In this document: piece after piece, positions 1 to 64,000 of the stretch
How positions within the stretch are numbered: the stretch's first letter is position 1
Layout: each line of letters begins with the position of its first letter
NCBI GenBank assembly: GCA_033675265.1
Contig: JAUJYZ010001260.1
Location: 913,501 to 977,500 of the forward strand
Direction of reading: 5' to 3'
Source: Actinostola sp. cb2023
Taxonomy: Eukaryota; Cnidaria; Anthozoa; Actiniaria; Actinostolidae
Length of the DNA stretch: 64,000 nt
The notes under the pieces: model-generated
The model's input: the letters and a program-made list of their open reading frames with translations, nothing else
Database searches by the model: none
What the model was told of the DNA's origin: nothing
Made by a program: the position numbers and the translations under genes

Positions 1-1108
1 TTGATAATCTTCATACATAAAGTATATATCATCAATACACCTCTTTATATACAGTTTATCTACATTATTTATACATTGTCACGACTTCAGACCACAGGCT
101 GTCAAATGTCACTACGACTAAACTCGAATATTTGTTTGTCTAATACAGTACTAGTAAGCTCACTTTATTCAGTTCTGCACTGCTGTTTTTGAAGACACCG
201 ATTAGTTTGTATTCATTTGTGTCACTGCCGCTTTATTGGAAGTAATTTAGCATGCTTGGTTTTCTTGGAATTTTGAGCCGATCGCCGCCGACATTTGCAT
301 TTGTCACACACTTCAACACTGCTCATGTAAAGTAACGCATGCATGTAACACACATATTGTTTGAAATAAGTAGTTGAAAAGCTAAAGGCAAGAAGGTAAG
401 TTTATTTTTATCAATTCTGCTGGAAAAAATATAAGTAGTTTTCGTGTAGCCTGCGTAGCTGTATTTCCGGCGGAAGGGAGGGGAGGGAAGGGACTTGCGC
501 AGTCTATATGACGAGGCAGTGAACATTTTTCTTCGCAAGATACTTCGCTGATTATCCACTTTTCGATGGTATATAAAACTTTCTTATTCATTACGAAACT
601 GCTTGAGGGAGAAAAGGAGACTCTGTCAGCAGGGAAACTCACAAACTCAGGTCGTCTATACGGATGATTTTTCGTCGTTTGAAAACGCAAACTTGCATTT
701 TGTCTTTTTTATTTATGTCCCACACGGCACATGGAAACCGGCGATCTCGTTTTCCTTGGAGAAACGCGCTTATCCGCGTCGACGTATCTCCAGTGATTTT
801 CTGTACTCAAAGATGCCCTCAGCGCTCGCGCGAAGAGAAAACCTCTGAGACCATGCACGCAGGGAACTGAGTAAGTTGTACTTACCCGTAGACAATATCG
901 TTCTGTGTGCTGAATTTTACACACATTTCCTGATTGAAACTCTCTGCGAAGTTTCTTCTCGCTGCACAGTGAACATAGCATCTCGATCCAACGACGTCTC
1001 TGCTTTAGCGAGGCGACGGAAACACCAAATACTACAAAGGTGTCAGACGAAATATTCGAGTCTTTGTTCTAAAACTCAAAATTACTCCATTTCATTTTTG
1101 AGCAAGTT
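1..1108. other. upstream DNA of copy 1, no gene recognised
   Basis: I see no convincing exon, tRNA or transposon here. Short open frames overlap on both strands without protein-like composition. A segment near 446-500 starts with GTAGCCTGCGTAGC followed by a G-rich run; a related phrase recurs at 52200-52240, so it is probably an old dispersed repeat. Homology with the other two repeat units begins only near 1109. Confidence 0.5.
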
Positions 1109-1700
1109 TTGGTTTGTAATGTTGCAACGTTGCATTTCTGTTTTGTATTTTTAATTATTATTGTTATTATTATGATAGCTAGCTAGCCGCGCCTGACGTC
1201 ATAATTCCGAGAAACGTACCATTCTCGGTATCGCTGAACATGGGGCGTTTTCCGAACATTCATCAAATATTTTGTCAATAAAACTACACTAAAATTTCTT
1301 GTGAACTGTTCAAAACAACACAGTTTTAATTGTTTCTGCCTAAGAAATTATAGAAAATATCATCAGGTGAATATTTCCCAGAAGAAATGAAATGATTGTT
1401 TTGAATAAAGGTCAACCGAATTCCACGAAAAATAAAACCTGCTGAATATTCATGAGTTCATGGAATAGCCACGGGACTTTCCCTACCATAAACTCGAAGC
1501 GGCATGTCATAAATCTACTCTTACAAAAGCAATTGTGCTTACGTGGCGGCTTTGCTTGAGGCTTGGAAATATCAAACATTTCAACGGTCAAATCCCATGC
1601 ATGTAGTTGTTTCAACCATTGTGTCTGCTGTGAATCTACAAAGGTATGTTTAACTACAAAATTGCTATTTAGTACTGAAGTGATTTCACTTTTCTTCGCG
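1109..1700 (+). promoter_or_regulatory. putative promoter/5' exon region of copy 1
   Basis: This block recurs upstream of copies 2 and 3. It holds a full CRE/ATF site TGACGTCA (1194-1201), a consensus NF-kappa-B site GGGACTTTCC (1473-1482) and, on the minus strand, an IRF/PRDI-like GAAAAGTGAAAT (1683-1694). A possible non-coding exon 1 ends at the donor AAAG|GTATGT after 1643; the coding exon acceptor is 3.1 kb downstream. No clear TATA box is seen. The transcription start is unknown. Motif matches are seen directly; their use is inference. Confidence 0.45.
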
Positions 1701-2038
1701 CTTCGAAAGCGATTAGTTTTTGAACAATTCCTCGATTTTCATGAAGACAAGCTGCTGCAAAGTGCGTGGTATAGTAGAAACGTGAAGTAGATTCTTATTC
1801 GCGCCGAGTTTTTGTCAAATTCCGTCGTAGTTTGTCTTGTACAAGACTGCTATAGCTACAAAATTTGCTGACACGACACGATTGAATGAAATGAAAGACT
1901 TTATATTTTAACTAAGTAAAAATAGTTCGTATTTGAATTGAAAGGCTATCTAGTACCGCTACCCTGTATCCTCTATCTAAAATCTCTATATCCTGGATAT
2001 TTCCATCCATTCATACTTTCACTTTCGTTTTCCAAATT
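1701..2038. other. conserved 5' intron DNA, no gene
   Basis: Homologous to the same position in copies 2 and 3. It contains one degenerate unit of the CTATCTAGTACC repeat (around 1946-1980) that is expanded tenfold in copy 2. Nothing coding is seen. Confidence 0.5.
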
Positions 2039-2662
2039 CTGTCCAAACCCGATGAAATATGAGCTGGTAGTATGTGTCATATGATTGGCTCTGTCCAAAC
2101 CCGATGAAATATGAGCTGGTAGTATGTGTCATATGATTGGCTCTGTCCAAACCCGATGAAATATGAGCTGGTAGTGTGTGTCATATGATTGGCTCTGTCC
2201 AAACCCGATGAAATATGAGCTGGTAGTATGTGTTATATGATTGGCTCTGTCCAAACCCGATGAAATATGAGCTGGTAGTATGTGTCATATGATTGGCTCT
2301 GTCCAAACCCGATGAAATATGAGCTGGTAGTATGTGTCATATGATTGGCTCTGTCCAAACCCGATGAAATATGAGCTGGTAGTATGTGTCATATGATTGG
2401 CTCTGTCCAAACCCAATGAAATATGAGCTGGTAGTATGTGTCATATGATTGGCTCTGTCCAAACCCGATGAAATATGAGCTGGTAGTATGTGTCATATGA
2501 TTGGCTCTGTCCAAACCCAATGAAATATGAGCTGGTAGTATGTGTCATATGATTGGCTCTGTCCAAACCCGATGAAATATGAGCTGGTAGTATGTGTCAT
2601 ATGATTGGCTCTGTCCAAACCCGATGATATATGAGCTGGTAGTACGTGTCATATGATTGGCT
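2039..2662. repeat. 52-bp minisatellite, 12 units
   Basis: Twelve head-to-tail 52-bp units starting CTGTCCAAACCCGATGAAAT and ending ATGATTGGCT fill 624 bp. Units differ by only a few point changes, for example CCCGATG to CCCAATG. Copy 2 has about 3.5 older, more varied units at 29657-29840, and copy 3 retains less than one (near 55964-55991). The array lies in the presumed 5'-UTR intron. Confidence 0.95.
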
Positions 2663-2813
2663 CTCAGTGCGCTTGTATACTTTTCAATATATGCACAGAC
2701 GCATATTATAATAATTTGTCTTTTCTCGTGTTAGTATGTTTTTAGTTCTACATGTATGCACGTGCTGTACCATTCTATCCTGGGTAGCTAGTGAGAAAGG
2801 CTTAAAATATGTA

Positions 2814-2866
2814 GAGGTGAGGGGAGGTAAAAAGGAGGAGGGGGAGAAAGGAGGGGACTCAAGTAG
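2814..2866. repeat. short G/A purine tract
   Basis: A GGGGAGG/GAGAAAGGAGG run. It appears to be one edge of the purine tract interrupted by the 2.9-3.9 kb insertion; the other edge is at 3931. Confidence 0.6.
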
Positions 2867-2869
2867 GTT

Positions 2870-3930
2870 AAGGCCTGGGATTTCAGCAAAACACTCAAAT
2901 CTGCCTTAAATGGCAATGGATGAGTGAAATATAATGAGATTTGGGGAAATGATGTATTCCATCAAACTTTTAAAACAATTATGTGTGCGTTTTGAGGCTG
3001 ATAAGGTGTCACATGACCTGTCACGTGATAAAACACATTTTTGACAAAGACCTTTTTACGGATAGACCGGAAGTAGCTGAACGGAGTGCATTCTGGTCTA
3101 GATTCGGCACAAACACAACAATCAAGGCGCCATATGGGCAGCCTGCAATAATGACACGAAATACTCCTAACATGTGGCATAATGACCCATCTGAACATTA
3201 GTAAAATATAGTAATCTCTAGTAACTACATTATATGGTCTATCACGTATATAATTTTCATTTTATGCTATTCAAATTGCCGTTATACACAAAGAAACGAA
3301 GAAAAATAATAAAACGAACCTTTCTCGATATCTCGTGTCATTATTGCAGCCCATCACGGTACACCGAGGCATGATGAAGTGAGTTTGTTTATGTTCTTCC
3401 AGAGTTCTTCGATCCAAAAATGGTGCTCAGATTGTTGTGTTTGTGCCGAATATAGTCCACAATGCATTGCGTTCGGCTATTTCCGGTCTATCCGTGAAAA
3501 GGCCTAAGAGGAACCAAAATTATTTTAGTGTTCTCTATATATGTGTTAATTATAAATGTGTCTCCGTTACTGAACCATTAACCCTGTTTGGGGAGATATT
3601 ATGCAAAATAGGTCACGTGACTACTAGTTTTAGTCTTTATCTCACAATATCTCGTTAAAGGAAGTTGATAGTTTATCAGCCAAGACACATCTATAACAAG
3701 CATACCAAGCATATTTTTATAGTTATAACATTGGATCTTTATTTTATTTATTTAGTGTTGTTAGTTTTGTAAGAGCATAGAGACAATAGTATTATGCTCC
3801 CAATACTTATTATTATTATTATTATTATCCCGAGACAAGTCTAAAACCATCGAAACAATTTCAATTCTGTTTCTCTCCACCACCGCAAATTAAAAAATGT
3901 GTTTTATCACGCCATCACCAAGATAATCAA
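2870..3930. mobile_element. copy-1-specific fold-back insertion
   Basis: About 1 kb that is absent from the same place in copies 2 and 3, where a continuous purine tract is found. It contains nested imperfect inverted repeats: 3051-3123 pairs with 3430-3502, and the phrase around GCAATAATGACACGA near 3146 pairs with its complement near 3335. No transposase frame is seen, so it looks like a non-autonomous fold-back element. Exact ends are uncertain. Confidence 0.55.
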
Positions 3931-4050
3931 GAGAAAGGAGGGGAGGGAGAAAGGAAGGGAGGGAGAAAGGAGGGGGCGGGGAAAGGGGTGGAGGGAGAAA
4001 GGAGGGAGGGGAAAAGGAGAAGAAGGGAAGAGAGGAGAGGAGGAGAGGAA
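3931..4050. repeat. G/A purine tract
   Basis: GGGAGGGAGAAAGGAGG-type homopurine run in the 5' intron. The same position is purine-rich in copies 2 (29985-30256) and 3 (56067-56393). Such runs can form triplex or G-quadruplex DNA. Confidence 0.8.
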
Positions 4051-4277
4051 CCCCTGGGCTGACCAGAGTGATTGTTTTAAACTATTTAAAACAAACTAAA
4101 CGATTTCCCTCTGGGGTGGGGCAAGCCCCCTGATTGTATTTTTCCTGTTGTATTTATCTGAAATTTCTACCTCTATGTTTCAACATCAAACAATCTTCTG
4201 AATTTTCCACTTCCTCCCAAGCAGGGCACTAAACACTCGATCTCTGCATTTCAAAAATAGCCAGGGGAGGGAGGGGA

Positions 4278-4638
4278 TACTCCCTTTGTCCAAGTGGTAG
4301 GGGTGATCGGCGGTCAGTTTTGAAAACGACCCTTAATAGGTATGCATAAATTAAAAGAGCTGTTGAAGCCATGTTCATTTCGACCCCTAAAAGGTACGAC
4401 CATATATGGCGAAACGGTGATTGTGTTGATATTGTTTAATCAATGACGGGACAACATCTTTCTTCTGTTCTTTCATGTTTGTTCAATTAAGAAAATAAAT
4501 ATCAATTGACCCTAAAAGGTACAGAGTGATGTTGCGTAACTGATTTTTGAGTCGGAACCCCTAAAAGGTACACACAGGAAATATTTTCAACCCTAAAAGG
4601 ACCGCCGATCACCCCTACCACTTGGACAAAGGGAGTTA
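4278..4638. mobile_element. MITE with 37-bp terminal inverted repeats
   Basis: The ends 4279-4315 and 4600-4636 are perfect 37-bp inverted complements (ACTCCCTTTGTCCAAGTGG...). Flanks are ATA and TTA, compatible with a 2-3 bp target duplication. The interior carries several spaced copies of CCCTAAAAGGTAC. Copy 2 lacks the element, and copy 3 keeps a remnant without the left end (56612-56893). Confidence 0.8.
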
Positions 4639-4740
4639 ACCCCCCACCCCCAGGCAAAAATATCTTAATCTGGTTTAAAGCAGTACAAGCAACTCGTGTG
4701 TTACAGTGTTACAAAATTTAAAACAAATTCTTCCTTTCAG

Positions 4741-5045
4741 CTGATGATGTAACAGTGAAGTAAATCCAACATCAATTTGCATCACATGCGATGGCAGATA
4801 AGAGTGTCAAGCATGAGACTGCTATCAAAAATGACAACAGTGTGGCAAACATACCATCGGCTGTAACTCAAGAGGATGAAAAAAGTGAACCCAGGAACGA
4901 AATGAATGTGGACAATAAAGATGGAGGTCCTGAAGACACACAGTCTTGTGCATCTAGTGATGAAGATGATGAAATAGTAATTGATGATAGTGGAGATAAT
5001 GTAGGAGATGCTGATAATAGAGTTGGAGAAGATGTGGATGGAAAG
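4741..5045 (+). CDS. RNF213-like: copy 1 exon 2 (first coding exon, CDS from 4791)
   Basis: Acceptor CCTTTCAG ends at 4740 and donor AAAG|GTAGAC follows 5045. The ATG at 4791 is the first in frame after a 50-nt leader; coding phase at the end is 0. It encodes residues 1-85, hydrophilic and acidic. Residues 61-67 read EIVIDDS, a hydrophobic run followed by acids, like a SUMO-interacting motif. Confidence 0.8.
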
Positions 5046-8000
5046 GTAGACTAATTTAGATTTAAACTATTAGAGTGATGGCACTTAACCCGTGAAACAG
5101 ATATTAGCCAAGTAGATATTACTAGACACTAATTCCATTGTTTTCTTTTGTTTTGATTTGACTATTTAGTCACTATACTATTAGATTTAGTTTCACGGGG
5201 TAAGTGCCATCACTCAATAGAATCATTTTCAAAAAAGTTGTCTCCATAGCTTACAATGGTTACAGAAAGAAATGTCACATCACTTGAACTGAGTTGACAC
5301 TCATTAATTATTGATTATGATGTATGTGTATTGTAGAATGGCAATGCATTTCGATATTGAAGATATGAAGAATTCGAGAACATGTGCGCATGCTCTGTAC
5401 AGTTATAGAGCACGCAGCGACTGATCAGAACACAAGAGAAGTGTTAGGAGAAGTATGATATATGAGTAGTGAAGTACCCTATAACTGCACAGAGCACAAT
5501 GGACAAGTTTTCTATTTCTTTTATAAAATTAAATTATGATTTTAAGGCAAGTTTTCAATTTTGTTCATTACAAAAATGTTTGAATATCTGCGTGTGCATG
5601 CTCTGTGCTCGGCATATGTATCCTTTGGCAAATCAGAGTGTGTGCGTGTTATATATCCTAGTTAGTTATTTCATAATGCTTATTAGCAAGGTTTGGAAAT
5701 ATTTTTCTCAAACTCATTTTTAATAAGTCATGATGACAAAAAGGAAATCACCAACAAGGTTTGAATTATTAATGGTTAGAGAACCTACATGTATATCAAA
5801 TACTCGAAAAAATAGTATATGCCTCCATAATTTCAAAACACCTTGAAGTCAGTTGAAAAAAACTTGGCTCAACCCCTTTATTTTCTACCCACTTGTCGGT
5901 ATTTTGAAATCACGCAGAGGAATAATTATTTCTCATGTTTGATATACAGCGTTTTTTTAGAATGACTGAATTGCCCAATAATATCATATTTTTCATTTTT
6001 GGTTTTCTGTCTTAGTTATCTGAAGACCAAATACAAGATACGAAAGAAGAAATCGATGTTACAAAAAAGAAGAAGAAAAAGAAGAAAAAGTCTCCAGAGA
6101 AATTGACTAAGAGGGAGAAAAAGGAACTCAAAAAGAAAAAAAGGGAACAGAAAAGAATTGAGAAGGCTAAAGAAAACAATCTTTTTAAAGAGCAAAATAA
6201 GAATAGGAAAGGAAAGAAGGAAAAGGGAAGACAATCAGAAGAAGATGAGGAACTCTCTAATGAAAAGTTTCTCGAAATAGTAGATAGTTTGGAAACACCT
6301 GACAATGCAACAAGCAGAAACCAAGAACAAGAGGAAAAGGGAAAAGATGCTGACAATAAAACGAAAGTAGCCAAAGAAATAGGAAAAGAGGGAGTAAAAG
6401 ATGATCAGCAATCTCAACAACAAGAAAACATCAATCAGAGTAAAACAGATAGTACAGATGGAAATGATATTCTTGATGCAAGTCCAAGAAATACAAATGA
6501 ACCAGTGAGCAGTGACGCAGCGATTGATAGCAAATCAGGCCAAGAAGACAAACCAAGTACCTCAGGAATGTCCAAAGAACCAATGTCGCCAACACATATT
6601 CGTAATGATGAAGAGAAGAACGAGGAGCAGCCAATGGACACTGAAGACTGGGATCAAGAATCTGAAAATGGTGACCAAAAACAAGGTGATACCTTAAAGA
6701 AAAACAGTGGCATCGATAGAGAAGTAGTATCACCTGAAATACAAAACAAAGGTGAAGAAGGTCCATCATTATTTTCAAGAGTTGTAAGTGGAGCCAAATC
6801 AATACTTGGATTTCCAAGCAATCAGGTAAGAGACAAGGATGCTGCTGAAAGAGAAATGCAGTACATGTACATGCAGTGTTTAATTGAGTAGGATATACTT
6901 TAATATAGCATAGTAATAAAAATAATTTCATTAGCTCATGCATCTTATTGGTTAATACTGGGGTTTTTTTCGACAGGAAAGACAGTTTTACTTTTACGTC
7001 GATGTACAAGTGCCAGCAAATTCCGTTTACTTACATATTTATAATAAATCAATTTGGAAAGATGTTGGATATCACCAAATGGAATCAATAGATAGAAATA
7101 AAAGGTACTGGAGAATTAGAGCTTTTTGCTTACCCAAAAACTTTACGTTTTACTTCTATGTGGTGCATCCTGGAAATCAAGTACCATTTCATGACCTTGA
7201 TAGAAAAAATATAGACAAACGGAGAATGGATAATCTGAGAAGCCACTACTATGTGTTCAGGTACACGAACTATAACAATGACTACAGCACTGGCCTTTTT
7301 TGGTTTGCTCGAGATGTCTACTCTAAGATGTGTACAGGTCAGCTGACCCTCAAAGACTCCCTAGATGAGTATGACCAAATTCGATTTGGAGTTACAAATC
7401 TTTCTAGGCAAGAACGGAAAAATGTGGCAGACTGGATAGAAGGGAGATTAATACAAGAAGGAACTAACATCAAGAACGCCCTGTTTTTCGCACATGTTAT
7501 TCAGCATTTTGATGGCAGACTTCTCTACAATACTAAGAATTACAGTCCGCTGTTGTTGAAAGATCTGATTCACAATGACAGTTGCATTACAACATTGTTA
7601 AATGCAATACACCAATGCAGCAAAGATGATCTATATCTGATGATACCTGACGTTGCAGGTCTTGTTGCAAGTCTTCTGTGCAAAATACAGAGTGGCAAAT
7701 CGCTTGAAATGTTCGTTGTCTTTGTTTTCCATGTAGGAATGACGCTCATTGAGAAACTGGCCAACCTTCAGTTCCATTGGAATGAAGAAGAAATCTCGTT
7801 TCTTACTAAGAGCGAGGAAATTTATTCCATTCTCAAGAATCCTCAAAGTGAAAAGGATAGAAATCGAGTCTTGGGCTTCATTGTGAAAAGAGCTCCATCT
7901 ATCTCAGCAATCTTCGAACTTCAAGAGTTCCTTAATAATGCCTGTCCATTGTATGTCACTTCATCTGCTGAATTATTCAAGAAGACATGCAACAATCTTA

Positions 8001-11000
8001 TTTCTTCCAAGCAAGCAAGCAAGACATCTTGGCCAACTATTCCACAGAAATTGAAATCGGATTTTGTGGAGCCTTATATCAAGGCATTGTGTGCAGAAAT
8101 CAAGCCCCTCTACCAAATCAATGTCCAACAAGAAGATGCTATAAAAGTCTTTTTTACAGATGAAACAGCACTGGAAAGTGAAGCAGTAAAGAAAGCTTTC
8201 TTGGAGATCTGCAAGTCCCCAATTACGTCAAGGGTTGTTGTTGACATACTTCAGGATTCCACCTTTAATGCTACATGTTGGAAAGATGCCTCAGAAGATT
8301 TCAAGAAAGAAGTTTACCAATGCATACTTAACTTTGCACCGCAAAGGAATCAGCAAGGAAACCACGTGTTAAAGAGTTTTCAGGACCTTGATCGAGTGTT
8401 CTTTGCATTAGATGTGTGCCCCTTTGATGGCATTAAACAAACCGCGACAGACAAATGCCACAAAGCAGTCAGCACTGAAGAACTCAAGACAATGGCAGAC
8501 GCCTATGAACAAGTACAAGAACTACATGCAGACGTTCGTGATCAGTATTTTGGTTGCCTCCAGCATTCCATCGAGAATGAAGTAAAGAAAGATCACATTC
8601 ACAAAAGTATCATCGCACTTCTAAAAGAGCTACCAGTAGAAGACGAGAAAGAAAAGAGCAAAGTTGAAAGGTAATCTTCATAACAGAGCAGTCAGTAGGA
8701 TAGTTACCAATGTGTTGTACTTCAATATTTAGTCCTTGTGCATTGATAGGTCGCTGTCGTATCCTGATGCACTAAATGGCATTTCATCTTTCTATTTCAG
8801 GATCACTAAAGAAACTCTGCGATGCCTATGTCAGGAACTAAAGATTCCCAACGAAGATGTGGAAAAGCAAGGCTTTGAAAAGGTTTTTCAAGATGTTTTG
8901 AAGAACATTCCCCTATGGTCGGCACTGTTGGATGCTTGGCCACCATTGCAGAGCTTTGAAGAGTTTTCACAAACCGTGCTGCTGATGAAAGTGCTTGACT
9001 TGTTAGAACAGGCCCTGAAAGATGAAAATATCACAATCAGGGACTTGAAAAGTCTGGGAAATAAAAAAGAGGCAGTTGATGTTCTTCACAAAATGCATTC
9101 TGTGTTTTCCAACCAAAACCTAAGAATCCAAAGTTCGTTAATTGGTCTTGTAGCAACCTGCCTTGTAAAGGAAAGCAACGTATTCCAGAGATTTGAGCAA
9201 TTGTTAAAAGCAGTTTGTTTTGTCAAGCAAGAAACAGACAAAATCGTGAATGTAGTAGACATCGATGACATTCTTGAAAATCTCACATCCAAGAAGAGCA
9301 GCTTTGAAGACACAAGTTTATCTGAAGTACTTGATGAGTACTACTGGAGAAGTGCAAAACCGTTTCTCGACAGGATGGATGACCTACAAGATTTGATGCA
9401 GTTCCAAGTACTTAGAAATGTAGCCATAGATCGTTTGGAAGATGAATATACCTCAGGAACGTCCAAGGATGTCCTAAAAGTGCTAATCGACCGCGGAAGA
9501 TTATTTTTGAACGAATTATGTGAACCTCTGTTCAAGGATGTTGGAAGTATGCCTATCAAACATGCAGAGATCATCCTAAAAGAAGTCGGTGAAAAGACAT
9601 TAGATTCCGAACTAAACTTCATACAGCGAAGCGCTAATAATCAAAAGTTTGCAGTCGATGTGAAAACTGTTTTGCTAAGGTTTTTAAATTTTCCCCAAAT
9701 GCGCGAAAACTTACAGGCGCTCGACAAGCTGCTACAATCGATGGATCTTTGCTTTCAAGAAGAGATAATTGAGTTCTTTACGAATACGAAGGAATGTTAT
9801 GAAAATCTACAACAACTGTATGATGCTACAGAGAAAGTTATCGATATAGAAGACTCGTTGCACGGACCTCGTGGCGAAGTGGTCAAAAAACTAGCTGGTT
9901 CAAAAGAGCTGATAAAGCTTTTGCAAGATACAGCTGATGACGACGTCCGTAACTTGATTGACGCAGTTGAAGAACACTCTGACACCACAGTCGCCGCAAA
10001 AGAGGTTTCTGATTTCATTGAAATCCATAAGTTTTTTTCGCCAGTTTTTCGAACTCAAGGCAGTCAGTTCTTCGTGGTTTTAAGAAGGCGCCTTCTTTCT
10101 CTTTCCGAACATGAAGCCATCGCAATCGCAGCCCGAATAAAGGCCAGCAGCCACAATGCTCACAGTCTGAGAAACGTGTACAAAAATGTAGCTAACCGAG
10201 GCGAGATGACGAAGGAAATAGTTGATGCAGCCCTCTGTAAAGGACAATTCAAGATTTCCAACGCAAAGATATGTGACCCTGGTGAAGGCTCTAAGATAAC
10301 GAGAGAAAGATGGGAGTACAGCGTGACATATTTAGATGAAGGTAACAACATCACTCACAGCATGGAAAGCTTGCAAGATATCAAAAGCCGAGCTCTGCTA
10401 ATTGTTAATTCAGAGAAAAAGCAGCTAAGTAGTTCTGAAAAGGAGGTTGATTATCAGCGTTTTATTGATCAAATCGACTTACTCAATGAAATCGTCAATA
10501 CTGGTGAAGACCTCCAGCAGTCTGGACATCCTGATTTTGAAGACTTTTGGCGAGATTGTCATTCCTTCGATGAAATTCAAACTACGTCCAAAGAACTAAA
10601 TGAAGAACGTCAAAGATGGGAAAGAACAGTTAGAGAGGCAAGAGATTCAAACTTCTATTTGAACTTTTTTCACCCCAAGCAGGTGTGGACTTTGAAAGAA
10701 TTCTTTAAGTGCAATTCCAGTCTGTCTGTCACACAAGAGGCGCTCGCACTCCTCAGGTTCGTGGATGGTTCTGTGACGATGAAAACCATTGCACATTTTG
10801 TGAACGACCAAAAAATTAAGGATAGTCCAGATTTCAAAGAGCAGTTTAGGCAGATTGGCGACTGCTTGGAAAACTTTTTTGGCAGTAGTTCAGGAAGATT
10901 ACAGAAAAGAACTGAAGTCGACACAAAGAGAGGACTCTCCGTGGCTGTTCTTGAAAAAGATAGCACCCAAACTGCTGCTATTGTCATGAAGCTCTTCAAG

Positions 11001-14000
11001 GACTTGCCTCTCCAACCAAACAAGGTATTATTCTGCCATGAAAACTCAACATGGGACGAGATAGAGCTCTTTCTCCGACGTTCTTTTACACCGCAAAGCT
11101 ACAACGTCCCACACTGTCTTGCGAACGTTGAAAGTCTGGATACTGACTTGCAGTTTCAGCTGATAGATGCCATTCGAGGTTTCCAAGCCAAAGTATCACA
11201 GTACTGGTTGGTTCTTATTTGCCGTGGAGGCGAGCATCACCATATTGTCAATCAGTTTCGAGAATGTGCGAAGAAAGTAGAAGCAATGACAGATCGTGAA
11301 CTGAAAAGTGCATTCTCAACCAAGTTTCCAGACGTCTCAATGGTAACCTCAGACCTTCCTGGGCTTGGAAAGACTGAGCTAATATACCAAGAAGCGGCAA
11401 GGAAACGGAAGAGACTTGTTTGCTTCCCAATTAATGGACCTGTTGAACGTCACAAGCTAGTACATCGATTGTCACGTCTGGGTCTTGATGAGGACAGTCT
11501 TCTCCATATTGACGTGTCCGAGGTAGATGATCCTCTCTTCGTCGACAGTTTCCTTTTTGAGCTGATCGTGTTAGGAATGGTTTCATCTTCAACATTAGTG
11601 TTTCACCTTCCAACCTTCTTCATTGCTATTGAAGTGGCCAACACACTCCAACATCATCTCAGAGATTCCCTGGCGGTGACCAAGTGTTTCCTCCGCATCC
11701 ATGAGGACTGGAAGGACTTCCAGAACTTCGTGTGCAGCGAAGAGAACGAAAGCGCAATCCAAGTAGTTTGTCAGTACCTCAACGCGTATGAAAAGAAAAG
11801 CTTAGAGACAGAAACACTAAGCTCAAGAGATATGAAAGAAGCAACGCCTTTGAGTGAAAATGAATGTAGACGTCTGTTGAAAAAACACTCACCATGGTGT
11901 GATTTATCTTTTAACACTTTGGAGATATTTTTGAATGTTTTGGCAGCGCAATTGAGAAGATTTTCATCAAGTCCATTCTTTCGCCCAGAACATTTGAAGG
12001 CAGCTCTGAAAGAAACAGGTGACATCCGCGTACAACTGTTTGAAGCTCTGAAGAATGTGTCCATTGAGTTTGCCAAAAGGTCCGTAGAAGCCTGTAAAGA
12101 AGTACAAACACTTGCTCTTTGGCAAAATGTCTTAAATTCGAGGAAAGATACAGCCAACAAAATGGTCCATCGTGTTGATGGGATGGTACGGTGGGCAGAG
12201 GATAATCATCTTGTTGTGATGTTTCAAGAAGCAGACTCAATTTCCGCCCTTTTTCGCGAGCTAGAAATGGTTCCTAAACAAGTCCAAGAGCTTTTCAAGA
12301 GTCAAAACGCCCCGTTAAGGGATTTGGGAGCCATAAGCGAAAACGATCTAGAAGACAAACTGAGGAAAATTCTGATGGTAGATTCAAAGAACCAAAGAGA
12401 AAATGATGGCCAAAGCTATGTACTTACTCCGGACAACATTTTAAAGATGGTTCTGATTGTTCAGCGAATTCGTGCAAGAGTTCCTGTGATTGTGATGGGA
12501 GAGACAGGATGTGGAAAGACCAGCTTGGTTCGTTATCTTGCCCAATGCTGCAGTGCCAAACTCTATGTGATGAACTTTCATGCAGGAATCTACGAAGAGG
12601 ATATTGTCAAGTTTACAGAGAAACAGATGAAAAGAGCGGAAGAAGATCCGGAAAAGCAAGTGTGGGTCTTCTTTGATGAAATAAACACGTGCGATTACCT
12701 TGGTCTTATCTGTGACATCATCTGCCACAGGTGCCTGAATGGAAAAGAGCTGCCTCCTAATATCGTCTTCATAGCGGCTTGCAATCCATATTGCTTGAGG
12801 TCATCTGATAGTATTACCACGGCGGGTCTTACTGGAAAGAGTCTTACCGATGAATATTCAAACCTTGTTTACAGAGTGAAACCACTTCCAGAAACCATGA
12901 TGGACTATGTCTGGGATTACGGGTCTCTCGATCCCCAAGACGAGCGAGTATATATAAGATGCATGGTGGACAAACTTCACACCAGTGACTCAGAGTTGGT
13001 AGTTGATCTCCTTGCGATTTCACAACAATTCATTCGCCAACTTCAAAATCGTTACAGTGTGAGCCTTCGAGATGTTCGTCGATGCATCCTCCTTGCCGAG
13101 TGGTTTAAGGAAATGATAGCAGCTCGTCCACCGATTGATGATTCCAAATTCAGCAAGAAAGTAAGAATTGTTTACAATGAAGCTCAAAGACGTCACTCCG
13201 ATGAAGACAGATCTATCATTCTAGCCCTGGCGCATTCATACCAGTCTCGTATTCCATCAAGCAAAGAAAGAGAAGATTTCCGCTCGAAGCTTGAACAGGT
13301 GTATCACAGACACCAAAAACATATATCAGAAACTGATATTGACAATATCGTAACAGCTGAACAGGAGGAATATCTTGCCAGAATGGAGCTTCCCGAAGGT
13401 ACAGCCCGAAACACCGCTCTCAGGGAAAACGTGTTTGTCATCCTGGTTTGCATTCTCAACAGAATCCCAATATTCGTGGTTGGTAAGCCTGGCTGTAGCA
13501 AGTCCCTCTCCATGCAAGTTATTATAAGTAATCTTCGTGGAAAAGACTCCAAAGATGACTTTTTCAAAACGCTTCCCCAGCTGCTTGTTGTGTCTTACCA
13601 AGGCTCAGAATCCTCTACTTCAGAGGGAATAAAGAAGGTAATTCAAAAACAAATATCTAATTTTACGCGAGATGTTAGAATTATGTTACCTTGGTTCCAG
13701 ATGCTCTTTTAACACACACTCTCTCTCTCTGAAAATTCTATGTTTTCATAACGGTATGCGAATATTTAAGGGATGTCTCTTAATTGATAATTGTCCTATT
13801 CTGATGCAGACTAACATATTTCTCATGAAGTACGTTTTAACAATGTTTTAGGTTTTTGACAAAGCTCAAAAATACAAAGAGCAAAACAAAGAAGACGAGT
13901 CACTCCCAGTGGTTCTTCTAGATGAAGTTGGCCTCGCAGAGATATCAAAATACAACCCATTGAAGGTGTTGCATCGTCTTCTTGAACCGGAAGAGAAAGA

Positions 14001-17000
14001 GTTGCCAGACGTGGCAGTGGTTGGAATTTCAAATTGGGCTCTGGATGCTGCCAAAATGAATCGTGCCATTCATCTTTCAAGACCTGAACCAACACTCAAA
14101 GACTTGGAAGAAACTGGCTCCTCTATTCTGGAAGCACAGTTAGAATCATCAAGCGTTTTGAATGAAGATGCTCTTCAAGGTGATCAATATTGTTCTATAA
14201 TATCTTTGTTTTGTCGATCAACCAGTTAGTGCCGGTGGTGGTAATTGGTTTATGAACATATTTATTGATGTTGTCATTCTTTTGACAAACAGGCTTAAAC
14301 GAAGAGATGCTGAGCTGTTTAGCACAGTCCTATCATGAGTACCAGAAGGAGCAGAAACACGACAACTTTCATGGATTAAGAGATTACTACTCTTTGATAA
14401 AGTGTCTGAGTCAAACGCTGATGAACAAGGTAAATTATCCATATCATTTGGTGCTGTACGAATCATAGCTAACCAATAAATGATTTGCAGGACTATGGGT
14501 CATTGGCTACGTTTCAAGCTGCAAGTACGTTTAGGTCGTTGCAAAGAAACTTTGGTGGTCTCAGAAAAGAAGATCAAGGAATTGAAGAAATCCACATTGA
14601 AAACGTGAAGTCCATTGAACTCCACCATGAATTGGATGAAAGAGAGCATTTGCCTGTGACCGACATGATTATGGATAACTTGAAAGACCCATTTGCCCGT
14701 CATTTAATGCTGATTACAAGTGGAGAGTCCGCCCTTGGAATCATTGACGACACCTTGGCAGGAATGGACAAAGAGAAAGTGGTCATCTATGGAAGCAAGT
14801 TTGAAGAAGATCAGTCCGAAGACTACAGCTATAGAACACTGAGTCGTATCATCCTCCATATGGAAAGAGAATGCGTTTTAGTGTTAAGGGATTTAGAGAG
14901 TGTCTACGGAAGCCTGTATGACATGCTGAACCAAAACTACGTTGTGGTAGGTCAGAAGAAGAATTGCCGAGTTGCTCTTGGGCCATACAGTAACCCTATG
15001 TGTCAGGTATGCTATTTCTAGAGACCGTGATCTCTTGCTTAATATCAATACTTTCCTTTTGTGATGTATTTTATATTGATATTTTTGGTCGCGCGCATCT
15101 TTTCTGCGCACGCTCGCGTACGTTTTTGAGACCGGAAATCATAACGTGAACAATATTTTCTAATAATTTTACATATTTCTTACTCACTTCTAAAATAGTT
15201 ACTTATACATCATTTTACACACTTTAAGATTGAATCTGCCTCAGGATAAACCATAGATAAACGGGTTTAAAGAAATTTCGCCTTTAGCGGCCAGTCTCCG
15301 CTCGGAATTCAAGTTCAAAGTTTACTGCAAAATATCTCTATTCAGATGTCTACAACTGTTAAAACTAAAAAAGGGTTAATTTCAATCTTTCACCGAAAAA
15401 CTAAATTTTGTTTTTCATCTAGGCCAGAAAAAGCGATAAAAGACACGACAGTTTTGTTGCAGAACCACATAATAATAACATTGCTTTTCCCACCGAAAAA
15501 CGTTTGTTTCTTATGTCCCTTGTTATAAACAAAATAGTTCAGTAGAAAGTCAGGAAATCTTAGCAGATAAAGGCTGCTAGCTGTTTTCTGATATCAATAT
15601 GTATAAAATTATTTTATAAATGGCCTTCCGTTCAGACGCATTTGCCCGTGAACTTCCCGAAGTAAATTAAGTTAATGTGTTTAGATTAAATTATTTTTGT
15701 TCCATTCTAGGTCCACGATGGGTTCCGCTGCATTGTGCTAGTTGACGAGGGAAAGGTTGACTACACAGACCCACCATTTTTAAATCGTTTTGAAAAGCAA
15801 CTCCTTCGATACTCTGATGTATTGGGACACCGTGAAATGGAAGTCATTTCACAGCTTAAGGAATGGGTCAACAATTTCTGCAGCATTGAAGACAATGACT
15901 TCAGCGACAGAGACGTTTTCCTGGGACTTCAAGATGACACTCTAGCTTCGTTGGTCCTTCTTCTCAGTCGACAAAACGACCCAACCAGCGGCTTACTTCA
16001 AAGATGCAAGGAAAAGCTTTTGGACATTGCTACCCCAGATGGTGTATTGCGAAGCCTTTGTTCAAACCAGTACAAGAAAGATCCTCAAGAGGTTAAAGCC
16101 TTGTACGATAACTATTTCTTCAAGAAACCTCTTCACAAAGGCCTTAAAGGATTCATCAAGTCCTTTAACGGTGAAGGTTCTACAAATTCCAGCCTTAAGT
16201 ACTTGGTTGTGACGCACTCGAGTATTCACACAGATGTTGCTGAATGTCTCGAAGGATTGTTTACTTGTCAGGTGGAAAAGCTTGGATCATACAAGTCTGA
16301 AAGACAACTTCTCAAGAACATCCAGCAGTTCTGGCAAGATTCTTCCAAAGACCTGTTGGTGTTTCAGTGCAAACCAAATCTCGATGCGGAGCACATGTTG
16401 CTTATGACATCAACAAGTGAGCAGTGCCATGAAAGCTACCTAATGAGATGTAGCAACGAAGGAAAGTCACCCACCAAGAGCATTTGTGTCATCGTTCATC
16501 TTCAGAGAGGAGAACCTTCAGAAAAATCGAAACCCTGGCAATTTAGCTTTCTCAACAACTGGAAGCAGGCGACCATTGATGCTCTTGAAGAACCTGATGT
16601 CCAGGTCACTGCGATTCTTGGCCAAACGGTGGTGTCACTGATGAAAAAGAATACTCTCTCGTTGAAAAAGATCATGACTGAGAAATTGATGTGGTGTTTT
16701 ACAAGGCTGAAGTATCCACAGTACTCACCAACAGACCAAGACAGTGTCCATGACCATGTGACTAATATAACGTCCACTGGACCAATGATGAAATACTTGA
16801 AGAAGATCGTCATACGATGGATTACCAACCACCATGATAATCAGGAAGATAGGTATCAGTCATCCAGCCTTCGAGTTTGTGATTGGCAAGTGAAGGTAGC
16901 TTGTGACAAAAACGCGTTGTTGGGATCGTCGACCCTGTCAAGTGCTCTACTGCGCTACATTGACAATCTTGTGCGTCGGCCATTAGCCAAGGTAAAGCTA

Positions 17001-20000
17001 TGACCTATATAACTACCAATACTGTTTCCATTCATTAAAAAAGTTAGAAATCATTCACCATGTCATGTTGTTACTTTATCAGTAACAATAACAAGACGCT
17101 CTGTAAGCGTTCACTCGGCGGGCTTCAGCAATGAGCAATGAGCCTTCGGTTTCCTCAGAGGCACAGAGCGCATGCGCCTTGGTACCCAGTTGGCGATTTG
17201 TGGCCACAAGAAAAAGAAAGCCCGATTTTCAACTCGGCGTGCCACAGGCAACCCGCCGAGTAATGACATTGATTTCTCGTTGATGTATTATTGTTTTATA
17301 TATGTTTTACTGTTAAATTCCCCAATAAAAATAAAAATAATTAGTGCATCGCTTTGATGAAACTCGTTACTTTTCTGTTTTAGGCCATTTTCCTCATTGA
17401 AGATCGTCTGTCATTTGAGTGCTGTCAACGAGTGCTGAACAAAGCCAGAGACAAGACCGACACCCAGATTTTCTTAGCTGATTTGATCACTGATGAAAAC
17501 CTGTTCAACATCGATGACATCCCTGACCCACACGAGCCTCACTGCTATGTTCTAACAAAACCAGGACTGATCAGTTCACTTAACTTCCCATTCTCGCTCA
17601 TTTTTAATGGGAAGATCGACAGCCTACGAGATAGATATCTTGCTAAATCAAAGGGGCCTGACTTTGTTCAGGATCTCCATGATGACATTCGAGACAGTGT
17701 CCCTCAGTTGTTCAGCACTGGTTGGATGAATGACAACATGGAAGAGTACATCGAAGACGTCTTCGACTTCGCTTCTGCAAAGTTTTCTTCTGACCTATCC
17801 AGAGAACAAAGAATCAAGATCTTGAAAGCTGCATGCGCAAATCACCTGATACACTTAACAGGATGCGATGATGATGTGGTTCTAGCTCAGATCTACATCT
17901 TCTTGTGGAAGTTCGAGTCCAAGTTCCTTGCCATTCTGCAACTCTTTTCAAGTTGCAAATCATTCTTTGCTAAGGATATAAGTCGGCTGACAAGAAATTA
18001 TATCAGGGCTTTTGAAGATGCTATGCCAAATGTCACCAACCCAGCCAAGTCGGAAGTACCATTTGATGTAGAGAAGAGTACCAGCGTAAACGAGGATGGA
18101 GATTATAATGACGAAGAAGTTAGTTCAGGTGATGACAGTGACGATGGCTCAGACGGCGCTGAAAACAACACTGACGACAGTGATGATGATAGTGACGGTG
18201 ATGACAGTACTGATGATGATGACGATGACGACAACGATAGTGGAAGCGATAGTGATGATGATAGTGACGACAGCAACGATGATGATGATGATAATGATGA
18301 TATAGATGATAACAGCGAGGATGACGATGAAGGAGACCAAGATAATGAAGTAGATAATGGAAGCGATCGCGATGACAATACAAGGGACGAAGGTGAAAGC
18401 AGTTGCTATAAAGCTGAGGAAACAGGCAACCAAGAGCAAGCAGGAGATGCAGTGAACGACAAAACACCGTTTTTGGAAAACTTCTTCAACGCACTTTGTG
18501 AAACTCTATTACCAAATGAAGACCTCATCTCAAAGCTTGGCGGCCCTAAAAACTGGCAAACAACGGCTAACACATTCATATCCTTAGTGGCCAAGTCCGA
18601 TCTCCAAGAAACACCGCTTTACATTTACCTAAGGATCTGTAGTGACTTCACAAATATGGTCCTTGATCCACACAATCTTCAGAATCCAAACTCTCTGTAC
18701 ATGCTGAGCGAGCTTTGTCATAGGGGAGATCATCTTGGAGATCTTCAAAACTGTTTCCACGAGTTACTTGATGTCATCGACAACATGGAAAGCCAAAGCA
18801 GAGAAGCAGAGAAGTTTAAAATGAGCTTTTTATCGCGATGTCTTCAAAGTTGCGAGACGGAAGAATTTTTCAAAGACATCGTAACAACGGTCAGTTCCCT
18901 CACTGATAAAGAAACCCTTCAAATGGCAAGTCCACTGGTCTGTAACATCATACAGTACACACTCTGCATGTTGGATTGCGAAGGATTTGATTTCAACTAC
19001 CTTGACCTTCTGGAAGGCCGGGCAAGTGACTCTGCATTTATTCAAGTGCTGGATGAAGCGCTACACGCCTCAATAACAAAAGCAGATGGGACAACAGACT
19101 GTCACTTTGTAACAGTATGTTTAGACGCCATTAACAAGTTGATGCCAGGCACCGACATCCCTGATCCTTCAGAGGTGTGTAATTCCAGCAGCGAAACGAT
19201 GAGTTGTTTGAAGACTGCCGTGGCAATTGTAAAGGAACCTCGAGGCAAGCAGAGTATATTCGGGCTACTTATTGCAATTGCATACCTCAGATCATTTATG
19301 TCATCCTTAGCTGAAATGATCCACGAGAATCCTTCTTTTCTAAAGAGAGAATCCGAGTACTCAAACCTTTTTGTGTACTTAAATTCTATTTTTGAGATTC
19401 CAATGGGAAGCTCCACAAAATCTCCACGCAAAGCTTCAAGTCTGCTCTATTTTCTCAAAGAGCTCAAGGGATATTATTCCGTGTATGAGCTGAGACAGAT
19501 TTGCGAAGAAGCTAGTCAGCTTAGTATTCTAAGATGCTTGCCTTGGGAAGACCAACTAAGCACGACACCTTTTCACGTTCTTAAAGAATCGATCTTGAAG
19601 ACAACGACCAAAAAAGCTCTTCGTCAGTTGATAGTATCGAGTGATGTCAGTGCAGTTCAAGATATCTGCAACAGATTACCTTCCGACGCGAATCTAAGAA
19701 AGGTCTTTGCTGTAGTTTTAATGGAGGATCTATATTTGCTACCAAGCCATGTTGACACAGTGGATAAAGCAGCAGATACCATTGTCCATCTCCTACCTCG
19801 TACTTTATCTGATCCATACCAACGCTTCATTCTTTGCTTGACCGGGAAAGAGGATATCAAAACGTTGAGAGTTTCTCATGAGCGTTCTATCCGTTCTTCA
19901 AAGCAAACTACGATTGTCCTTCATTTACTTGCAATCCTTACTGCTGAACACAATCCAAAGTATATGGCCTCTCGGCCATTTGTCTCCTACTTCCTCGATC

Positions 20001-23000
20001 CACTGAAAGCAGCAGAAGGGTGTGTACTGGCCAATCCAGACAGCTCTAATCAAGAGCCAACGAAACTCAGCCATGCTTTCACCTGCTTGTGTGGAACTGC
20101 CTTTGTAAGAAACGACGAGCAAACATCCTGTCCCCAACGCCGTAAACTTTGCTCGACACTGCCTGATAGTGCGGGAAGCATACGGAGAGATTTGAAAAGA
20201 GATCTCTCATTATGTGTAGCAGATACTACAGAGGACGAGTTCTCTGTCTGTAATATGACTCCATCAAGTTTCAGATTGCTTCACTTACTTGTCCATTCAG
20301 CGCTCTATGCTGGAGTATCTCTGGAAATGTTTCCAAGGCAAGCATTGACACAGTTTTTGTCCATGGATGATGGTGCTGGAAGTCCCGTTGAACGATGCTC
20401 TAAAGAAATTGACAATGATCTACGAGTACTTCAAAGACTGTGGGGTTGTGGTGAAGAACAGATGGTTTCTACTGTACACCAACTCATGGAAGATCTTTCA
20501 GGCCTTGTCACAAAACCCACTGGTGCTCTATTCCTGACAGATACGTCAAGAAGACAATGGCAAAAGGACTTTTCTCAAAAAGTTGAGCAGCTTCTTCAGC
20601 GCCAAACCGAAACTGTCGTAGATGCCAATCTCACGTCGTTGGAGGCTCAAATCGAAGAGAAAGACTCCACTGACGACTCTGATGTCGAGGAACGAAACAA
20701 CTGGGTTCCTCGTCTGTTTCGCTCTACTAAAGAGGCAACTTTGGATGACTTGTGTTCAAAGTATCACTGTTCCACTCATTCAGATAAGAAAAAGCACTCT
20801 CTTATCGCACTCTTCCTAAAATACATCAAAATCCTTCCAAAAGCTGCACATCTTTACCCACTGATAAGGTTCTCCAACATGCTGGAGCGACGTTTTGGAA
20901 GACGTCTTAGTCGGGCAAAAGCCAATAAGTACATTGGAGATGTGATCAAAGAAGACTCGGTCCATTATAAAGAGCTGAAAGATGCCTTGGACGCTTTTTG
21001 CTCGTCGTGGGAAGTCGTAAGGTCAGACATCAAGAGAGAACTTGGAGAAGATGTCCCCCACCTTAGTGAAACTTCACCGACTTCGTACTTTCTGGTGGAT
21101 CCAGACTCCGGGGGGAGATTCATGCACGCTGCCATTCGAGTGCTACAAGGAATACAGAATGAATTTCAAGGTATGGTGGTCTAGTGCTCAGCAGTGAGAT
21201 TGATAAATGAACTTATCGTAAACCGTTATGATTGAGATGACATTAGATAAAGAAATTTATACGTACTAAAGACCGACAAAAGTATTAATGTAGTATTTTT
21301 CCCCTAGGCGAAGTACTGAATCTAGCTCTGGAAGGAACGTGCAAAGCGTTGGATTTTCTGAAGAAATCTGATGCCTCTTGTACCATGCCATTTGTTCACG
21401 TCCAAGACGTCATGGAAGAGGAAATCATATGCTTTGAATGGGACGATAGCATCTTGCTTCATTCTTACCACAATACAGACTATGGAAGAGGAAACGAGAT
21501 ATTCTATGACTTCGACAAAATTGAACGTGAACTTGCAGGACGGTTTCTGATGAAAAGGGTTAGTTTACTGATGGAAACAAGTTAGATTTAACGCATGGAT
21601 TATGAATTTCTTTTTTCCTTCCTTCCTTCCTTCCTTCCTTCCTTCCTTCCTTCCTTCCTTCCTTCCTTCCTTCCTCCCTTCCTTCCTTCCTTCCTCCCTC
21701 CCTGCTACTTTCTTCCTTTCTTGCTTGCTTCCTTCCTTTTTTATTTGCTTTCTTCCTTACTTTCTTCCTTCCTTCTCCTCCCTTCCTTCTCCTTCCTTTC
21801 TTCTCCTCCCTTCCTTCTCGTTCCTTCCTTCTCCTCCCTTCCTTCTCCATCCTTCCTTCCTTCCTTCCCTCCTTCCTTCCCTCCTTCCTTCCTTCCTCCC
21901 TTCCTTCCTTCCTCCCTCCCTGCTATTTTCTTCCTTTCTTGCTTGCTTCCTTCCTTTTTTCTTTGCTTTCTTCCTTACTTTCTTCCTTCCTTCTCCTCCC
22001 TTCCTTCTCCTTCCTTTCTTCTCCTCCCTTCCTTCTCGTTCCTTCCTTCTCCTCCTTTCCTTCTCCTTCCTTCCTTCCCCTACCTTTCTTCCTTGCTTCC
22101 TTCCTTGCTTCCTTCCTTGCTTTCTTCCTCCCTTCCCTCTCCATTCCAAATAAACAAGCAATTTTGACTACACTACGACACCTAAGGAACACACCACGCA
22201 TACGCAGGTTTGATACATGGGCATGTGGGTCAGCCAGGCCCAGCAGCTTTATTTCAAGTTAACAGTAATTAAGATACAGCTAATGAAACGAAGTAACTAG
22301 ACATCAAAGCCGGACACGAGAACCCTGAACCACGTAGTGGAGAATTGGGGAACGTGCACCCCCGACCATGCTAAGATGTGACCTTTAGGGGTTTAAGGCT
22401 TACAGTGTATCTAAACTTAATTCTTTGATAATGTTTACAATACAAAAACATCTTCAATTAATAATAATCTTCATATACAATCATTCATTGTGAAAATTGG
22501 GTCTAGCAAAAGTACGCGACGAGGCTGACCGTAGACAACTCTCTTTACTAACGGCACTTATTTATACTCCTTTATTACACTAGGGACCTCACGAATGCAC
22601 ACGGACCTCAAGAGCTCCGTGCCGGCAAAATATCAATTTATGTCAATCTCGTGCCTCGCTTGTCACAAATTACATTTCTCGTTTGACCTTTTCAGGTTCA
22701 TCTAGGGACAACTGGAGGTCTCAGGTGCTTTCCTTACAGTAACGAACTTTTCCACACCTGTTCAAACGTTCTGAATGACGTCTGCCTGCGCATGCCCCAA
22801 GAGTCAATCGACGCTGACATGCAAAATCGACTGAACGTGTTGAAGGACAAAAGTCTAGAAAGTGTTCAGGATTTGTTGGAGCATTTAGAGGTTATTATAT
22901 GTTGGTTAGCAAAGGCGTCTCATTTGGACCCTGAAATGGCATTGGTGGATTACGTGAAAAGGTAAATTGGAGGAATATCAATAAATTAGATTCAACATCT

Positions 23001-24574
23001 CAGACTATATTTTATAAAAGTTTCTGTTTCGATTTGAAAATCCGTAAACGGTATACTCTGGAAATGGCACTTCGATTGAAGTTTGTCTTGGTTATTTACT
23101 CTTTCCAGGAAGCTTCCTAAATCCAATCTCCTACCAGAAACTCTTTTCCAAGATGCCAAGAAGGAATTCAAAGTGTGCCACGTTGTCAGCATGTACCAGA
23201 AACTGGAGGAAATCTTCTCTGTTTTTGCTGCCGAGAATGTTGGCGACACATATCGAAGTGCACTGTCTGAGGAGATGACGGATCGCCTCAAGAAGGTATA
23301 ATACTGACAATAATCACCTGAATTAATTATATAAATGAATTAGTATTATTTTTAATTAATTATATAAATTTGTGTACTTTTGTTTAAATATTACCCTCTA
23401 GATAATTGTGCATACTATTTATCATTCAAGGTCACCGATAATCTCGGAGCTGATAACATAGACGAGCTGACGATCGTCTTAACAGCTCTACGTCGATTCA
23501 TCTTCCGTTACTTACTGTCAGACCTTGACGACCAATGGTCCAGAGACCCTCACGAAAACGTTGTCAATCAACTTGACGACCCCTCCCTCTGGTCACTGAC
23601 AGTGACGTCACATACCGGTGACGTCAGCAAGGACCAGTCAACACCGGTGTTCAAGCAGCTAATCAGCAAGTTTGTACCGCAATCGATGCGTGCTGCCGAA
23701 GTCTATTCTGTGATGACATTTTACGACACCTTTGTCAAGGTAAGTTGTGTTATGAAGTGTGGAATTACTGCATGGGAGCATTAGTTTGACAAATCATCAC
23801 TGAATTGTTGCCACAATTGATAGATTGGCAGCTTGACAATTTAAACTAGTTTGACAAACCATTGTAAAAAAAACGCGCGCTCTTCAAACTTCAGGTTTTG
23901 GACTTTTCCAATGAATTTCCGATGAATTTCCGATGAATTTCTAATGAATTTCCAATGAATTTCCGATGAATTTCCAATGAATTTCCCATGAATTTCCCAT
24001 GAATTTCCGATGAATTTCTTATGAATTTCCGATGAATTTCTAATGAATTTCCGATGAATTTCCGATGAATTTCCAAAGAATTTCCAATGAATTTCCATTG
24101 AATTTCCGATGAATTTCCATGAATTTCCAATGAATTTCCGATGAATTTCCAAAGAATTTCCGATGAATTTCTAATGAATTTCCGATGAATTTCCAAAGAA
24201 TTTCCGATGAATTTCCAATGAATTTCCAAAGAATTTCCAAAGAATTTCCGATGAATTTCCGAGGTTTGAAGAATGTGTTTTTTTTCAGTGGTCATTGACG
24301 TGTTCTGTGACCATTAATTGAACAACATCAAAAACAACGACATAAACGACGACGAAATCGAGAGAGAAGACCAACTGTTTTCGAGTCTAGTCGCCTTTTT
24401 TCCAACCTGTTTTTAGTGTCCAACTGTATACAGTTTGGTTTATTAAAGTTTGTCATGATTTAACAATGTGTTTTCATTTTACAGACAAGGGAGAAGAAGA
24501 AGCAACTAGCCAAGAGAGCAGGCAGAAAGACTCGAGCTAAAATGGCTCCCAATTTTAAATCTAGATTCGCATAA
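4741..24574 (+). CDS. RNF213-like: RNF213/mysterin-like giant AAA+ protein, copy 1 (complete, 14 coding exons)
   Basis: Joining 14 coding exons with matching phases gives 4,915 residues; start ATG at 4791, stop 24572-24574. Order of parts: acidic and Lys/Glu-rich disordered N-terminus (1-355), CBM20-like beta-sandwich segment (about 358-465), long helical stalk, AAA2 P-loop PGLGKT (1773-1778), AAA3 Walker A GETGCGKT (2153-2160) with Walker B FFDE (2212-2213), AAA4 Walker A GKPGCSKS (2481-2488) with Walker B LLDE (2556-2557), degenerate AAA5/6, then the shell region and a basic C-terminal tail. Vertebrate RNF213 is a cytosolic ATPase and ubiquitin ligase acting against bacteria, viruses and on lipid droplets. 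Here no RING finger is visible; an Asp/Ser tract (about 3519-3626) sits in its place, and the RZ finger is degenerate. Ligase activity is therefore doubtful, while ATPase motifs are intact. Family assignment is confident; precise function is inferred. Confidence 0.93.
5073..5215. mobile_element. 143-bp MITE-like inverted repeat element in intron 2
   Basis: The ends GAGTGATGGCACTTAACCC and its complement near 5190-5215 form about 26-bp inverted repeats. Copy 3 lacks it (near 57300). Copy 2 keeps only the left end near 30864 and then diverges. Confidence 0.65.
5216..6015. other. remainder of copy 1 intron 2
   Basis: Intron DNA with repeated GCATGCTCTGT/AGAGCAC phrases around 5385-5610, forming imperfect inverted repeats, shared with copy 3 (57470-57720). 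No coding signal is seen. The 3' end CTGTCTTAG is the exon 3 acceptor. Confidence 0.6.
6016..6825 (+). CDS. RNF213-like: copy 1 exon 3 (Lys/Glu-rich linker)
   Basis: Phase 0 to 0, 270 codons, residues 86-355. It starts with a run of lysines and continues with Glu/Gln/Ser-rich sequence, likely disordered or coiled coil. Donor CAG|GTAAGA is strong. The exon is conserved but variable in the other copies; copy 2 has a frameshift near its end. Confidence 0.9.
6977..8670 (+). CDS. RNF213-like: copy 1 exon 4 (CBM20-like module and start of stalk)
   Basis: Acceptor TTTCGACAG and donor AAAG|GTAATC; phase 0 to 2; residues 356-919 plus two bases. The first 110 residues have aromatic beta-strand patterns (RQFYFYVDVQVP, YWRIRAF, FYFYVVHPGN) resembling the carbohydrate-binding CBM20 fold known in RNF213. 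From STGLFWFARDVYSKMC onward the sequence is helical and much more conserved between copies. The beta module is the most variable segment in the array. Confidence 0.92.
8801..13637 (+). CDS. RNF213-like: copy 1 exon 5 (stalk, AAA1-AAA3 and start of AAA4)
   Basis: A 4,837-nt exon, phase 2 to 0, residues 920-2532. It begins RITKETLRCLCQE after TTTCAG. It holds the AAA2 P-loop SDLPGLGKTEL, the AAA3 Walker A GETGCGKTS and Walker B VWVFFDEIN, the sensor-like IAACNPY, and the AAA4 Walker A VVGKPGCSKSLS. Donor is AAG|GTAATT after 13637; the reading frame runs past it for 75 nt before a stop. Confidence 0.95.
13852..14179 (+). CDS. RNF213-like: copy 1 exon 6 (AAA4 Walker B)
   Basis: Phase 0 to 1, residues 2533-2641. 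VVLLDEVGLAE is the AAA4 Walker B, followed by the sensor segment VVGISNWALDAAKMNRA, a signature of the RNF213 family. Confidence 0.95.
14293..14429 (+). CDS. RNF213-like: copy 1 exon 7
   Basis: Phase 1 to 0, residues 2642-2687, too short for a long open frame but fixed by acceptor ACAAACAG, donor AAG|GTAAAT and phase. It reads LNEEMLSCLAQSYHEYQ and FHGLRDYYSLIK, the latter typical of RNF213. Confidence 0.9.
14491..15006 (+). CDS. RNF213-like: copy 1 exon 8 (AAA5/6 region)
   Basis: Phase 0 to 0, residues 2688-2859. HLMLITSGESALGII occupies the place of a P-loop but has no GKT/S, so this module should not hydrolyse ATP. It ends NPMCQ before donor CAG|GTATGC. Confidence 0.93.
15711..16991 (+). 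CDS. RNF213-like: copy 1 exon 9
   Basis: Phase 0 to 0, residues 2860-3286. It starts VHDGFRCIVLVDEGKVDYTDPPFLNRFEKQ, a well-conserved RNF213 stretch (AAA6), and continues into the region before the E3 shell. Donor is AAG|GTAAAG. Confidence 0.94.
17113..17261. mobile_element. short TIR element in intron 9
   Basis: The ends ACTCGGCGGG and CCCGCCGAGT are inverted complements. The right part, 17232-17261, is itself a small hairpin with a GCCACAGGCA loop. The same insertion is in copy 2 (44177-44325), so it predates that duplication or was carried by gene conversion. AACAAGACGCTCTG just before the left end recurs in other insertions of the window. Confidence 0.6.
17384..21170 (+). CDS. RNF213-like: copy 1 exon 10 (E3-shell region, RING replaced by acidic tract)
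   Basis: Phase 0 to 1, residues 3287-4548. After LTRNYIRAFEDAMP comes an Asp/Ser/Asn tract of about 107 residues (nt about 18080-18400) coded by GATGAC repeats. The sequence then resumes with TPFLENFFNALCETLLPNEDL, matching the segment that follows the RING in vertebrate RNF213. No C-x2-C ... C-x-H RING spacing exists in the exon. At 4187-4209 a Cys-poor FTCLCG...SCPQ...LC occupies the RZ finger position. The rest is helical shell. Confidence 0.93.
21308..21558 (+). CDS. RNF213-like: copy 1 exon 11
   Basis: Phase 1 to 0, residues 4549-4632. It includes YDFDKIERELAGRFLMKR, resembling the RNF213 motif before the C-terminal helical domain. Acceptor CCCCCTAG; donor AGG|GTTAGT. Confidence 0.9.
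21611..22143. repeat. (CCTT)n-rich polypyrimidine tract in intron 11
   Basis: About 530 bp of almost pure pyrimidine on the + strand, CTTCC units with internal CTCCCTT and TTGCTT variants and a duplicated inner block. Long open frames here (Phe/Leu/Pro/Ser or Lys/Glu/Gly/Arg) are repeat artefacts. Copy 2 has a longer tract at 48691-49373. Confidence 0.95.
22161..22674. mobile_element. copy-1-specific insertion, possible solo LTR
   Basis: Copy 2 runs directly from AATAAACAAGCA into TTCTCGTTTGACC, whereas copy 1 has about 510 bp between. The insert starts TGACTACAC (22165) and ends near AAATTACA, with ATTT on both sides. TG...CA ends, no coding capacity and this size fit a solo LTR, but no internal domain proves it. 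Confidence 0.5.
22696..22961 (+). CDS. RNF213-like: copy 1 exon 12
   Basis: Phase 0 to 2, residues 4633-4720. It starts VHLGTTGGLRCFPYSN; acceptor CCTTTTCAG and donor AAAAG|GTAAAT. No start codon leads it, so it is found by splice sites and by identity with the copy 2 exon. Confidence 0.9.
23109..23295 (+). CDS. RNF213-like: copy 1 exon 13
   Basis: Phase 2 to 0, residues 4721-4783, reading RKLPKSNLLPETLFQDAKKE and ending DRLKK before donor AAG|GTATAA. Confidence 0.9.
23431..23739 (+). CDS. RNF213-like: copy 1 exon 14
   Basis: Phase 0 to 0, residues 4784-4886, the C-terminal helical domain (VTDNLGADNIDELTIVLTAL...). Strong donor AAG|GTAAGT. Confidence 0.92.
23911..24262. repeat. 11-bp tandem repeat in intron 14
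   Basis: About 32 units of ATGAATTTCCR. The 11-bp period keeps AATTT tracts nearly in phase with the DNA helix. Because 11 is not a multiple of 3, all minus-strand frames give the same KFIGNS/EIH repeats, so the open frames are artefacts. Copy 2 has a more disturbed array at 51221-51450. Confidence 0.93.
24485..24574 (+). CDS. RNF213-like: copy 1 exon 15 (last coding exon)
   Basis: Phase 0, 29 codons plus TAA. It encodes a basic tail TREKKKQLAKRAGRKTRAK followed by MAPNFKSRFA. The acceptor TTTTACAG and in-frame stop agree with copy 2. Lys/Arg clusters could act as a nuclear signal or bind RNA or lipid; this is speculation. Confidence 0.85.
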   Translation, partial: TREKKKQLAKRAGRKTRAKMAPNFKSRFA

Positions 24575-24788
24575 GGCGATTTTCAGCTTCAAGAGTTTGT
24601 TTTTAACAACATTTTTACAACAATGACATGATGTTATAGGTTATAGGACGGTATTAGTTTAACATGGTAATCATCTTTGAGACAACATTTCTAGTATAGG
24701 CTAAGGCGTCGACATTTAGCCAGTTTTAGTCGCTCGAGTTATGTAGAAATTGTGGTTTGTTGTGCAATAATAGCCCTTTGCATTGACA

Positions 24789-24794
24789 AATAAA
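24789..24794 (+). terminator. poly(A) signal AATAAA of copy 1
   Basis: Consensus AATAAA about 215 nt after the stop codon; the same hexamer in the same context follows copy 2 at 51924. Confidence 0.55.
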
Positions 24795-25062
24795 TCGAAT
24801 GGAAACGTATTTTAAAATGCAACACTTTATTGGTTCCTGGGACGGGACGGTTGGTCTCCCTGTGGCAAGAGAGGAGGAGGAGGACTGGACTGAGAATTTC
24901 GGTCTGTTTGACCTTCTTTCGTTCCAAATGTAGGCAACTGTAGGCAACACGGAAGAAAGCCCCCAGTCTCTCCGGTCATTAGGACGACGGGAAGACCAGA
25001 GACGAGAAAGAGACTTGAGAGAGACGCATGCGCAGCAGGCTAGTGGTGGAAACATGAAGAGT

Positions 25063-25157
25063 TACAATCTCGTTCCCAGAGCCGTTATTTCTTACTGCGC
25101 ATGCTCTTTCGTCGAGCATGCGCAGTAAGAAATAACGGCTCTGGGGACGAGATTGTA
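25063..25157. repeat. 44-bp palindrome with 7-nt loop
   Basis: 25063-25106 and 25114-25157 are inverted complements with a single mismatch, separated by TTTCGTC. It can extrude a cruciform. In copy 2 the right arm is kept but the left arm is replaced by unrelated GTAGCCTGCGTAGC sequence (52200-52307). Confidence 0.9.
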
Positions 25158-25316
25158 AAAGTTACAATCTACCAGTAATGTTACCGGTACCAATCTTAAT
25201 GTTTTATAATAAACAGTTGAATAATGACATTGAAAGGACATTTTCTGATTAGTTAGAACGTGCGTGGATATAGCATGATGTAATCATAAAAAAGTATCTC
25301 GAAACTTTTCCACTGT

Positions 25317-26327
25317 TGTGTATTATAATAATAATACTTTATTAATTCTCCCCCATGGGGCTTTTCAGAATCACTACTTAACTATAAATGTACAACGATA
25401 ATTTAAATAGAAATAGATAGATATAATACAAATATATATATAAATTCTAATTATTCAAGGAAATGTTTCATAACAAAATTAAAACTATTTACAGAAGTTA
25501 AAGACTTAAAGTCATTTGGTAAATTATTCCATAATGAAACAGCTCTATATAAAAACGTGTGTTGACCAGATGCTGAACGATAGAAAAGTATCTGTAACAT
25601 AGTCTTATTTCTGGTGTTACGATGGTGTATCGGCTGAGATCTTGTTTGAAGCTTATCAGATAAATACTTAGGAGCTAAGCCCCTCCTGCATTTAAATGTC
25701 ATTATGGCATCTCTAAGTATTATCATAGTGTCCACCGGCAACCAATTTAACTGCTTTAGAACCGGTGTTATATGATCAAATTTCCTAGTGTTCGTAATTA
25801 TCCGTGCAGCAAAGTGTTGTACCCTCTGTAATTTAGTAATGTTTTTCTTTGATGTGTTTGACCAGACAGATGAGCAGTAATATAATCTGCTGAAAACCAA
25901 AGTGTGTACAACGGTTGTTAATGTTTCTTTATCTAGTAAATGTTTCACTCGATTAACTTGACAGAGAAGGCCTGTACACTTTGAAACCACTTGTGTGATG
26001 TGATCATCATAAGTTAAGCTGGAATCCAACATGACACCAAGATCTCTGGCTAAGGGTACCGGAGATATTTCCTTGCCAAGAAGAGTAACACGGAAGCCGT
26101 CTTGTATTTTGTTTAACATCTGACGTGTTCCCAATAGAAGAAGTTTTGTTTTGTCAGTATTTAAGAGAAGACTATGGTTACAGCACCATGTGGCTATCTT
26201 TCGTAGATCCGCAGTAAGGTGAGCCATGGCGTCCTCGGTGTCTTTGACTGGGAAAGATAGATATAGCTTGGAGTCGTCTATATAGGATTCCAAATTGCAT
26301 GCATTTGGGATGCATGCAATTTGGAAT
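25317..26327 (-). mobile_element. 5'-truncated non-LTR retrotransposon (CR1/L2/jockey-like RT fragment)
   Basis: The minus-strand frame 26362-25451 reads SYIDDSKLYLSF, the RT catalytic YxDD box, then TKLLLLGTR, LGVMLDSSLTYDDHI, LQRVQHFAARII and LYRAVSLWNNLP, all standard for the RT C-terminus of LINE elements. RT fingers and endonuclease are missing. The 3' end has an AATAAAGTATTATTATTATAAT tail pattern. Copy 2 lacks the whole segment (CCACTGTATATTGAATGAAT near 52735). The open frame upstream of the YIDD box runs through an inverted repeat and is not RT. Confidence 0.9.
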
Positions 26328-26534
26328 TGAATGAATGCCTGCTTCATCACAAGGCCCAGCATGCTTTGCAGACTCCATTTCCGAGCGTTAAAAAATGACG
26401 GCCGTGCTGGATATGAAAATATAAATTGATGATATCAGCAAGGATTAAGATGGAAATAATTCGAATAACATTTTAATGTATTTCATTTAGCAAAAAGAAA
26501 GTTTTTCCACTGACAAAAATAGAACTTAGAATAT

Positions 26535-26607
26535 TGGAGAATCCGGGTATCGATCCCGGTACCTCTCGCATGCTAAGCGAGCGCTCTACCATTTGAGCTA
26601 ATCCCCC
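26535..26607 (-). tRNA. tRNA-Ala (AGC), repeat unit 1
   Basis: 73 nt folding as a full cloverleaf: acceptor GGGGGAT/ATTCTCC, D stem GCTC/GAGC, anticodon arm CTCGC-TTAGCAT-GCGAG, T arm CCGGG-ATCGATA-CCCGG, discriminator A. A TTTTT Pol III stop lies just downstream on the minus strand (26515-26519). Confidence 0.95.
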
Positions 26608-26842
26608 ATCACACGTTATTAAATTATTATTACAGGTAATTCATGATTGCCTGGTTTATCAAACACCTCGCCTGCTGAGCGAGCGACCATACAAGACATA
26701 GATGTTGTCATCAAAGACTAGTTTTAACTAGTAAACTAGTCTTTGATGACACTTCTATTAACTGATCCAAAATATGTTGTGGATGTGGAAAAAATAGCTG
26801 AATCATTTTACCAGCAAAAAGCAGTCATTATAAAAAGATATA

Positions 26843-26914
26843 TAGCAGAGCGAGGTTTCGATCCTCGGACCTCTGGGTTATGGGCCCAGCACGCTTCCAC
26901 TGCGCCACTCTGCT
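26843..26914 (-). tRNA. initiator tRNA-Met (CAT), repeat unit 1
   Basis: 72 nt starting AGCAGAGTGGCGCAGTGGAA and ending CTCTGCTA, with the eukaryotic initiator features A1:T72, three G:C pairs at the anticodon stem (GGGCCCATAACCC) and T-loop ATCGAAA. TTTTT terminator at 26832-26836 on the minus strand. Confidence 0.95.
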
Positions 26915-27187
26915 TATCTTGTTAACATAAACATATTTTTTGTTTACACCGATTGACACTGGACGTGACGTGAGAGTTTTCAAAAGCCTCCGTTTTCGCC
27001 TTCTACGACACTATTTACCAATACGACAGGGTTCCGTTTTCAAATTATCTCCTGACTCTGGGGAGTGTTTTTTTTTTCGATGAAAACGATCAGCCAATTA
27101 ACGATTTCGGTGGTGTTAGTGTGGACACAGCAAGGCCAAATGGTGTATTTCATCTAACTCGGATTTTAGAATCTCAACATCAACAAT

Positions 27188-27259
27188 AGCTGAGTGGCGC
27201 AGTGGAAGCGTGCTGGGCCCATAACCCAGAGGTCCTAGGATCAAAACCTCGCTCTGCTA
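27188..27259 (+). pseudogene. initiator tRNA-Met pseudogene, repeat unit 1
   Basis: Same length as the iMet genes, but position 4 of the acceptor is T instead of A, the T stem starts CTAGG instead of CGAGG, and the B-box GATCGAAAC is GATCAAAAC. The intact counterpart is at 53713-53784. Confidence 0.8.
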
Positions 27260-27457
27260 GTTATTTTTTCTTTTCTTTTTTTGAAGACTTATTTTGCTGG
27301 TAAAGTTAGTCAACAAATTGATTTGGACAATTTTTTTTCCGTCAAAATAATAAAAAATAAATCATATGAGTGAATAGATGGACGAAAGTATGAATCGGTG
27401 AATATCGTAAGCATTGTAAATTAATACTCTCTACAAGATATCTACTAATTATATAGC

Positions 27458-27488
27458 AGCAGAGTGTCGCCGTGGAAGCGTGCTGGGG
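27458..27488 (+). pseudogene. 5' fragment of initiator tRNA-Met
   Basis: AGCAGAGTGTCGCCGTGGAAGC then GTGCTGGGG matches the 5' half of iMet with two changes and stops in the anticodon stem. The same relic is at 54039-54069. Confidence 0.7.
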
Positions 27489-28373
27489 TTTTGCCAAACG
27501 GGTTCGCAAACTGATGATGATGGTAAAATGTTCAGCCGTCATCTCATTTGCGAAAGCTAATTAGTCCCGGTTCAAACGTCGCTCTTCAGTCGCCCCAAAA
27601 CTAATTACATCAAACGTCTAATTATCTATTGTTTCGAATGCATTTGATTAGGTTCGGTGCTGGGCCTAAAGAGTGTTAGAACATCCAGGCCGCCATTTTG
27701 AAATACAAGTGCCGGATGCATGATGGGATCGTGTAGAAATACAAGTCACTTTTACTTAAATAACAATCTTGGTTTTATTGGAACTGAAACAATTTCAAAC
27801 GTATTCTTTATTTGTTACAAGACGTGACTAAGTTATCTTTAAAAAGCAAAGACCTTTCTTAGCTTCTGAGACAGTACGACGCAACTCTTCTCTTCTTGGT
27901 TCGGGATCTTTCTGGATTCTAAGGAGTTCAAAAAAACAGTGTTTCCTCTTGCTATAGAGTCGTTTTCGTATGAGCGGGAAAGTTACGGTACCGTCACCGC
28001 ACCGCGCCTTGCCGTATTGATGCATCTGCACGCTTTTTGATTGGTTCTGAAAAGAAGCCATTTAAGTGTCACGGTACCGTAGATTGATCTGCACGCTTTT
28101 TGATTGGTTCAGAAAGGAAGCCATTTGAGTGTTGTAGACCGGTGTTAATCCACCTATTGTTTATTTGTGCTGACGTCACTTGTTTGTGTCACGAACTGTT
28201 GACTCACGGAAAAATGAAATACTGGGAAAATTTAAAAAAAACGCCAGCGAAAAATCGAAACGGTCGTTCTAAAAATAGACGTGACCTCTCGGAGATCGCT
28301 CCGGAGTTCTTATTGTTACTGAAAAACGGTCTCTCATTGGTTCTTACGTCCTATGACATCACGCTTTGGGCTC

Positions 28374-28409
28374 TGACGTCACTATTTTTAGTTGTTGTAG
28401 CATATAAAA
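28374..28409 (+). promoter_or_regulatory. CRE plus TATA box upstream of copy 2
   Basis: TGACGTCA (28374-28381) is followed 21 bp later by TATAAAA (28403-28409). ATTGG (inverted CCAAT) boxes lie upstream near 28040, 28100 and 28337. This is a plausible Pol II core promoter specific to copy 2; its target is unknown. Confidence 0.4.
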
Positions 28410-28585
28410 TGGTGATTGCGTGACTCTCACGGCAGATCCACCCTGATCCGCCCTGATCCGCCCGACCCAGAACGCACATTGTGTATACTACTTCCCTGTG
28501 CTCCGGAAGAGAGCACAGGGATCCCGACACTAAGAACGGGCGCATATATATTTGTAGCCTCAAAAGCAATGGTTGGGCTGCCTAT

Positions 28586-29143
28586 GGTTTTGGTTTGTAA
28601 TGTTGCAACGTTGCATTTCTGTTTTGTATTTAATTATTATTGTTATTATTACATAATTGACGTCATAATTCCGAGAAACGTATCCGAACATTCATTTTAA
28701 AAATATTTAATCAATATCAAAAACTATCCTAAAATTTCTTGTGAACTGTTCAAAACAACACAGTTTTAATTGTTTCTGCCTAAGAAATTATTGAGAATAT
28801 CATCAGGTGAATATTTCCCAGAAGAAATGAAATGATTGTTTTGAATGTATAAAAGTTAATACCGAATTCCACGAAAAATAAAACCTGCTGAATATTCATG
28901 AGTTCATGGAATAGCCACGGGACTTTCCCTACCATAAACTCGAAGTGTCATCTCATGAATCTAGGCTTACAAAAGCAATTGTGCTTACGTGGCGGCTTTG
29001 CTTGAGGCTTGGAAATATCAAGCATTTCAACGGTCAAATCCCATGCATGTAGTTGTTTCAACCATTGTGTCTGCTGTGTTTAATCTACAAAGGTATGTTT
29101 AACTACAAAATTGCCATTTAGTACTGAAGTGATTTCACTTTTC
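28586..29143 (+). promoter_or_regulatory. putative promoter/5' exon region of copy 2
   Basis: Counterpart of 1109-1700: CRE TGACGTCA 28658-28665, kappa-B GGGACTTTCC 28919-28928, minus-strand IRF-like GAAAAGTGAAAT 29132-29143, and the possible exon 1 donor after 29092. Confidence 0.45.
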
Positions 29144-29390
29144 TTCGCGCTTCGAAAGCGATTAGTTTTTGAACAATTCCTCGATTTTCATGAAGACAAG
29201 CTGCTGCAAAGTGCGTGGTATAGTAGAAACGTGAAGTAGATTCTTATTCGCGCCGAGTTTTTGTCAAGTTCCGTCGTAGTTTGTCTTGTACAAGACCTAG
29301 CTACAAAATTTGCTGACACGACACGATTGATTGAAATGAAATACTTTATATTTTAACTAAGTAAAAGTAGTTCGTATTTGAATTAAAAGG

Positions 29391-29597
29391 CTATCTAGTG
29401 CCTCTATCCTCTATCTAGTACCTCTATCCTCTATCTAGTACCTCTATCCTCTATCTAGTACCTCTATCCTCTATCTAGTACCTCTATCCTCTATCTAGTA
29501 CCTCTATCCTCTATCTAGTGCCTCTATCCTCTATCTAGTACCTCTATCCTCTATCTAGTGCCTCTATCCTCTATCTAGTGCCTCTATCCTCTATCTA
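29391..29597. repeat. 20-bp minisatellite, 10 units, copy 2 only
   Basis: Ten units of CTATCTAGTRCCTCTATCCT plus a partial unit. Copies 1 and 3 have a single unit here. Confidence 0.95.
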
Positions 29598-29656
29598 AAA
29601 TATATATTTCCTGGATATTTACATCCATTCATACTTTCACATTCGTTTTCCAAATT

Positions 29657-29840
29657 CTGTCCAACCCCCCTGATATATGAGCTTGTAGTACGTGTCATGT
29701 GATTGGCTCTGTCCAAACTCGATGATATATGAACTGGTAGTACGTGTCATGTGATTGGCTCTGTCCAAACTCGATGATATATGAGCTGGTAGTACGTGTC
29801 ATGTGATTGACTCTATCCAAACCCGATGATATATGAGCTG
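29657..29840. repeat. 52-bp minisatellite, about 3.5 units
   Basis: Diverged units of the array that has 12 units in copy 1, with ACGTGTCATGTGATTGGCT endings. Confidence 0.85.
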
Positions 29841-29984
29841 ACTTGCCGTGTGCTTTTCAATATATAGCTATATGTACAGACGCACATCATAATTGTCCTT
29901 TCTCATGTTAGTAATGTTAATAGTTTTATGCGCATGCTGTACCGTTCCATCTGGGGTAACCAGTGAGAAAGGCCCAAAATATGT

Positions 29985-30256
29985 GGAGGGGAGGGGAGGG
30001 GAGGGAGAGGGGAGGGGAGGGAGAAGGAAGGGGAGGGAAAAGGGGAGAAGAGGGAAAAGGGAGGGGAGGGAAAAGGGAGGGGAGGGAAAAGGGAGGGGAG
30101 GGAAAAGAGGGAAAAGGGAGGGGAGGGAAAAAGGGCGGGGAGGGAAAAGGGAGGGGAGGGATAAGGGAGGGGAGGGAGAAAGGAGGGGCAGGGGAAAGGG
30201 ATGGAGGGAGAAAGGAGGGAGGGAAATGGAGAAGAAGGGAAGAGAGGAGGGGAGGA
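29985..30256. repeat. G/A purine tract, copy 2
   Basis: About 270 bp of GGGGAGGGAAAAGGGAG units, homopurine on the + strand; Gly/Arg/Glu/Lys frames here are artefacts. Confidence 0.9.
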
Positions 30257-30526
30257 ACGCCTGGGCTGACCAGAGTGATTGTTTTAAATACTTTAAAACA
30301 AACTAAATGATTTCCCTCTGGGGTGGGGCAAGTCCCCCAATTGTATTTTTCCTGTTGTAATCATCTGAAATCTACCTCTATGTTTCAACATCAAACAATC
30401 TTCTGAAGTTTCCCCTTCCCAAGCAGGGTACTAAACACTCGATCTCTACATTTCAAAAATGTCTTAATCTTTAAAGCAGTACAAGCAACTCGTGTTACAA
30501 AATTTAAAACGAATCCTTCCTTTCAG

Positions 30527-30837
30527 CTGATGATGTAACAGTGAAGTAAATCCAACATCAATTTGCATCACATGCGATGGCAGATAAGAGTGTCAAGCAT
30601 GAGACTGCTATCAAAAATGACAACAGTGTGGCAAACATACCATCAGCTGAAACTCAAGAGGAGGAAAAAAGAGAACCCAGGAACGAAATGAATGTGGACA
30701 ATAAAGATGGAGGTCCTGAAGACACACAATCTTGTGCATCTAGTGATAGTGATGAAGATGATGAAATAGTAATTGATGATAGTGGAGATAATGTAGGAGA
30801 TGCTGATAATAGAGTTGGAGAAGATGTGGATGGAAAG
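30527..30837 (+). CDS. RNF213-like: copy 2 exon 2 (CDS from 30577)
   Basis: As copy 1 exon 2 but with two extra residues (SSDSDEDD) and donor AAAG|GTAAAC, a better match than copy 1 GTAGAC. EIVIDDS is conserved. Confidence 0.8.
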
Positions 30838-31438
30838 GTAAACTAATTTAGATTTAAACTATTAGAGTGATGGCACTTTTAACTATGCAACAATGAATGC
30901 TTCCAAGAAGACAGAACTGCTTCGTAACATAAAAGAAAACTACCAATAATATTGATGGATCCAAATAAAAAACAACAGCTACTGAATAAAAGAAAAGCAG
31001 ACTACCAAAGTATGGACACAGCAATGAAAACACAATACCTAGATAAAATATGGCAGTATTTTATATGTTGGCATCATAAACTATTTATTTTAAAATTAGT
31101 TTCATAAATAAAATAACACAAAAGCCTGCATGACTACAATGGGCAGATATCCTAACATCCTTATTCTTGGATGAAAAGCTTATGTAGCAATGTTTAGCAT
31201 TCAACAGCACTTTAATTTGTATTTCACCATTAGAAGCCCGAGTAAACGCTTGTAGAGCGTCTTGTTATATATCAAACACTCGAAAAATACTGTTATGCCT
31301 CCATAATTTCAAAACACCTTGAAGTCAGTTGAAAAAAACTTGGCTGAACCTCTTTATTTACAACCCACTTGTCGGTATTTTGAAATCAGAGGAATAATTA
31401 TTTCTCGTGTTTGATATTTTACTAAATGGGGGATTAAT
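30838..31438. other. copy 2 intron 2, first part
   Basis: After the left end of the 143-bp MITE (near 30864) the DNA is unlike copies 1 and 3 for about 390 bp, ending AGAGCGTCTTGTT (31254-31266), a phrase that also borders other insertions. It is probably another insertion, without coding signal. Confidence 0.5.
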
Positions 31439-32742
31439 TATCATGTAATTTCAAAACTCATACGGACAAAAAAATGATAATCATAGCTGGAAATAGTCTC
31501 CCTCGCAGCCGTGTTTAGTGTTGTCATACAACACTCTCTCATGTTCATGCCATACCAAAGACCAGTTCAAAGATGGAGTCCATTCATGAAGCACTTTGCC
31601 TTACAGTGAAATAATTTAAACTGGGCAATAAACTAAACCAATGCAATTCTTCGTGTGCAACCAAATTTCGAAATATTATTTCCTTTGCCAAATAAAATAA
31701 AATGCTTATGAGCTTGCAGAGCTATCAAAATAACAACTCTGGGCCAAATTTTGGAGCACTAGAGCATTTCTTTACCGAGCTATGTGCGAACGAAGTTTTC
31801 AAATATTCCTGTGTGTTTGTATAGCGGCGCCATGTTGGATGATAAGCTGTTGTCATCCAACATGGCGGCCAAGATTTCAAAAATTAAATTCAAGCTTAGA
31901 GTTGATATACATCACTTAATTTCACTATAGAACTTCTAAACATGTACAAAACTAAAAACATTTAATTTGGTATAAATTTGTTGCATTCCACGATTTTTCA
32001 GAGACGTGACTAGCGTTTGGTAAGAGTTGCGTGACAGACCGTGACACAATTCAAACTTCGAAAACTCGGAAACATCGAGCCCATCTGAAAATTTCTACAA
32101 TAATTCATATCACAATTCTCTAAAACACTGTAAAGAATCATGTTGATAGGATTCATAACTAAATTTTTGTATTAATTTCTGTGGTATGTGACGTCACTTG
32201 CACACGAAGAATACACTAAACACAGCTGCGAGAAAGACTAGTAAATCGTGTACATGAATTCATTTCCTAACTTTGCAACGTTCTTACGTAAATAAACAAC
32301 GAAACATGAGCCTGGGAGTGTCGAGTCGTTGACAACTAGTGAACATGAATAACGAATAAATATTTTTGATTGGCTAAACACTTACAATTGGAACGGAATG
32401 TAGCGCTTGGGTAAGCAGCCGTGTGTAAGGGGAGAGAGCGTTGCGTGACGACACTAAACACGGCTGCGAGGGAGATGGAAAGAGTTCGTTGAAATCAGTA
32501 AAAATGTGAAGTTTGGAAAAGATTGCTTCACAAATTGCGAAGATATGAATTGTCATTCCAAGCGTAAATTTCCAAAGATATGCATGCAGTTTCATATAAA
32601 ATTTCGATTTTTGAACATTCATATCTTCGCAATTAATTGTGAAGCGATCTTTTCCACACTTCACATTTTTACTAATTTCAACGAGCTCTTTCCAGCTATT
32701 ATAATCATTTTTTGTCCTATGAGTTTTGAAATTACATGATAA
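31439..32742. mobile_element. 1.3-kb fold-back element in copy 2 intron 2
   Basis: 31440-31490 and 32692-32741 are imperfect inverted repeats of about 50 bp (TATCATGTAATTTCAAAACTC...). The phrase ACTAAACACRGCTGCGAG occurs inside in both orientations (31503, 32214, 32453), and 32502-32690 forms a second long hairpin. No transposase frame. Copies 1 and 3 lack it. Confidence 0.75.
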
Positions 32743-32822
32743 ACCCTCATTGACAGCGATTTTTAGAATGAATGAATTTCCCAATAATATCATATTTCAT
32801 TATTTTTGGTTTTCTGTCTTAG

Positions 32823-33622
32823 TTATCTGAAGACCAAATACAAGATACGAAAGAAGAAATCGAAGTTCCCAAAAAAAAGAAGAAAAATAAGAAATTGAGA
32901 AGGGAGAAAAAGGAACTTAAAAAGAAAAAAAAGGAACAGGAAAGAATTGAGAAGGCTAAAGAAAACAATCTTTCTAAAGAGCAAAATAAGAATAGAAAAG
33001 GAATTAAGAAGGAAAAGGGAAGACAATCAGAAGGAGACGAGGAACTCTCTAATGAAAAGTTTCTCGAAATAGTAGATAGTTTGGAAACACCTGACAATGC
33101 AAAAAGCAGAAACCAAGAACAAGAGGAAAAGGGAAAAGAAGCTGACAATAAAACGAAAATAGCCAAAGAAATAGGAAAAGAGGGAGTAAAAGATGATCAG
33201 CAATTTCAACAACAAGAAGACATCAATCAGAGTAAAACAGATAGTACAGATGGAAATGATGTTCTTGATGCAAGTCCAAGCAATACAAATGAACCAGTAA
33301 GCAGTGACGCAATGATTGATCGCAAATCAGGCCAAGAAGACAAGTCAAGTACCACAGGAATGTCCAAAGAACCAAAGTCGCCAACACATAATCGTAATGA
33401 CGAAGAGAGGAACGAGGAGCAGCCAATGGACATCACTGAAGATCACTGGGATCAAGAATGTGAAAATGGTGACCAAAAACAAGTTGATAATTTGAAGAAA
33501 AATGGTGGTGTCAATAGAGAAGTAGTATATCCTGAATTACAAAACAGAGGTGAGAAAGTCCATCATTGTTATCAAGAGTTGTAAGTGGAGCCAAATCAAT
33601 ATTTGGGTTTCCAAGCAATCAG
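32823..33622 (+). CDS. RNF213-like: copy 2 exon 3 (frameshifted)
   Basis: 800 nt instead of a multiple of three; acceptor CTGTCTTAG, donor CAG|GTAAGA. The deletion lies in GGTGAGAAAGTCC (copy 1 GGTGAAGAAGGTCC) and leads to TAA at 33582. The variant also creates a donor-like GAG|GTGAGA at 33549, but splicing there to exon 4 would not keep the frame. Confidence 0.8.
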
Positions 33623-33679
33623 GTAAGAGACCAGGAAGTGGATATGTTGTTGGAAATACAGTACATACATACATACATT

Positions 33680-33928
33680 CATTCTCAAAAAGGTTGTCCA
33701 GATGAAAAGACTACAATAATACAATAAAGTCACGTGATTCATTATGTATTCAATTTCCTTGCGTGGAATTTCAATTTGAGATGCAAAAGTACACAGCATT
33801 GTGAGAACTGAATGTAATGGTGCTGGTATCAACTCGCAGTTCCGCACGCAGAAATTGAAGACATAATGAATCACGTGACTTTATTGTAGTATTGTAGTCT
33901 TTTCATCTGGACAACCTTTTTGAGAATG
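33680..33928. mobile_element. 249-bp MITE in copy 2 intron 3
   Basis: Terminal inverted repeats of about 67 bp (33680-33747 with 33861-33928; CATTCTCAAAAAGGTTGTCC). Absent from intron 3 of copy 1. Confidence 0.85.
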
Positions 33929-34036
33929 ACTGTATGTTTACATGCAATGTTTAACTGAATAGGATAGCATAGCAATAAAACTAATTTTATTAGCCCATGC
34001 ATCTTATTGGTTAATACTGATTCTTTTTTTCGACAG

Positions 34037-35721
34037 GAAAGACAGTTTTACTTTTACGTCGATGTACAAGTGCCAGCAAATGCCGTTTACTTACAGATTT
34101 TTAATAAATCAATTTGGAAAGAAGTTGAATATCGCCCAATGGAATCAATAGATACAAGTAGAAGGTACTGGAGAATTAGAGCTTTTTGCTTACCCAAAAA
34201 CTTTACGTTTTACTACTATGTGGTGCATCCTGGAAATCAAGTACCAATTCATGACTTTGATAAAAAATATATGAACAAACGAAGAATGGATAACCTGAGA
34301 AGCCACTACTCTGTGTTCAGGTACACGAACTATAACAATGACTACAGCACTGGCCTTTTTTGGTTTGCTCGAGATGTCTACTCTAAGATGTGTACAGGTC
34401 AGCTGACCCTCAAAGACTCCCTAGATGAGTATGACCAAATTGAATTTGGATGTATAAAATTTCCTCGGCACGAACGGGGGAAGGTGGCAGACTGGATAGA
34501 AAGGGGATTAATACAAGAAGGAACTACCCTCGAGAACGCCCTGTTTTTCGCACATGTTATTCAGCATTTTGATGGCAGACTTCTCTACAATACTAAGAAT
34601 AACAGTCCGCTGTTGAAAGATCTGATTCACAATGACAGTTGCATTACAACATTGTTAAATGCAATACACCAATGCAGCAAAGATGATCTATATCTGATAC
34701 CTGATGTTGCAGGTCTTGTTGCAAGTCTTCTGTGCAAAATACAGAGTGGCAAATCGCTTGAAATGTTCGTCGTCTTTGTTTTCCATGTAGGAATGACGCT
34801 CATTGCGAAACTGTCATACCTTCAGTTCCATTGGAATGAAGAAGAAATCTCGTTTCTTAAAAGCGAGGAAATTTATTCCATTCTCAAGAATCCTCAAAGT
34901 GAAAAGGATAGAAATCGAGTCTTGGGCTTCATTGTGAAAAGAGCTCCATCTATCTCGGCAATCTTCGAACTTCAAGAGTTCCTTAATAATGCCTGTCCAT
35001 CGTATGTCACTTCATCTGCTGAATTATTCAAGAAGACATGCAACAATCTTATTTCTTCCAAGCAAGCAAGCAAGACATCTTGGCCAACTATTCCACAGAA
35101 ATTGAAATCGGATTTTGTGGAGCCTTATATCAAGGCATTGTGTGCAGAAATCAAGCCCCTCTACCAAATCAATGTCCAACAAGAAGATGCTTTAAAAGTC
35201 TTTTTTACAGATGAAACAGCACTGGAAAGTGAAGCAGTAAAGAAAGCATTCTTGGAGATCTGCAAGTCCCCAATTACGTCAAAGGTTGTTATTGACATAC
35301 TTCAGGATTCCACCTTTAATGCTACATGTTGGAAAGATGCCTCAGAAGATTTCAAGAAAGAAGTTTACCAATGCATACTTAACTTCGCACCGCAAAGGCA
35401 TCAGCAAGAAAACCACGTGTTAAAGAGTTTTCAGGACCTTGATCGAGTGTTCTTTGCATTAGATGTATGCCCCTTTGATGGCATTAAACAAACCGCGACA
35501 GACAAGTGCCACAAAGCAGTTAGCACTGAAGAACTCAAGATAATGGCAGACGCCTATGAACAAGTACAAGAACTACATGCAGACGTTCGTGATCAGTATT
35601 TCGTTTGCCTCCAACGTTCCATCGAGAACGAAGTAAAGAAAGATCACATTCACAAAAATATCATCGCACTTCTAAAAGAGCTGCCAGTAGAAGACGAGAA
35701 AGAAAAGAGCAAAGTTGAAAG
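34037..35721 (+). CDS. RNF213-like: copy 2 exon 4 (CBM20-like module and stalk)
   Basis: Phase 0 to 2. In the first 95 codons I count 18 replacement and 2 silent codon differences from copy 1. A second cluster follows at QIEFGCIKFPRHERGKV; the remainder is highly similar. Confidence 0.92.
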
Positions 35722-35864
35722 GTAATCTTCATAACAGAGCAGTCAGTAGGATAGTTACCAATGTGTTGTACTTCAATATTTAGTCCTTGTGCATTGATAG
35801 GTCGCTGTCGTATCCTGATGCAATGGCATTATAAAATTGACATGTTCCCATCTTTCTATTTCAG

Positions 35865-38800
35865 GATCACTAAAGAAACTCTGCGATGCCTATGTCAGGA
35901 ACTAAAGATTCCCAGCGAAGCCAAAGATGTGGAAAAGCAAGGCTTTGAAAAGGTTTTTCAAGACGTTTTGAAGAACATTCCCCTATGGTCGGCACTGTTG
36001 GATGCTTGGCCACCATGGCAGAGCTTTGAAGAGTTTCCACAAACCGTGCTGCTGATGAAAGTGCTTGACTTGTTAGAACAGGCCCTGAAAGATGAAAATA
36101 TCACAATCAGGGACTTGAAAAGTCTGGGAAATAAAAATGATGCAGTTGATGTTCTTCACAAAATGCATTCTGTGTTTTCCAACCAAAACCTAAGAAGCCA
36201 AAGTTCGTTAATTGGTCTTGTAACAACCTGCCTTGAAAAGGAAAGCGACGTATTCCAGAGATTTGAGCAATTGTTAAAAGCAGTTCGTTTTGTCAAGCAA
36301 GAAACAGACCGAATCGTGGATGTAGTAGATATCGATGACATTCTTGAAGATCTCAGATCCAAGAAGAGCAGCTTTCAAGACACAAGTTTATCTGAAGTAC
36401 TTGATAAGTACTACTGGAGAAGTGCAAAACCGTTTCTCGACAGAATGAATGACCTACAAGATTTGATGCAGTTCCAAGTACTTAGAAATGCAGCCATAGA
36501 TCGTTTGGAAGAAGCTTATGAAACATCAAGTTCAGGTTCAGAAGATGAATATTCCTCAGGTACGTCAAAGGACGTCCTAAAAGTGCTAATCGACCGCGGA
36601 GTATTCTATGTGAACAAATTATGCGAACCTTTGTTCGAGGATGTTGGAAGTATGCCTATCAAACATGCAAAGATCATCCTAAAAGAAGTCGGTGAAAAGA
36701 CATTAGATTCCGAACTAAACTTCATACAGCGAAGCGCTAATAATCAAAAGTTTGCAGTCGATGTGAAAACTGTTTTGCTAAGGTTTTTAAATTTTCCCCA
36801 AATGCGCGAAAACTTACAGGCGCTCGACAAGCTGCTACAATCGATGGATCTTTGCTTTCAAGAAGAGATAATTGAGTTCTTTACGAATACGAAGGAATGT
36901 TATGAAAATCTACAACAACTGTATGATGCTACAGAGAAAGTTATCGATATAGAAGACTCGTTGCACGGACCTCGTGGCGAAGTGGTCAAAGAACTAGCTG
37001 GTTCAAAAGAGCTGATAAAGCTTTTGCAAGATACAGCTGATGACGACGTCCGTAACTTGATTGACGCAGTTGAAGAACACTCTGACACCACAGTCGCCGC
37101 AAAAGAGGTTTCTGATTTCATTGAAATCCATAAGTTTTTTTCGCCAGTTTTTCGAACTCAAGGCAGTCAGTTTTTCGTGGTTTTAAGAAGGCGCCTTCTT
37201 TCTCTTACCGAACCAGAAGCCATCGCAATCGCAGCCCGAATAAAGGCCAGCAGCCACAATGCTCACAGTCTGAGAAACGTGTACAAAAATGTAGCTAACA
37301 GAGGCGAGATGACAAAGGAAATTGTTGATGCAGCCCTCCGTAAAGGACAATTCAAGATTTCCAACGCAAAGATATGTGACCCTGATGAAGGCTCTAAGAT
37401 AACGAGAGAAAGATGGGAGTACAGCGTGACATATTCAGATGAAGGTAACAACATCACTCACAGCATGGAAAGCTTGCAAGATATCAAAAGCCGAGCTCTG
37501 CTAATTGTTAATTCAGAGAAAAAGCAGCTAAGTAGTTCTGAAAAGGAGGTTGATTATCAGCGTTTTATTGATCAAATCGACTTACTCAATGAAATCGTCA
37601 ATACTGGTGAAGACCTCCAGCAGTCTGGACATCCTGATTTTGAAGACTTTTGGCGAGAATGTCATTCCTTCGATGAAATTCAAACTACGTCCAAAGAACT
37701 AAATGAAGAACGTCAAAGATGGGAAAGAACAGTTAGAGAGGCAAGAGATTCAAACTTCTATTTGAACTTTTTCACCCCAAGCAGGTGTGGACTTTGAAAG
37801 AATTCTTTAAGTGCAATTCCAGTCTGTCTGTCACACAAGAGGCGCTCGCACTCCTCAGGTTCGTGGATGGTTCTGTGACGATGAAAACCATTGCACATTT
37901 TGTGAACGACCAAAAAATTAAGGATAGTCCAGATTTCAAAGAGCAGTTTAGGCAGATTGGCGACTGCTTGGAAAACTTTTTTGGCAGTAGTTCAGGAAGA
38001 TTACAGAAAAGAACTGAAGTCGACACAAAGAGAGGACTCTCCGTGGCTGTTCTTGAAAAAGATAGCACCCAAACTGCTGCTATTGTCATGAAGCTCTTCA
38101 AGGACTTGCCTCTCCAACCAAACAAGGTATTATTCTGCCATGAAAACTCAACATGGGACGAGATAGAGCTCTTTCTCCGACGTTCTTTTACACCGCAAAG
38201 CTACAACGTCCCACACTGTCTTGCGAACGTTGAAAGTCTGGATACTGACTTGCAGTTTCAGCTGATAGATGCCATTCGAGGTTTCCAAGCCAAAGTATCA
38301 CAGTACTGGTTGGTTCTTATTTGCCGTGGAGGCGAGCATCACCATATTGTCAATCAGTTTCGAGAATGTGCGAAGAAAGTAGAAGCAATGACAGATCGTG
38401 AACTGAGAAGTGCATTCTCAACCAAGTTTCCAGACGTCTCAATGGTAACCTCAGACCTTCCTGGGCTTGGAAAGACTGAGCTAATATACCAAGAAGCGGC
38501 AAGGAAACGGAAGAGACTTGTTTGCTTCCCAATTAATGGACCTGTTGAACGTCACAAGCTAGTACATCGATTGTCACGTCTGGGTCTTGACGAGGACAGT
38601 CTTCTCCATATTGACGTGTCCGAGGTAGATGATCCTCTCTTCGTCGACAGTTTCCTTTTTGAGCTGATCGTGTTAGGAATGGTTTCATCTTCAACATTAG
38701 TGTTTCACCTTCCAACCTTCTTCATTGCTATTGAAGTGGCCAACACACTCCAACATCATCTCAGAGATTCCCTGGCGGTGACCAAGTGTTTCCTCCGCAT

Positions 38801-40737
38801 CCATGAGGACTGGAAGGACTTCAAGAACTTCGTGTGCAGCGAAGAGAACGAAAGCGCAATCCAAGTAGTTTGTCAGTACCTCAACGCGTATGAAAAGAAA
38901 AGCTTAGAGACAGAAACACTAAGCTCAAGAGATATGAAAGAAGCAACGCCTTTGAGTGAAAATGAATGTAGACGTCTGTTGAAAAAACACTCACCATGGT
39001 GTGATTTATCTTTTTAACACTTTGGAGATATTTTTGAATGTTTTGGCAGCGCAATTGAGAAGATTTTCATCAAGTCCATTCTTTCGCCCAGAACATTTGA
39101 AGGCAGCTCTGAAAGAAACAGGTGACATCCGCGTACAACTGTTTGAAGCTCTGAAGAATGTGTCCATTGAGTTTGCCAAAAGGTCCGTAGAAGCCTGTAA
39201 AGAAGTACAAACACTTGCTCTTTTGCAAAATGTCTTAAATTCGAGGAAAGATACAGCCAGCAAAATGGTCCATCGTGTTGATGGGATGGTACGGTGGGCA
39301 GAGGATAATCATCTTGTTGTGATGTTTCAAGAAGCAGACTCAATTTCCGCCCTTTTTCGCGAGCTAGAAATGGTTCCTAAACAAGTCCAAGAGCTTTTCA
39401 AGAGTCAAAACGCCCCGTTAAGGGATTTGGGAGCCATAAGCGAAAACGATCTAGAAGACAAACTGAGGAAAATTCTGATGGTAGATTCAAAGAAGCAAAG
39501 AGAAAATGATGGCCAAAGCTATGTACTTACTCCGGACAACATTTTAAAGATGGTTCTGATTGTTCAGCGAATTCGTGCAAGAGTTCCTGTGATTGTGATG
39601 GGAGAGACAGGATGTGGAAAGACCAGCTTGGTTCGTTATCTTGCCCAATGCTGCAGTGCCAAACTCTCTGTGATGAACTTTCATGCAGGAATCTACGAAG
39701 AGGATATTGTCAAGTTTACAGAGAAACAGATGAAAAGAGCGGAAGAAGATCCGGAAAAGCACGTGTGGGTCTTCTTTGACGAAATAAACACGTGCGATTA
39801 CCTTGGTCTTATCTGTGACATCATCTGCCACAGGTGCCTGAATGGAAAAGAGCTGCCTCCTAATATCGTCTTCATAGCGGCTTGCAATCCATATTGCTTG
39901 AGGTCATCTGATAGCATTACCACGGCGGGTCTTACTGGAAAGAGTCTTACCGATGAATATTCAAACCTTGTTTACAGAGTGAAACCACTTCCAGAAACCA
40001 TGATGGACTATGTCTGGGATTACGGGTCTCTCGATCCCCAAGACGAGCGAGTATATATAAGATGCATGGTGGACAAACTTCACACCAGTGACTCAGAGTT
40101 GGTAGTCGATCTCCTTGCGATTTCACAACAATTCATTCGCCAACTTCAAAATCGTTACAGTGTGAGCCTTCGAGATGTTCGTCGATGCATCCTCCTTGCC
40201 GAGTGGTTCAAGGAAATGATAGCAGCTCGTCCACCGGTTGATGTTTCCAAATTCAGCAAGAAAGTAAGAAATGTTTACAATGATGCTCAAAGTCACTCCA
40301 ATGAAGACAGATCTATCATTCTAGCCCTGGCGCATTCATACCAGTCTCGTATTCCATCAAGCAAAGGAAGAGAAGATTTCCGCTCGAAGCTTGAACAGGT
40401 GTATCACAAACACCAAAAACATATATCAGGAACTGATATTGACAATATCGTAACAGCTGAACAGGAGGAATATCTTGCCAGAATGGAGCTTCCCGAAGGT
40501 ACAGCCCGAAACACCGCTCTCAGGGAAAACGTGTTTGTCATCCTGGTTTGCATTCTCAACAGAATCCCAGTATTCGTGGTTGGTAAGCCTGGCTGTAGCA
40601 AGTCCCTCTCCATGCAAGTTATTATAAGTAATCTTCGTGGAAAAGACTCCAAAGATGACTTTTTCAAAACGCTTCCCCAGCTGCTTGTTGTGTCTTACCA
40701 AGGCTCGGAATCCTCTACTTCAGAGGGAATACTCAAG
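35865..40737 (+). CDS. RNF213-like: copy 2 exon 5 (stalk to AAA4; two compensating indels)
   Basis: Length 4,873 nt keeps the overall phase, but the segment about 37772-39012 is read in a shifted frame because of a lost T and a later gained T. Extra residues EEAYETSSSGSEDEY relative to copy 1 are shared in part with copy 3. Walker motifs are unchanged. Confidence 0.9.
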
Positions 40738-40903
40738 GTAATTCAAAAACAAATATCTAATTTTACGCGTAACGTTAGAATTATGTTACTTGGTTCCATA
40801 CCTTGGTATGCGAATATTTGAGGAATGTCTCTTAATTGATAATTGTCCTATGCTGATGCAGACTAACATATTTCTCATGAAGTACGTTTTGACAATGTTT
40901 TAG

Positions 40904-41231
40904 GTTTTTGACAAAGCTCAAAAATACAAAGAGCAAAACAAAGAAGATGAGTCACTCCCAGTGGTTCTTCTAGATGAAGTTGGCCTCGCAGAGATATCAA
41001 AATACAACCCATTGAAGGTGTTGCATCGTCTTCTTGAACCGGAAGAGAAAGAGTTGCCAGACGTGGCAGTGGTTGGAATTTCAAATTGGGCTCTGGATGC
41101 TGCCAAAATGAATCGTGCCATTCATCTTTCAAGACCTGAACCAACACTCAAAGACTTGGAAGAAACTGGCTCCTCTATTCTGGAAGCACAGTTAGAATCA
41201 TCAAGCGTTTTGAATGAAGATGCTCTTCAAG
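40904..41231 (+). CDS. RNF213-like: copy 2 exon 6 (AAA4 Walker B)
   Basis: Protein identical to copy 1 exon 6. Confidence 0.95.
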
Positions 41232-41344
41232 GTGATCAATATTGTTCTATAATATCTTTGTTTTGTCGATCAACCAGTTAGTGCCGGTGGTGGTAATTGG
41301 TTTATGAACATATTTATTGATGATGTCATTCTTTTGACAAACAG

Positions 41345-41481
41345 GCTTAAACGAAGAGATGCTGAGCTGTTTAGCACAGTCCTATCATGAGTACCAGAAG
41401 GAGCAGAAACACGACAACTTTCATGGATTAAGAGATTACTACTCTTTGATAAAGTGTCTGAGTCAAACGCTGATGAACAAG
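41345..41481 (+). CDS. RNF213-like: copy 2 exon 7
   Basis: Same 137-nt exon and phase as copy 1, FHGLRDYYSLIK conserved. Confidence 0.9.
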
Positions 41482-41542
41482 GTAAATTTGTCATATCATT
41501 TGGTGCTGTACGAATCATAGCTAACCAATAAATGATTTGCAG

Positions 41543-42061
41543 GACTCTGGGCCATTATTGGCAACGTTTCAAGCTGCAAGTACGTTTCGGTCGCTGCAAA
41601 GAAACTTTGGTGGTCTCAGAAAAGAAGATCAAGGAATTGAACAAATTCACATTGAAAACGTGAAGTCCATTGGACTCGACCATGAATTGGATGAAGGAGA
41701 GCATTTGCCTGTAACCGACATGATTATGGATAACTTGAAAGACCCATCTGCCCGTCATTTAATGTTGATTACAAGTGGAGAGTCCGCCCTTGGAATCATT
41801 GATGACACCTTGGCAGGAATGCACAAAGAGAAAGTGGTCATCTATGGAAGCAAGTTTGAAGAAGATCAGTCCGAAGACTACAGCTATAGAACACTGAGTC
41901 GTATCATCCTCCATATGGAAAGAGAATGCGTTTTAGTGTTAAGGGATTTAGAGAGTGTCTACGGAAGCTTGTATGACATGCTCAACCAAAACTACGTTGT
42001 GGTAGGTCAGAAGAAGAATTGCCGAGTTGCTCTTGGGCCATACAGTAACCCTATGTGTCAG
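41543..42061 (+). CDS. RNF213-like: copy 2 exon 8
   Basis: One codon longer than copy 1 (DSGPLLATFQ); otherwise nearly identical. Confidence 0.93.
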
Positions 42062-42771
42062 GTATGCTATTTCTAGAGACCGTGATCTCTTGCTTAATAT
42101 CAATACTTTCCTTTTGTGATGTATTTTATATTTATATTTTGCGCGGGCATGGTCGCGCGCATCTTTTCTGCGCATGCTCGCGCACGTTTTTGAGACCGGA
42201 AGTCATAATGTGAACAATATTTTCTAATAATTTTACATATTTCTTACTTCTAAAATAGTTATTTATACATCATTTTACACACTTTAGATTGAATCTGCCT
42301 CAGGATCAACCATAGATAAACGGTTTTAAAGAATTTTCGCATTTAGTGGCCAGTCTCCGCTCGGAATTCAAGTTCACAGTTTACTGCAAAATATCTCTTT
42401 TCAGATGTCTACAACTGTTAAAACTAAAAAAGGGTTAATTTCAATCTTTCACCGAGAAACTAAATGTTGTTTTTCATCTCGGCCAGAAAAAGCGATAAAA
42501 GATACGACAGTTTTGTTGCAGAACCACATAACAATAACATTGCTTTTCCCACCGAAAAACGTTTGTTTCTTATGTCCCTTATTATAAACAAAATAGTTCA
42601 GTAGAAAGACAGGGAAAACATAGCAGATAAAGGCTGTTAGCTGTTTTCTGATATCAATATGTATAAAATTATTTTATAAATGGCCTTCTGTTCAGGCGCA
42701 TTTGCCCGCGAACGTCCCTTAAGTAAATTAAGTTAATGTGTTTAGATTAAATTATTTTGGTTCCATTCTAG

Positions 42772-44055
42772 GTCCACGATGGGTTCCGCTGCATTGTGCT
42801 AGTTGACGAGGGAAAGGTTGACTACACAGACCCACCATTTTTAAATCGTTTTGAAAAGCAACTCCTTCGATACTCTGATGTATTGGGAGACCGTGAAATG
42901 AAAGTCATTTTACAGCTTAAGGAATGGGTCAACAACTTTTGCAGCATTGAAAACAATGACTTCAGCGACAGAGACGTTTTCCTGGGACTTCAAGATGACA
43001 CTCTAGCTTCGTTGGTCCTTCTTCTCAGCCGACAAAACGACCCAACCAGCAGTGACTTACTTCGAAGATGCAAGGAAAAGCTTTTGGACATTGCTACCCC
43101 AGATGGTGTATTGCGAAGCCTTTGTTCAAACCAGTACAAGAAAGATCCTCAAGAGGTTAAAGCCTTGTACGATAACTATTTCTTCGAAAAACCTCTTCAC
43201 AAAGGCCTTAAAGGATTCATCAAGTCCTTTAACGGTGAAGGTTCTACAAATTCCATCCTTAAGTACTTGGTTGTGACGCACTCGAGTATTCACACAGATG
43301 TTGCTGAATGTCTCGAAGGATTGTTTACTTGTCAAGTGGAAAAGCTTGGATCATACAAGTCTGAAAGACAACTTCTCAAGAACATCCAACAGTTCTGGCA
43401 AGATTCTTCCAAAGACCTGTTGGTGTTTCAGTGCAAACCAAATCTCGATGCGGAGCACATGTTGCTTATGACATCAACAAGTGAAAAGTGCCATGAAAAC
43501 TACCTAATGAGATGTAGCAACGAAGGAAAGTCACCCACCAAGAGCATTTGTGTCATCGTTCATCTTCAGAGAGGAAAACCTTCAGAAAAATCGAAACCCT
43601 GGCAATTTAGCTTTCTCAACAGCTGGAAGCAGGCGACCATTGATGCTCTTGAAGAACCTGATGTCCAGGTCACTGCGATTCTTGGCCAAACGGTCGTGTC
43701 ACTGATGAAAGAGAATACTCTCTCGTTGAAAAAGATCATGACTGAGAAATTAATGTGGTGTTTCACAAGGCTGAAGTATCCACAGTACTCACCAATAGAC
43801 CAAGACAGTGTCCATGACCATGTGGCTAATATGACGTCCACTGGACCAATGATGAAATACTTGAAGAAGATCGTCATACGATGGATTACCAACCACCATG
43901 ATAATCAGGAAGATAGGTATCAGTCATCCAGCCTTCGAGTTTGTGATTGGCAAGTGAAGGTAGCTTGTGACAAAAACGCGTTGTTGGGATCGTCGACCCT
44001 GTCAAGTGCTCTACTGCGCTACATTGACAATCTTGTGCGTCGGCCATTAGCCAAG
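42772..44055 (+). CDS. RNF213-like: copy 2 exon 9
   Basis: One codon longer than copy 1 (TSSDLLRRC versus TSGLLQRC); open throughout. Confidence 0.94.
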
Positions 44056-44176
44056 GTAAAGCTATAACCTATATAACTACCAATACTGTTTCCTTTCATA
44101 AAAAAAGTTAGAAGTCATTCACCATGTCATGTTGTTACTTTATCAGTAACAATAACAAGACGCTCTGTAAGCGTTC

Positions 44177-44325
44177 ACTCGGCGGGCTTCAGCAATGAGC
44201 AATGAGCCTTCGGTTTCCTCAGAGGCACAGAGCGCATGCGCCTTGGTACCCAGTTGGCGATTTGTGGCCACAAGAAAAAGAAAGCCCGATTTTCAACTCG
44301 GCGTGCCACAGGCAACCCGCCGAGT
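44177..44325. mobile_element. short TIR element in copy 2 intron 9
   Basis: Same element and position as 17113-17261 in copy 1. Confidence 0.6.
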
Positions 44326-44447
44326 AATGATATTGATTTCTCGTTGATGTATTATTGTTTTATATATGTTTTATTGTTAAATTCCCCAATAAAAATAAAA
44401 ATAATTAGTGCATCGCTTTGATGAAACTCGTTACTTTCCTGTTTTAG

Positions 44448-47400
44448 GCCATTTTCCTCATTGAAGATCGTCTGTCATTTGAGTGCTGTCAACGAGTGCT
44501 GAACAAAGCCAGAGACAAGACCGACACCCAGATTTTCTTAGCTGATTTGATCACTGATGAAAACCTGTTCAACATCGATGACATCCCTGACCCACACGAG
44601 CCTCACTGCTATGTTCTAACAAAACCAGGACTGATCAGTTCACTTAACTTCCCATTCTCGCTCATTTTTAATGGGAAGATCGACAGCCTACGAGATAGAT
44701 ATCTTGCTAAATCGAAGGAGCCTGACTTTGTTCAGGATCTCCATGATGACATTCGAGACAGTGTCCCTCAGTTGTTCAGCACTGGTTGGATGAGTAACAA
44801 CATGGAAGAGTACATCGAAGACGTCTTCGACTTCGCTTCTGCAAAGTTTTCTTCTGACCTATCCAGAGAACAAAGAATCAAGATATTGAAAGCTGCATGC
44901 GCAGACCACCTGATACACTTAACAGGATGCGATGATGATGTGGTTCTAGCTCAGATCTACATCTTCTTGTGGAAGTTCGAGTCCAAGTTCCTTGCCATTC
45001 TGCAACTCTTTTCAAGTTGCAAATCATTCTTTGCTAAGGATATAAGTCGGCTGACAAGAAATTATATCAGGGCTTTTGAAGACGCTATGCCAAATGTCAC
45101 CAACCCAGCCAAGTCGGAAGTACCATTTAATGTAGAGAAGAGTACCAGCGTAAACGAGGATGGAGATTATAATGACGAAGAAGTTAGTTCAGGTGATGAC
45201 AGTGACGATGGCTCAGACGGCGCTGAAAACAACACTGACGACAGTGATGATGATAGTGACGGTGATGACAGTACTGATGATGATGACGACAACGATAGTG
45301 GAAGCGATAGTGATGATGATAGTGATGATAGTGACGACAGCAATGACGACGATGATGATGATGATAATGAAGATGTAGATGATAACAGCGAAGATGACGA
45401 TGAAGGAGACCAAGATAATGAAGTAGATAATGGAAGCGATCGCGATGACGACGATGACAATACAAGGGACGAAGGTGAAAGCAGTTGCTATAAAGCTGAG
45501 GAAACAGGCAACCAAGAGCAAGCAGGAGATGCAGTGAACGACAAAACACCGTTTTTGGAAAACTTCTTCAACGCACTTTGTGAAACTCTATTACCAAATG
45601 AAGACCTCATCTCAAAGCTTGGCGGCCCTAAAAACTGGCAAACAACGGCTAACACATTCATATCCTTAGTGGCCAAGTCCGATCTCCAAGAAACACCGCT
45701 TTACATTTACCTAAGGATCTGTAGTGACTTCACAAATATGGTCCTTGATCCACACAATCTTCAGAATCCAAACTCTCTGTACATGCTGAGCGAGCTTTGT
45801 CATAGGGGAGATCATCTTGGAGATCTTCAAAACTGTTTCTACGAGTTACTTGATGTCATCGACAACATGGAAAGCCAAAGCAGAGAAGCAGAGAAGTTTA
45901 AAATGAGCTTTTTATCGCGATGTCTTCAAAGTTGCCAGACGGAAGAATTTTTCAAAGACATCGTAACAACGGTCAGTTCCCTCACTGATAAAGAAACCCT
46001 TCAAATGGCAAGTCCACTGGTCTGTAACATCATACAGTACACACTCTGGATGTTGGATTGCGAAGGGTTTGATTTCAGCTACCTTGACCTTCTGGAAGGC
46101 CGGGCAAGTGACTCTGCATTTATTCAAGTGCTGGATGAAGCGCTACACGCCTCAATAACAAAAGCAGATGGGACAACAGACTGTCACTTTGTAACAGTCT
46201 GTTTAGACGCCATTAACAAGTTGATGCCAGGCACCGACATCCCTGATCCTTCAGAGGTGTGTAATTCCAGCAGCAAAACGATGAGTTGTTTGAAGACTGC
46301 CGTGGCAATTGTAAAGGAACCTCGAGGCAAGCAGAGTATATTCGGGCTACTTATTGCAATTTCATACCTCAGATCATTTATGTCATCCTTAGCTGAAATG
46401 ATCCACGAGAATCCTTCTTTTCTAAAGAGAGAATCCGAGTACTCAAACCTTTTTGTGTACTTAAATTCTATTTTTGAGATTCCAATGGGAAGCTCCACAA
46501 AATCTCCACGCAAAGCTTCAAGTCTGCTCTATTTTCTCAAAGAGCTCAAGGGATATTATTCCGTGTATGAGCTGAGACAGATTTGCGAAGAAGCTAGTCA
46601 GCTTAGTATTCTAACATGCTTGCCTTGGGAAGACCAACTAAGCACGACGCCTTTTCACGTTCTTAAAGACTCGGTCTTGAAGACAACGACCAAAAAAGCT
46701 CTTCGTCAGTTGATAGTATCGAGTGATGTCAGTGCAGTTCAAGATATCTGCAACAGATTACCTTCCGATGCGAATCTAAGAAAGGTCTTTGCTGTAGTTT
46801 TAATGGAGGATCTATATTTGCTACCAAGCCATGTTGACACAGTGGATAAAGCAGCAGATACCATTGTCCATCTCCTACCTCGTACTTTATCTGATCCATA
46901 CCAACGCTTCATTCTTTGCTTGACCGGGAAAGAGGATATCAAAACGTTGAGAGTTTCTCATGAGCGTTCTATCCGTTCTTCAAAGCAAACTACGATTGTC
47001 CTTCATTTACTTGCAATCCTTACTGCTGAACACAATCCAAAGTATATGGTCTCTCGGCCATTTGTCTCCTACTTCCTCGATCCACTGAAAGCAGCAGAAG
47101 GGTGTGTACTGGCCAATCCAGACAGCTCTAATCAAGAGCCAACGAAACTCAGCCATGCTTTCACCTGCTTGTGTGGAACTGCCTTTGTAAGAAACGACGA
47201 GCAAATATCCTGTCCCCAACACCGTAAACTTTGCTCGACACTGCCTGATAGTGCGGGAAGCATACGGAGAGATTTGAAAAGAGATCTCTCATTATGTGTA
47301 GCAGATACTACAGAGGACGAGTTCTCTGTCTGTCATATGACTCCATCAAGTTTCAGATTGCTTCACTTACTTGTCCATTCAGCGCTCTATGCTGGAGTAT

Positions 47401-48252
47401 CTCTGGAAATGTTTCCAAGGCAAGCATTGACACAGTTTTTGTCCATGGATGATGGTGCTGGAAGTCCCGTTGAACGATGCTCTAAAGAAATTGACAATGA
47501 TCTACGAGTACTTCAAAGACTGTGGGGTTGTGGTGAAGAACAGATGGTTTCTACTGTACACCAACTCATGGAAGATCTTTCAGGCCTTGTCACAAAACCC
47601 ACTGGTGCTCCATTCCTGACAGATACGTCAAGAAGACAATGGCAAAAGGACTTTTCTCAAAAAGTTGAGCAGCTTCTTCAGCGCCAAACCGAAACTGTCG
47701 TAGACGCCAATCTCACGTCGTTGGAGGCTCAAATCGAAGAGAAAGACTCCACTGACGACTCTGATGTCGAGAAACGAAACAACTGGGTTCCTCGTCTGTT
47801 TCGCTCTACTAAAGAGGCAACTTTGGATGACTTGTGTTCAAAGTATCACTGTTCCACTCATTCAGATAAGAAAAAGCACTCTCTTATCGCACTCTTCCTA
47901 AAATACATCAAAATCCTTCCAAAAGCTGCACATCTTTACCCACTGATAAGGTTCTCCAACATGCTGGAGCGACGTTTTGGAAGACGTCTTAGTCGGGCAA
48001 AAGCCAATAAGTACATTGGAGATGTGATCAAAGAAGACTCGGTCCATTATGAAGAGCTGAAAGATGCCTTGGACGCTTTTTGTTCGTCGTGGGAAGTCGT
48101 AAGGTCAGACATCAAGAGAGAACTTGGAGAAGATGTCCCCCACCTTAGTGAAACTTCACCGACTTCGTACTTTCTGGTGGATCCAGACTCCGGGGGGAGA
48201 TTCATGCACGCTGCCATTCGAGTGCTACAAGGAATACAGAATGAATTTCAAG
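44448..48252 (+). CDS. RNF213-like: copy 2 exon 10 (shell region, acidic tract)
   Basis: 3,805 nt, six codons longer than copy 1; the length change is in the Asp/Ser tract (about 45144-45480), as expected for GAT/GAC repeat slippage. The RING is absent here too. The RZ-position cysteines are unchanged; CPQRRKLC has become CPQHRKLC. Confidence 0.93.
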
Positions 48253-48390
48253 GTATGGTGTTCTAGTGCTCAGCAGTGAGATTGATAAATGAACTTATCG
48301 TAAACCGTTATGATTGAGATGACATTAGATAAAGAAATTTATACGTACTAAAGACAGACAAAAGTATTAAATGTAGTATTTTCCCCCTAG

Positions 48391-48641
48391 GCGAAGTACT
48401 TCATCTAGCTCTGGAAGGGACGTGCAAGGCGTTGGATTTTCTGAAGAAATCTGATGCCTCTTGTACCATGCCATTTGTTCACGTGCAAGACGTCATGGAA
48501 GAGGAAATCATATGCTTTGAATGGGACGATAGCATCTTACTTCATTCTTACCACAATACAGACTATGGAAGAGGAAACGAGATATTCTACGACTTCGACA
48601 AAATTGAACGTGAACTGGCAGGACGGTTTCTGATGAAAAGG
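48391..48641 (+). CDS. RNF213-like: copy 2 exon 11
   Basis: Same phase and length as copy 1 exon 11; EVLHLALEG replaces EVLNLALEG. Confidence 0.9.
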
Positions 48642-48690
48642 GTTAGTTTACTGATGGAAACAAGTTGGATTTAACGCATGGATTATGAAT

Positions 48691-49373
48691 TCCTTCCTTC
48701 CTTCCTTCCTTCCTTCCTTCCTTCCTTCCTTCCTTCCTTCCTTCCTTCCTTCCTTCCTTCCTTCCTTCCTTCCTTCCTTCTTCCTTCCTTCCTTCCTTCC
48801 TTCCTTCCTTCCTTCTTCCTTCCTTCCTTCCTTCCTTCCTTCCTTCCTCCTTCCTTCCTTTCTCCTTCCTTCCTTCCTTTCTCCTTACTTCCTTCCTTCG
48901 TTTCTTGCCTGCTTCCTTCCTTTTTTTTTTGCTTGCTTCCTTCCTTTTTTTCTTGCTTGCTTCCTTCCTTTTTTTCTTGCTTGCTTCTCTCCTACTCCTT
49001 CTCTTCCTTCTCCTCCCTTCCTTCTCCTCCCTTCCCTCACCTCCCTCCCTTCTCCTCCCTCCCTTCTCCTCCCTCCCTTCTCCTCCCTCCCTTCTCCTCC
49101 CTCCCTTCTCCTCCCTCCCTTCTCCTCCCTCCCTTCTCCTCCCTCCCTTCTCCTCCCTCCCTTCTCCTCCCTCCCTTCTCCTCCCTCCCTTCTCCTCCCT
49201 CCCTTCTCCTCCCTCCCTTCTCCTCCCTCCCTTTCTTTTCCTCCTCCCTCCCTTTTCCTCCTCCCTCCCATCTCCTCCTCCCTCCCTTCTCCTCCCTTCC
49301 TTCTTCTCCCTCCCTTCTCCTCCCTCCCTTCTCCTTCTTTCCTTCTCCTTCCTTGCTTCCTTCCTCACTTCCA
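48691..49373. repeat. (CCTT)n and CTCCCTCCCTT polypyrimidine tract, copy 2 intron 11
   Basis: About 680 bp. The first half is pure TTCC; the second half is an 11-bp CTCCTCCCTCC-type repeat not prominent in copy 1. Confidence 0.95.
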
Positions 49374-49422
49374 TCTAGAGGTCCATTCCAAATAAACAAG
49401 CATTCTCGTTTGACCTTTTCAG

Positions 49423-49688
49423 GTTTATCTAGGGACAACTGGAGATCTCATGTGCTTTCCTTACAGTAACGAACTTTTCCACACCTGTTCAAACGTTCTG
49501 AATGACGTCTGCCTGCGCATGCCCCAAGAGTCAATCGACGCTAACATGCAAAATCGACTGAACGTGTTGAAGGACAAAAGTCTAGAAAGTGTTCAGGATT
49601 TGTTGGAGCATTTAGAGGTTATTATATGTTGGTTAGCAAAGGCGTCTCATTTGGACCCTGAAATGGCATTGGTGGATTACGTGAAAAG
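49423..49688 (+). CDS. RNF213-like: copy 2 exon 12
   Basis: Phase 0 to 2, VYLGTTGDLMCFPYSN. Differs from copy 1 by a few residues. Confidence 0.9.
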
Positions 49689-49927
49689 GTAAATTGGAGG
49701 AATATCAATAAATTAGATTCAACATCTCAGACCATATTTTATCTCTTTAAAATAAGGGCACGGCCATAAATCTCTACGTGTCTAATCAAACGTTCCCGTT
49801 GTTATGTGGATCGGGCACCCAAACACAACACAAACGTTTCCGGCGTTTCGATTTGAAAATCCGTAAACGGTATACTCTGGAAATGGCACTTCGATTGAAG
49901 TTTGTTTTGGTTATTTACTCTTTCCAG

Positions 49928-50114
49928 GAAGCTTCCTAAATCCAATCTCCTACCAGAAACTCTTTTCCAAGATGCCAAGAAGGAATTCAAAGTGTGCCAC
50001 GTTGTCAGCATGTACCAGAAACTGGAGGAAGTCTTCTCTGTTTTTGCTGCCGAGAATGTTGGCGACACATATCGACGTGCACTGTCTGAGGAAATGACGG
50101 ATCGCCTCAAGAAG
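49928..50114 (+). CDS. RNF213-like: copy 2 exon 13
   Basis: Same 187-nt exon as copy 1. The preceding intron carries a short extra segment (about 49750-49845). Confidence 0.9.
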
Positions 50115-50248
50115 GTATAATACTGACAATGATCACCTAAATTATATAAATGAATTAGTATTATTTATAATTAATTATATAAATTTGTGTACATTTGTCA
50201 GTTAAATACTACCCTCTAGATAATTGTGCATACTATTTATCATTCAAG

Positions 50249-50557
50249 GTCACCGATAATCTCGGAGCTGATAACATAGACGAGCTGACGATCGTCTTAA
50301 CAGCTCTACGTCGATTCATCTTCCGTTACTTACTGTCAGACCTTGACGACCAATGGTCCAGAGACCCTCACGAAAACGTTGTCAATCAACTTGACGACCC
50401 CTCCCTCTGGTCACTGACAGTGACGTCACATACCGGTGACGTCAGCAAGGACCAGTCAACACCGGTGTTCAAGCATCTAATCAGCAAGTTTGTACCGCAA
50501 TCGATGCGTGCTGCCGAAGTCTATTCTGTGATGACATTTTACGACACCTTTGTCAAG
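50249..50557 (+). CDS. RNF213-like: copy 2 exon 14
   Basis: 103 codons; one substitution from copy 1 (FKQL to FKHL). Confidence 0.92.
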
Positions 50558-50621
50558 GTAGGTTGTGTTATTACTGCATGGGAGCATTAGTTTGACAAAT
50601 CATCACTGAATTGATGCCACA

Positions 50622-50876
50622 ATACTCCAGTTTCGCGTTGTTTAGAGATGACCGCTGTCCTTGACAAAAGACGCATTTGTACAGGCTTAGCCTCGATTCA
50701 GAAAACAGTCCGTGCAATTCAAAAATATTTCTATTGTTTAATGTCAACATTTTTTCGTATTCTTGTTGATATTTGTGAATAATTTACACCGACTGGAGGC
50801 TAACCCTGTACAAATGCGTCTGATGTCAATAAGTACAGCGGTTTTACAACGGGATCTGTGAACGCGAAAAGGGACA
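50622..50876. mobile_element. fold-back insertion in copy 2 intron 14
   Basis: The left part (TACTCCAGTTTCGCG ... GACGCATTTGTACAGG) is complementary to the right part (CCTGTACAAATGCGTC ... CGCGAAAAGG). Copy 1 goes straight from GCCACAA to TTGATAG. ACAA flanks both ends. Confidence 0.7.
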
Positions 50877-50903
50877 ATTGATTGACAATTTAAACTAGTT
50901 TGA

Positions 50904-51160
50904 CCACAGGCAGCCCAACCATTGTTTCTGAGGCTATTTATAATTATTATTCAATATACACATTTGCTGCGGGCGCTTCCCGCAGGACGTACACAGGGAT
51001 CCCAACATTATACATTTCTATGCACAGGGAACCCAATATAATACGTATCGCGCGCGCGCGCTCTACCACAGGAAACCCATCAAAAAACGACGCGCGCATG
51101 CAAATATATATTTTTAATAATTATAAATAGCCTCAGAAACAATGGTTGGGCTGCCTGTGG
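50904..51160. mobile_element. 257-bp MITE with 5-bp target duplication
   Basis: Ends CCACAGGCAGCCCAACC and GGTTGGGCTGCCTGTGG extend to about 45-bp inverted repeats. TTTGA is present on both sides, and copy 1 has a single TTTGA at the empty site 23850-23854. Related ends occur at 28555, 55105 and 57739. Confidence 0.9.
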
Positions 51161-51220
51161 TTTGACAAACCATTGTAAAAAAACGCGCGCTCTTCAAACT
51201 TCAGGTTTTGGACTTTTCCA

Positions 51221-51450
51221 AAGAATTTCCGATGAATTTCCAATGAATTTCCAATGAATTTCCAATGAATTTCCGATGAATTTCCGATGAATTTCCGATG
51301 AATTTCCAATGAATTTCCAATGTAATGAATTTCTGATGAATTTCCAAAGAATTTCCAATGTAATGAATTTCCGATGAATTTTAATGAATTTCCAATGTAA
51401 TGAATTTCCGATGAATTTCCAAAGAATCGATGAATTTCCGATGAATATCC
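51221..51450. repeat. 11-bp AATTTCC repeat, copy 2 intron 14
   Basis: Shorter and more irregular than in copy 1, with ATGTAATGAATTTC interruptions. Confidence 0.85.
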
Positions 51451-51587
51451 GAGGTTTGAAGAGCATGTGTTTTTTTCCAGTGGTCATCATTGACGCTCTT
51501 TTTTCCAACCTGTTGTTAGTGTCCAACTGTATACAGTTTGGTTTATTAAAGTTTGTCATGACTTAACAATGTGTTTTCATTTTACAG

Positions 51588-51680
51588 ACAAGGGAGAAGA
51601 AGAAGCAACTAGCCAAGAGAGCAGGCAGAAAGACTCGAACTAAACTGGCTCCCAATTTTAAATCTAGCCGATTCACATAA
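51588..51680 (+). CDS. RNF213-like: copy 2 exon 15 (last coding exon)
   Basis: 30 codons plus TAA, one codon longer than copy 1 (FKSSRFT). Confidence 0.85.
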   Translation, partial: TREKKKQLAKRAGRKTRTKLAPNFKSSRFT

Positions 51681-51923
51681 GGCGATTTTCAGCTTCAAGA
51701 GTTTCTTTTTAACAACATTTTTACAACAATGACATGATGTTATAGGTTATAGGACGGTATTAGTTTAACATGGTAATCATCTTTGAGACAACATTTCTAG
51801 TATAGTATATTATATAGGCTAAGGCGTCGACATTTAGCCAGTTTTAGTCGCTCGAGTTATGTAGAAATTGTGTTTTGATGTACACTAATAGTAGCACTAA
51901 TAAAACATACCTTTGCATTGATA

Positions 51924-51929
51924 AATAAA
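51924..51929 (+). terminator. poly(A) signal AATAAA of copy 2
   Basis: Same context (AAATAAATCGAATGG) as in copy 1; another AATAAA is at 51899-51904. Confidence 0.5.
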
Positions 51930-52199
51930 TCGAATGGAAACGTATTTTAAAATGCAACGCTTTATTGGTTCCTGGGACGGGACGGTTGGTCTCCCTGTGG
52001 CAAGAAAGGAGGAGGAGGACTGGACTGAAAATTTCGATCTATTTGACCTTATTTCGTTCCAACTGTAGGCAACACGGGAAGAAAAGTGCCAGTCTCTCTG
52101 GTCATTAGGACAACAGGAAGACCAGAGACGAGAAAGAGACTTGAGAGAGACGCATGCGCAGCAGGCTAGTGGTGGGAAACATGAAAAGTTTAATACAAT

Positions 52200-52307
52200 C
52201 TAGCCTGCGTAGCTTGGCTTTCCGAAGGAAAGGGGACTCCATGCTCTTTCGTCGAGCATGCGCAGTAAGAAATAACGGCTGTGGGGACGAGATTGTAAAA
52301 GTTACAA
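52200..52307. repeat. disrupted palindrome, copy 2
   Basis: The right arm of the 25063-25157 palindrome is retained (GAGCATGCGCAGTAAGAAAT), while the left side is GTAGCCTGCGTAGC-type sequence. Confidence 0.6.
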
Positions 52308-52338
52308 TCTACCAGTAATGTTACTGGTACCAATCTTA

Positions 52339-52608
52339 GAGTGCAATTTAGAAAAGCTTGAAAACTAAAAAACTAATTAGTACTAAATAGCACTAATGAA
52401 ACAATAGAGTGCAATTTAGAAAAGCGTGAAATAGTACTAACTTTAAATAGTACTAATTAGTGATATTTCTATTGTTTTCTATTGTTTCATTAGTGATATT
52501 TAGTACTAATTAGTTATTTAGTTTTCAAGCTTTTCTAATTTGCACTCTAGAAAACAATAGAAATAGCACTATTTAGTACTATTTTTCACGCTTTTCTAAA
52601 TTGCACTC
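52339..52608. mobile_element. 270-bp nested MITE flanked by TA
   Basis: The ends GAGTGCAATTTAGAAAAGC and its complement are flanked by TA at 52337 and 52609; copy 1 has one TA at the empty site 25197-25198. A second, inner pair of the same ends (near 52405 and 52530) shows a dimeric or nested structure. The TA duplication fits Tc1/mariner-type integration. Confidence 0.9.
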
Positions 52609-52954
52609 TAATGTTTTATAATATACAGTTGAATAATGACATTGAAAGGACATTTTCTGATTAGTTAGAACAATTACCTGCAGTAGTGGATATAGCATGA
52701 TGTAATCATAAAAAAGTATCTCGAAACTTTTCCACTGTATATTGAATGAATACATGCTTCATCACAAGGCCCAGCCTGCTTTGCAGACTCGATTTACGGA
52801 TTCTGCAAAGCAGGACATCACAAGGCCGTGCTGGATATGAAAATATAAATTGAGGATACATTTTTAAAATTACCCTTATTATATTGGGCCGAAAAGTATT
52901 TCAGTTAGCAAAAAGAAAGTTTTCCCACTTGACAAAATAGAACTTAGAATCAGT

Positions 52955-53027
52955 TGGAGAATCCGGGTATCGATCCCGGTACCTCTCGCATGCTAAGCGA
53001 GCGCTCTACCATTTGAGCTAATCCCCC
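52955..53027 (-). tRNA. tRNA-Ala (AGC), repeat unit 2
   Basis: Identical to the unit 1 tRNA-Ala over all 73 nt; only a TTTT run follows on the minus strand. Confidence 0.95.
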
Positions 53028-53093
53028 ATCACATGAAATTTAGAATACACTATTACAGGTAATTCATGATTGCCTGGTTTATCAAACACCTCA

Positions 53094-53138
53094 GTCTCGC
53101 CTGCTAAGCGAGCGCTCTACCATTTGAGCTAATCCCCC
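53094..53138 (-). pseudogene. 5'-half tRNA-Ala fragment
   Basis: The D arm and anticodon stem of tRNA-Ala are intact, but variable and T arms are missing. It arose by local tandem duplication of about 110 bp, whose flank (ACACTATTACAGGTAATTCATG) is repeated at 53047 and 53157. A smaller anticodon-arm relic follows near 53202-53225. Confidence 0.8.
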
Positions 53139-53360
53139 ATCACATGTAATTTAGAATACACTATTACAGGTAATTCATGATTGCCTGGTTTATCAAACAC
53201 CTCTCGCATGCTAAGCGAGCGAGCGACCATACAAGATATCTATTAACTTGACTAGTCTTTGATGACACTTATTAACTGATCCAAAATATGTTGTTGATGT
53301 GGCCGGAAAAAAATAGCTGAATCATTTTACCAGCAAAAAGCAGTCGTTATAAAAAAAAAC

Positions 53361-53432
53361 TAGCAGAGCGAGGTTTCGATCCTCGGACCTCTGGGTTATG
53401 GGCCCAGCACGCTTCCACTGCGCCACTCTGCT
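53361..53432 (-). tRNA. initiator tRNA-Met (CAT), repeat unit 2, minus strand
   Basis: 72 nt, identical to 26843-26914, with a nine-T terminator on the minus strand (53351-53359). Confidence 0.95.
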
Positions 53433-53712
53433 TATCTTGTGAAAAGTTTACGTAAAAATATTTTTTGTTTACACCGATTGACACTGGGCGTGACGTGGGC
53501 GTTTTCAAAAGCTTCCGTTTTCGCCTTCTAAGACACTATTTACCAATACGACAGGGCTCCGTTTTCAAATTATCTCCTGACTCTGGTGAGTGTTTGTTTT
53601 CCGATGAAAACGATCAGCCAATTAACGTTCTCGGTGGTTTTAGTGTGGACACAGCAAGGCCAAATGGTGTATTTCATCTAACTCGGATTTTAGAAACTTT
53701 ACAAACAAGAAA
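53433..53712. other. 280-bp AAAACG-rich spacer between divergent iMet genes
   Basis: Contains phrases like GCGTTTTCAAAAGC, TCCGTTTTCAAAT, GATGAAAACGATCAG and GTGTGGACACAGCAAGGCC. I recognise this style from dispersed non-coding repeats of marine animals, not from a protein. The open frame through it (53465 onward) runs into the tRNA, and its unit 1 counterpart has a T-run expansion. Confidence 0.5.
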
Positions 53713-53784
53713 AGCAGAGTGGCGCAGTGGAAGCGTGCTGGGCCCATAACCCAGAGGTCCGAGGATCGAAACCTCGCTCTGCTA
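53713..53784 (+). tRNA. initiator tRNA-Met (CAT), repeat unit 2, plus strand
   Basis: Intact 72-nt iMet, the same sequence as the minus-strand gene at 53361-53432, followed by TTTTTT (53786-53791). The homologous gene in unit 1 is decayed. Confidence 0.95.
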
Positions 53785-54038
53785 GTTTTTTATTTATTTT
53801 TTAAAGACTTATTTTGCTGGTAAAACAGTGTTTAATTTATTTCTGCACTGACATTAAACGTTTTTTTTAATGTCTCGAAATCGGCAAAGTTACTCAACAA
53901 ATTGATTTGGACAATTTTGTTTTTGTCAAAAAATAAAAAAATAATCATGAGTGAATAGATGGACGAAAGTATGAATCGGTGAATATCGTAAGCATTGTAA
54001 ATTAATACTCTCTACAAAATATCTACTAATTATATAGC

Positions 54039-54069
54039 AGCAGAGTGTTGCCGTGGAAGCGTGCTGGGG
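54039..54069 (+). pseudogene. 5' fragment of initiator tRNA-Met, unit 2
   Basis: Same relic as 27458-27488, ending in the anticodon stem. Confidence 0.7.
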
Positions 54070-54208
54070 TTTTGTCAAACGGGTTCGCAAACTGATGATC
54101 ATGGTAAAATGTTCAGCCGTCATCTCATTTGCGAAAGCTAATTAGGCCCGGTTCAAACGTCGCTGACTTCAGTCGCCCCAAAACTAATTACATCAAACGT
54201 CTAATTAC

Positions 54209-55049
54209 TCGGCGGGCTGCCTGTGGCAGACGCCGAGTTTTAAAATGGGCTTTCTTTTTCTTCGTCGGTCACAAATTGGCAATTCGTCATGACAACGCAT
54301 GCGCTCAAACGTATATCGCAGGCTCATACGAGACGTGCACGTTTGACTCATTCGATTCGATGAACTGGGAATCTTCTTCTTTCGGACGAAGCTCATGACA
54401 AACTGAAGTCATTTTGTCGATAACTGATCGCTAGCTTGCTGGTAGATACTCTCAGAGAATGATCACGTATTTTCTACAAGAAACTCAACAAAGCCAATAA
54501 GCCGACCCGCACTGCGAAAGTAATCGTAACGAGACGTTGTCTAGACATCACTACACAACAACAACACCCGCCGAGAAAACGCTCTCAGAGCGTCTTGTTA
54601 GTCGGGCTTCCTGTGGAAGGAGCCCGACTCTAGAAATGCAGAGCGTTCTTCTTCGTCGACCCCAGAAAGCATATTGGGTTCTACAGCGCATGCACCTAGA
54701 CATGAAGTCTGGCCAAGAAAGATTACAAAGCACAAACCAATCAGGGAAAGCACCGGAGGTCAAGGGGCCAAAATATAAGTCTTTTCTCGTCTAAATCTAA
54801 ATTTAGATTGAAACAGGACGCTCTAGTAGCGTGAAGTCGGGCTATTAACGTTTTTACTGATATACTGTAAAGTTCGCAGTACTGAAATTGCAAGGAAAGC
54901 ATGTTCTATCGAGCTCGAGTCATGCAACGACGAGCAACCAAAAACTGTTTCAATCGCACTGAAAATCGCACTATAGGATATCTATATTTAGTTCAAATAG
55001 GTTACATTTCATTTAGAAGCCCGACTTCACGCTAGAAGAGCGTCTAGTT
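54209..55049. mobile_element. 840-bp composite insertion, unit 2 only
   Basis: Unit 1 has CGTCTAATTATCTATTG uninterrupted (27617); here the DNA between CTAATTA and TTATCTATTG is new. It contains two hairpins with CCTGTGG loops (54210-54240, 54602-54630) and AGAGCGTCTTGTTA / AGAGCGTCTAGTTA phrases. No gene is recognised. Confidence 0.6.
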
Positions 55050-55134
55050 ATCTATTGTTTCGAATGCATTTGATTAGGGATTCTCCTCCCGGGGGGGAGG
55101 TAGTAGCCTCAAAAGCAATGGTTGGGCTGCCTAT

Positions 55135-55642
55135 GGTTTTGGTTTGTAATGTTGCAACGTTGCATTTCTGTTTTGTATTTAATTATTATTGTTATTATTA
55201 CATAATTACATAATTGACGTCATAATTCCGAGAAACGTATCCGAACATTCATATTAAAAATATTTAATCAATATCAAATACTATCCTAAAATACTATCCT
55301 AAAATATCATCAGGTGAATATTTCCCAGAAGAAATGAAATGATTGTTTTGAATAAAGGTCATACCGAATTCCACGAAAAATAAAACCTGCTGAATATTCA
55401 TGAGTTCATGGAATAGCCACGGGACTTTCCCTACCATAAACTCGAAGTGTCATCTCATGAATCTACTCTTACAAAAGTAATTGTGCTTACGTGGTGGCCT
55501 TGTTTGAGGCTTGGAAATATCAAGCATTTCAACGGTCAAATCCCATGCATGTAGTTGTTTCAACCATTGTGTCTGCTGTGAATCTACAAAGGTATGTTTA
55601 ACTACAAAATTGCCATTTAGTACTGAAGTGATTTCACTTTTC
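55135..55642 (+). promoter_or_regulatory. putative promoter/5' exon region of copy 3
   Basis: CRE TGACGTCA 55215-55222, kappa-B GGGACTTTCC 55421-55430, minus-strand IRF-like GAAAAGTGAAAT 55631-55642, possible exon 1 donor after 55591. Confidence 0.45.
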
Positions 55643-56066
55643 TTCGCGCTTCGAAAGCGATTAGTTTTTGAACAATTCCTCGATTTTCATGAAGACAAGC
55701 TGCTGCAAAGTGCGTGGTATAGTAGAAACGTGAAGTAGATTCTTATTCGCGCCGAGTTTTTGTCAAGTTCCGTCGTAGTTTGTCTTGTACAAGACTGCTA
55801 GCTACAAAATTTGCTGACACGACACGATTGATTGAAATGAAATACTTTATATTTTAACTAAGTAAAAATAGTTCGTATTTGAATTGAAAGGCTGTCTAGT
55901 ACCTCTATCCTCTATCTAAAATATATATTTCCTGCATATTTCCATCCATTCATACTTTCACTTCTGTCCAAACCCGATTGTGATTGGCTCTCAGTGCGCT
56001 TGTCGTGTACTTTTCAATATATGCACAGACGCATATTATAATTGTCTTTTTTCGTGTTAGTATGTT

Positions 56067-56393
56067 AGGGGAGGGATAAAGGAGGGGAGGGGAGGGGAAG
56101 GAGAAAGGATGGGAGGGGAGGGAAAAAGGAGGGGAGGGAGAAACCAGGGGAGGGGAGGGAGAAAGGAGGGGAAGGAGAAAGGAGGGGAAGGAGAAAGGAG
56201 GGGAGGGAGAAAGGAGGTGAGGGAGAAAGGAGGGGAGGGAGAAAGGAGGGGAGGGAGAAAGGAGGGGAGGGAGAAAGGAGGGGAGGGAGGGAGAAAGGAA
56301 GGGAGGGAGAAAGGAGGGGGCAGGGAAAGGGGTGGAGGGAGAAAGGAGGGAGGGGAAAAGAAGAAGAAGGGAAGAGAGGAGGGGAGGGGAGGA
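56067..56393. repeat. G/A purine tract, copy 3
   Basis: About 330 bp of GGGAGGGAGAAAGGAG units. Confidence 0.9.
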
Positions 56394-56611
56394 ACCCCTG
56401 GGCTGACCAGAGTGATTGTTTTAAACTATTTAAAACAAACTAAATGATTTCCCTCTGGGGTGGGGCAAGCCCCCTGATTGTATTTTTCCTGTTGTATTTA
56501 TCTGAAATCTACCTCTATTTCTACCTCTATGTTTCAACATCAATCTTCTGAATTTTCCCCTTTCTCTCCCAAGCAGGGCACTAAACACTCGATCTCTGCA
56601 TTTCAAAAATA

Positions 56612-56893
56612 GTTTTTGAAATGGTTTCGAGAACGACCCCTAAAAGGTATGCATAAATTAAAAGAGCTGTTGAAGCCATATATGGTGAAACGGTGATTGT
56701 GTTGATATTGTTTAATCAGTGACTGGACAACATCTTCTGTTCTTTCATGTTTGTTCAATAAAGAAAATAAATAACAATTGACCTTAAAAGGTACAGAGTG
56801 ATGTTACGTAACTGACTTTTGAGTCGGAACCCCTAAAAGGTACACACAGGAAATATTTTCAACCCTAAAAGGACTGCCGATCACCCCTACCAC
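56612..56893. mobile_element. MITE remnant in copy 3
   Basis: Interior and right end of the 4278-4638 element (CCCTAAAAGGTAC repeats, GCCGATCACCCCTACCAC) without the left inverted repeat. Confidence 0.75.
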
Positions 56894-56969
56894 CCAGGCA
56901 AAAATGTCTTACTCTGGTTTAAAGCAGTACAAGCAACTCGTGTTACAAAATTTAAATTCTTCATTTCAG

Positions 56970-57280
56970 CTGATGATGTAACAGTGAAGTAAATCCAACA
57001 TCAATTTGCATCACATGCGATGGCAGATAAGAGTGTCAAGCATGAGACTGCTATCAAAAATGACAACAGTGTGGCAAACATACCATCAGCTGAAACTCAA
57101 GAGGAGGAAAAAAGTGAACCCAGGAACGAAATGAATGTGGACAATAAAGATGGAGGTCCTGAAGACACACAGCCTTGTGCATCTAGTGGTAGTGATGAAG
57201 ATGATGAAATAGTAATTGATGATAGTGGAGATAATGTAGGAGATGCTGATAATAGAGTTGGAGAAGATGTGGATGGAAAG
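56970..57280 (+). CDS. RNF213-like: copy 3 exon 2 (CDS from 57020)
   Basis: 87 codons, phase 0, donor AAAG|GTAAAC. It has PCASSGSDEDD where copy 2 has SCASSDSDEDD; EIVIDDS is conserved. Confidence 0.82.
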
Positions 57281-60200
57281 GTAAACTAATTTAGATTTAA
57301 ACTATTATAGAATCATTTTCATAAACGTTGTCTCCATAGCTTACAATGGTTACAGAAAGAAATGTCACATCACTTGAACTGAGTTGACACTCATTAATTA
57401 TTGATTATGATGTATGTGTATTGCAGAATGGCAATGCAGTTCGATATTGAAGATATGAAGAATTCGAGAACATGTGCCCATGCATGCTTTGTACAGTTAT
57501 TAGAGCACGCAGCAACTGATCAGAACACATTTGAGAAGTGTTAAGGAGAAGTATGATATGAGTAGTGAAGTACCCTATAACTGCACAGAGCACATTATGG
57601 ACAAGTTTTCTATTTCTTTTATAAAATAAAATAATGATTTTAAGGCAAGTTTTCAATTTTGTTCGTTACAAACATGTTTGAATATCTGTGTGAGCATGCT
57701 CTGTGCTCGGCATATATGCATCCTTTGGCAAATCAGAGCACAGGCAGCCCAACCATTGCTTTTGAGGCTACTAATTCAATAAAATGATATTTGCGTCTTT
57801 TTTTGATGGGTTTCCTGTGGTAGAGCGCGCGCGCGCTCAATATATAATACGTAGATATGTTGGGTTCCCTGTGCTGAGTAATATCCTATATTGGGCTTTC
57901 TGTGCATATCCCGCGCGTCCCGCACTATCAGAGCATGTGTTATATATATCCTAGTTACATTTCATAATGCCTATCAAGTCATTAATAAGTCATGATGACA
58001 AAAGAATTAAAGGAAATCACTATCGTCAACAAGGTTTTAATTGGTTAGAGAACTTATATATCAAACACTCGAAAAAATACTGTTATGCCTCCATAATTTC
58101 AAAACACCTTGAAGTCAGTTGAAAAAAACTTGGCTCAACCTCTTTATTTTCAACCCACTTGTCGGTATTTTGAAATCAGAGGAATAATTATTTCTCGAGT
58201 TTGATATACTGTATTACTTAAGGTATCAGGGGACATTCGTGACCTTCGTGACCGCTCTTCACAGAAACCTCAATAGCGTGCTAATGGTTGTTAAAAAGTA
58301 TTAAAAAGTATTAAAAAGTTGAATAAACATAGAATCTTGTTCAGTAAAAACCTTTTTAATTTCTTCAGCTGCTTTTTATTATTGCGATTTTTACGAAAAT
58401 TGACTGACTGTACCTCACGTCTGAAGTTCCAAGTCCCTCAGGATTAAACCATTCTTTAAACGGAAAGCAGCAGCTTAAAGACCACATGTTGCTCTTCAAA
58501 ACAATGTCTCAGTTTTTTGATTCGTTTCCTAGTTTAAGAGATATAGCCTGGTTTCTGGTTGTTTGTAGTGAAAACCAAGTGTATCAACTTCGAGATCAAA
58601 TATTTTCGGAAGTAAATAAAACAGGGAAAAAACTGGGACACCGTTTTGAAGAGCAAAAGAATGGTTTAATCCTGAGGGACTTTTCGTAAAAATCGTAATA
58701 ATAAAAAAAACGGCTGAAGATATTAAAATGTTTTTTACTGAACATCGATTCTATGTTTATTCAGCTTTTTAAAAATGTATCCTTTTTAATACTAATTTTT
58801 AACGACCATTGGCGCACTATTAGGTTTCTGTGAAGAGCAGTCACGAAGGTCCCCTGATACCTTAATTGACAGCATTTTTTAGAATGAATGAATTTCCCAA
58901 TAATATCATTTTGGTTTTCTGACTAATTAGTTATCTGAGGACCAAATACAAGATACGAAAGAAGAAATCGAAGTTCCAAAAAAGAAGAAGAAAAAGAAGA
59001 AAAAGTCTCGAGAGAAATTGACTAAAAGGGACAAAAAGAAACTTAAAAAGAAGGAAAAGGAACAGAAAAGAACTGAGAAGGCTAAAGAAAAAAATATTTC
59101 TAAAGAGCAAAATAAGAATAGGAAAGGAATTAAGAAGGAAAAGGGAAGACAATCAGAAGAAGACGAGGAACTCTCTAATGAAAAGTTTCTCGAAATAGTA
59201 GATAGTTTGGAAACACCTGACAATGCAAAAAGCAGAAACCAAGAACAAGAGGAAAAAGGGAAAGAGGTTGACAATAAAACAAAAGTAGCCAAAGAAATAG
59301 GAAAAGAGAGAGTAAAAGATGATCAACAATGTAAACAACAAGAACATATCAATCGGAGTAAAACAGATAGTACAGGTGGAAATGATGTTCTTGGTGATGC
59401 ACCTCCAAGCATTACAAATGAACCAATAAGCAGTGACGCAGCGATTGATAGCAAATCAGGCCAAGAAGACAAACCAAGTACCTCAGGAACGTCCAAAGAA
59501 CCAAAGACGCCAACACATAATCGTAATGACAAAGAGAGGAATGAGGAGCAGCCAATGGACACTGAAGACTGGGATCAAGAATGTGGAATGGAAATATCTG
59601 AAGATTTGGATCAACAACATCAAGATGGTGACCAAAGTAAAGTTGCAACCAAACATTCATTAAGAGAAGACAGAGACATCAACAAAGAGGCCGAGTCTCC
59701 ACAAAACCAAAATAGAGGTGAAGAAAGTCAATCGCTGCTTTCAAAGTTTGTTGGTGGTTTTAAATCATTCATTGGGATGGGAAGTACGACTTACAGTGAA
59801 GAGATTCCAAACAATCAGGTATTTACCTTAAAACTGTATGCATGGATGTGGTATTCCATGGGGCCGGAGGTAGATTCTACCACGGATGATGATGATGATT
59901 ATTATTATTATCACCATCATCATCATCATGAATCATCATCATCATTATTATTATTATTATTATTATTATGATCATCATGATCAGATTTTTCTTTCGCACA
60001 CACGTGTTTTGTACGATCCTCCCGTAAAACAGTGAAAAAATAAAAATGAGAAGAAAGAAGAGAGGGGAAGAAGATGAAAAACATTAGTCTAACTTTTATG
60101 TGTTTTTTTTTTCTATAGAAAAGGCAGTTTTACTTTTATGTCAGTGTACAAAAGGCTGCTGTTTCTGTACACTTGCATATTTACGACAAAACCTTTGGTA

Positions 60201-63200
60201 GAGACGTTAACCATTACCCAATGGAAGCAATAGATGGAGATGGGGTGTACTGGAAAGCTAGAACCGTTCCTATATCCAAAAATCAGATGTTTTACTATAT
60301 GGTCTATGTAGGAAATCAAGTATGTAATAACTTTCCTGAGAGAGTTAAGGACAACCGGAAAATGGATGGCACCAGAAGCCACTTCTCTGTGTTTCGACAT
60401 TTTATCCCGAACTACCACAATGATATCTCCACTGGCCTATTTTGGTTTGCTCGAGATGTCTACTCTAAGATGTGTAGCGATCAGCTGACCCTCAAAGACT
60501 CCCTAGATGAGTATGACCGAATTGGGTTTGGATTTAAACACTTTCGTCAGCAAGAACGGATAGATGTGGCAGATTGGATAGAAAGGGGATTAGTAGAAGG
60601 AGGAACTACCATCAAGAACGCCCTGTTTTTCGCACATGTTATTCAGCATTTTGATGGCAGACTTCTCTACGATACTAAGAGTAACAGTCCGCTGTTGAAA
60701 GATCTGATTCACAATAACAATTGCATTACAACATTGTTACATGCAATACGCCAATGCAGCAAAGATGATCTACGTCTGATGATACTTGACGTTGCAGGTC
60801 TTGTTGCAAGTCTTCTGTGCAAAATACAGAGTGGCAAATCGCTTGAAATGTTCGTCGTCTTTGTTTTCCATGTAGGAATGACGTCGCTCATTGACAAACT
60901 GTCAAAGCTTCAGTTCCATTGGAATGAAGAAGAAATCTCGATTCTTAAAAGTGATGAAATTTGTTCCATTCTCAAGAATCCTCAATGTGAAGCGGATATG
61001 ATAAATCGAGTCTTGGGCTTCATTGTGAAAAGAGCTCCATCTCTTTCTGCAATCTTCGAACTTCAAGAGTTCCTTGATAATGCCTGTCCATCGTATGTCA
61101 CTTCATCTGCATCTACTGAATTATTCAAGAAGACATGCAAAAATCTTATTTCTTCCAAGCAAACAAGCAAGCCTCCAGTAGTCCTTGACAAGACATCTTG
61201 GTCAGCTATTCCACAAAAATTGAAATCGGATTTTGTGGAGCCTTATGTCGAGGCATTGTGTGCAGAAATCAAGAAACTCTTGCAAATCAATGTCCAACAA
61301 GAAAATGCTATAAAAGTATTTTTTACAGATGAAACAGCACTGGAAAGTGAAGCAGTAAAGAAAGCATTCTTGGAGATCTGCAAGTCCCCAATTGCGTCAA
61401 GGGTTATTATTGACATACTTCAGGATTCCACCTTTAAAGCTACATGTTGGAAAGATGCCTCAGAAGATTTCAAGAAAGAAGTTTACCAATGCGTACTTAA
61501 CTTCGCACCGCAAAGGCATCAGCAAGGAAACCACGTGTTAAAGAGTTTTCAGGACCTTGATCGAGTGTTCTTTGCATTAGATGTATGCCCGTTTGATGGC
61601 ATTAAACAAACCGCGACAGACAAGTGCCACAAAGCAGTTAGCACTGAAGAACTCAAGATAATAGCAGACGCCTATGAACAAGTACAAGAACTACATGCAG
61701 ACGTTCGTGATCAGTATTTTGGTTGCCTCCAGCATTCCATCGAGAATGAAGTAAAAAAAGATCACATTCACAAAAGTTTCATCGCACTTCTAAAAGAGCT
61801 ACCAGTAGAAGACGAGAAAGCAAAGAGCAAAGTTGAAAGGTAATCTTCATAACAGAGCAGTCAGTAGGATAGTTACCAATGTGTTGTACTTCAATATTTA
61901 GTCCTTGTGCATTGATAGGTCGCTGTCGTATCCTGATGCACTAAATGGCATTTCATCTTTCTATTTCAGGATCACTAAAGAAACTCTGCGATGCCTATGT
62001 CAGGAACTAAAGATTCCCAGCGAAGCCAAAGATGTGGAAAAGCAAGGCTTTGAAAAGGTTTTTCAAGATGTTTTGAAGAACATTCCCCTATGGTCGGCAC
62101 TGTTGGATGCTTGGCCACCATGGCAGAGCTTTGAAGAGTTTCCACAAACCGTGCTGCTGATGAGAGTGCTTGACTTGTTAGAACAGGCCCTGAAAGATGA
62201 AAATATCACAATCAAGGACTTGAAAAGTCTGGGAAATAAAAAAGAGGCAGTTGATGTTCTTCACAAAATGCATTCTGTGTTTTCCAACCAAAACCTAAGA
62301 AGCCAAAGTTCGTTAATTGGTCTTGTAACAACCTGCCTTGTAAAGGAAAGCAACGTATTCCAGAGATTTGAACAATTGTTAAAAGCAGTTCGTTTTGTCA
62401 AGCAAGAAACAGACCAAATCGTGGATGTAGTAGATATCGATGACATTCTTGAAAATCTCACATTCAAGAAGAGCAGCTTTGAAGACACAAGTTTATCTGA
62501 AGTACTTGATGAGTACTACTGGAGCAGTGCAAAACCGTTTCTCGACAGGATGAATGACCTACAAGATTTGATGCAGTTCCAAGTACTTAGAAATGCAGCC
62601 ATAGATCGTTTGGAAGAAGCTTATGAAACATCAGGTTCAGAAGATGAATATTCCTCAGGTACTTCAAAGGACGTCCTAAAAGTGCTAATCGACCGCGGAG
62701 TATTCTATGTGAACAAATTATGCGAACCTTTGTTCGAGGATGTTGGAAGTATGCCTATCAAACATGCAGAGATCATCCTAAAAGGAGTCGGTGAAAAGAC
62801 ATTAGATTCCGAACTAAACTTCATACAGCGAAGCGCTAATAATCAAAAGTTTGCAGTCAATGTGAAAACTGTTTTGCTAAGGTTTTTAAATTTTCCCCAA
62901 ATGTGCGAAAACTTACAGGCGCTCAACAAGCTGCTACAATCGATGAATCTTCGCTTTGAAGAAGAGGTAATTGAGTTCTTTACGAATACGAAGGAATGTT
63001 ATCAAAATCTACAAGATCTGTATGATGCTACAGAGAAGGTTATCGGCATAGAAGGCTCGTTGCACGGACCTCGTGGGGAAGTGGTCAGAGAACTAGCTGA
63101 TTCAAAAGAGCTTATAAAGCTTTTGCAAGATACAGCTGATGACGACGTCCGTAACTTGATTGACGCAGTTGAAGAACACTCTGACACCACAGTCGCCGCA

Positions 63201-64000
63201 AAAGAGGTTTCTGATTTCATTGAAATCCATAAGTTTTTTTCGCCAGTTTTTCGAACTCAAGGCAGTCAGTTCTTCGTGGTTTTAAGAAGGCGCCTCCTTT
63301 CTCTTTCCAAACATGAAGCCATCGCAATCGCAGCCCGAATAAAGGCCAGCAGCCACAATGCTCACAGTCTGAGAAACGTGTACAAAAATGTAGCTAACCG
63401 AGGCGAAATGACGAAGGAAATTGTTGATGCAGCCCTCCGTAAAGGACAATTCAAGATTTCCAACGCAAAGATATGTGATCCTGGTGAAGGCTCTAAGATA
63501 ACGAGAGAAAGATGGGAGTACAGCGTGACATATTCAGATGAAGGTAACACCATCACTCACAGCATGGAAAGCTTGCAAGATATCAAAAGCCGAGCTCTGC
63601 TAATTGTTAATTCAGAGAAAAAGCAGCTAAGTAGTTCTGAAAAGGAGGTTGATTATCAGCGTTTTATTGATCAAATCGACTTACTCAATGATATCGTCAA
63701 TACTGGTGAAGAACTCCAGCAGTCTGGACATCCTGATTTTGAAGTCTTTTGGCGAGATTGTTATTCCTTCGATGACATTCAAACTACATTCAAACAACTA
63801 AATGAAGAACGTCAAAGATGGGAAAGAACAGTTAGAGAGGCAAGAGATTCAAACTTCTATTTGACCTTTTTTCACCCCAAACAGGTGTGGACTTTGAAAG
63901 AATTCTTTAAGTGCAATTCCAGTCTGTCTGTCACACAAGAGGCGCTCGCACTTCTCAGGTTCGTGGATGGTTCTGTGACGATGAAAACCATGGCACATTT
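56970..64000 (+). CDS. RNF213-like: RNF213-like copy 3, 5' part, cut by window end
   Basis: Exons 2-4 and about 2,030 nt of exon 5 are present and open, without the copy 2 lesions: exon 3 is in frame and the T run at the copy 2 lesion site has six Ts. Start ATG 57020. The end of exon 3, intron 3 and the first 300 nt of exon 4 are much more divergent from copies 1 and 2 than the rest. Motor and C-terminal exons lie beyond the window, so nothing can be said about its RING region. Confidence 0.9.
57281..57738. other. copy 3 intron 2, first part
   Basis: Resembles copy 1 intron 2 without the 143-bp MITE; inverted GCATGCTCTGTGC/GCACAGAGCAC phrases, no gene. Confidence 0.5.
57739..57934. mobile_element. 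copy-3-specific insertion with CACAGGCAGCCC end
   Basis: Copy 1 reads CAAATCAGAG directly into TGTGTGCG; here about 200 bp follow, bounded by ATCAGAG on both sides. The left end matches the 50904 MITE family; the right end is degenerate. Confidence 0.65.
58222..58861. mobile_element. 640-bp fold-back element at TTAA target
   Basis: Ends GGTATCAGGGGAC and GTCCCCTGATACC are flanked by TTAA (58218 and 58862), as with piggyBac-type integration. Inverted repeats extend for about 40-50 bp and, more loosely, over most of the element. The 67-codon frame inside (58486) is not a transposase. Copies 1 and 2 lack it. Confidence 0.85.
58931..59818 (+). CDS. RNF213-like: copy 3 exon 3
   Basis: 888 nt, phase 0 to 0, acceptor CTAATTAG. 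It carries an extra, different C-terminal part (CGMEISEDLDQQ ... LLSKFVGGFKSFIGMG ... SEEIPNNQ) compared with copies 1 and 2. Confidence 0.88.
60119..61839 (+). CDS. RNF213-like: copy 3 exon 4 (divergent CBM20-like module, conserved stalk)
   Basis: Acceptor TTTCTATAG, phase 0 to 2. The first 105 residues (KRQFYFYVSVQKAAVSVHLH...) are only about half identical to copies 1 and 2, then identity jumps at STGLFWFARDVYSKMC. It also has short insertions (SASTELF, KPPVVLDKTSW). Confidence 0.92.
61970..64000 (+). CDS. RNF213-like: copy 3 exon 5, partial
   Basis: Begins RITKETLRCLCQE after TTTCAG and stays open to the window end. Contains EEAYETSGSEDEYSSGTS like copy 2. The AAA motifs would lie further downstream. 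Confidence 0.92.

Follow-up and report, generated by a model that had tools for sequence, protein, structure and literature searches.

A tandem triplet of RNF213-like genes in Actinostola sp. cb2023 with a deeply diverged head in copy 3 and a hypervariable stalk patch

The window, which is the whole stretch of 64,000 nucleotides analysed here, covers positions 913501–977500 of contig C519 of Actinostola sp. cb2023, in an assembly of 424 Mb in 1594 contigs. The window was found to contain an RNF213-like giant AAA+ gene as a tandem triplet (copies 1, 2, and 3; Table 1). The flanks, about 59 kb after and about 40 kb before the window, contained only the rest of copy 3. Searching the assembly with the exon 4 protein of copy 1 gave three matches (three of the eight first-look candidates) and searching with the copy 3 head also gave three (three of the five first-look candidates), all of them at this locus. 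An earlier note on this DNA had spoken of an array; the copies are indeed in tandem, but the assembly holds just three. The exon numbering follows the exon 4 of that note. Exon 4 was open in copy 1 (6977–8671), copy 2 (34037–35722), and copy 3 (60119–61840), and the frame of copy 1 was open across all exons examined.

Table 1. Positions in the window of the features of the three RNF213-like gene copies.
Feature	Position	Strand	Remarks
Copy 1 exon 3, charged, low-complexity, preceding the head	6016–6822	+	Open frame; donor GTAAGA at 6823, phase 0, read from sequence
Copy 1 segment deeply diverged from copy 3 (exon 3 end, intron 3, first ~107 codons of exon 4)	6665–7298	+	
Copy 1 head	6977–7297	+	Predicted beta-sandwich, possibly CBM20/CBM48-like
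Copy 1 hypervariable stalk patch	7382–7474	+	Exon 4 codons 136–166
Copy 1 remaining exon 4	7475–8671	+	Predicted helical stalk
Copy 1 exon 5, with RNF213-like AAA+ motor	8801–13690	+	3' end approximate
Copy 1 exons 6–9	13852–21184	+	Open frames 13852–14229, 14473–15021, 15711–17003, 17384–21184; splice sites approximate
Copy 2 head	34037–34357	+	
Copy 2 hypervariable stalk patch	34442–34534	+	
Copy 3 deeply diverged segment, including its own head	59586–60440	+	Left edge sharp (59585/59586); right edge at about codon 105–110
Copy 3 head	60119–60445	+	Protein 49% identical to copy 1
Copy 3 hypervariable stalk patch	60524–60616	+	

Minisatellite blocks were present between the copies at 1882–2805, 21600–22091, 48683–49234, and 29951–30271, with unit spacings of 52, 8, and 16 bases. 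A frame of 327 residues on the minus strand between copies 1 and 2 (25451–26434) had a weak reverse-transcriptase match (E 0.042, below the Pfam cut-off) and is perhaps a retroelement remnant. Intron 3 of copy 2 contained a MITE-like insertion at 33658–33950, with inverted arms of 122 bases that were 86% complementary and separated by 49 bases; no such inverted repeat was found in copy 1 at 6700–7000. Exon 9 (17384–21184, 1266 amino acids) contained a long acidic stretch rich in D and S. The exon had no match in Pfam or PDB, and its residues 380–1266 had none in the protein collection either.

The RNF213 family is linked to intracellular defence. Exon 5 matched RNF213 at E 1e-60 over residues 1225–1644 and exon 8 matched it at 4e-9, and the motor can be classed, by sequence, as an RNF213-type AAA+ motor. 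By analogy with the family, the triplet may have an immune role. Neither a RING nor an RZ finger turned up in a Pfam search of exons 5–9 and four small downstream frames, where the 3' gene model is partial, or in a motif scan of copies 1 and 2, which an intron-split motif would escape. Exons 4 and 9 showed no sequence match to RNF213 structures. In the structure models of exon 4, a beta-sandwich head was followed by helices, referred to here as the stalk. The best Foldseek match of the head model had an E of 0.039, and 33 of the 50 matches listed were starch- or glycogen-acting proteins (pullulanases, isoamylase, debranching and branching enzymes, beta-amylase, and STBD1), the aligned part of which we take to be their binding module. 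The named CBM20 entries (1cqy at rank 11; STBD1 at ranks 17 and 45) had a probability of at most 0.51 and an rmsd above 7, and a second structure aligner favoured other sandwiches, such as transthyretin. None of the three heads matched a carbohydrate-binding Pfam family at E up to 10, a range in which the HMMER filters drop most matches above 0.1. By Foldseek the head fold may resemble the alpha-glucan-binding modules CBM20 and CBM48, with no Pfam match to them, and the models point weakly to a CBM20-like fold.

Between copies 1 and 2, 20 of the first 95 codons of exon 4 differed (6977–7261 vs. 34037–34321), and the count given in the earlier note, 18 replacement against two silent changes (CGG/CGA, AAT/AAC), was exact. 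Its neutral ratio of three to one was fair, because kappa in the codon models was near 2.9. The neutral silent share of this stretch was 0.18 by site counts and 0.20, 0.23, and 0.25 at kappa 1, 2, and 3, which gives 3.7–5.1 silent changes among 20, depending on the transition bias. The probability of two or fewer silent changes among 20 was 0.26 by site counts and 0.21, 0.12, and 0.09 at kappa 1, 2, and 3; among overlapping 95-codon windows with at least five changes, 96 of 1661 had P ≤0.257. The 18:2 ratio alone is not beyond neutrality.

As a matter of density, the replacements do exceed chance. When the 192.7 replacements between copies 1 and 2 were spread evenly over the 4432 compared codons, 4.1 were expected in the head and 18 were observed, with two silent changes against 1.9 expected. 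In codons 1–187 of exon 4, 35 replacements were observed against 8.1 expected and four silent changes against 3.8. This concentration of replacements makes the first part of exon 4 a genuine hot spot, in which the silent changes are ordinary. When the replacement to silent ratio was set against that of the remaining gene, exon 3 excluded, the Fisher P was 0.012 for the head and 0.0006 for codons 1–187, and head replacements per site exceeded gene-wide silent change at P 0.0002, but their excess over exon 4 silent change was not significant (P 0.16 for the head; 0.12 for codons 1–187); all these P values are optimistic because the region was picked after inspection. The end of exon 3 had 22–23 replacements per 95 codons between copies 1 and 2, but also 9–10 silent changes. 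A mutation hot spot in the head is unlikely, since the silent change of copies 1 and 2 is ordinary there.

The earlier note had expected the variable sites to lie on a surface. Of the seven variable sites in predicted strands 2 and 3, all but one (16, 20, 22, 29, 31, and 33, but not 34) alternated with V17, L19, I21, V30, and Y32, the pattern that would be expected of an outer face. Loops were not favoured, since nine of the 18 variable head sites were found in predicted strands, where 7.4 were expected. The placement on a surface was judged from the strand pattern alone.

The codon models took in all three copies. In the head (codons 1–107), a single omega was 0.87 by maximum likelihood (ML) and not different from 1, and counting with copy 3 included gave 0.46–0.59. 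The earlier note had itself named a dN/dS of 1 or less over all copies as evidence against its proposal, and the head average is of that kind by both approaches. As an average over a long divergence, the counting omega of 0.46–0.59 indicates some constraint on the head, which by this measure varies freely in detail without being neutral. The branch omega of the head was 2.84 for copies 1 and 2, not significantly above 1 (P 0.12), and differed from the 0.66 of copy 3 at P 0.043; the point estimates of dN/dS between copies 1 and 2 were 2.1–2.8. A selected site class in codons 1–107 alone received no support (M1a/M2a, 2dl 1.96). In the stalk (codons 108–187), the single omega was 2.34 (P 0.083 against 1), M2a was favoured over M1a with a 2dl of 13.4, a value that none of 60 simulated nulls reached, and sites 136, 139, 141, 143, 144, and 148 had a posterior of at least 0.9 for the selected class. 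The joint models of codons 1–187, which use one tree although head and stalk differ in history, gave an omega of 2.90 on the branches of copies 1 and 2 (P 0.027 against 1) and a positively selected site class (M1a/M2a 2dl 12.0; none of 60 null simulations as large). In this joint fit 15 sites had a posterior above 0.8, 10 of them in codons 1–107, where the tree is longer.

The clearest signal of the codon models is a patch of the stalk at codons 136–148, behind the head, and not the head alone. Over codons 136–166 the three copies were just 52–55% identical in protein, with little silent change. Diversifying selection on the stalk patch is supported. Diversifying selection on the head, which the earlier note had proposed, is suggested by the pile-up of replacements and by the selected class and the omega of 2.90 over codons 1–187, but not by the head taken alone.

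In copy 3, about one-third of the nucleotides differed from copies 1 and 2 in a segment that begins within exon 3 and reaches about codon 107 of exon 4. The silent divergence of copy 3 from the other two was about 0.7 in the head vs. 0.03–0.08 in the body. Copies 1 and 3 differed at 28.7 of 60 silent sites in the head, whereas the counts were 22 of 282 for exon 4 outside the head, 19 of 415 for exon 5 to the window end, and 35 of 1270 for exons 6–9 (Fisher P 2e-12, and 2e-25 with exons 6–9). In silent divergence from copy 1, the copy 3 head with the adjoining exon 3 end and intron 3 stands at 9 to 27 times the level of the body. At the left edge (copy 1 6664/copy 3 59585), the nucleotide identity of copies 1 and 3 fell from 93% to 66% in the exon 3 part that follows; it was 69% in the head, rose to 95% in codons 108–135, dropped to 78% over the stalk patch, and returned to 95% for the remainder of exon 4. 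Their protein identity was 0.49 in the head and 0.90 in both codons 106–135 and codons 167–565, whereas an outside relative (P0001) was identical to copy 1 at 0.44, 0.63, and 0.51, respectively. The heads of copies 1 and 3 are therefore nearly as unlike as that of a distant relative (49 vs. 44%).

The introns followed the same division. Intron 3 of copy 3 gave no BLAST alignment with copy 1 or 2, whereas intron 4 is young in all three copies. Intron 4 was identical in copies 1 and 3 (8675–8800; 61844–61969), and in copy 2 (35726–35864) it carried one local replacement and was 13 bases longer. The intron 4 identity was rejected as evidence that conversion had taken place between copies 1 and 3, since copy 2 differs by a single local event. 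The heads differ in history from the bodies. Copies 1 and 2 have heads with a recent common ancestor, since which mostly amino-acid changes have arisen in the head and the adjacent stalk. Both the stalk patch and the deep, sharply bounded divergence of the copy 3 head had been missed by the earlier note.

Silent divergence between copies 1 and 2 was uneven along the gene, with 17/143 (0.13) in exon 3, 14/226 (0.065) in codons 188–565, and 13/846 (0.015) in exon 5 after 9702; exon 3 and codons 188–565 differed from the latter at Fisher P 5e-8 and 3e-4, respectively. This unevenness is consistent with gene conversion. The three-copy omega did not differ from 1 either in codons 188–565 (0.74) or in the exon 5 part (0.98), and the comparison for a possible selected class in codons 188–565 gave a 2dl of 4.2. 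By parsimony, the copy 3 branch carried 36 replacement to eight silent changes in codons 188–565, and exon 5 to 10798 gave 20:7 for the branch of copy 1, 13.5:5.5 for that of copy 2, and 30:12 for that of copy 3, all of them near the neutral ratio. Between copies 1 and 2, constraint was seen in codons 188–565 (14 silent changes vs. 5.7 expected, P 0.0004) and in exons 6–9 (33 vs. 17.4, P 0.0001). It had been claimed that the motor exons are almost unchanged; this is true, but in part it is mere low divergence, as in exon 5 after 9702, and the three-copy omegas do not bear out a motor held constant by constraint. Because the body ratios are near neutral, the motors are alike through youth or homogenisation more than through constraint, and part of the replacement excess may be relaxed constraint.

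Single-base frameshifts were found in copy 2 in exon 3 (at about 33552–33553, plus strand) and in exon 5 (37768 and 39011, plus strand, both in T runs), and in copy 3 at two places in exon 5 past the window (C519 978337 and 979301). A one-base difference was also observed at 13689 of copy 1, close to the exon end. The frameshifts of copies 2 and 3 lie within short A or T runs, and the remaining internal exon indels were multiples of three. Consensus error and early decay both fit these frameshifts. They are the chief weakness of the selection claims that rest on copies 2 and 3, although exon 4 is open in all three copies.

An RNF213-like body that is young or homogenised thus carries a head and a stalk start that diversify, a pattern that is real and unusual. 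The explanation that we prefer, and to which we give an even chance, is that the head of each copy differs in ligand recognition. Gene conversion or unequal exchange would keep the motor and stalk alike, while the head would be spared from homogenisation or exchanged. Selection would favour differences on a recognition surface formed by the head and the stalk start, and every copy would bring the same motor to a different ligand, as has been proposed for the CBM20 domain of primate RNF213. The fast-changing front part, which probably serves in recognition, suggests evolution toward different targets without proving it. A rival, which we hold as a tentative possibility, is relaxed constraint or decay, with copies 2 and 3 dispensable or pseudogenes and 18:2 a chance deviation around a neutral 3:1 to 4:1. 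The P of 0.09–0.26 for that count, the frameshifts in copies 2 and 3, the three-copy background omega of 0.74–0.98, the 36:8 of the copy 3 branch, and the near-neutral exon 5 on three branches agree with it. Real frameshifts would mean that copies 2 and 3 are in decay and that much of the 18:2 is accounted for by neutrality. However, copies 1 and 2 are constrained elsewhere, as the excess of silent changes in codons 188–565 and exons 6–9 indicates, the internal exon indels apart from the single-base cases are multiples of three, and the single-base frameshifts in A/T runs resemble long-read consensus errors. Drift alone also fails to explain a local fourfold excess of replacements with ordinary silent change, or the selected site class in the stalk patch.

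The copy 3 head can be read in two ways, which are equally compatible with the data: conversion homogenised everything but the head, or the tract came from a donor unseen in the assembly. An exchange of the latter kind, in which copy 3 received a head tract of about 0.85 kb by one conversion from a divergent donor (another haplotype or a lost copy), is compatible with the preferred explanation and is in itself somewhat unlikely. The sharp left edge (93 to 66% at 6664/59585), the fast right edge near codon 107 (69 to 95%), and the position of both edges within coding exons with intron 3 carried along would agree with such an event, but the donor was not found in this assembly, and homogenised flanks around an unhomogenised head would give the same pattern. 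Plain tandem duplication at different times, with conversion that missed the head by chance, would make the copy 3 head a relic of the original duplicate and would involve no selection for diversity. The body is star-like and young with only the head old, copies 1 and 2 diverge unevenly at silent sites, as conversion would bring about, and a donor head was not found elsewhere in the assembly; yet the 35:4 in codons 1–187 of copies 1 and 2 and the three-way stalk patch with its low silent divergence are left unexplained, and we consider this reading quite improbable. A stronger form of the preferred explanation is a germline head cassette, in which conversion would keep the RNF213-like bodies alike while the head segment, from the exon 3 end to codon 107 of exon 4 with intron 3, would be protected, or exchanged in one piece, with selection diversifying its surface. 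This form seems doubtful to us. Against the preferred explanation itself, the assembly shows no donor pool of heads, as it holds only three copies.

If the preferred explanation is true, nearly identical motors with different heads would make RNF213 recognition directly testable. The heads and the stalk patch would mark the altered residues, and the head differences could be assayed against a constant body. If the cassette form is true, one immune motor would gain several interchangeable recognition heads. Primate work points to the CBM20 domain and stalk in the recognition of bacteria, parasites, and viruses by RNF213, without proof. In that work, point mutations in predicted sugar-binding residues left recruitment unaffected, a result that its authors call ambiguous (PMC11549300). 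Since these mutations had no effect on recruitment, a ligand role is unproven in primate RNF213 too.

Vertebrate RNF213 (mysterin; 8S24, 6TAX, and 7OIK) is likewise a giant AAA+ protein, in which an N-terminal extension is followed by a beta-sandwich and then a helical stalk, the latter order being a predicted one here. Counting from a putative start, the beta-sandwich follows the extension at about residue 355 in the present protein, and in human RNF213 it occupies residues 378–515 (PMC11549300). Unlike vertebrate RNF213, the present gene occurs in three tandem copies, and a RING/RZ finger was not found in the exons scanned. An expansion of RNF213 has been reported in symbiotic bivalves (PMC9993606), which, like the present triplet, represents multiple RNF213 genes in an invertebrate; expansion alone is described in the part of that report available to us. 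A head mosaic or head selection of RNF213 in invertebrates was not found to be reported in the openly licensed literature. In simian RNF213, positive selection on the CBM20 domain and the adjacent stalk was reported among orthologues of 24 species (EMBO Rep 2024, PMC11549300), and the head and the stalk start are the fastest-changing places there as they are here. That comparison concerns orthologues across species, whereas the present copies are paralogues from a single genome, in which the head is mosaic. For the CBM20 domain and stalk of RNF213, selection was thus known already from primates, and the new part is the three-copy mosaic among paralogues.
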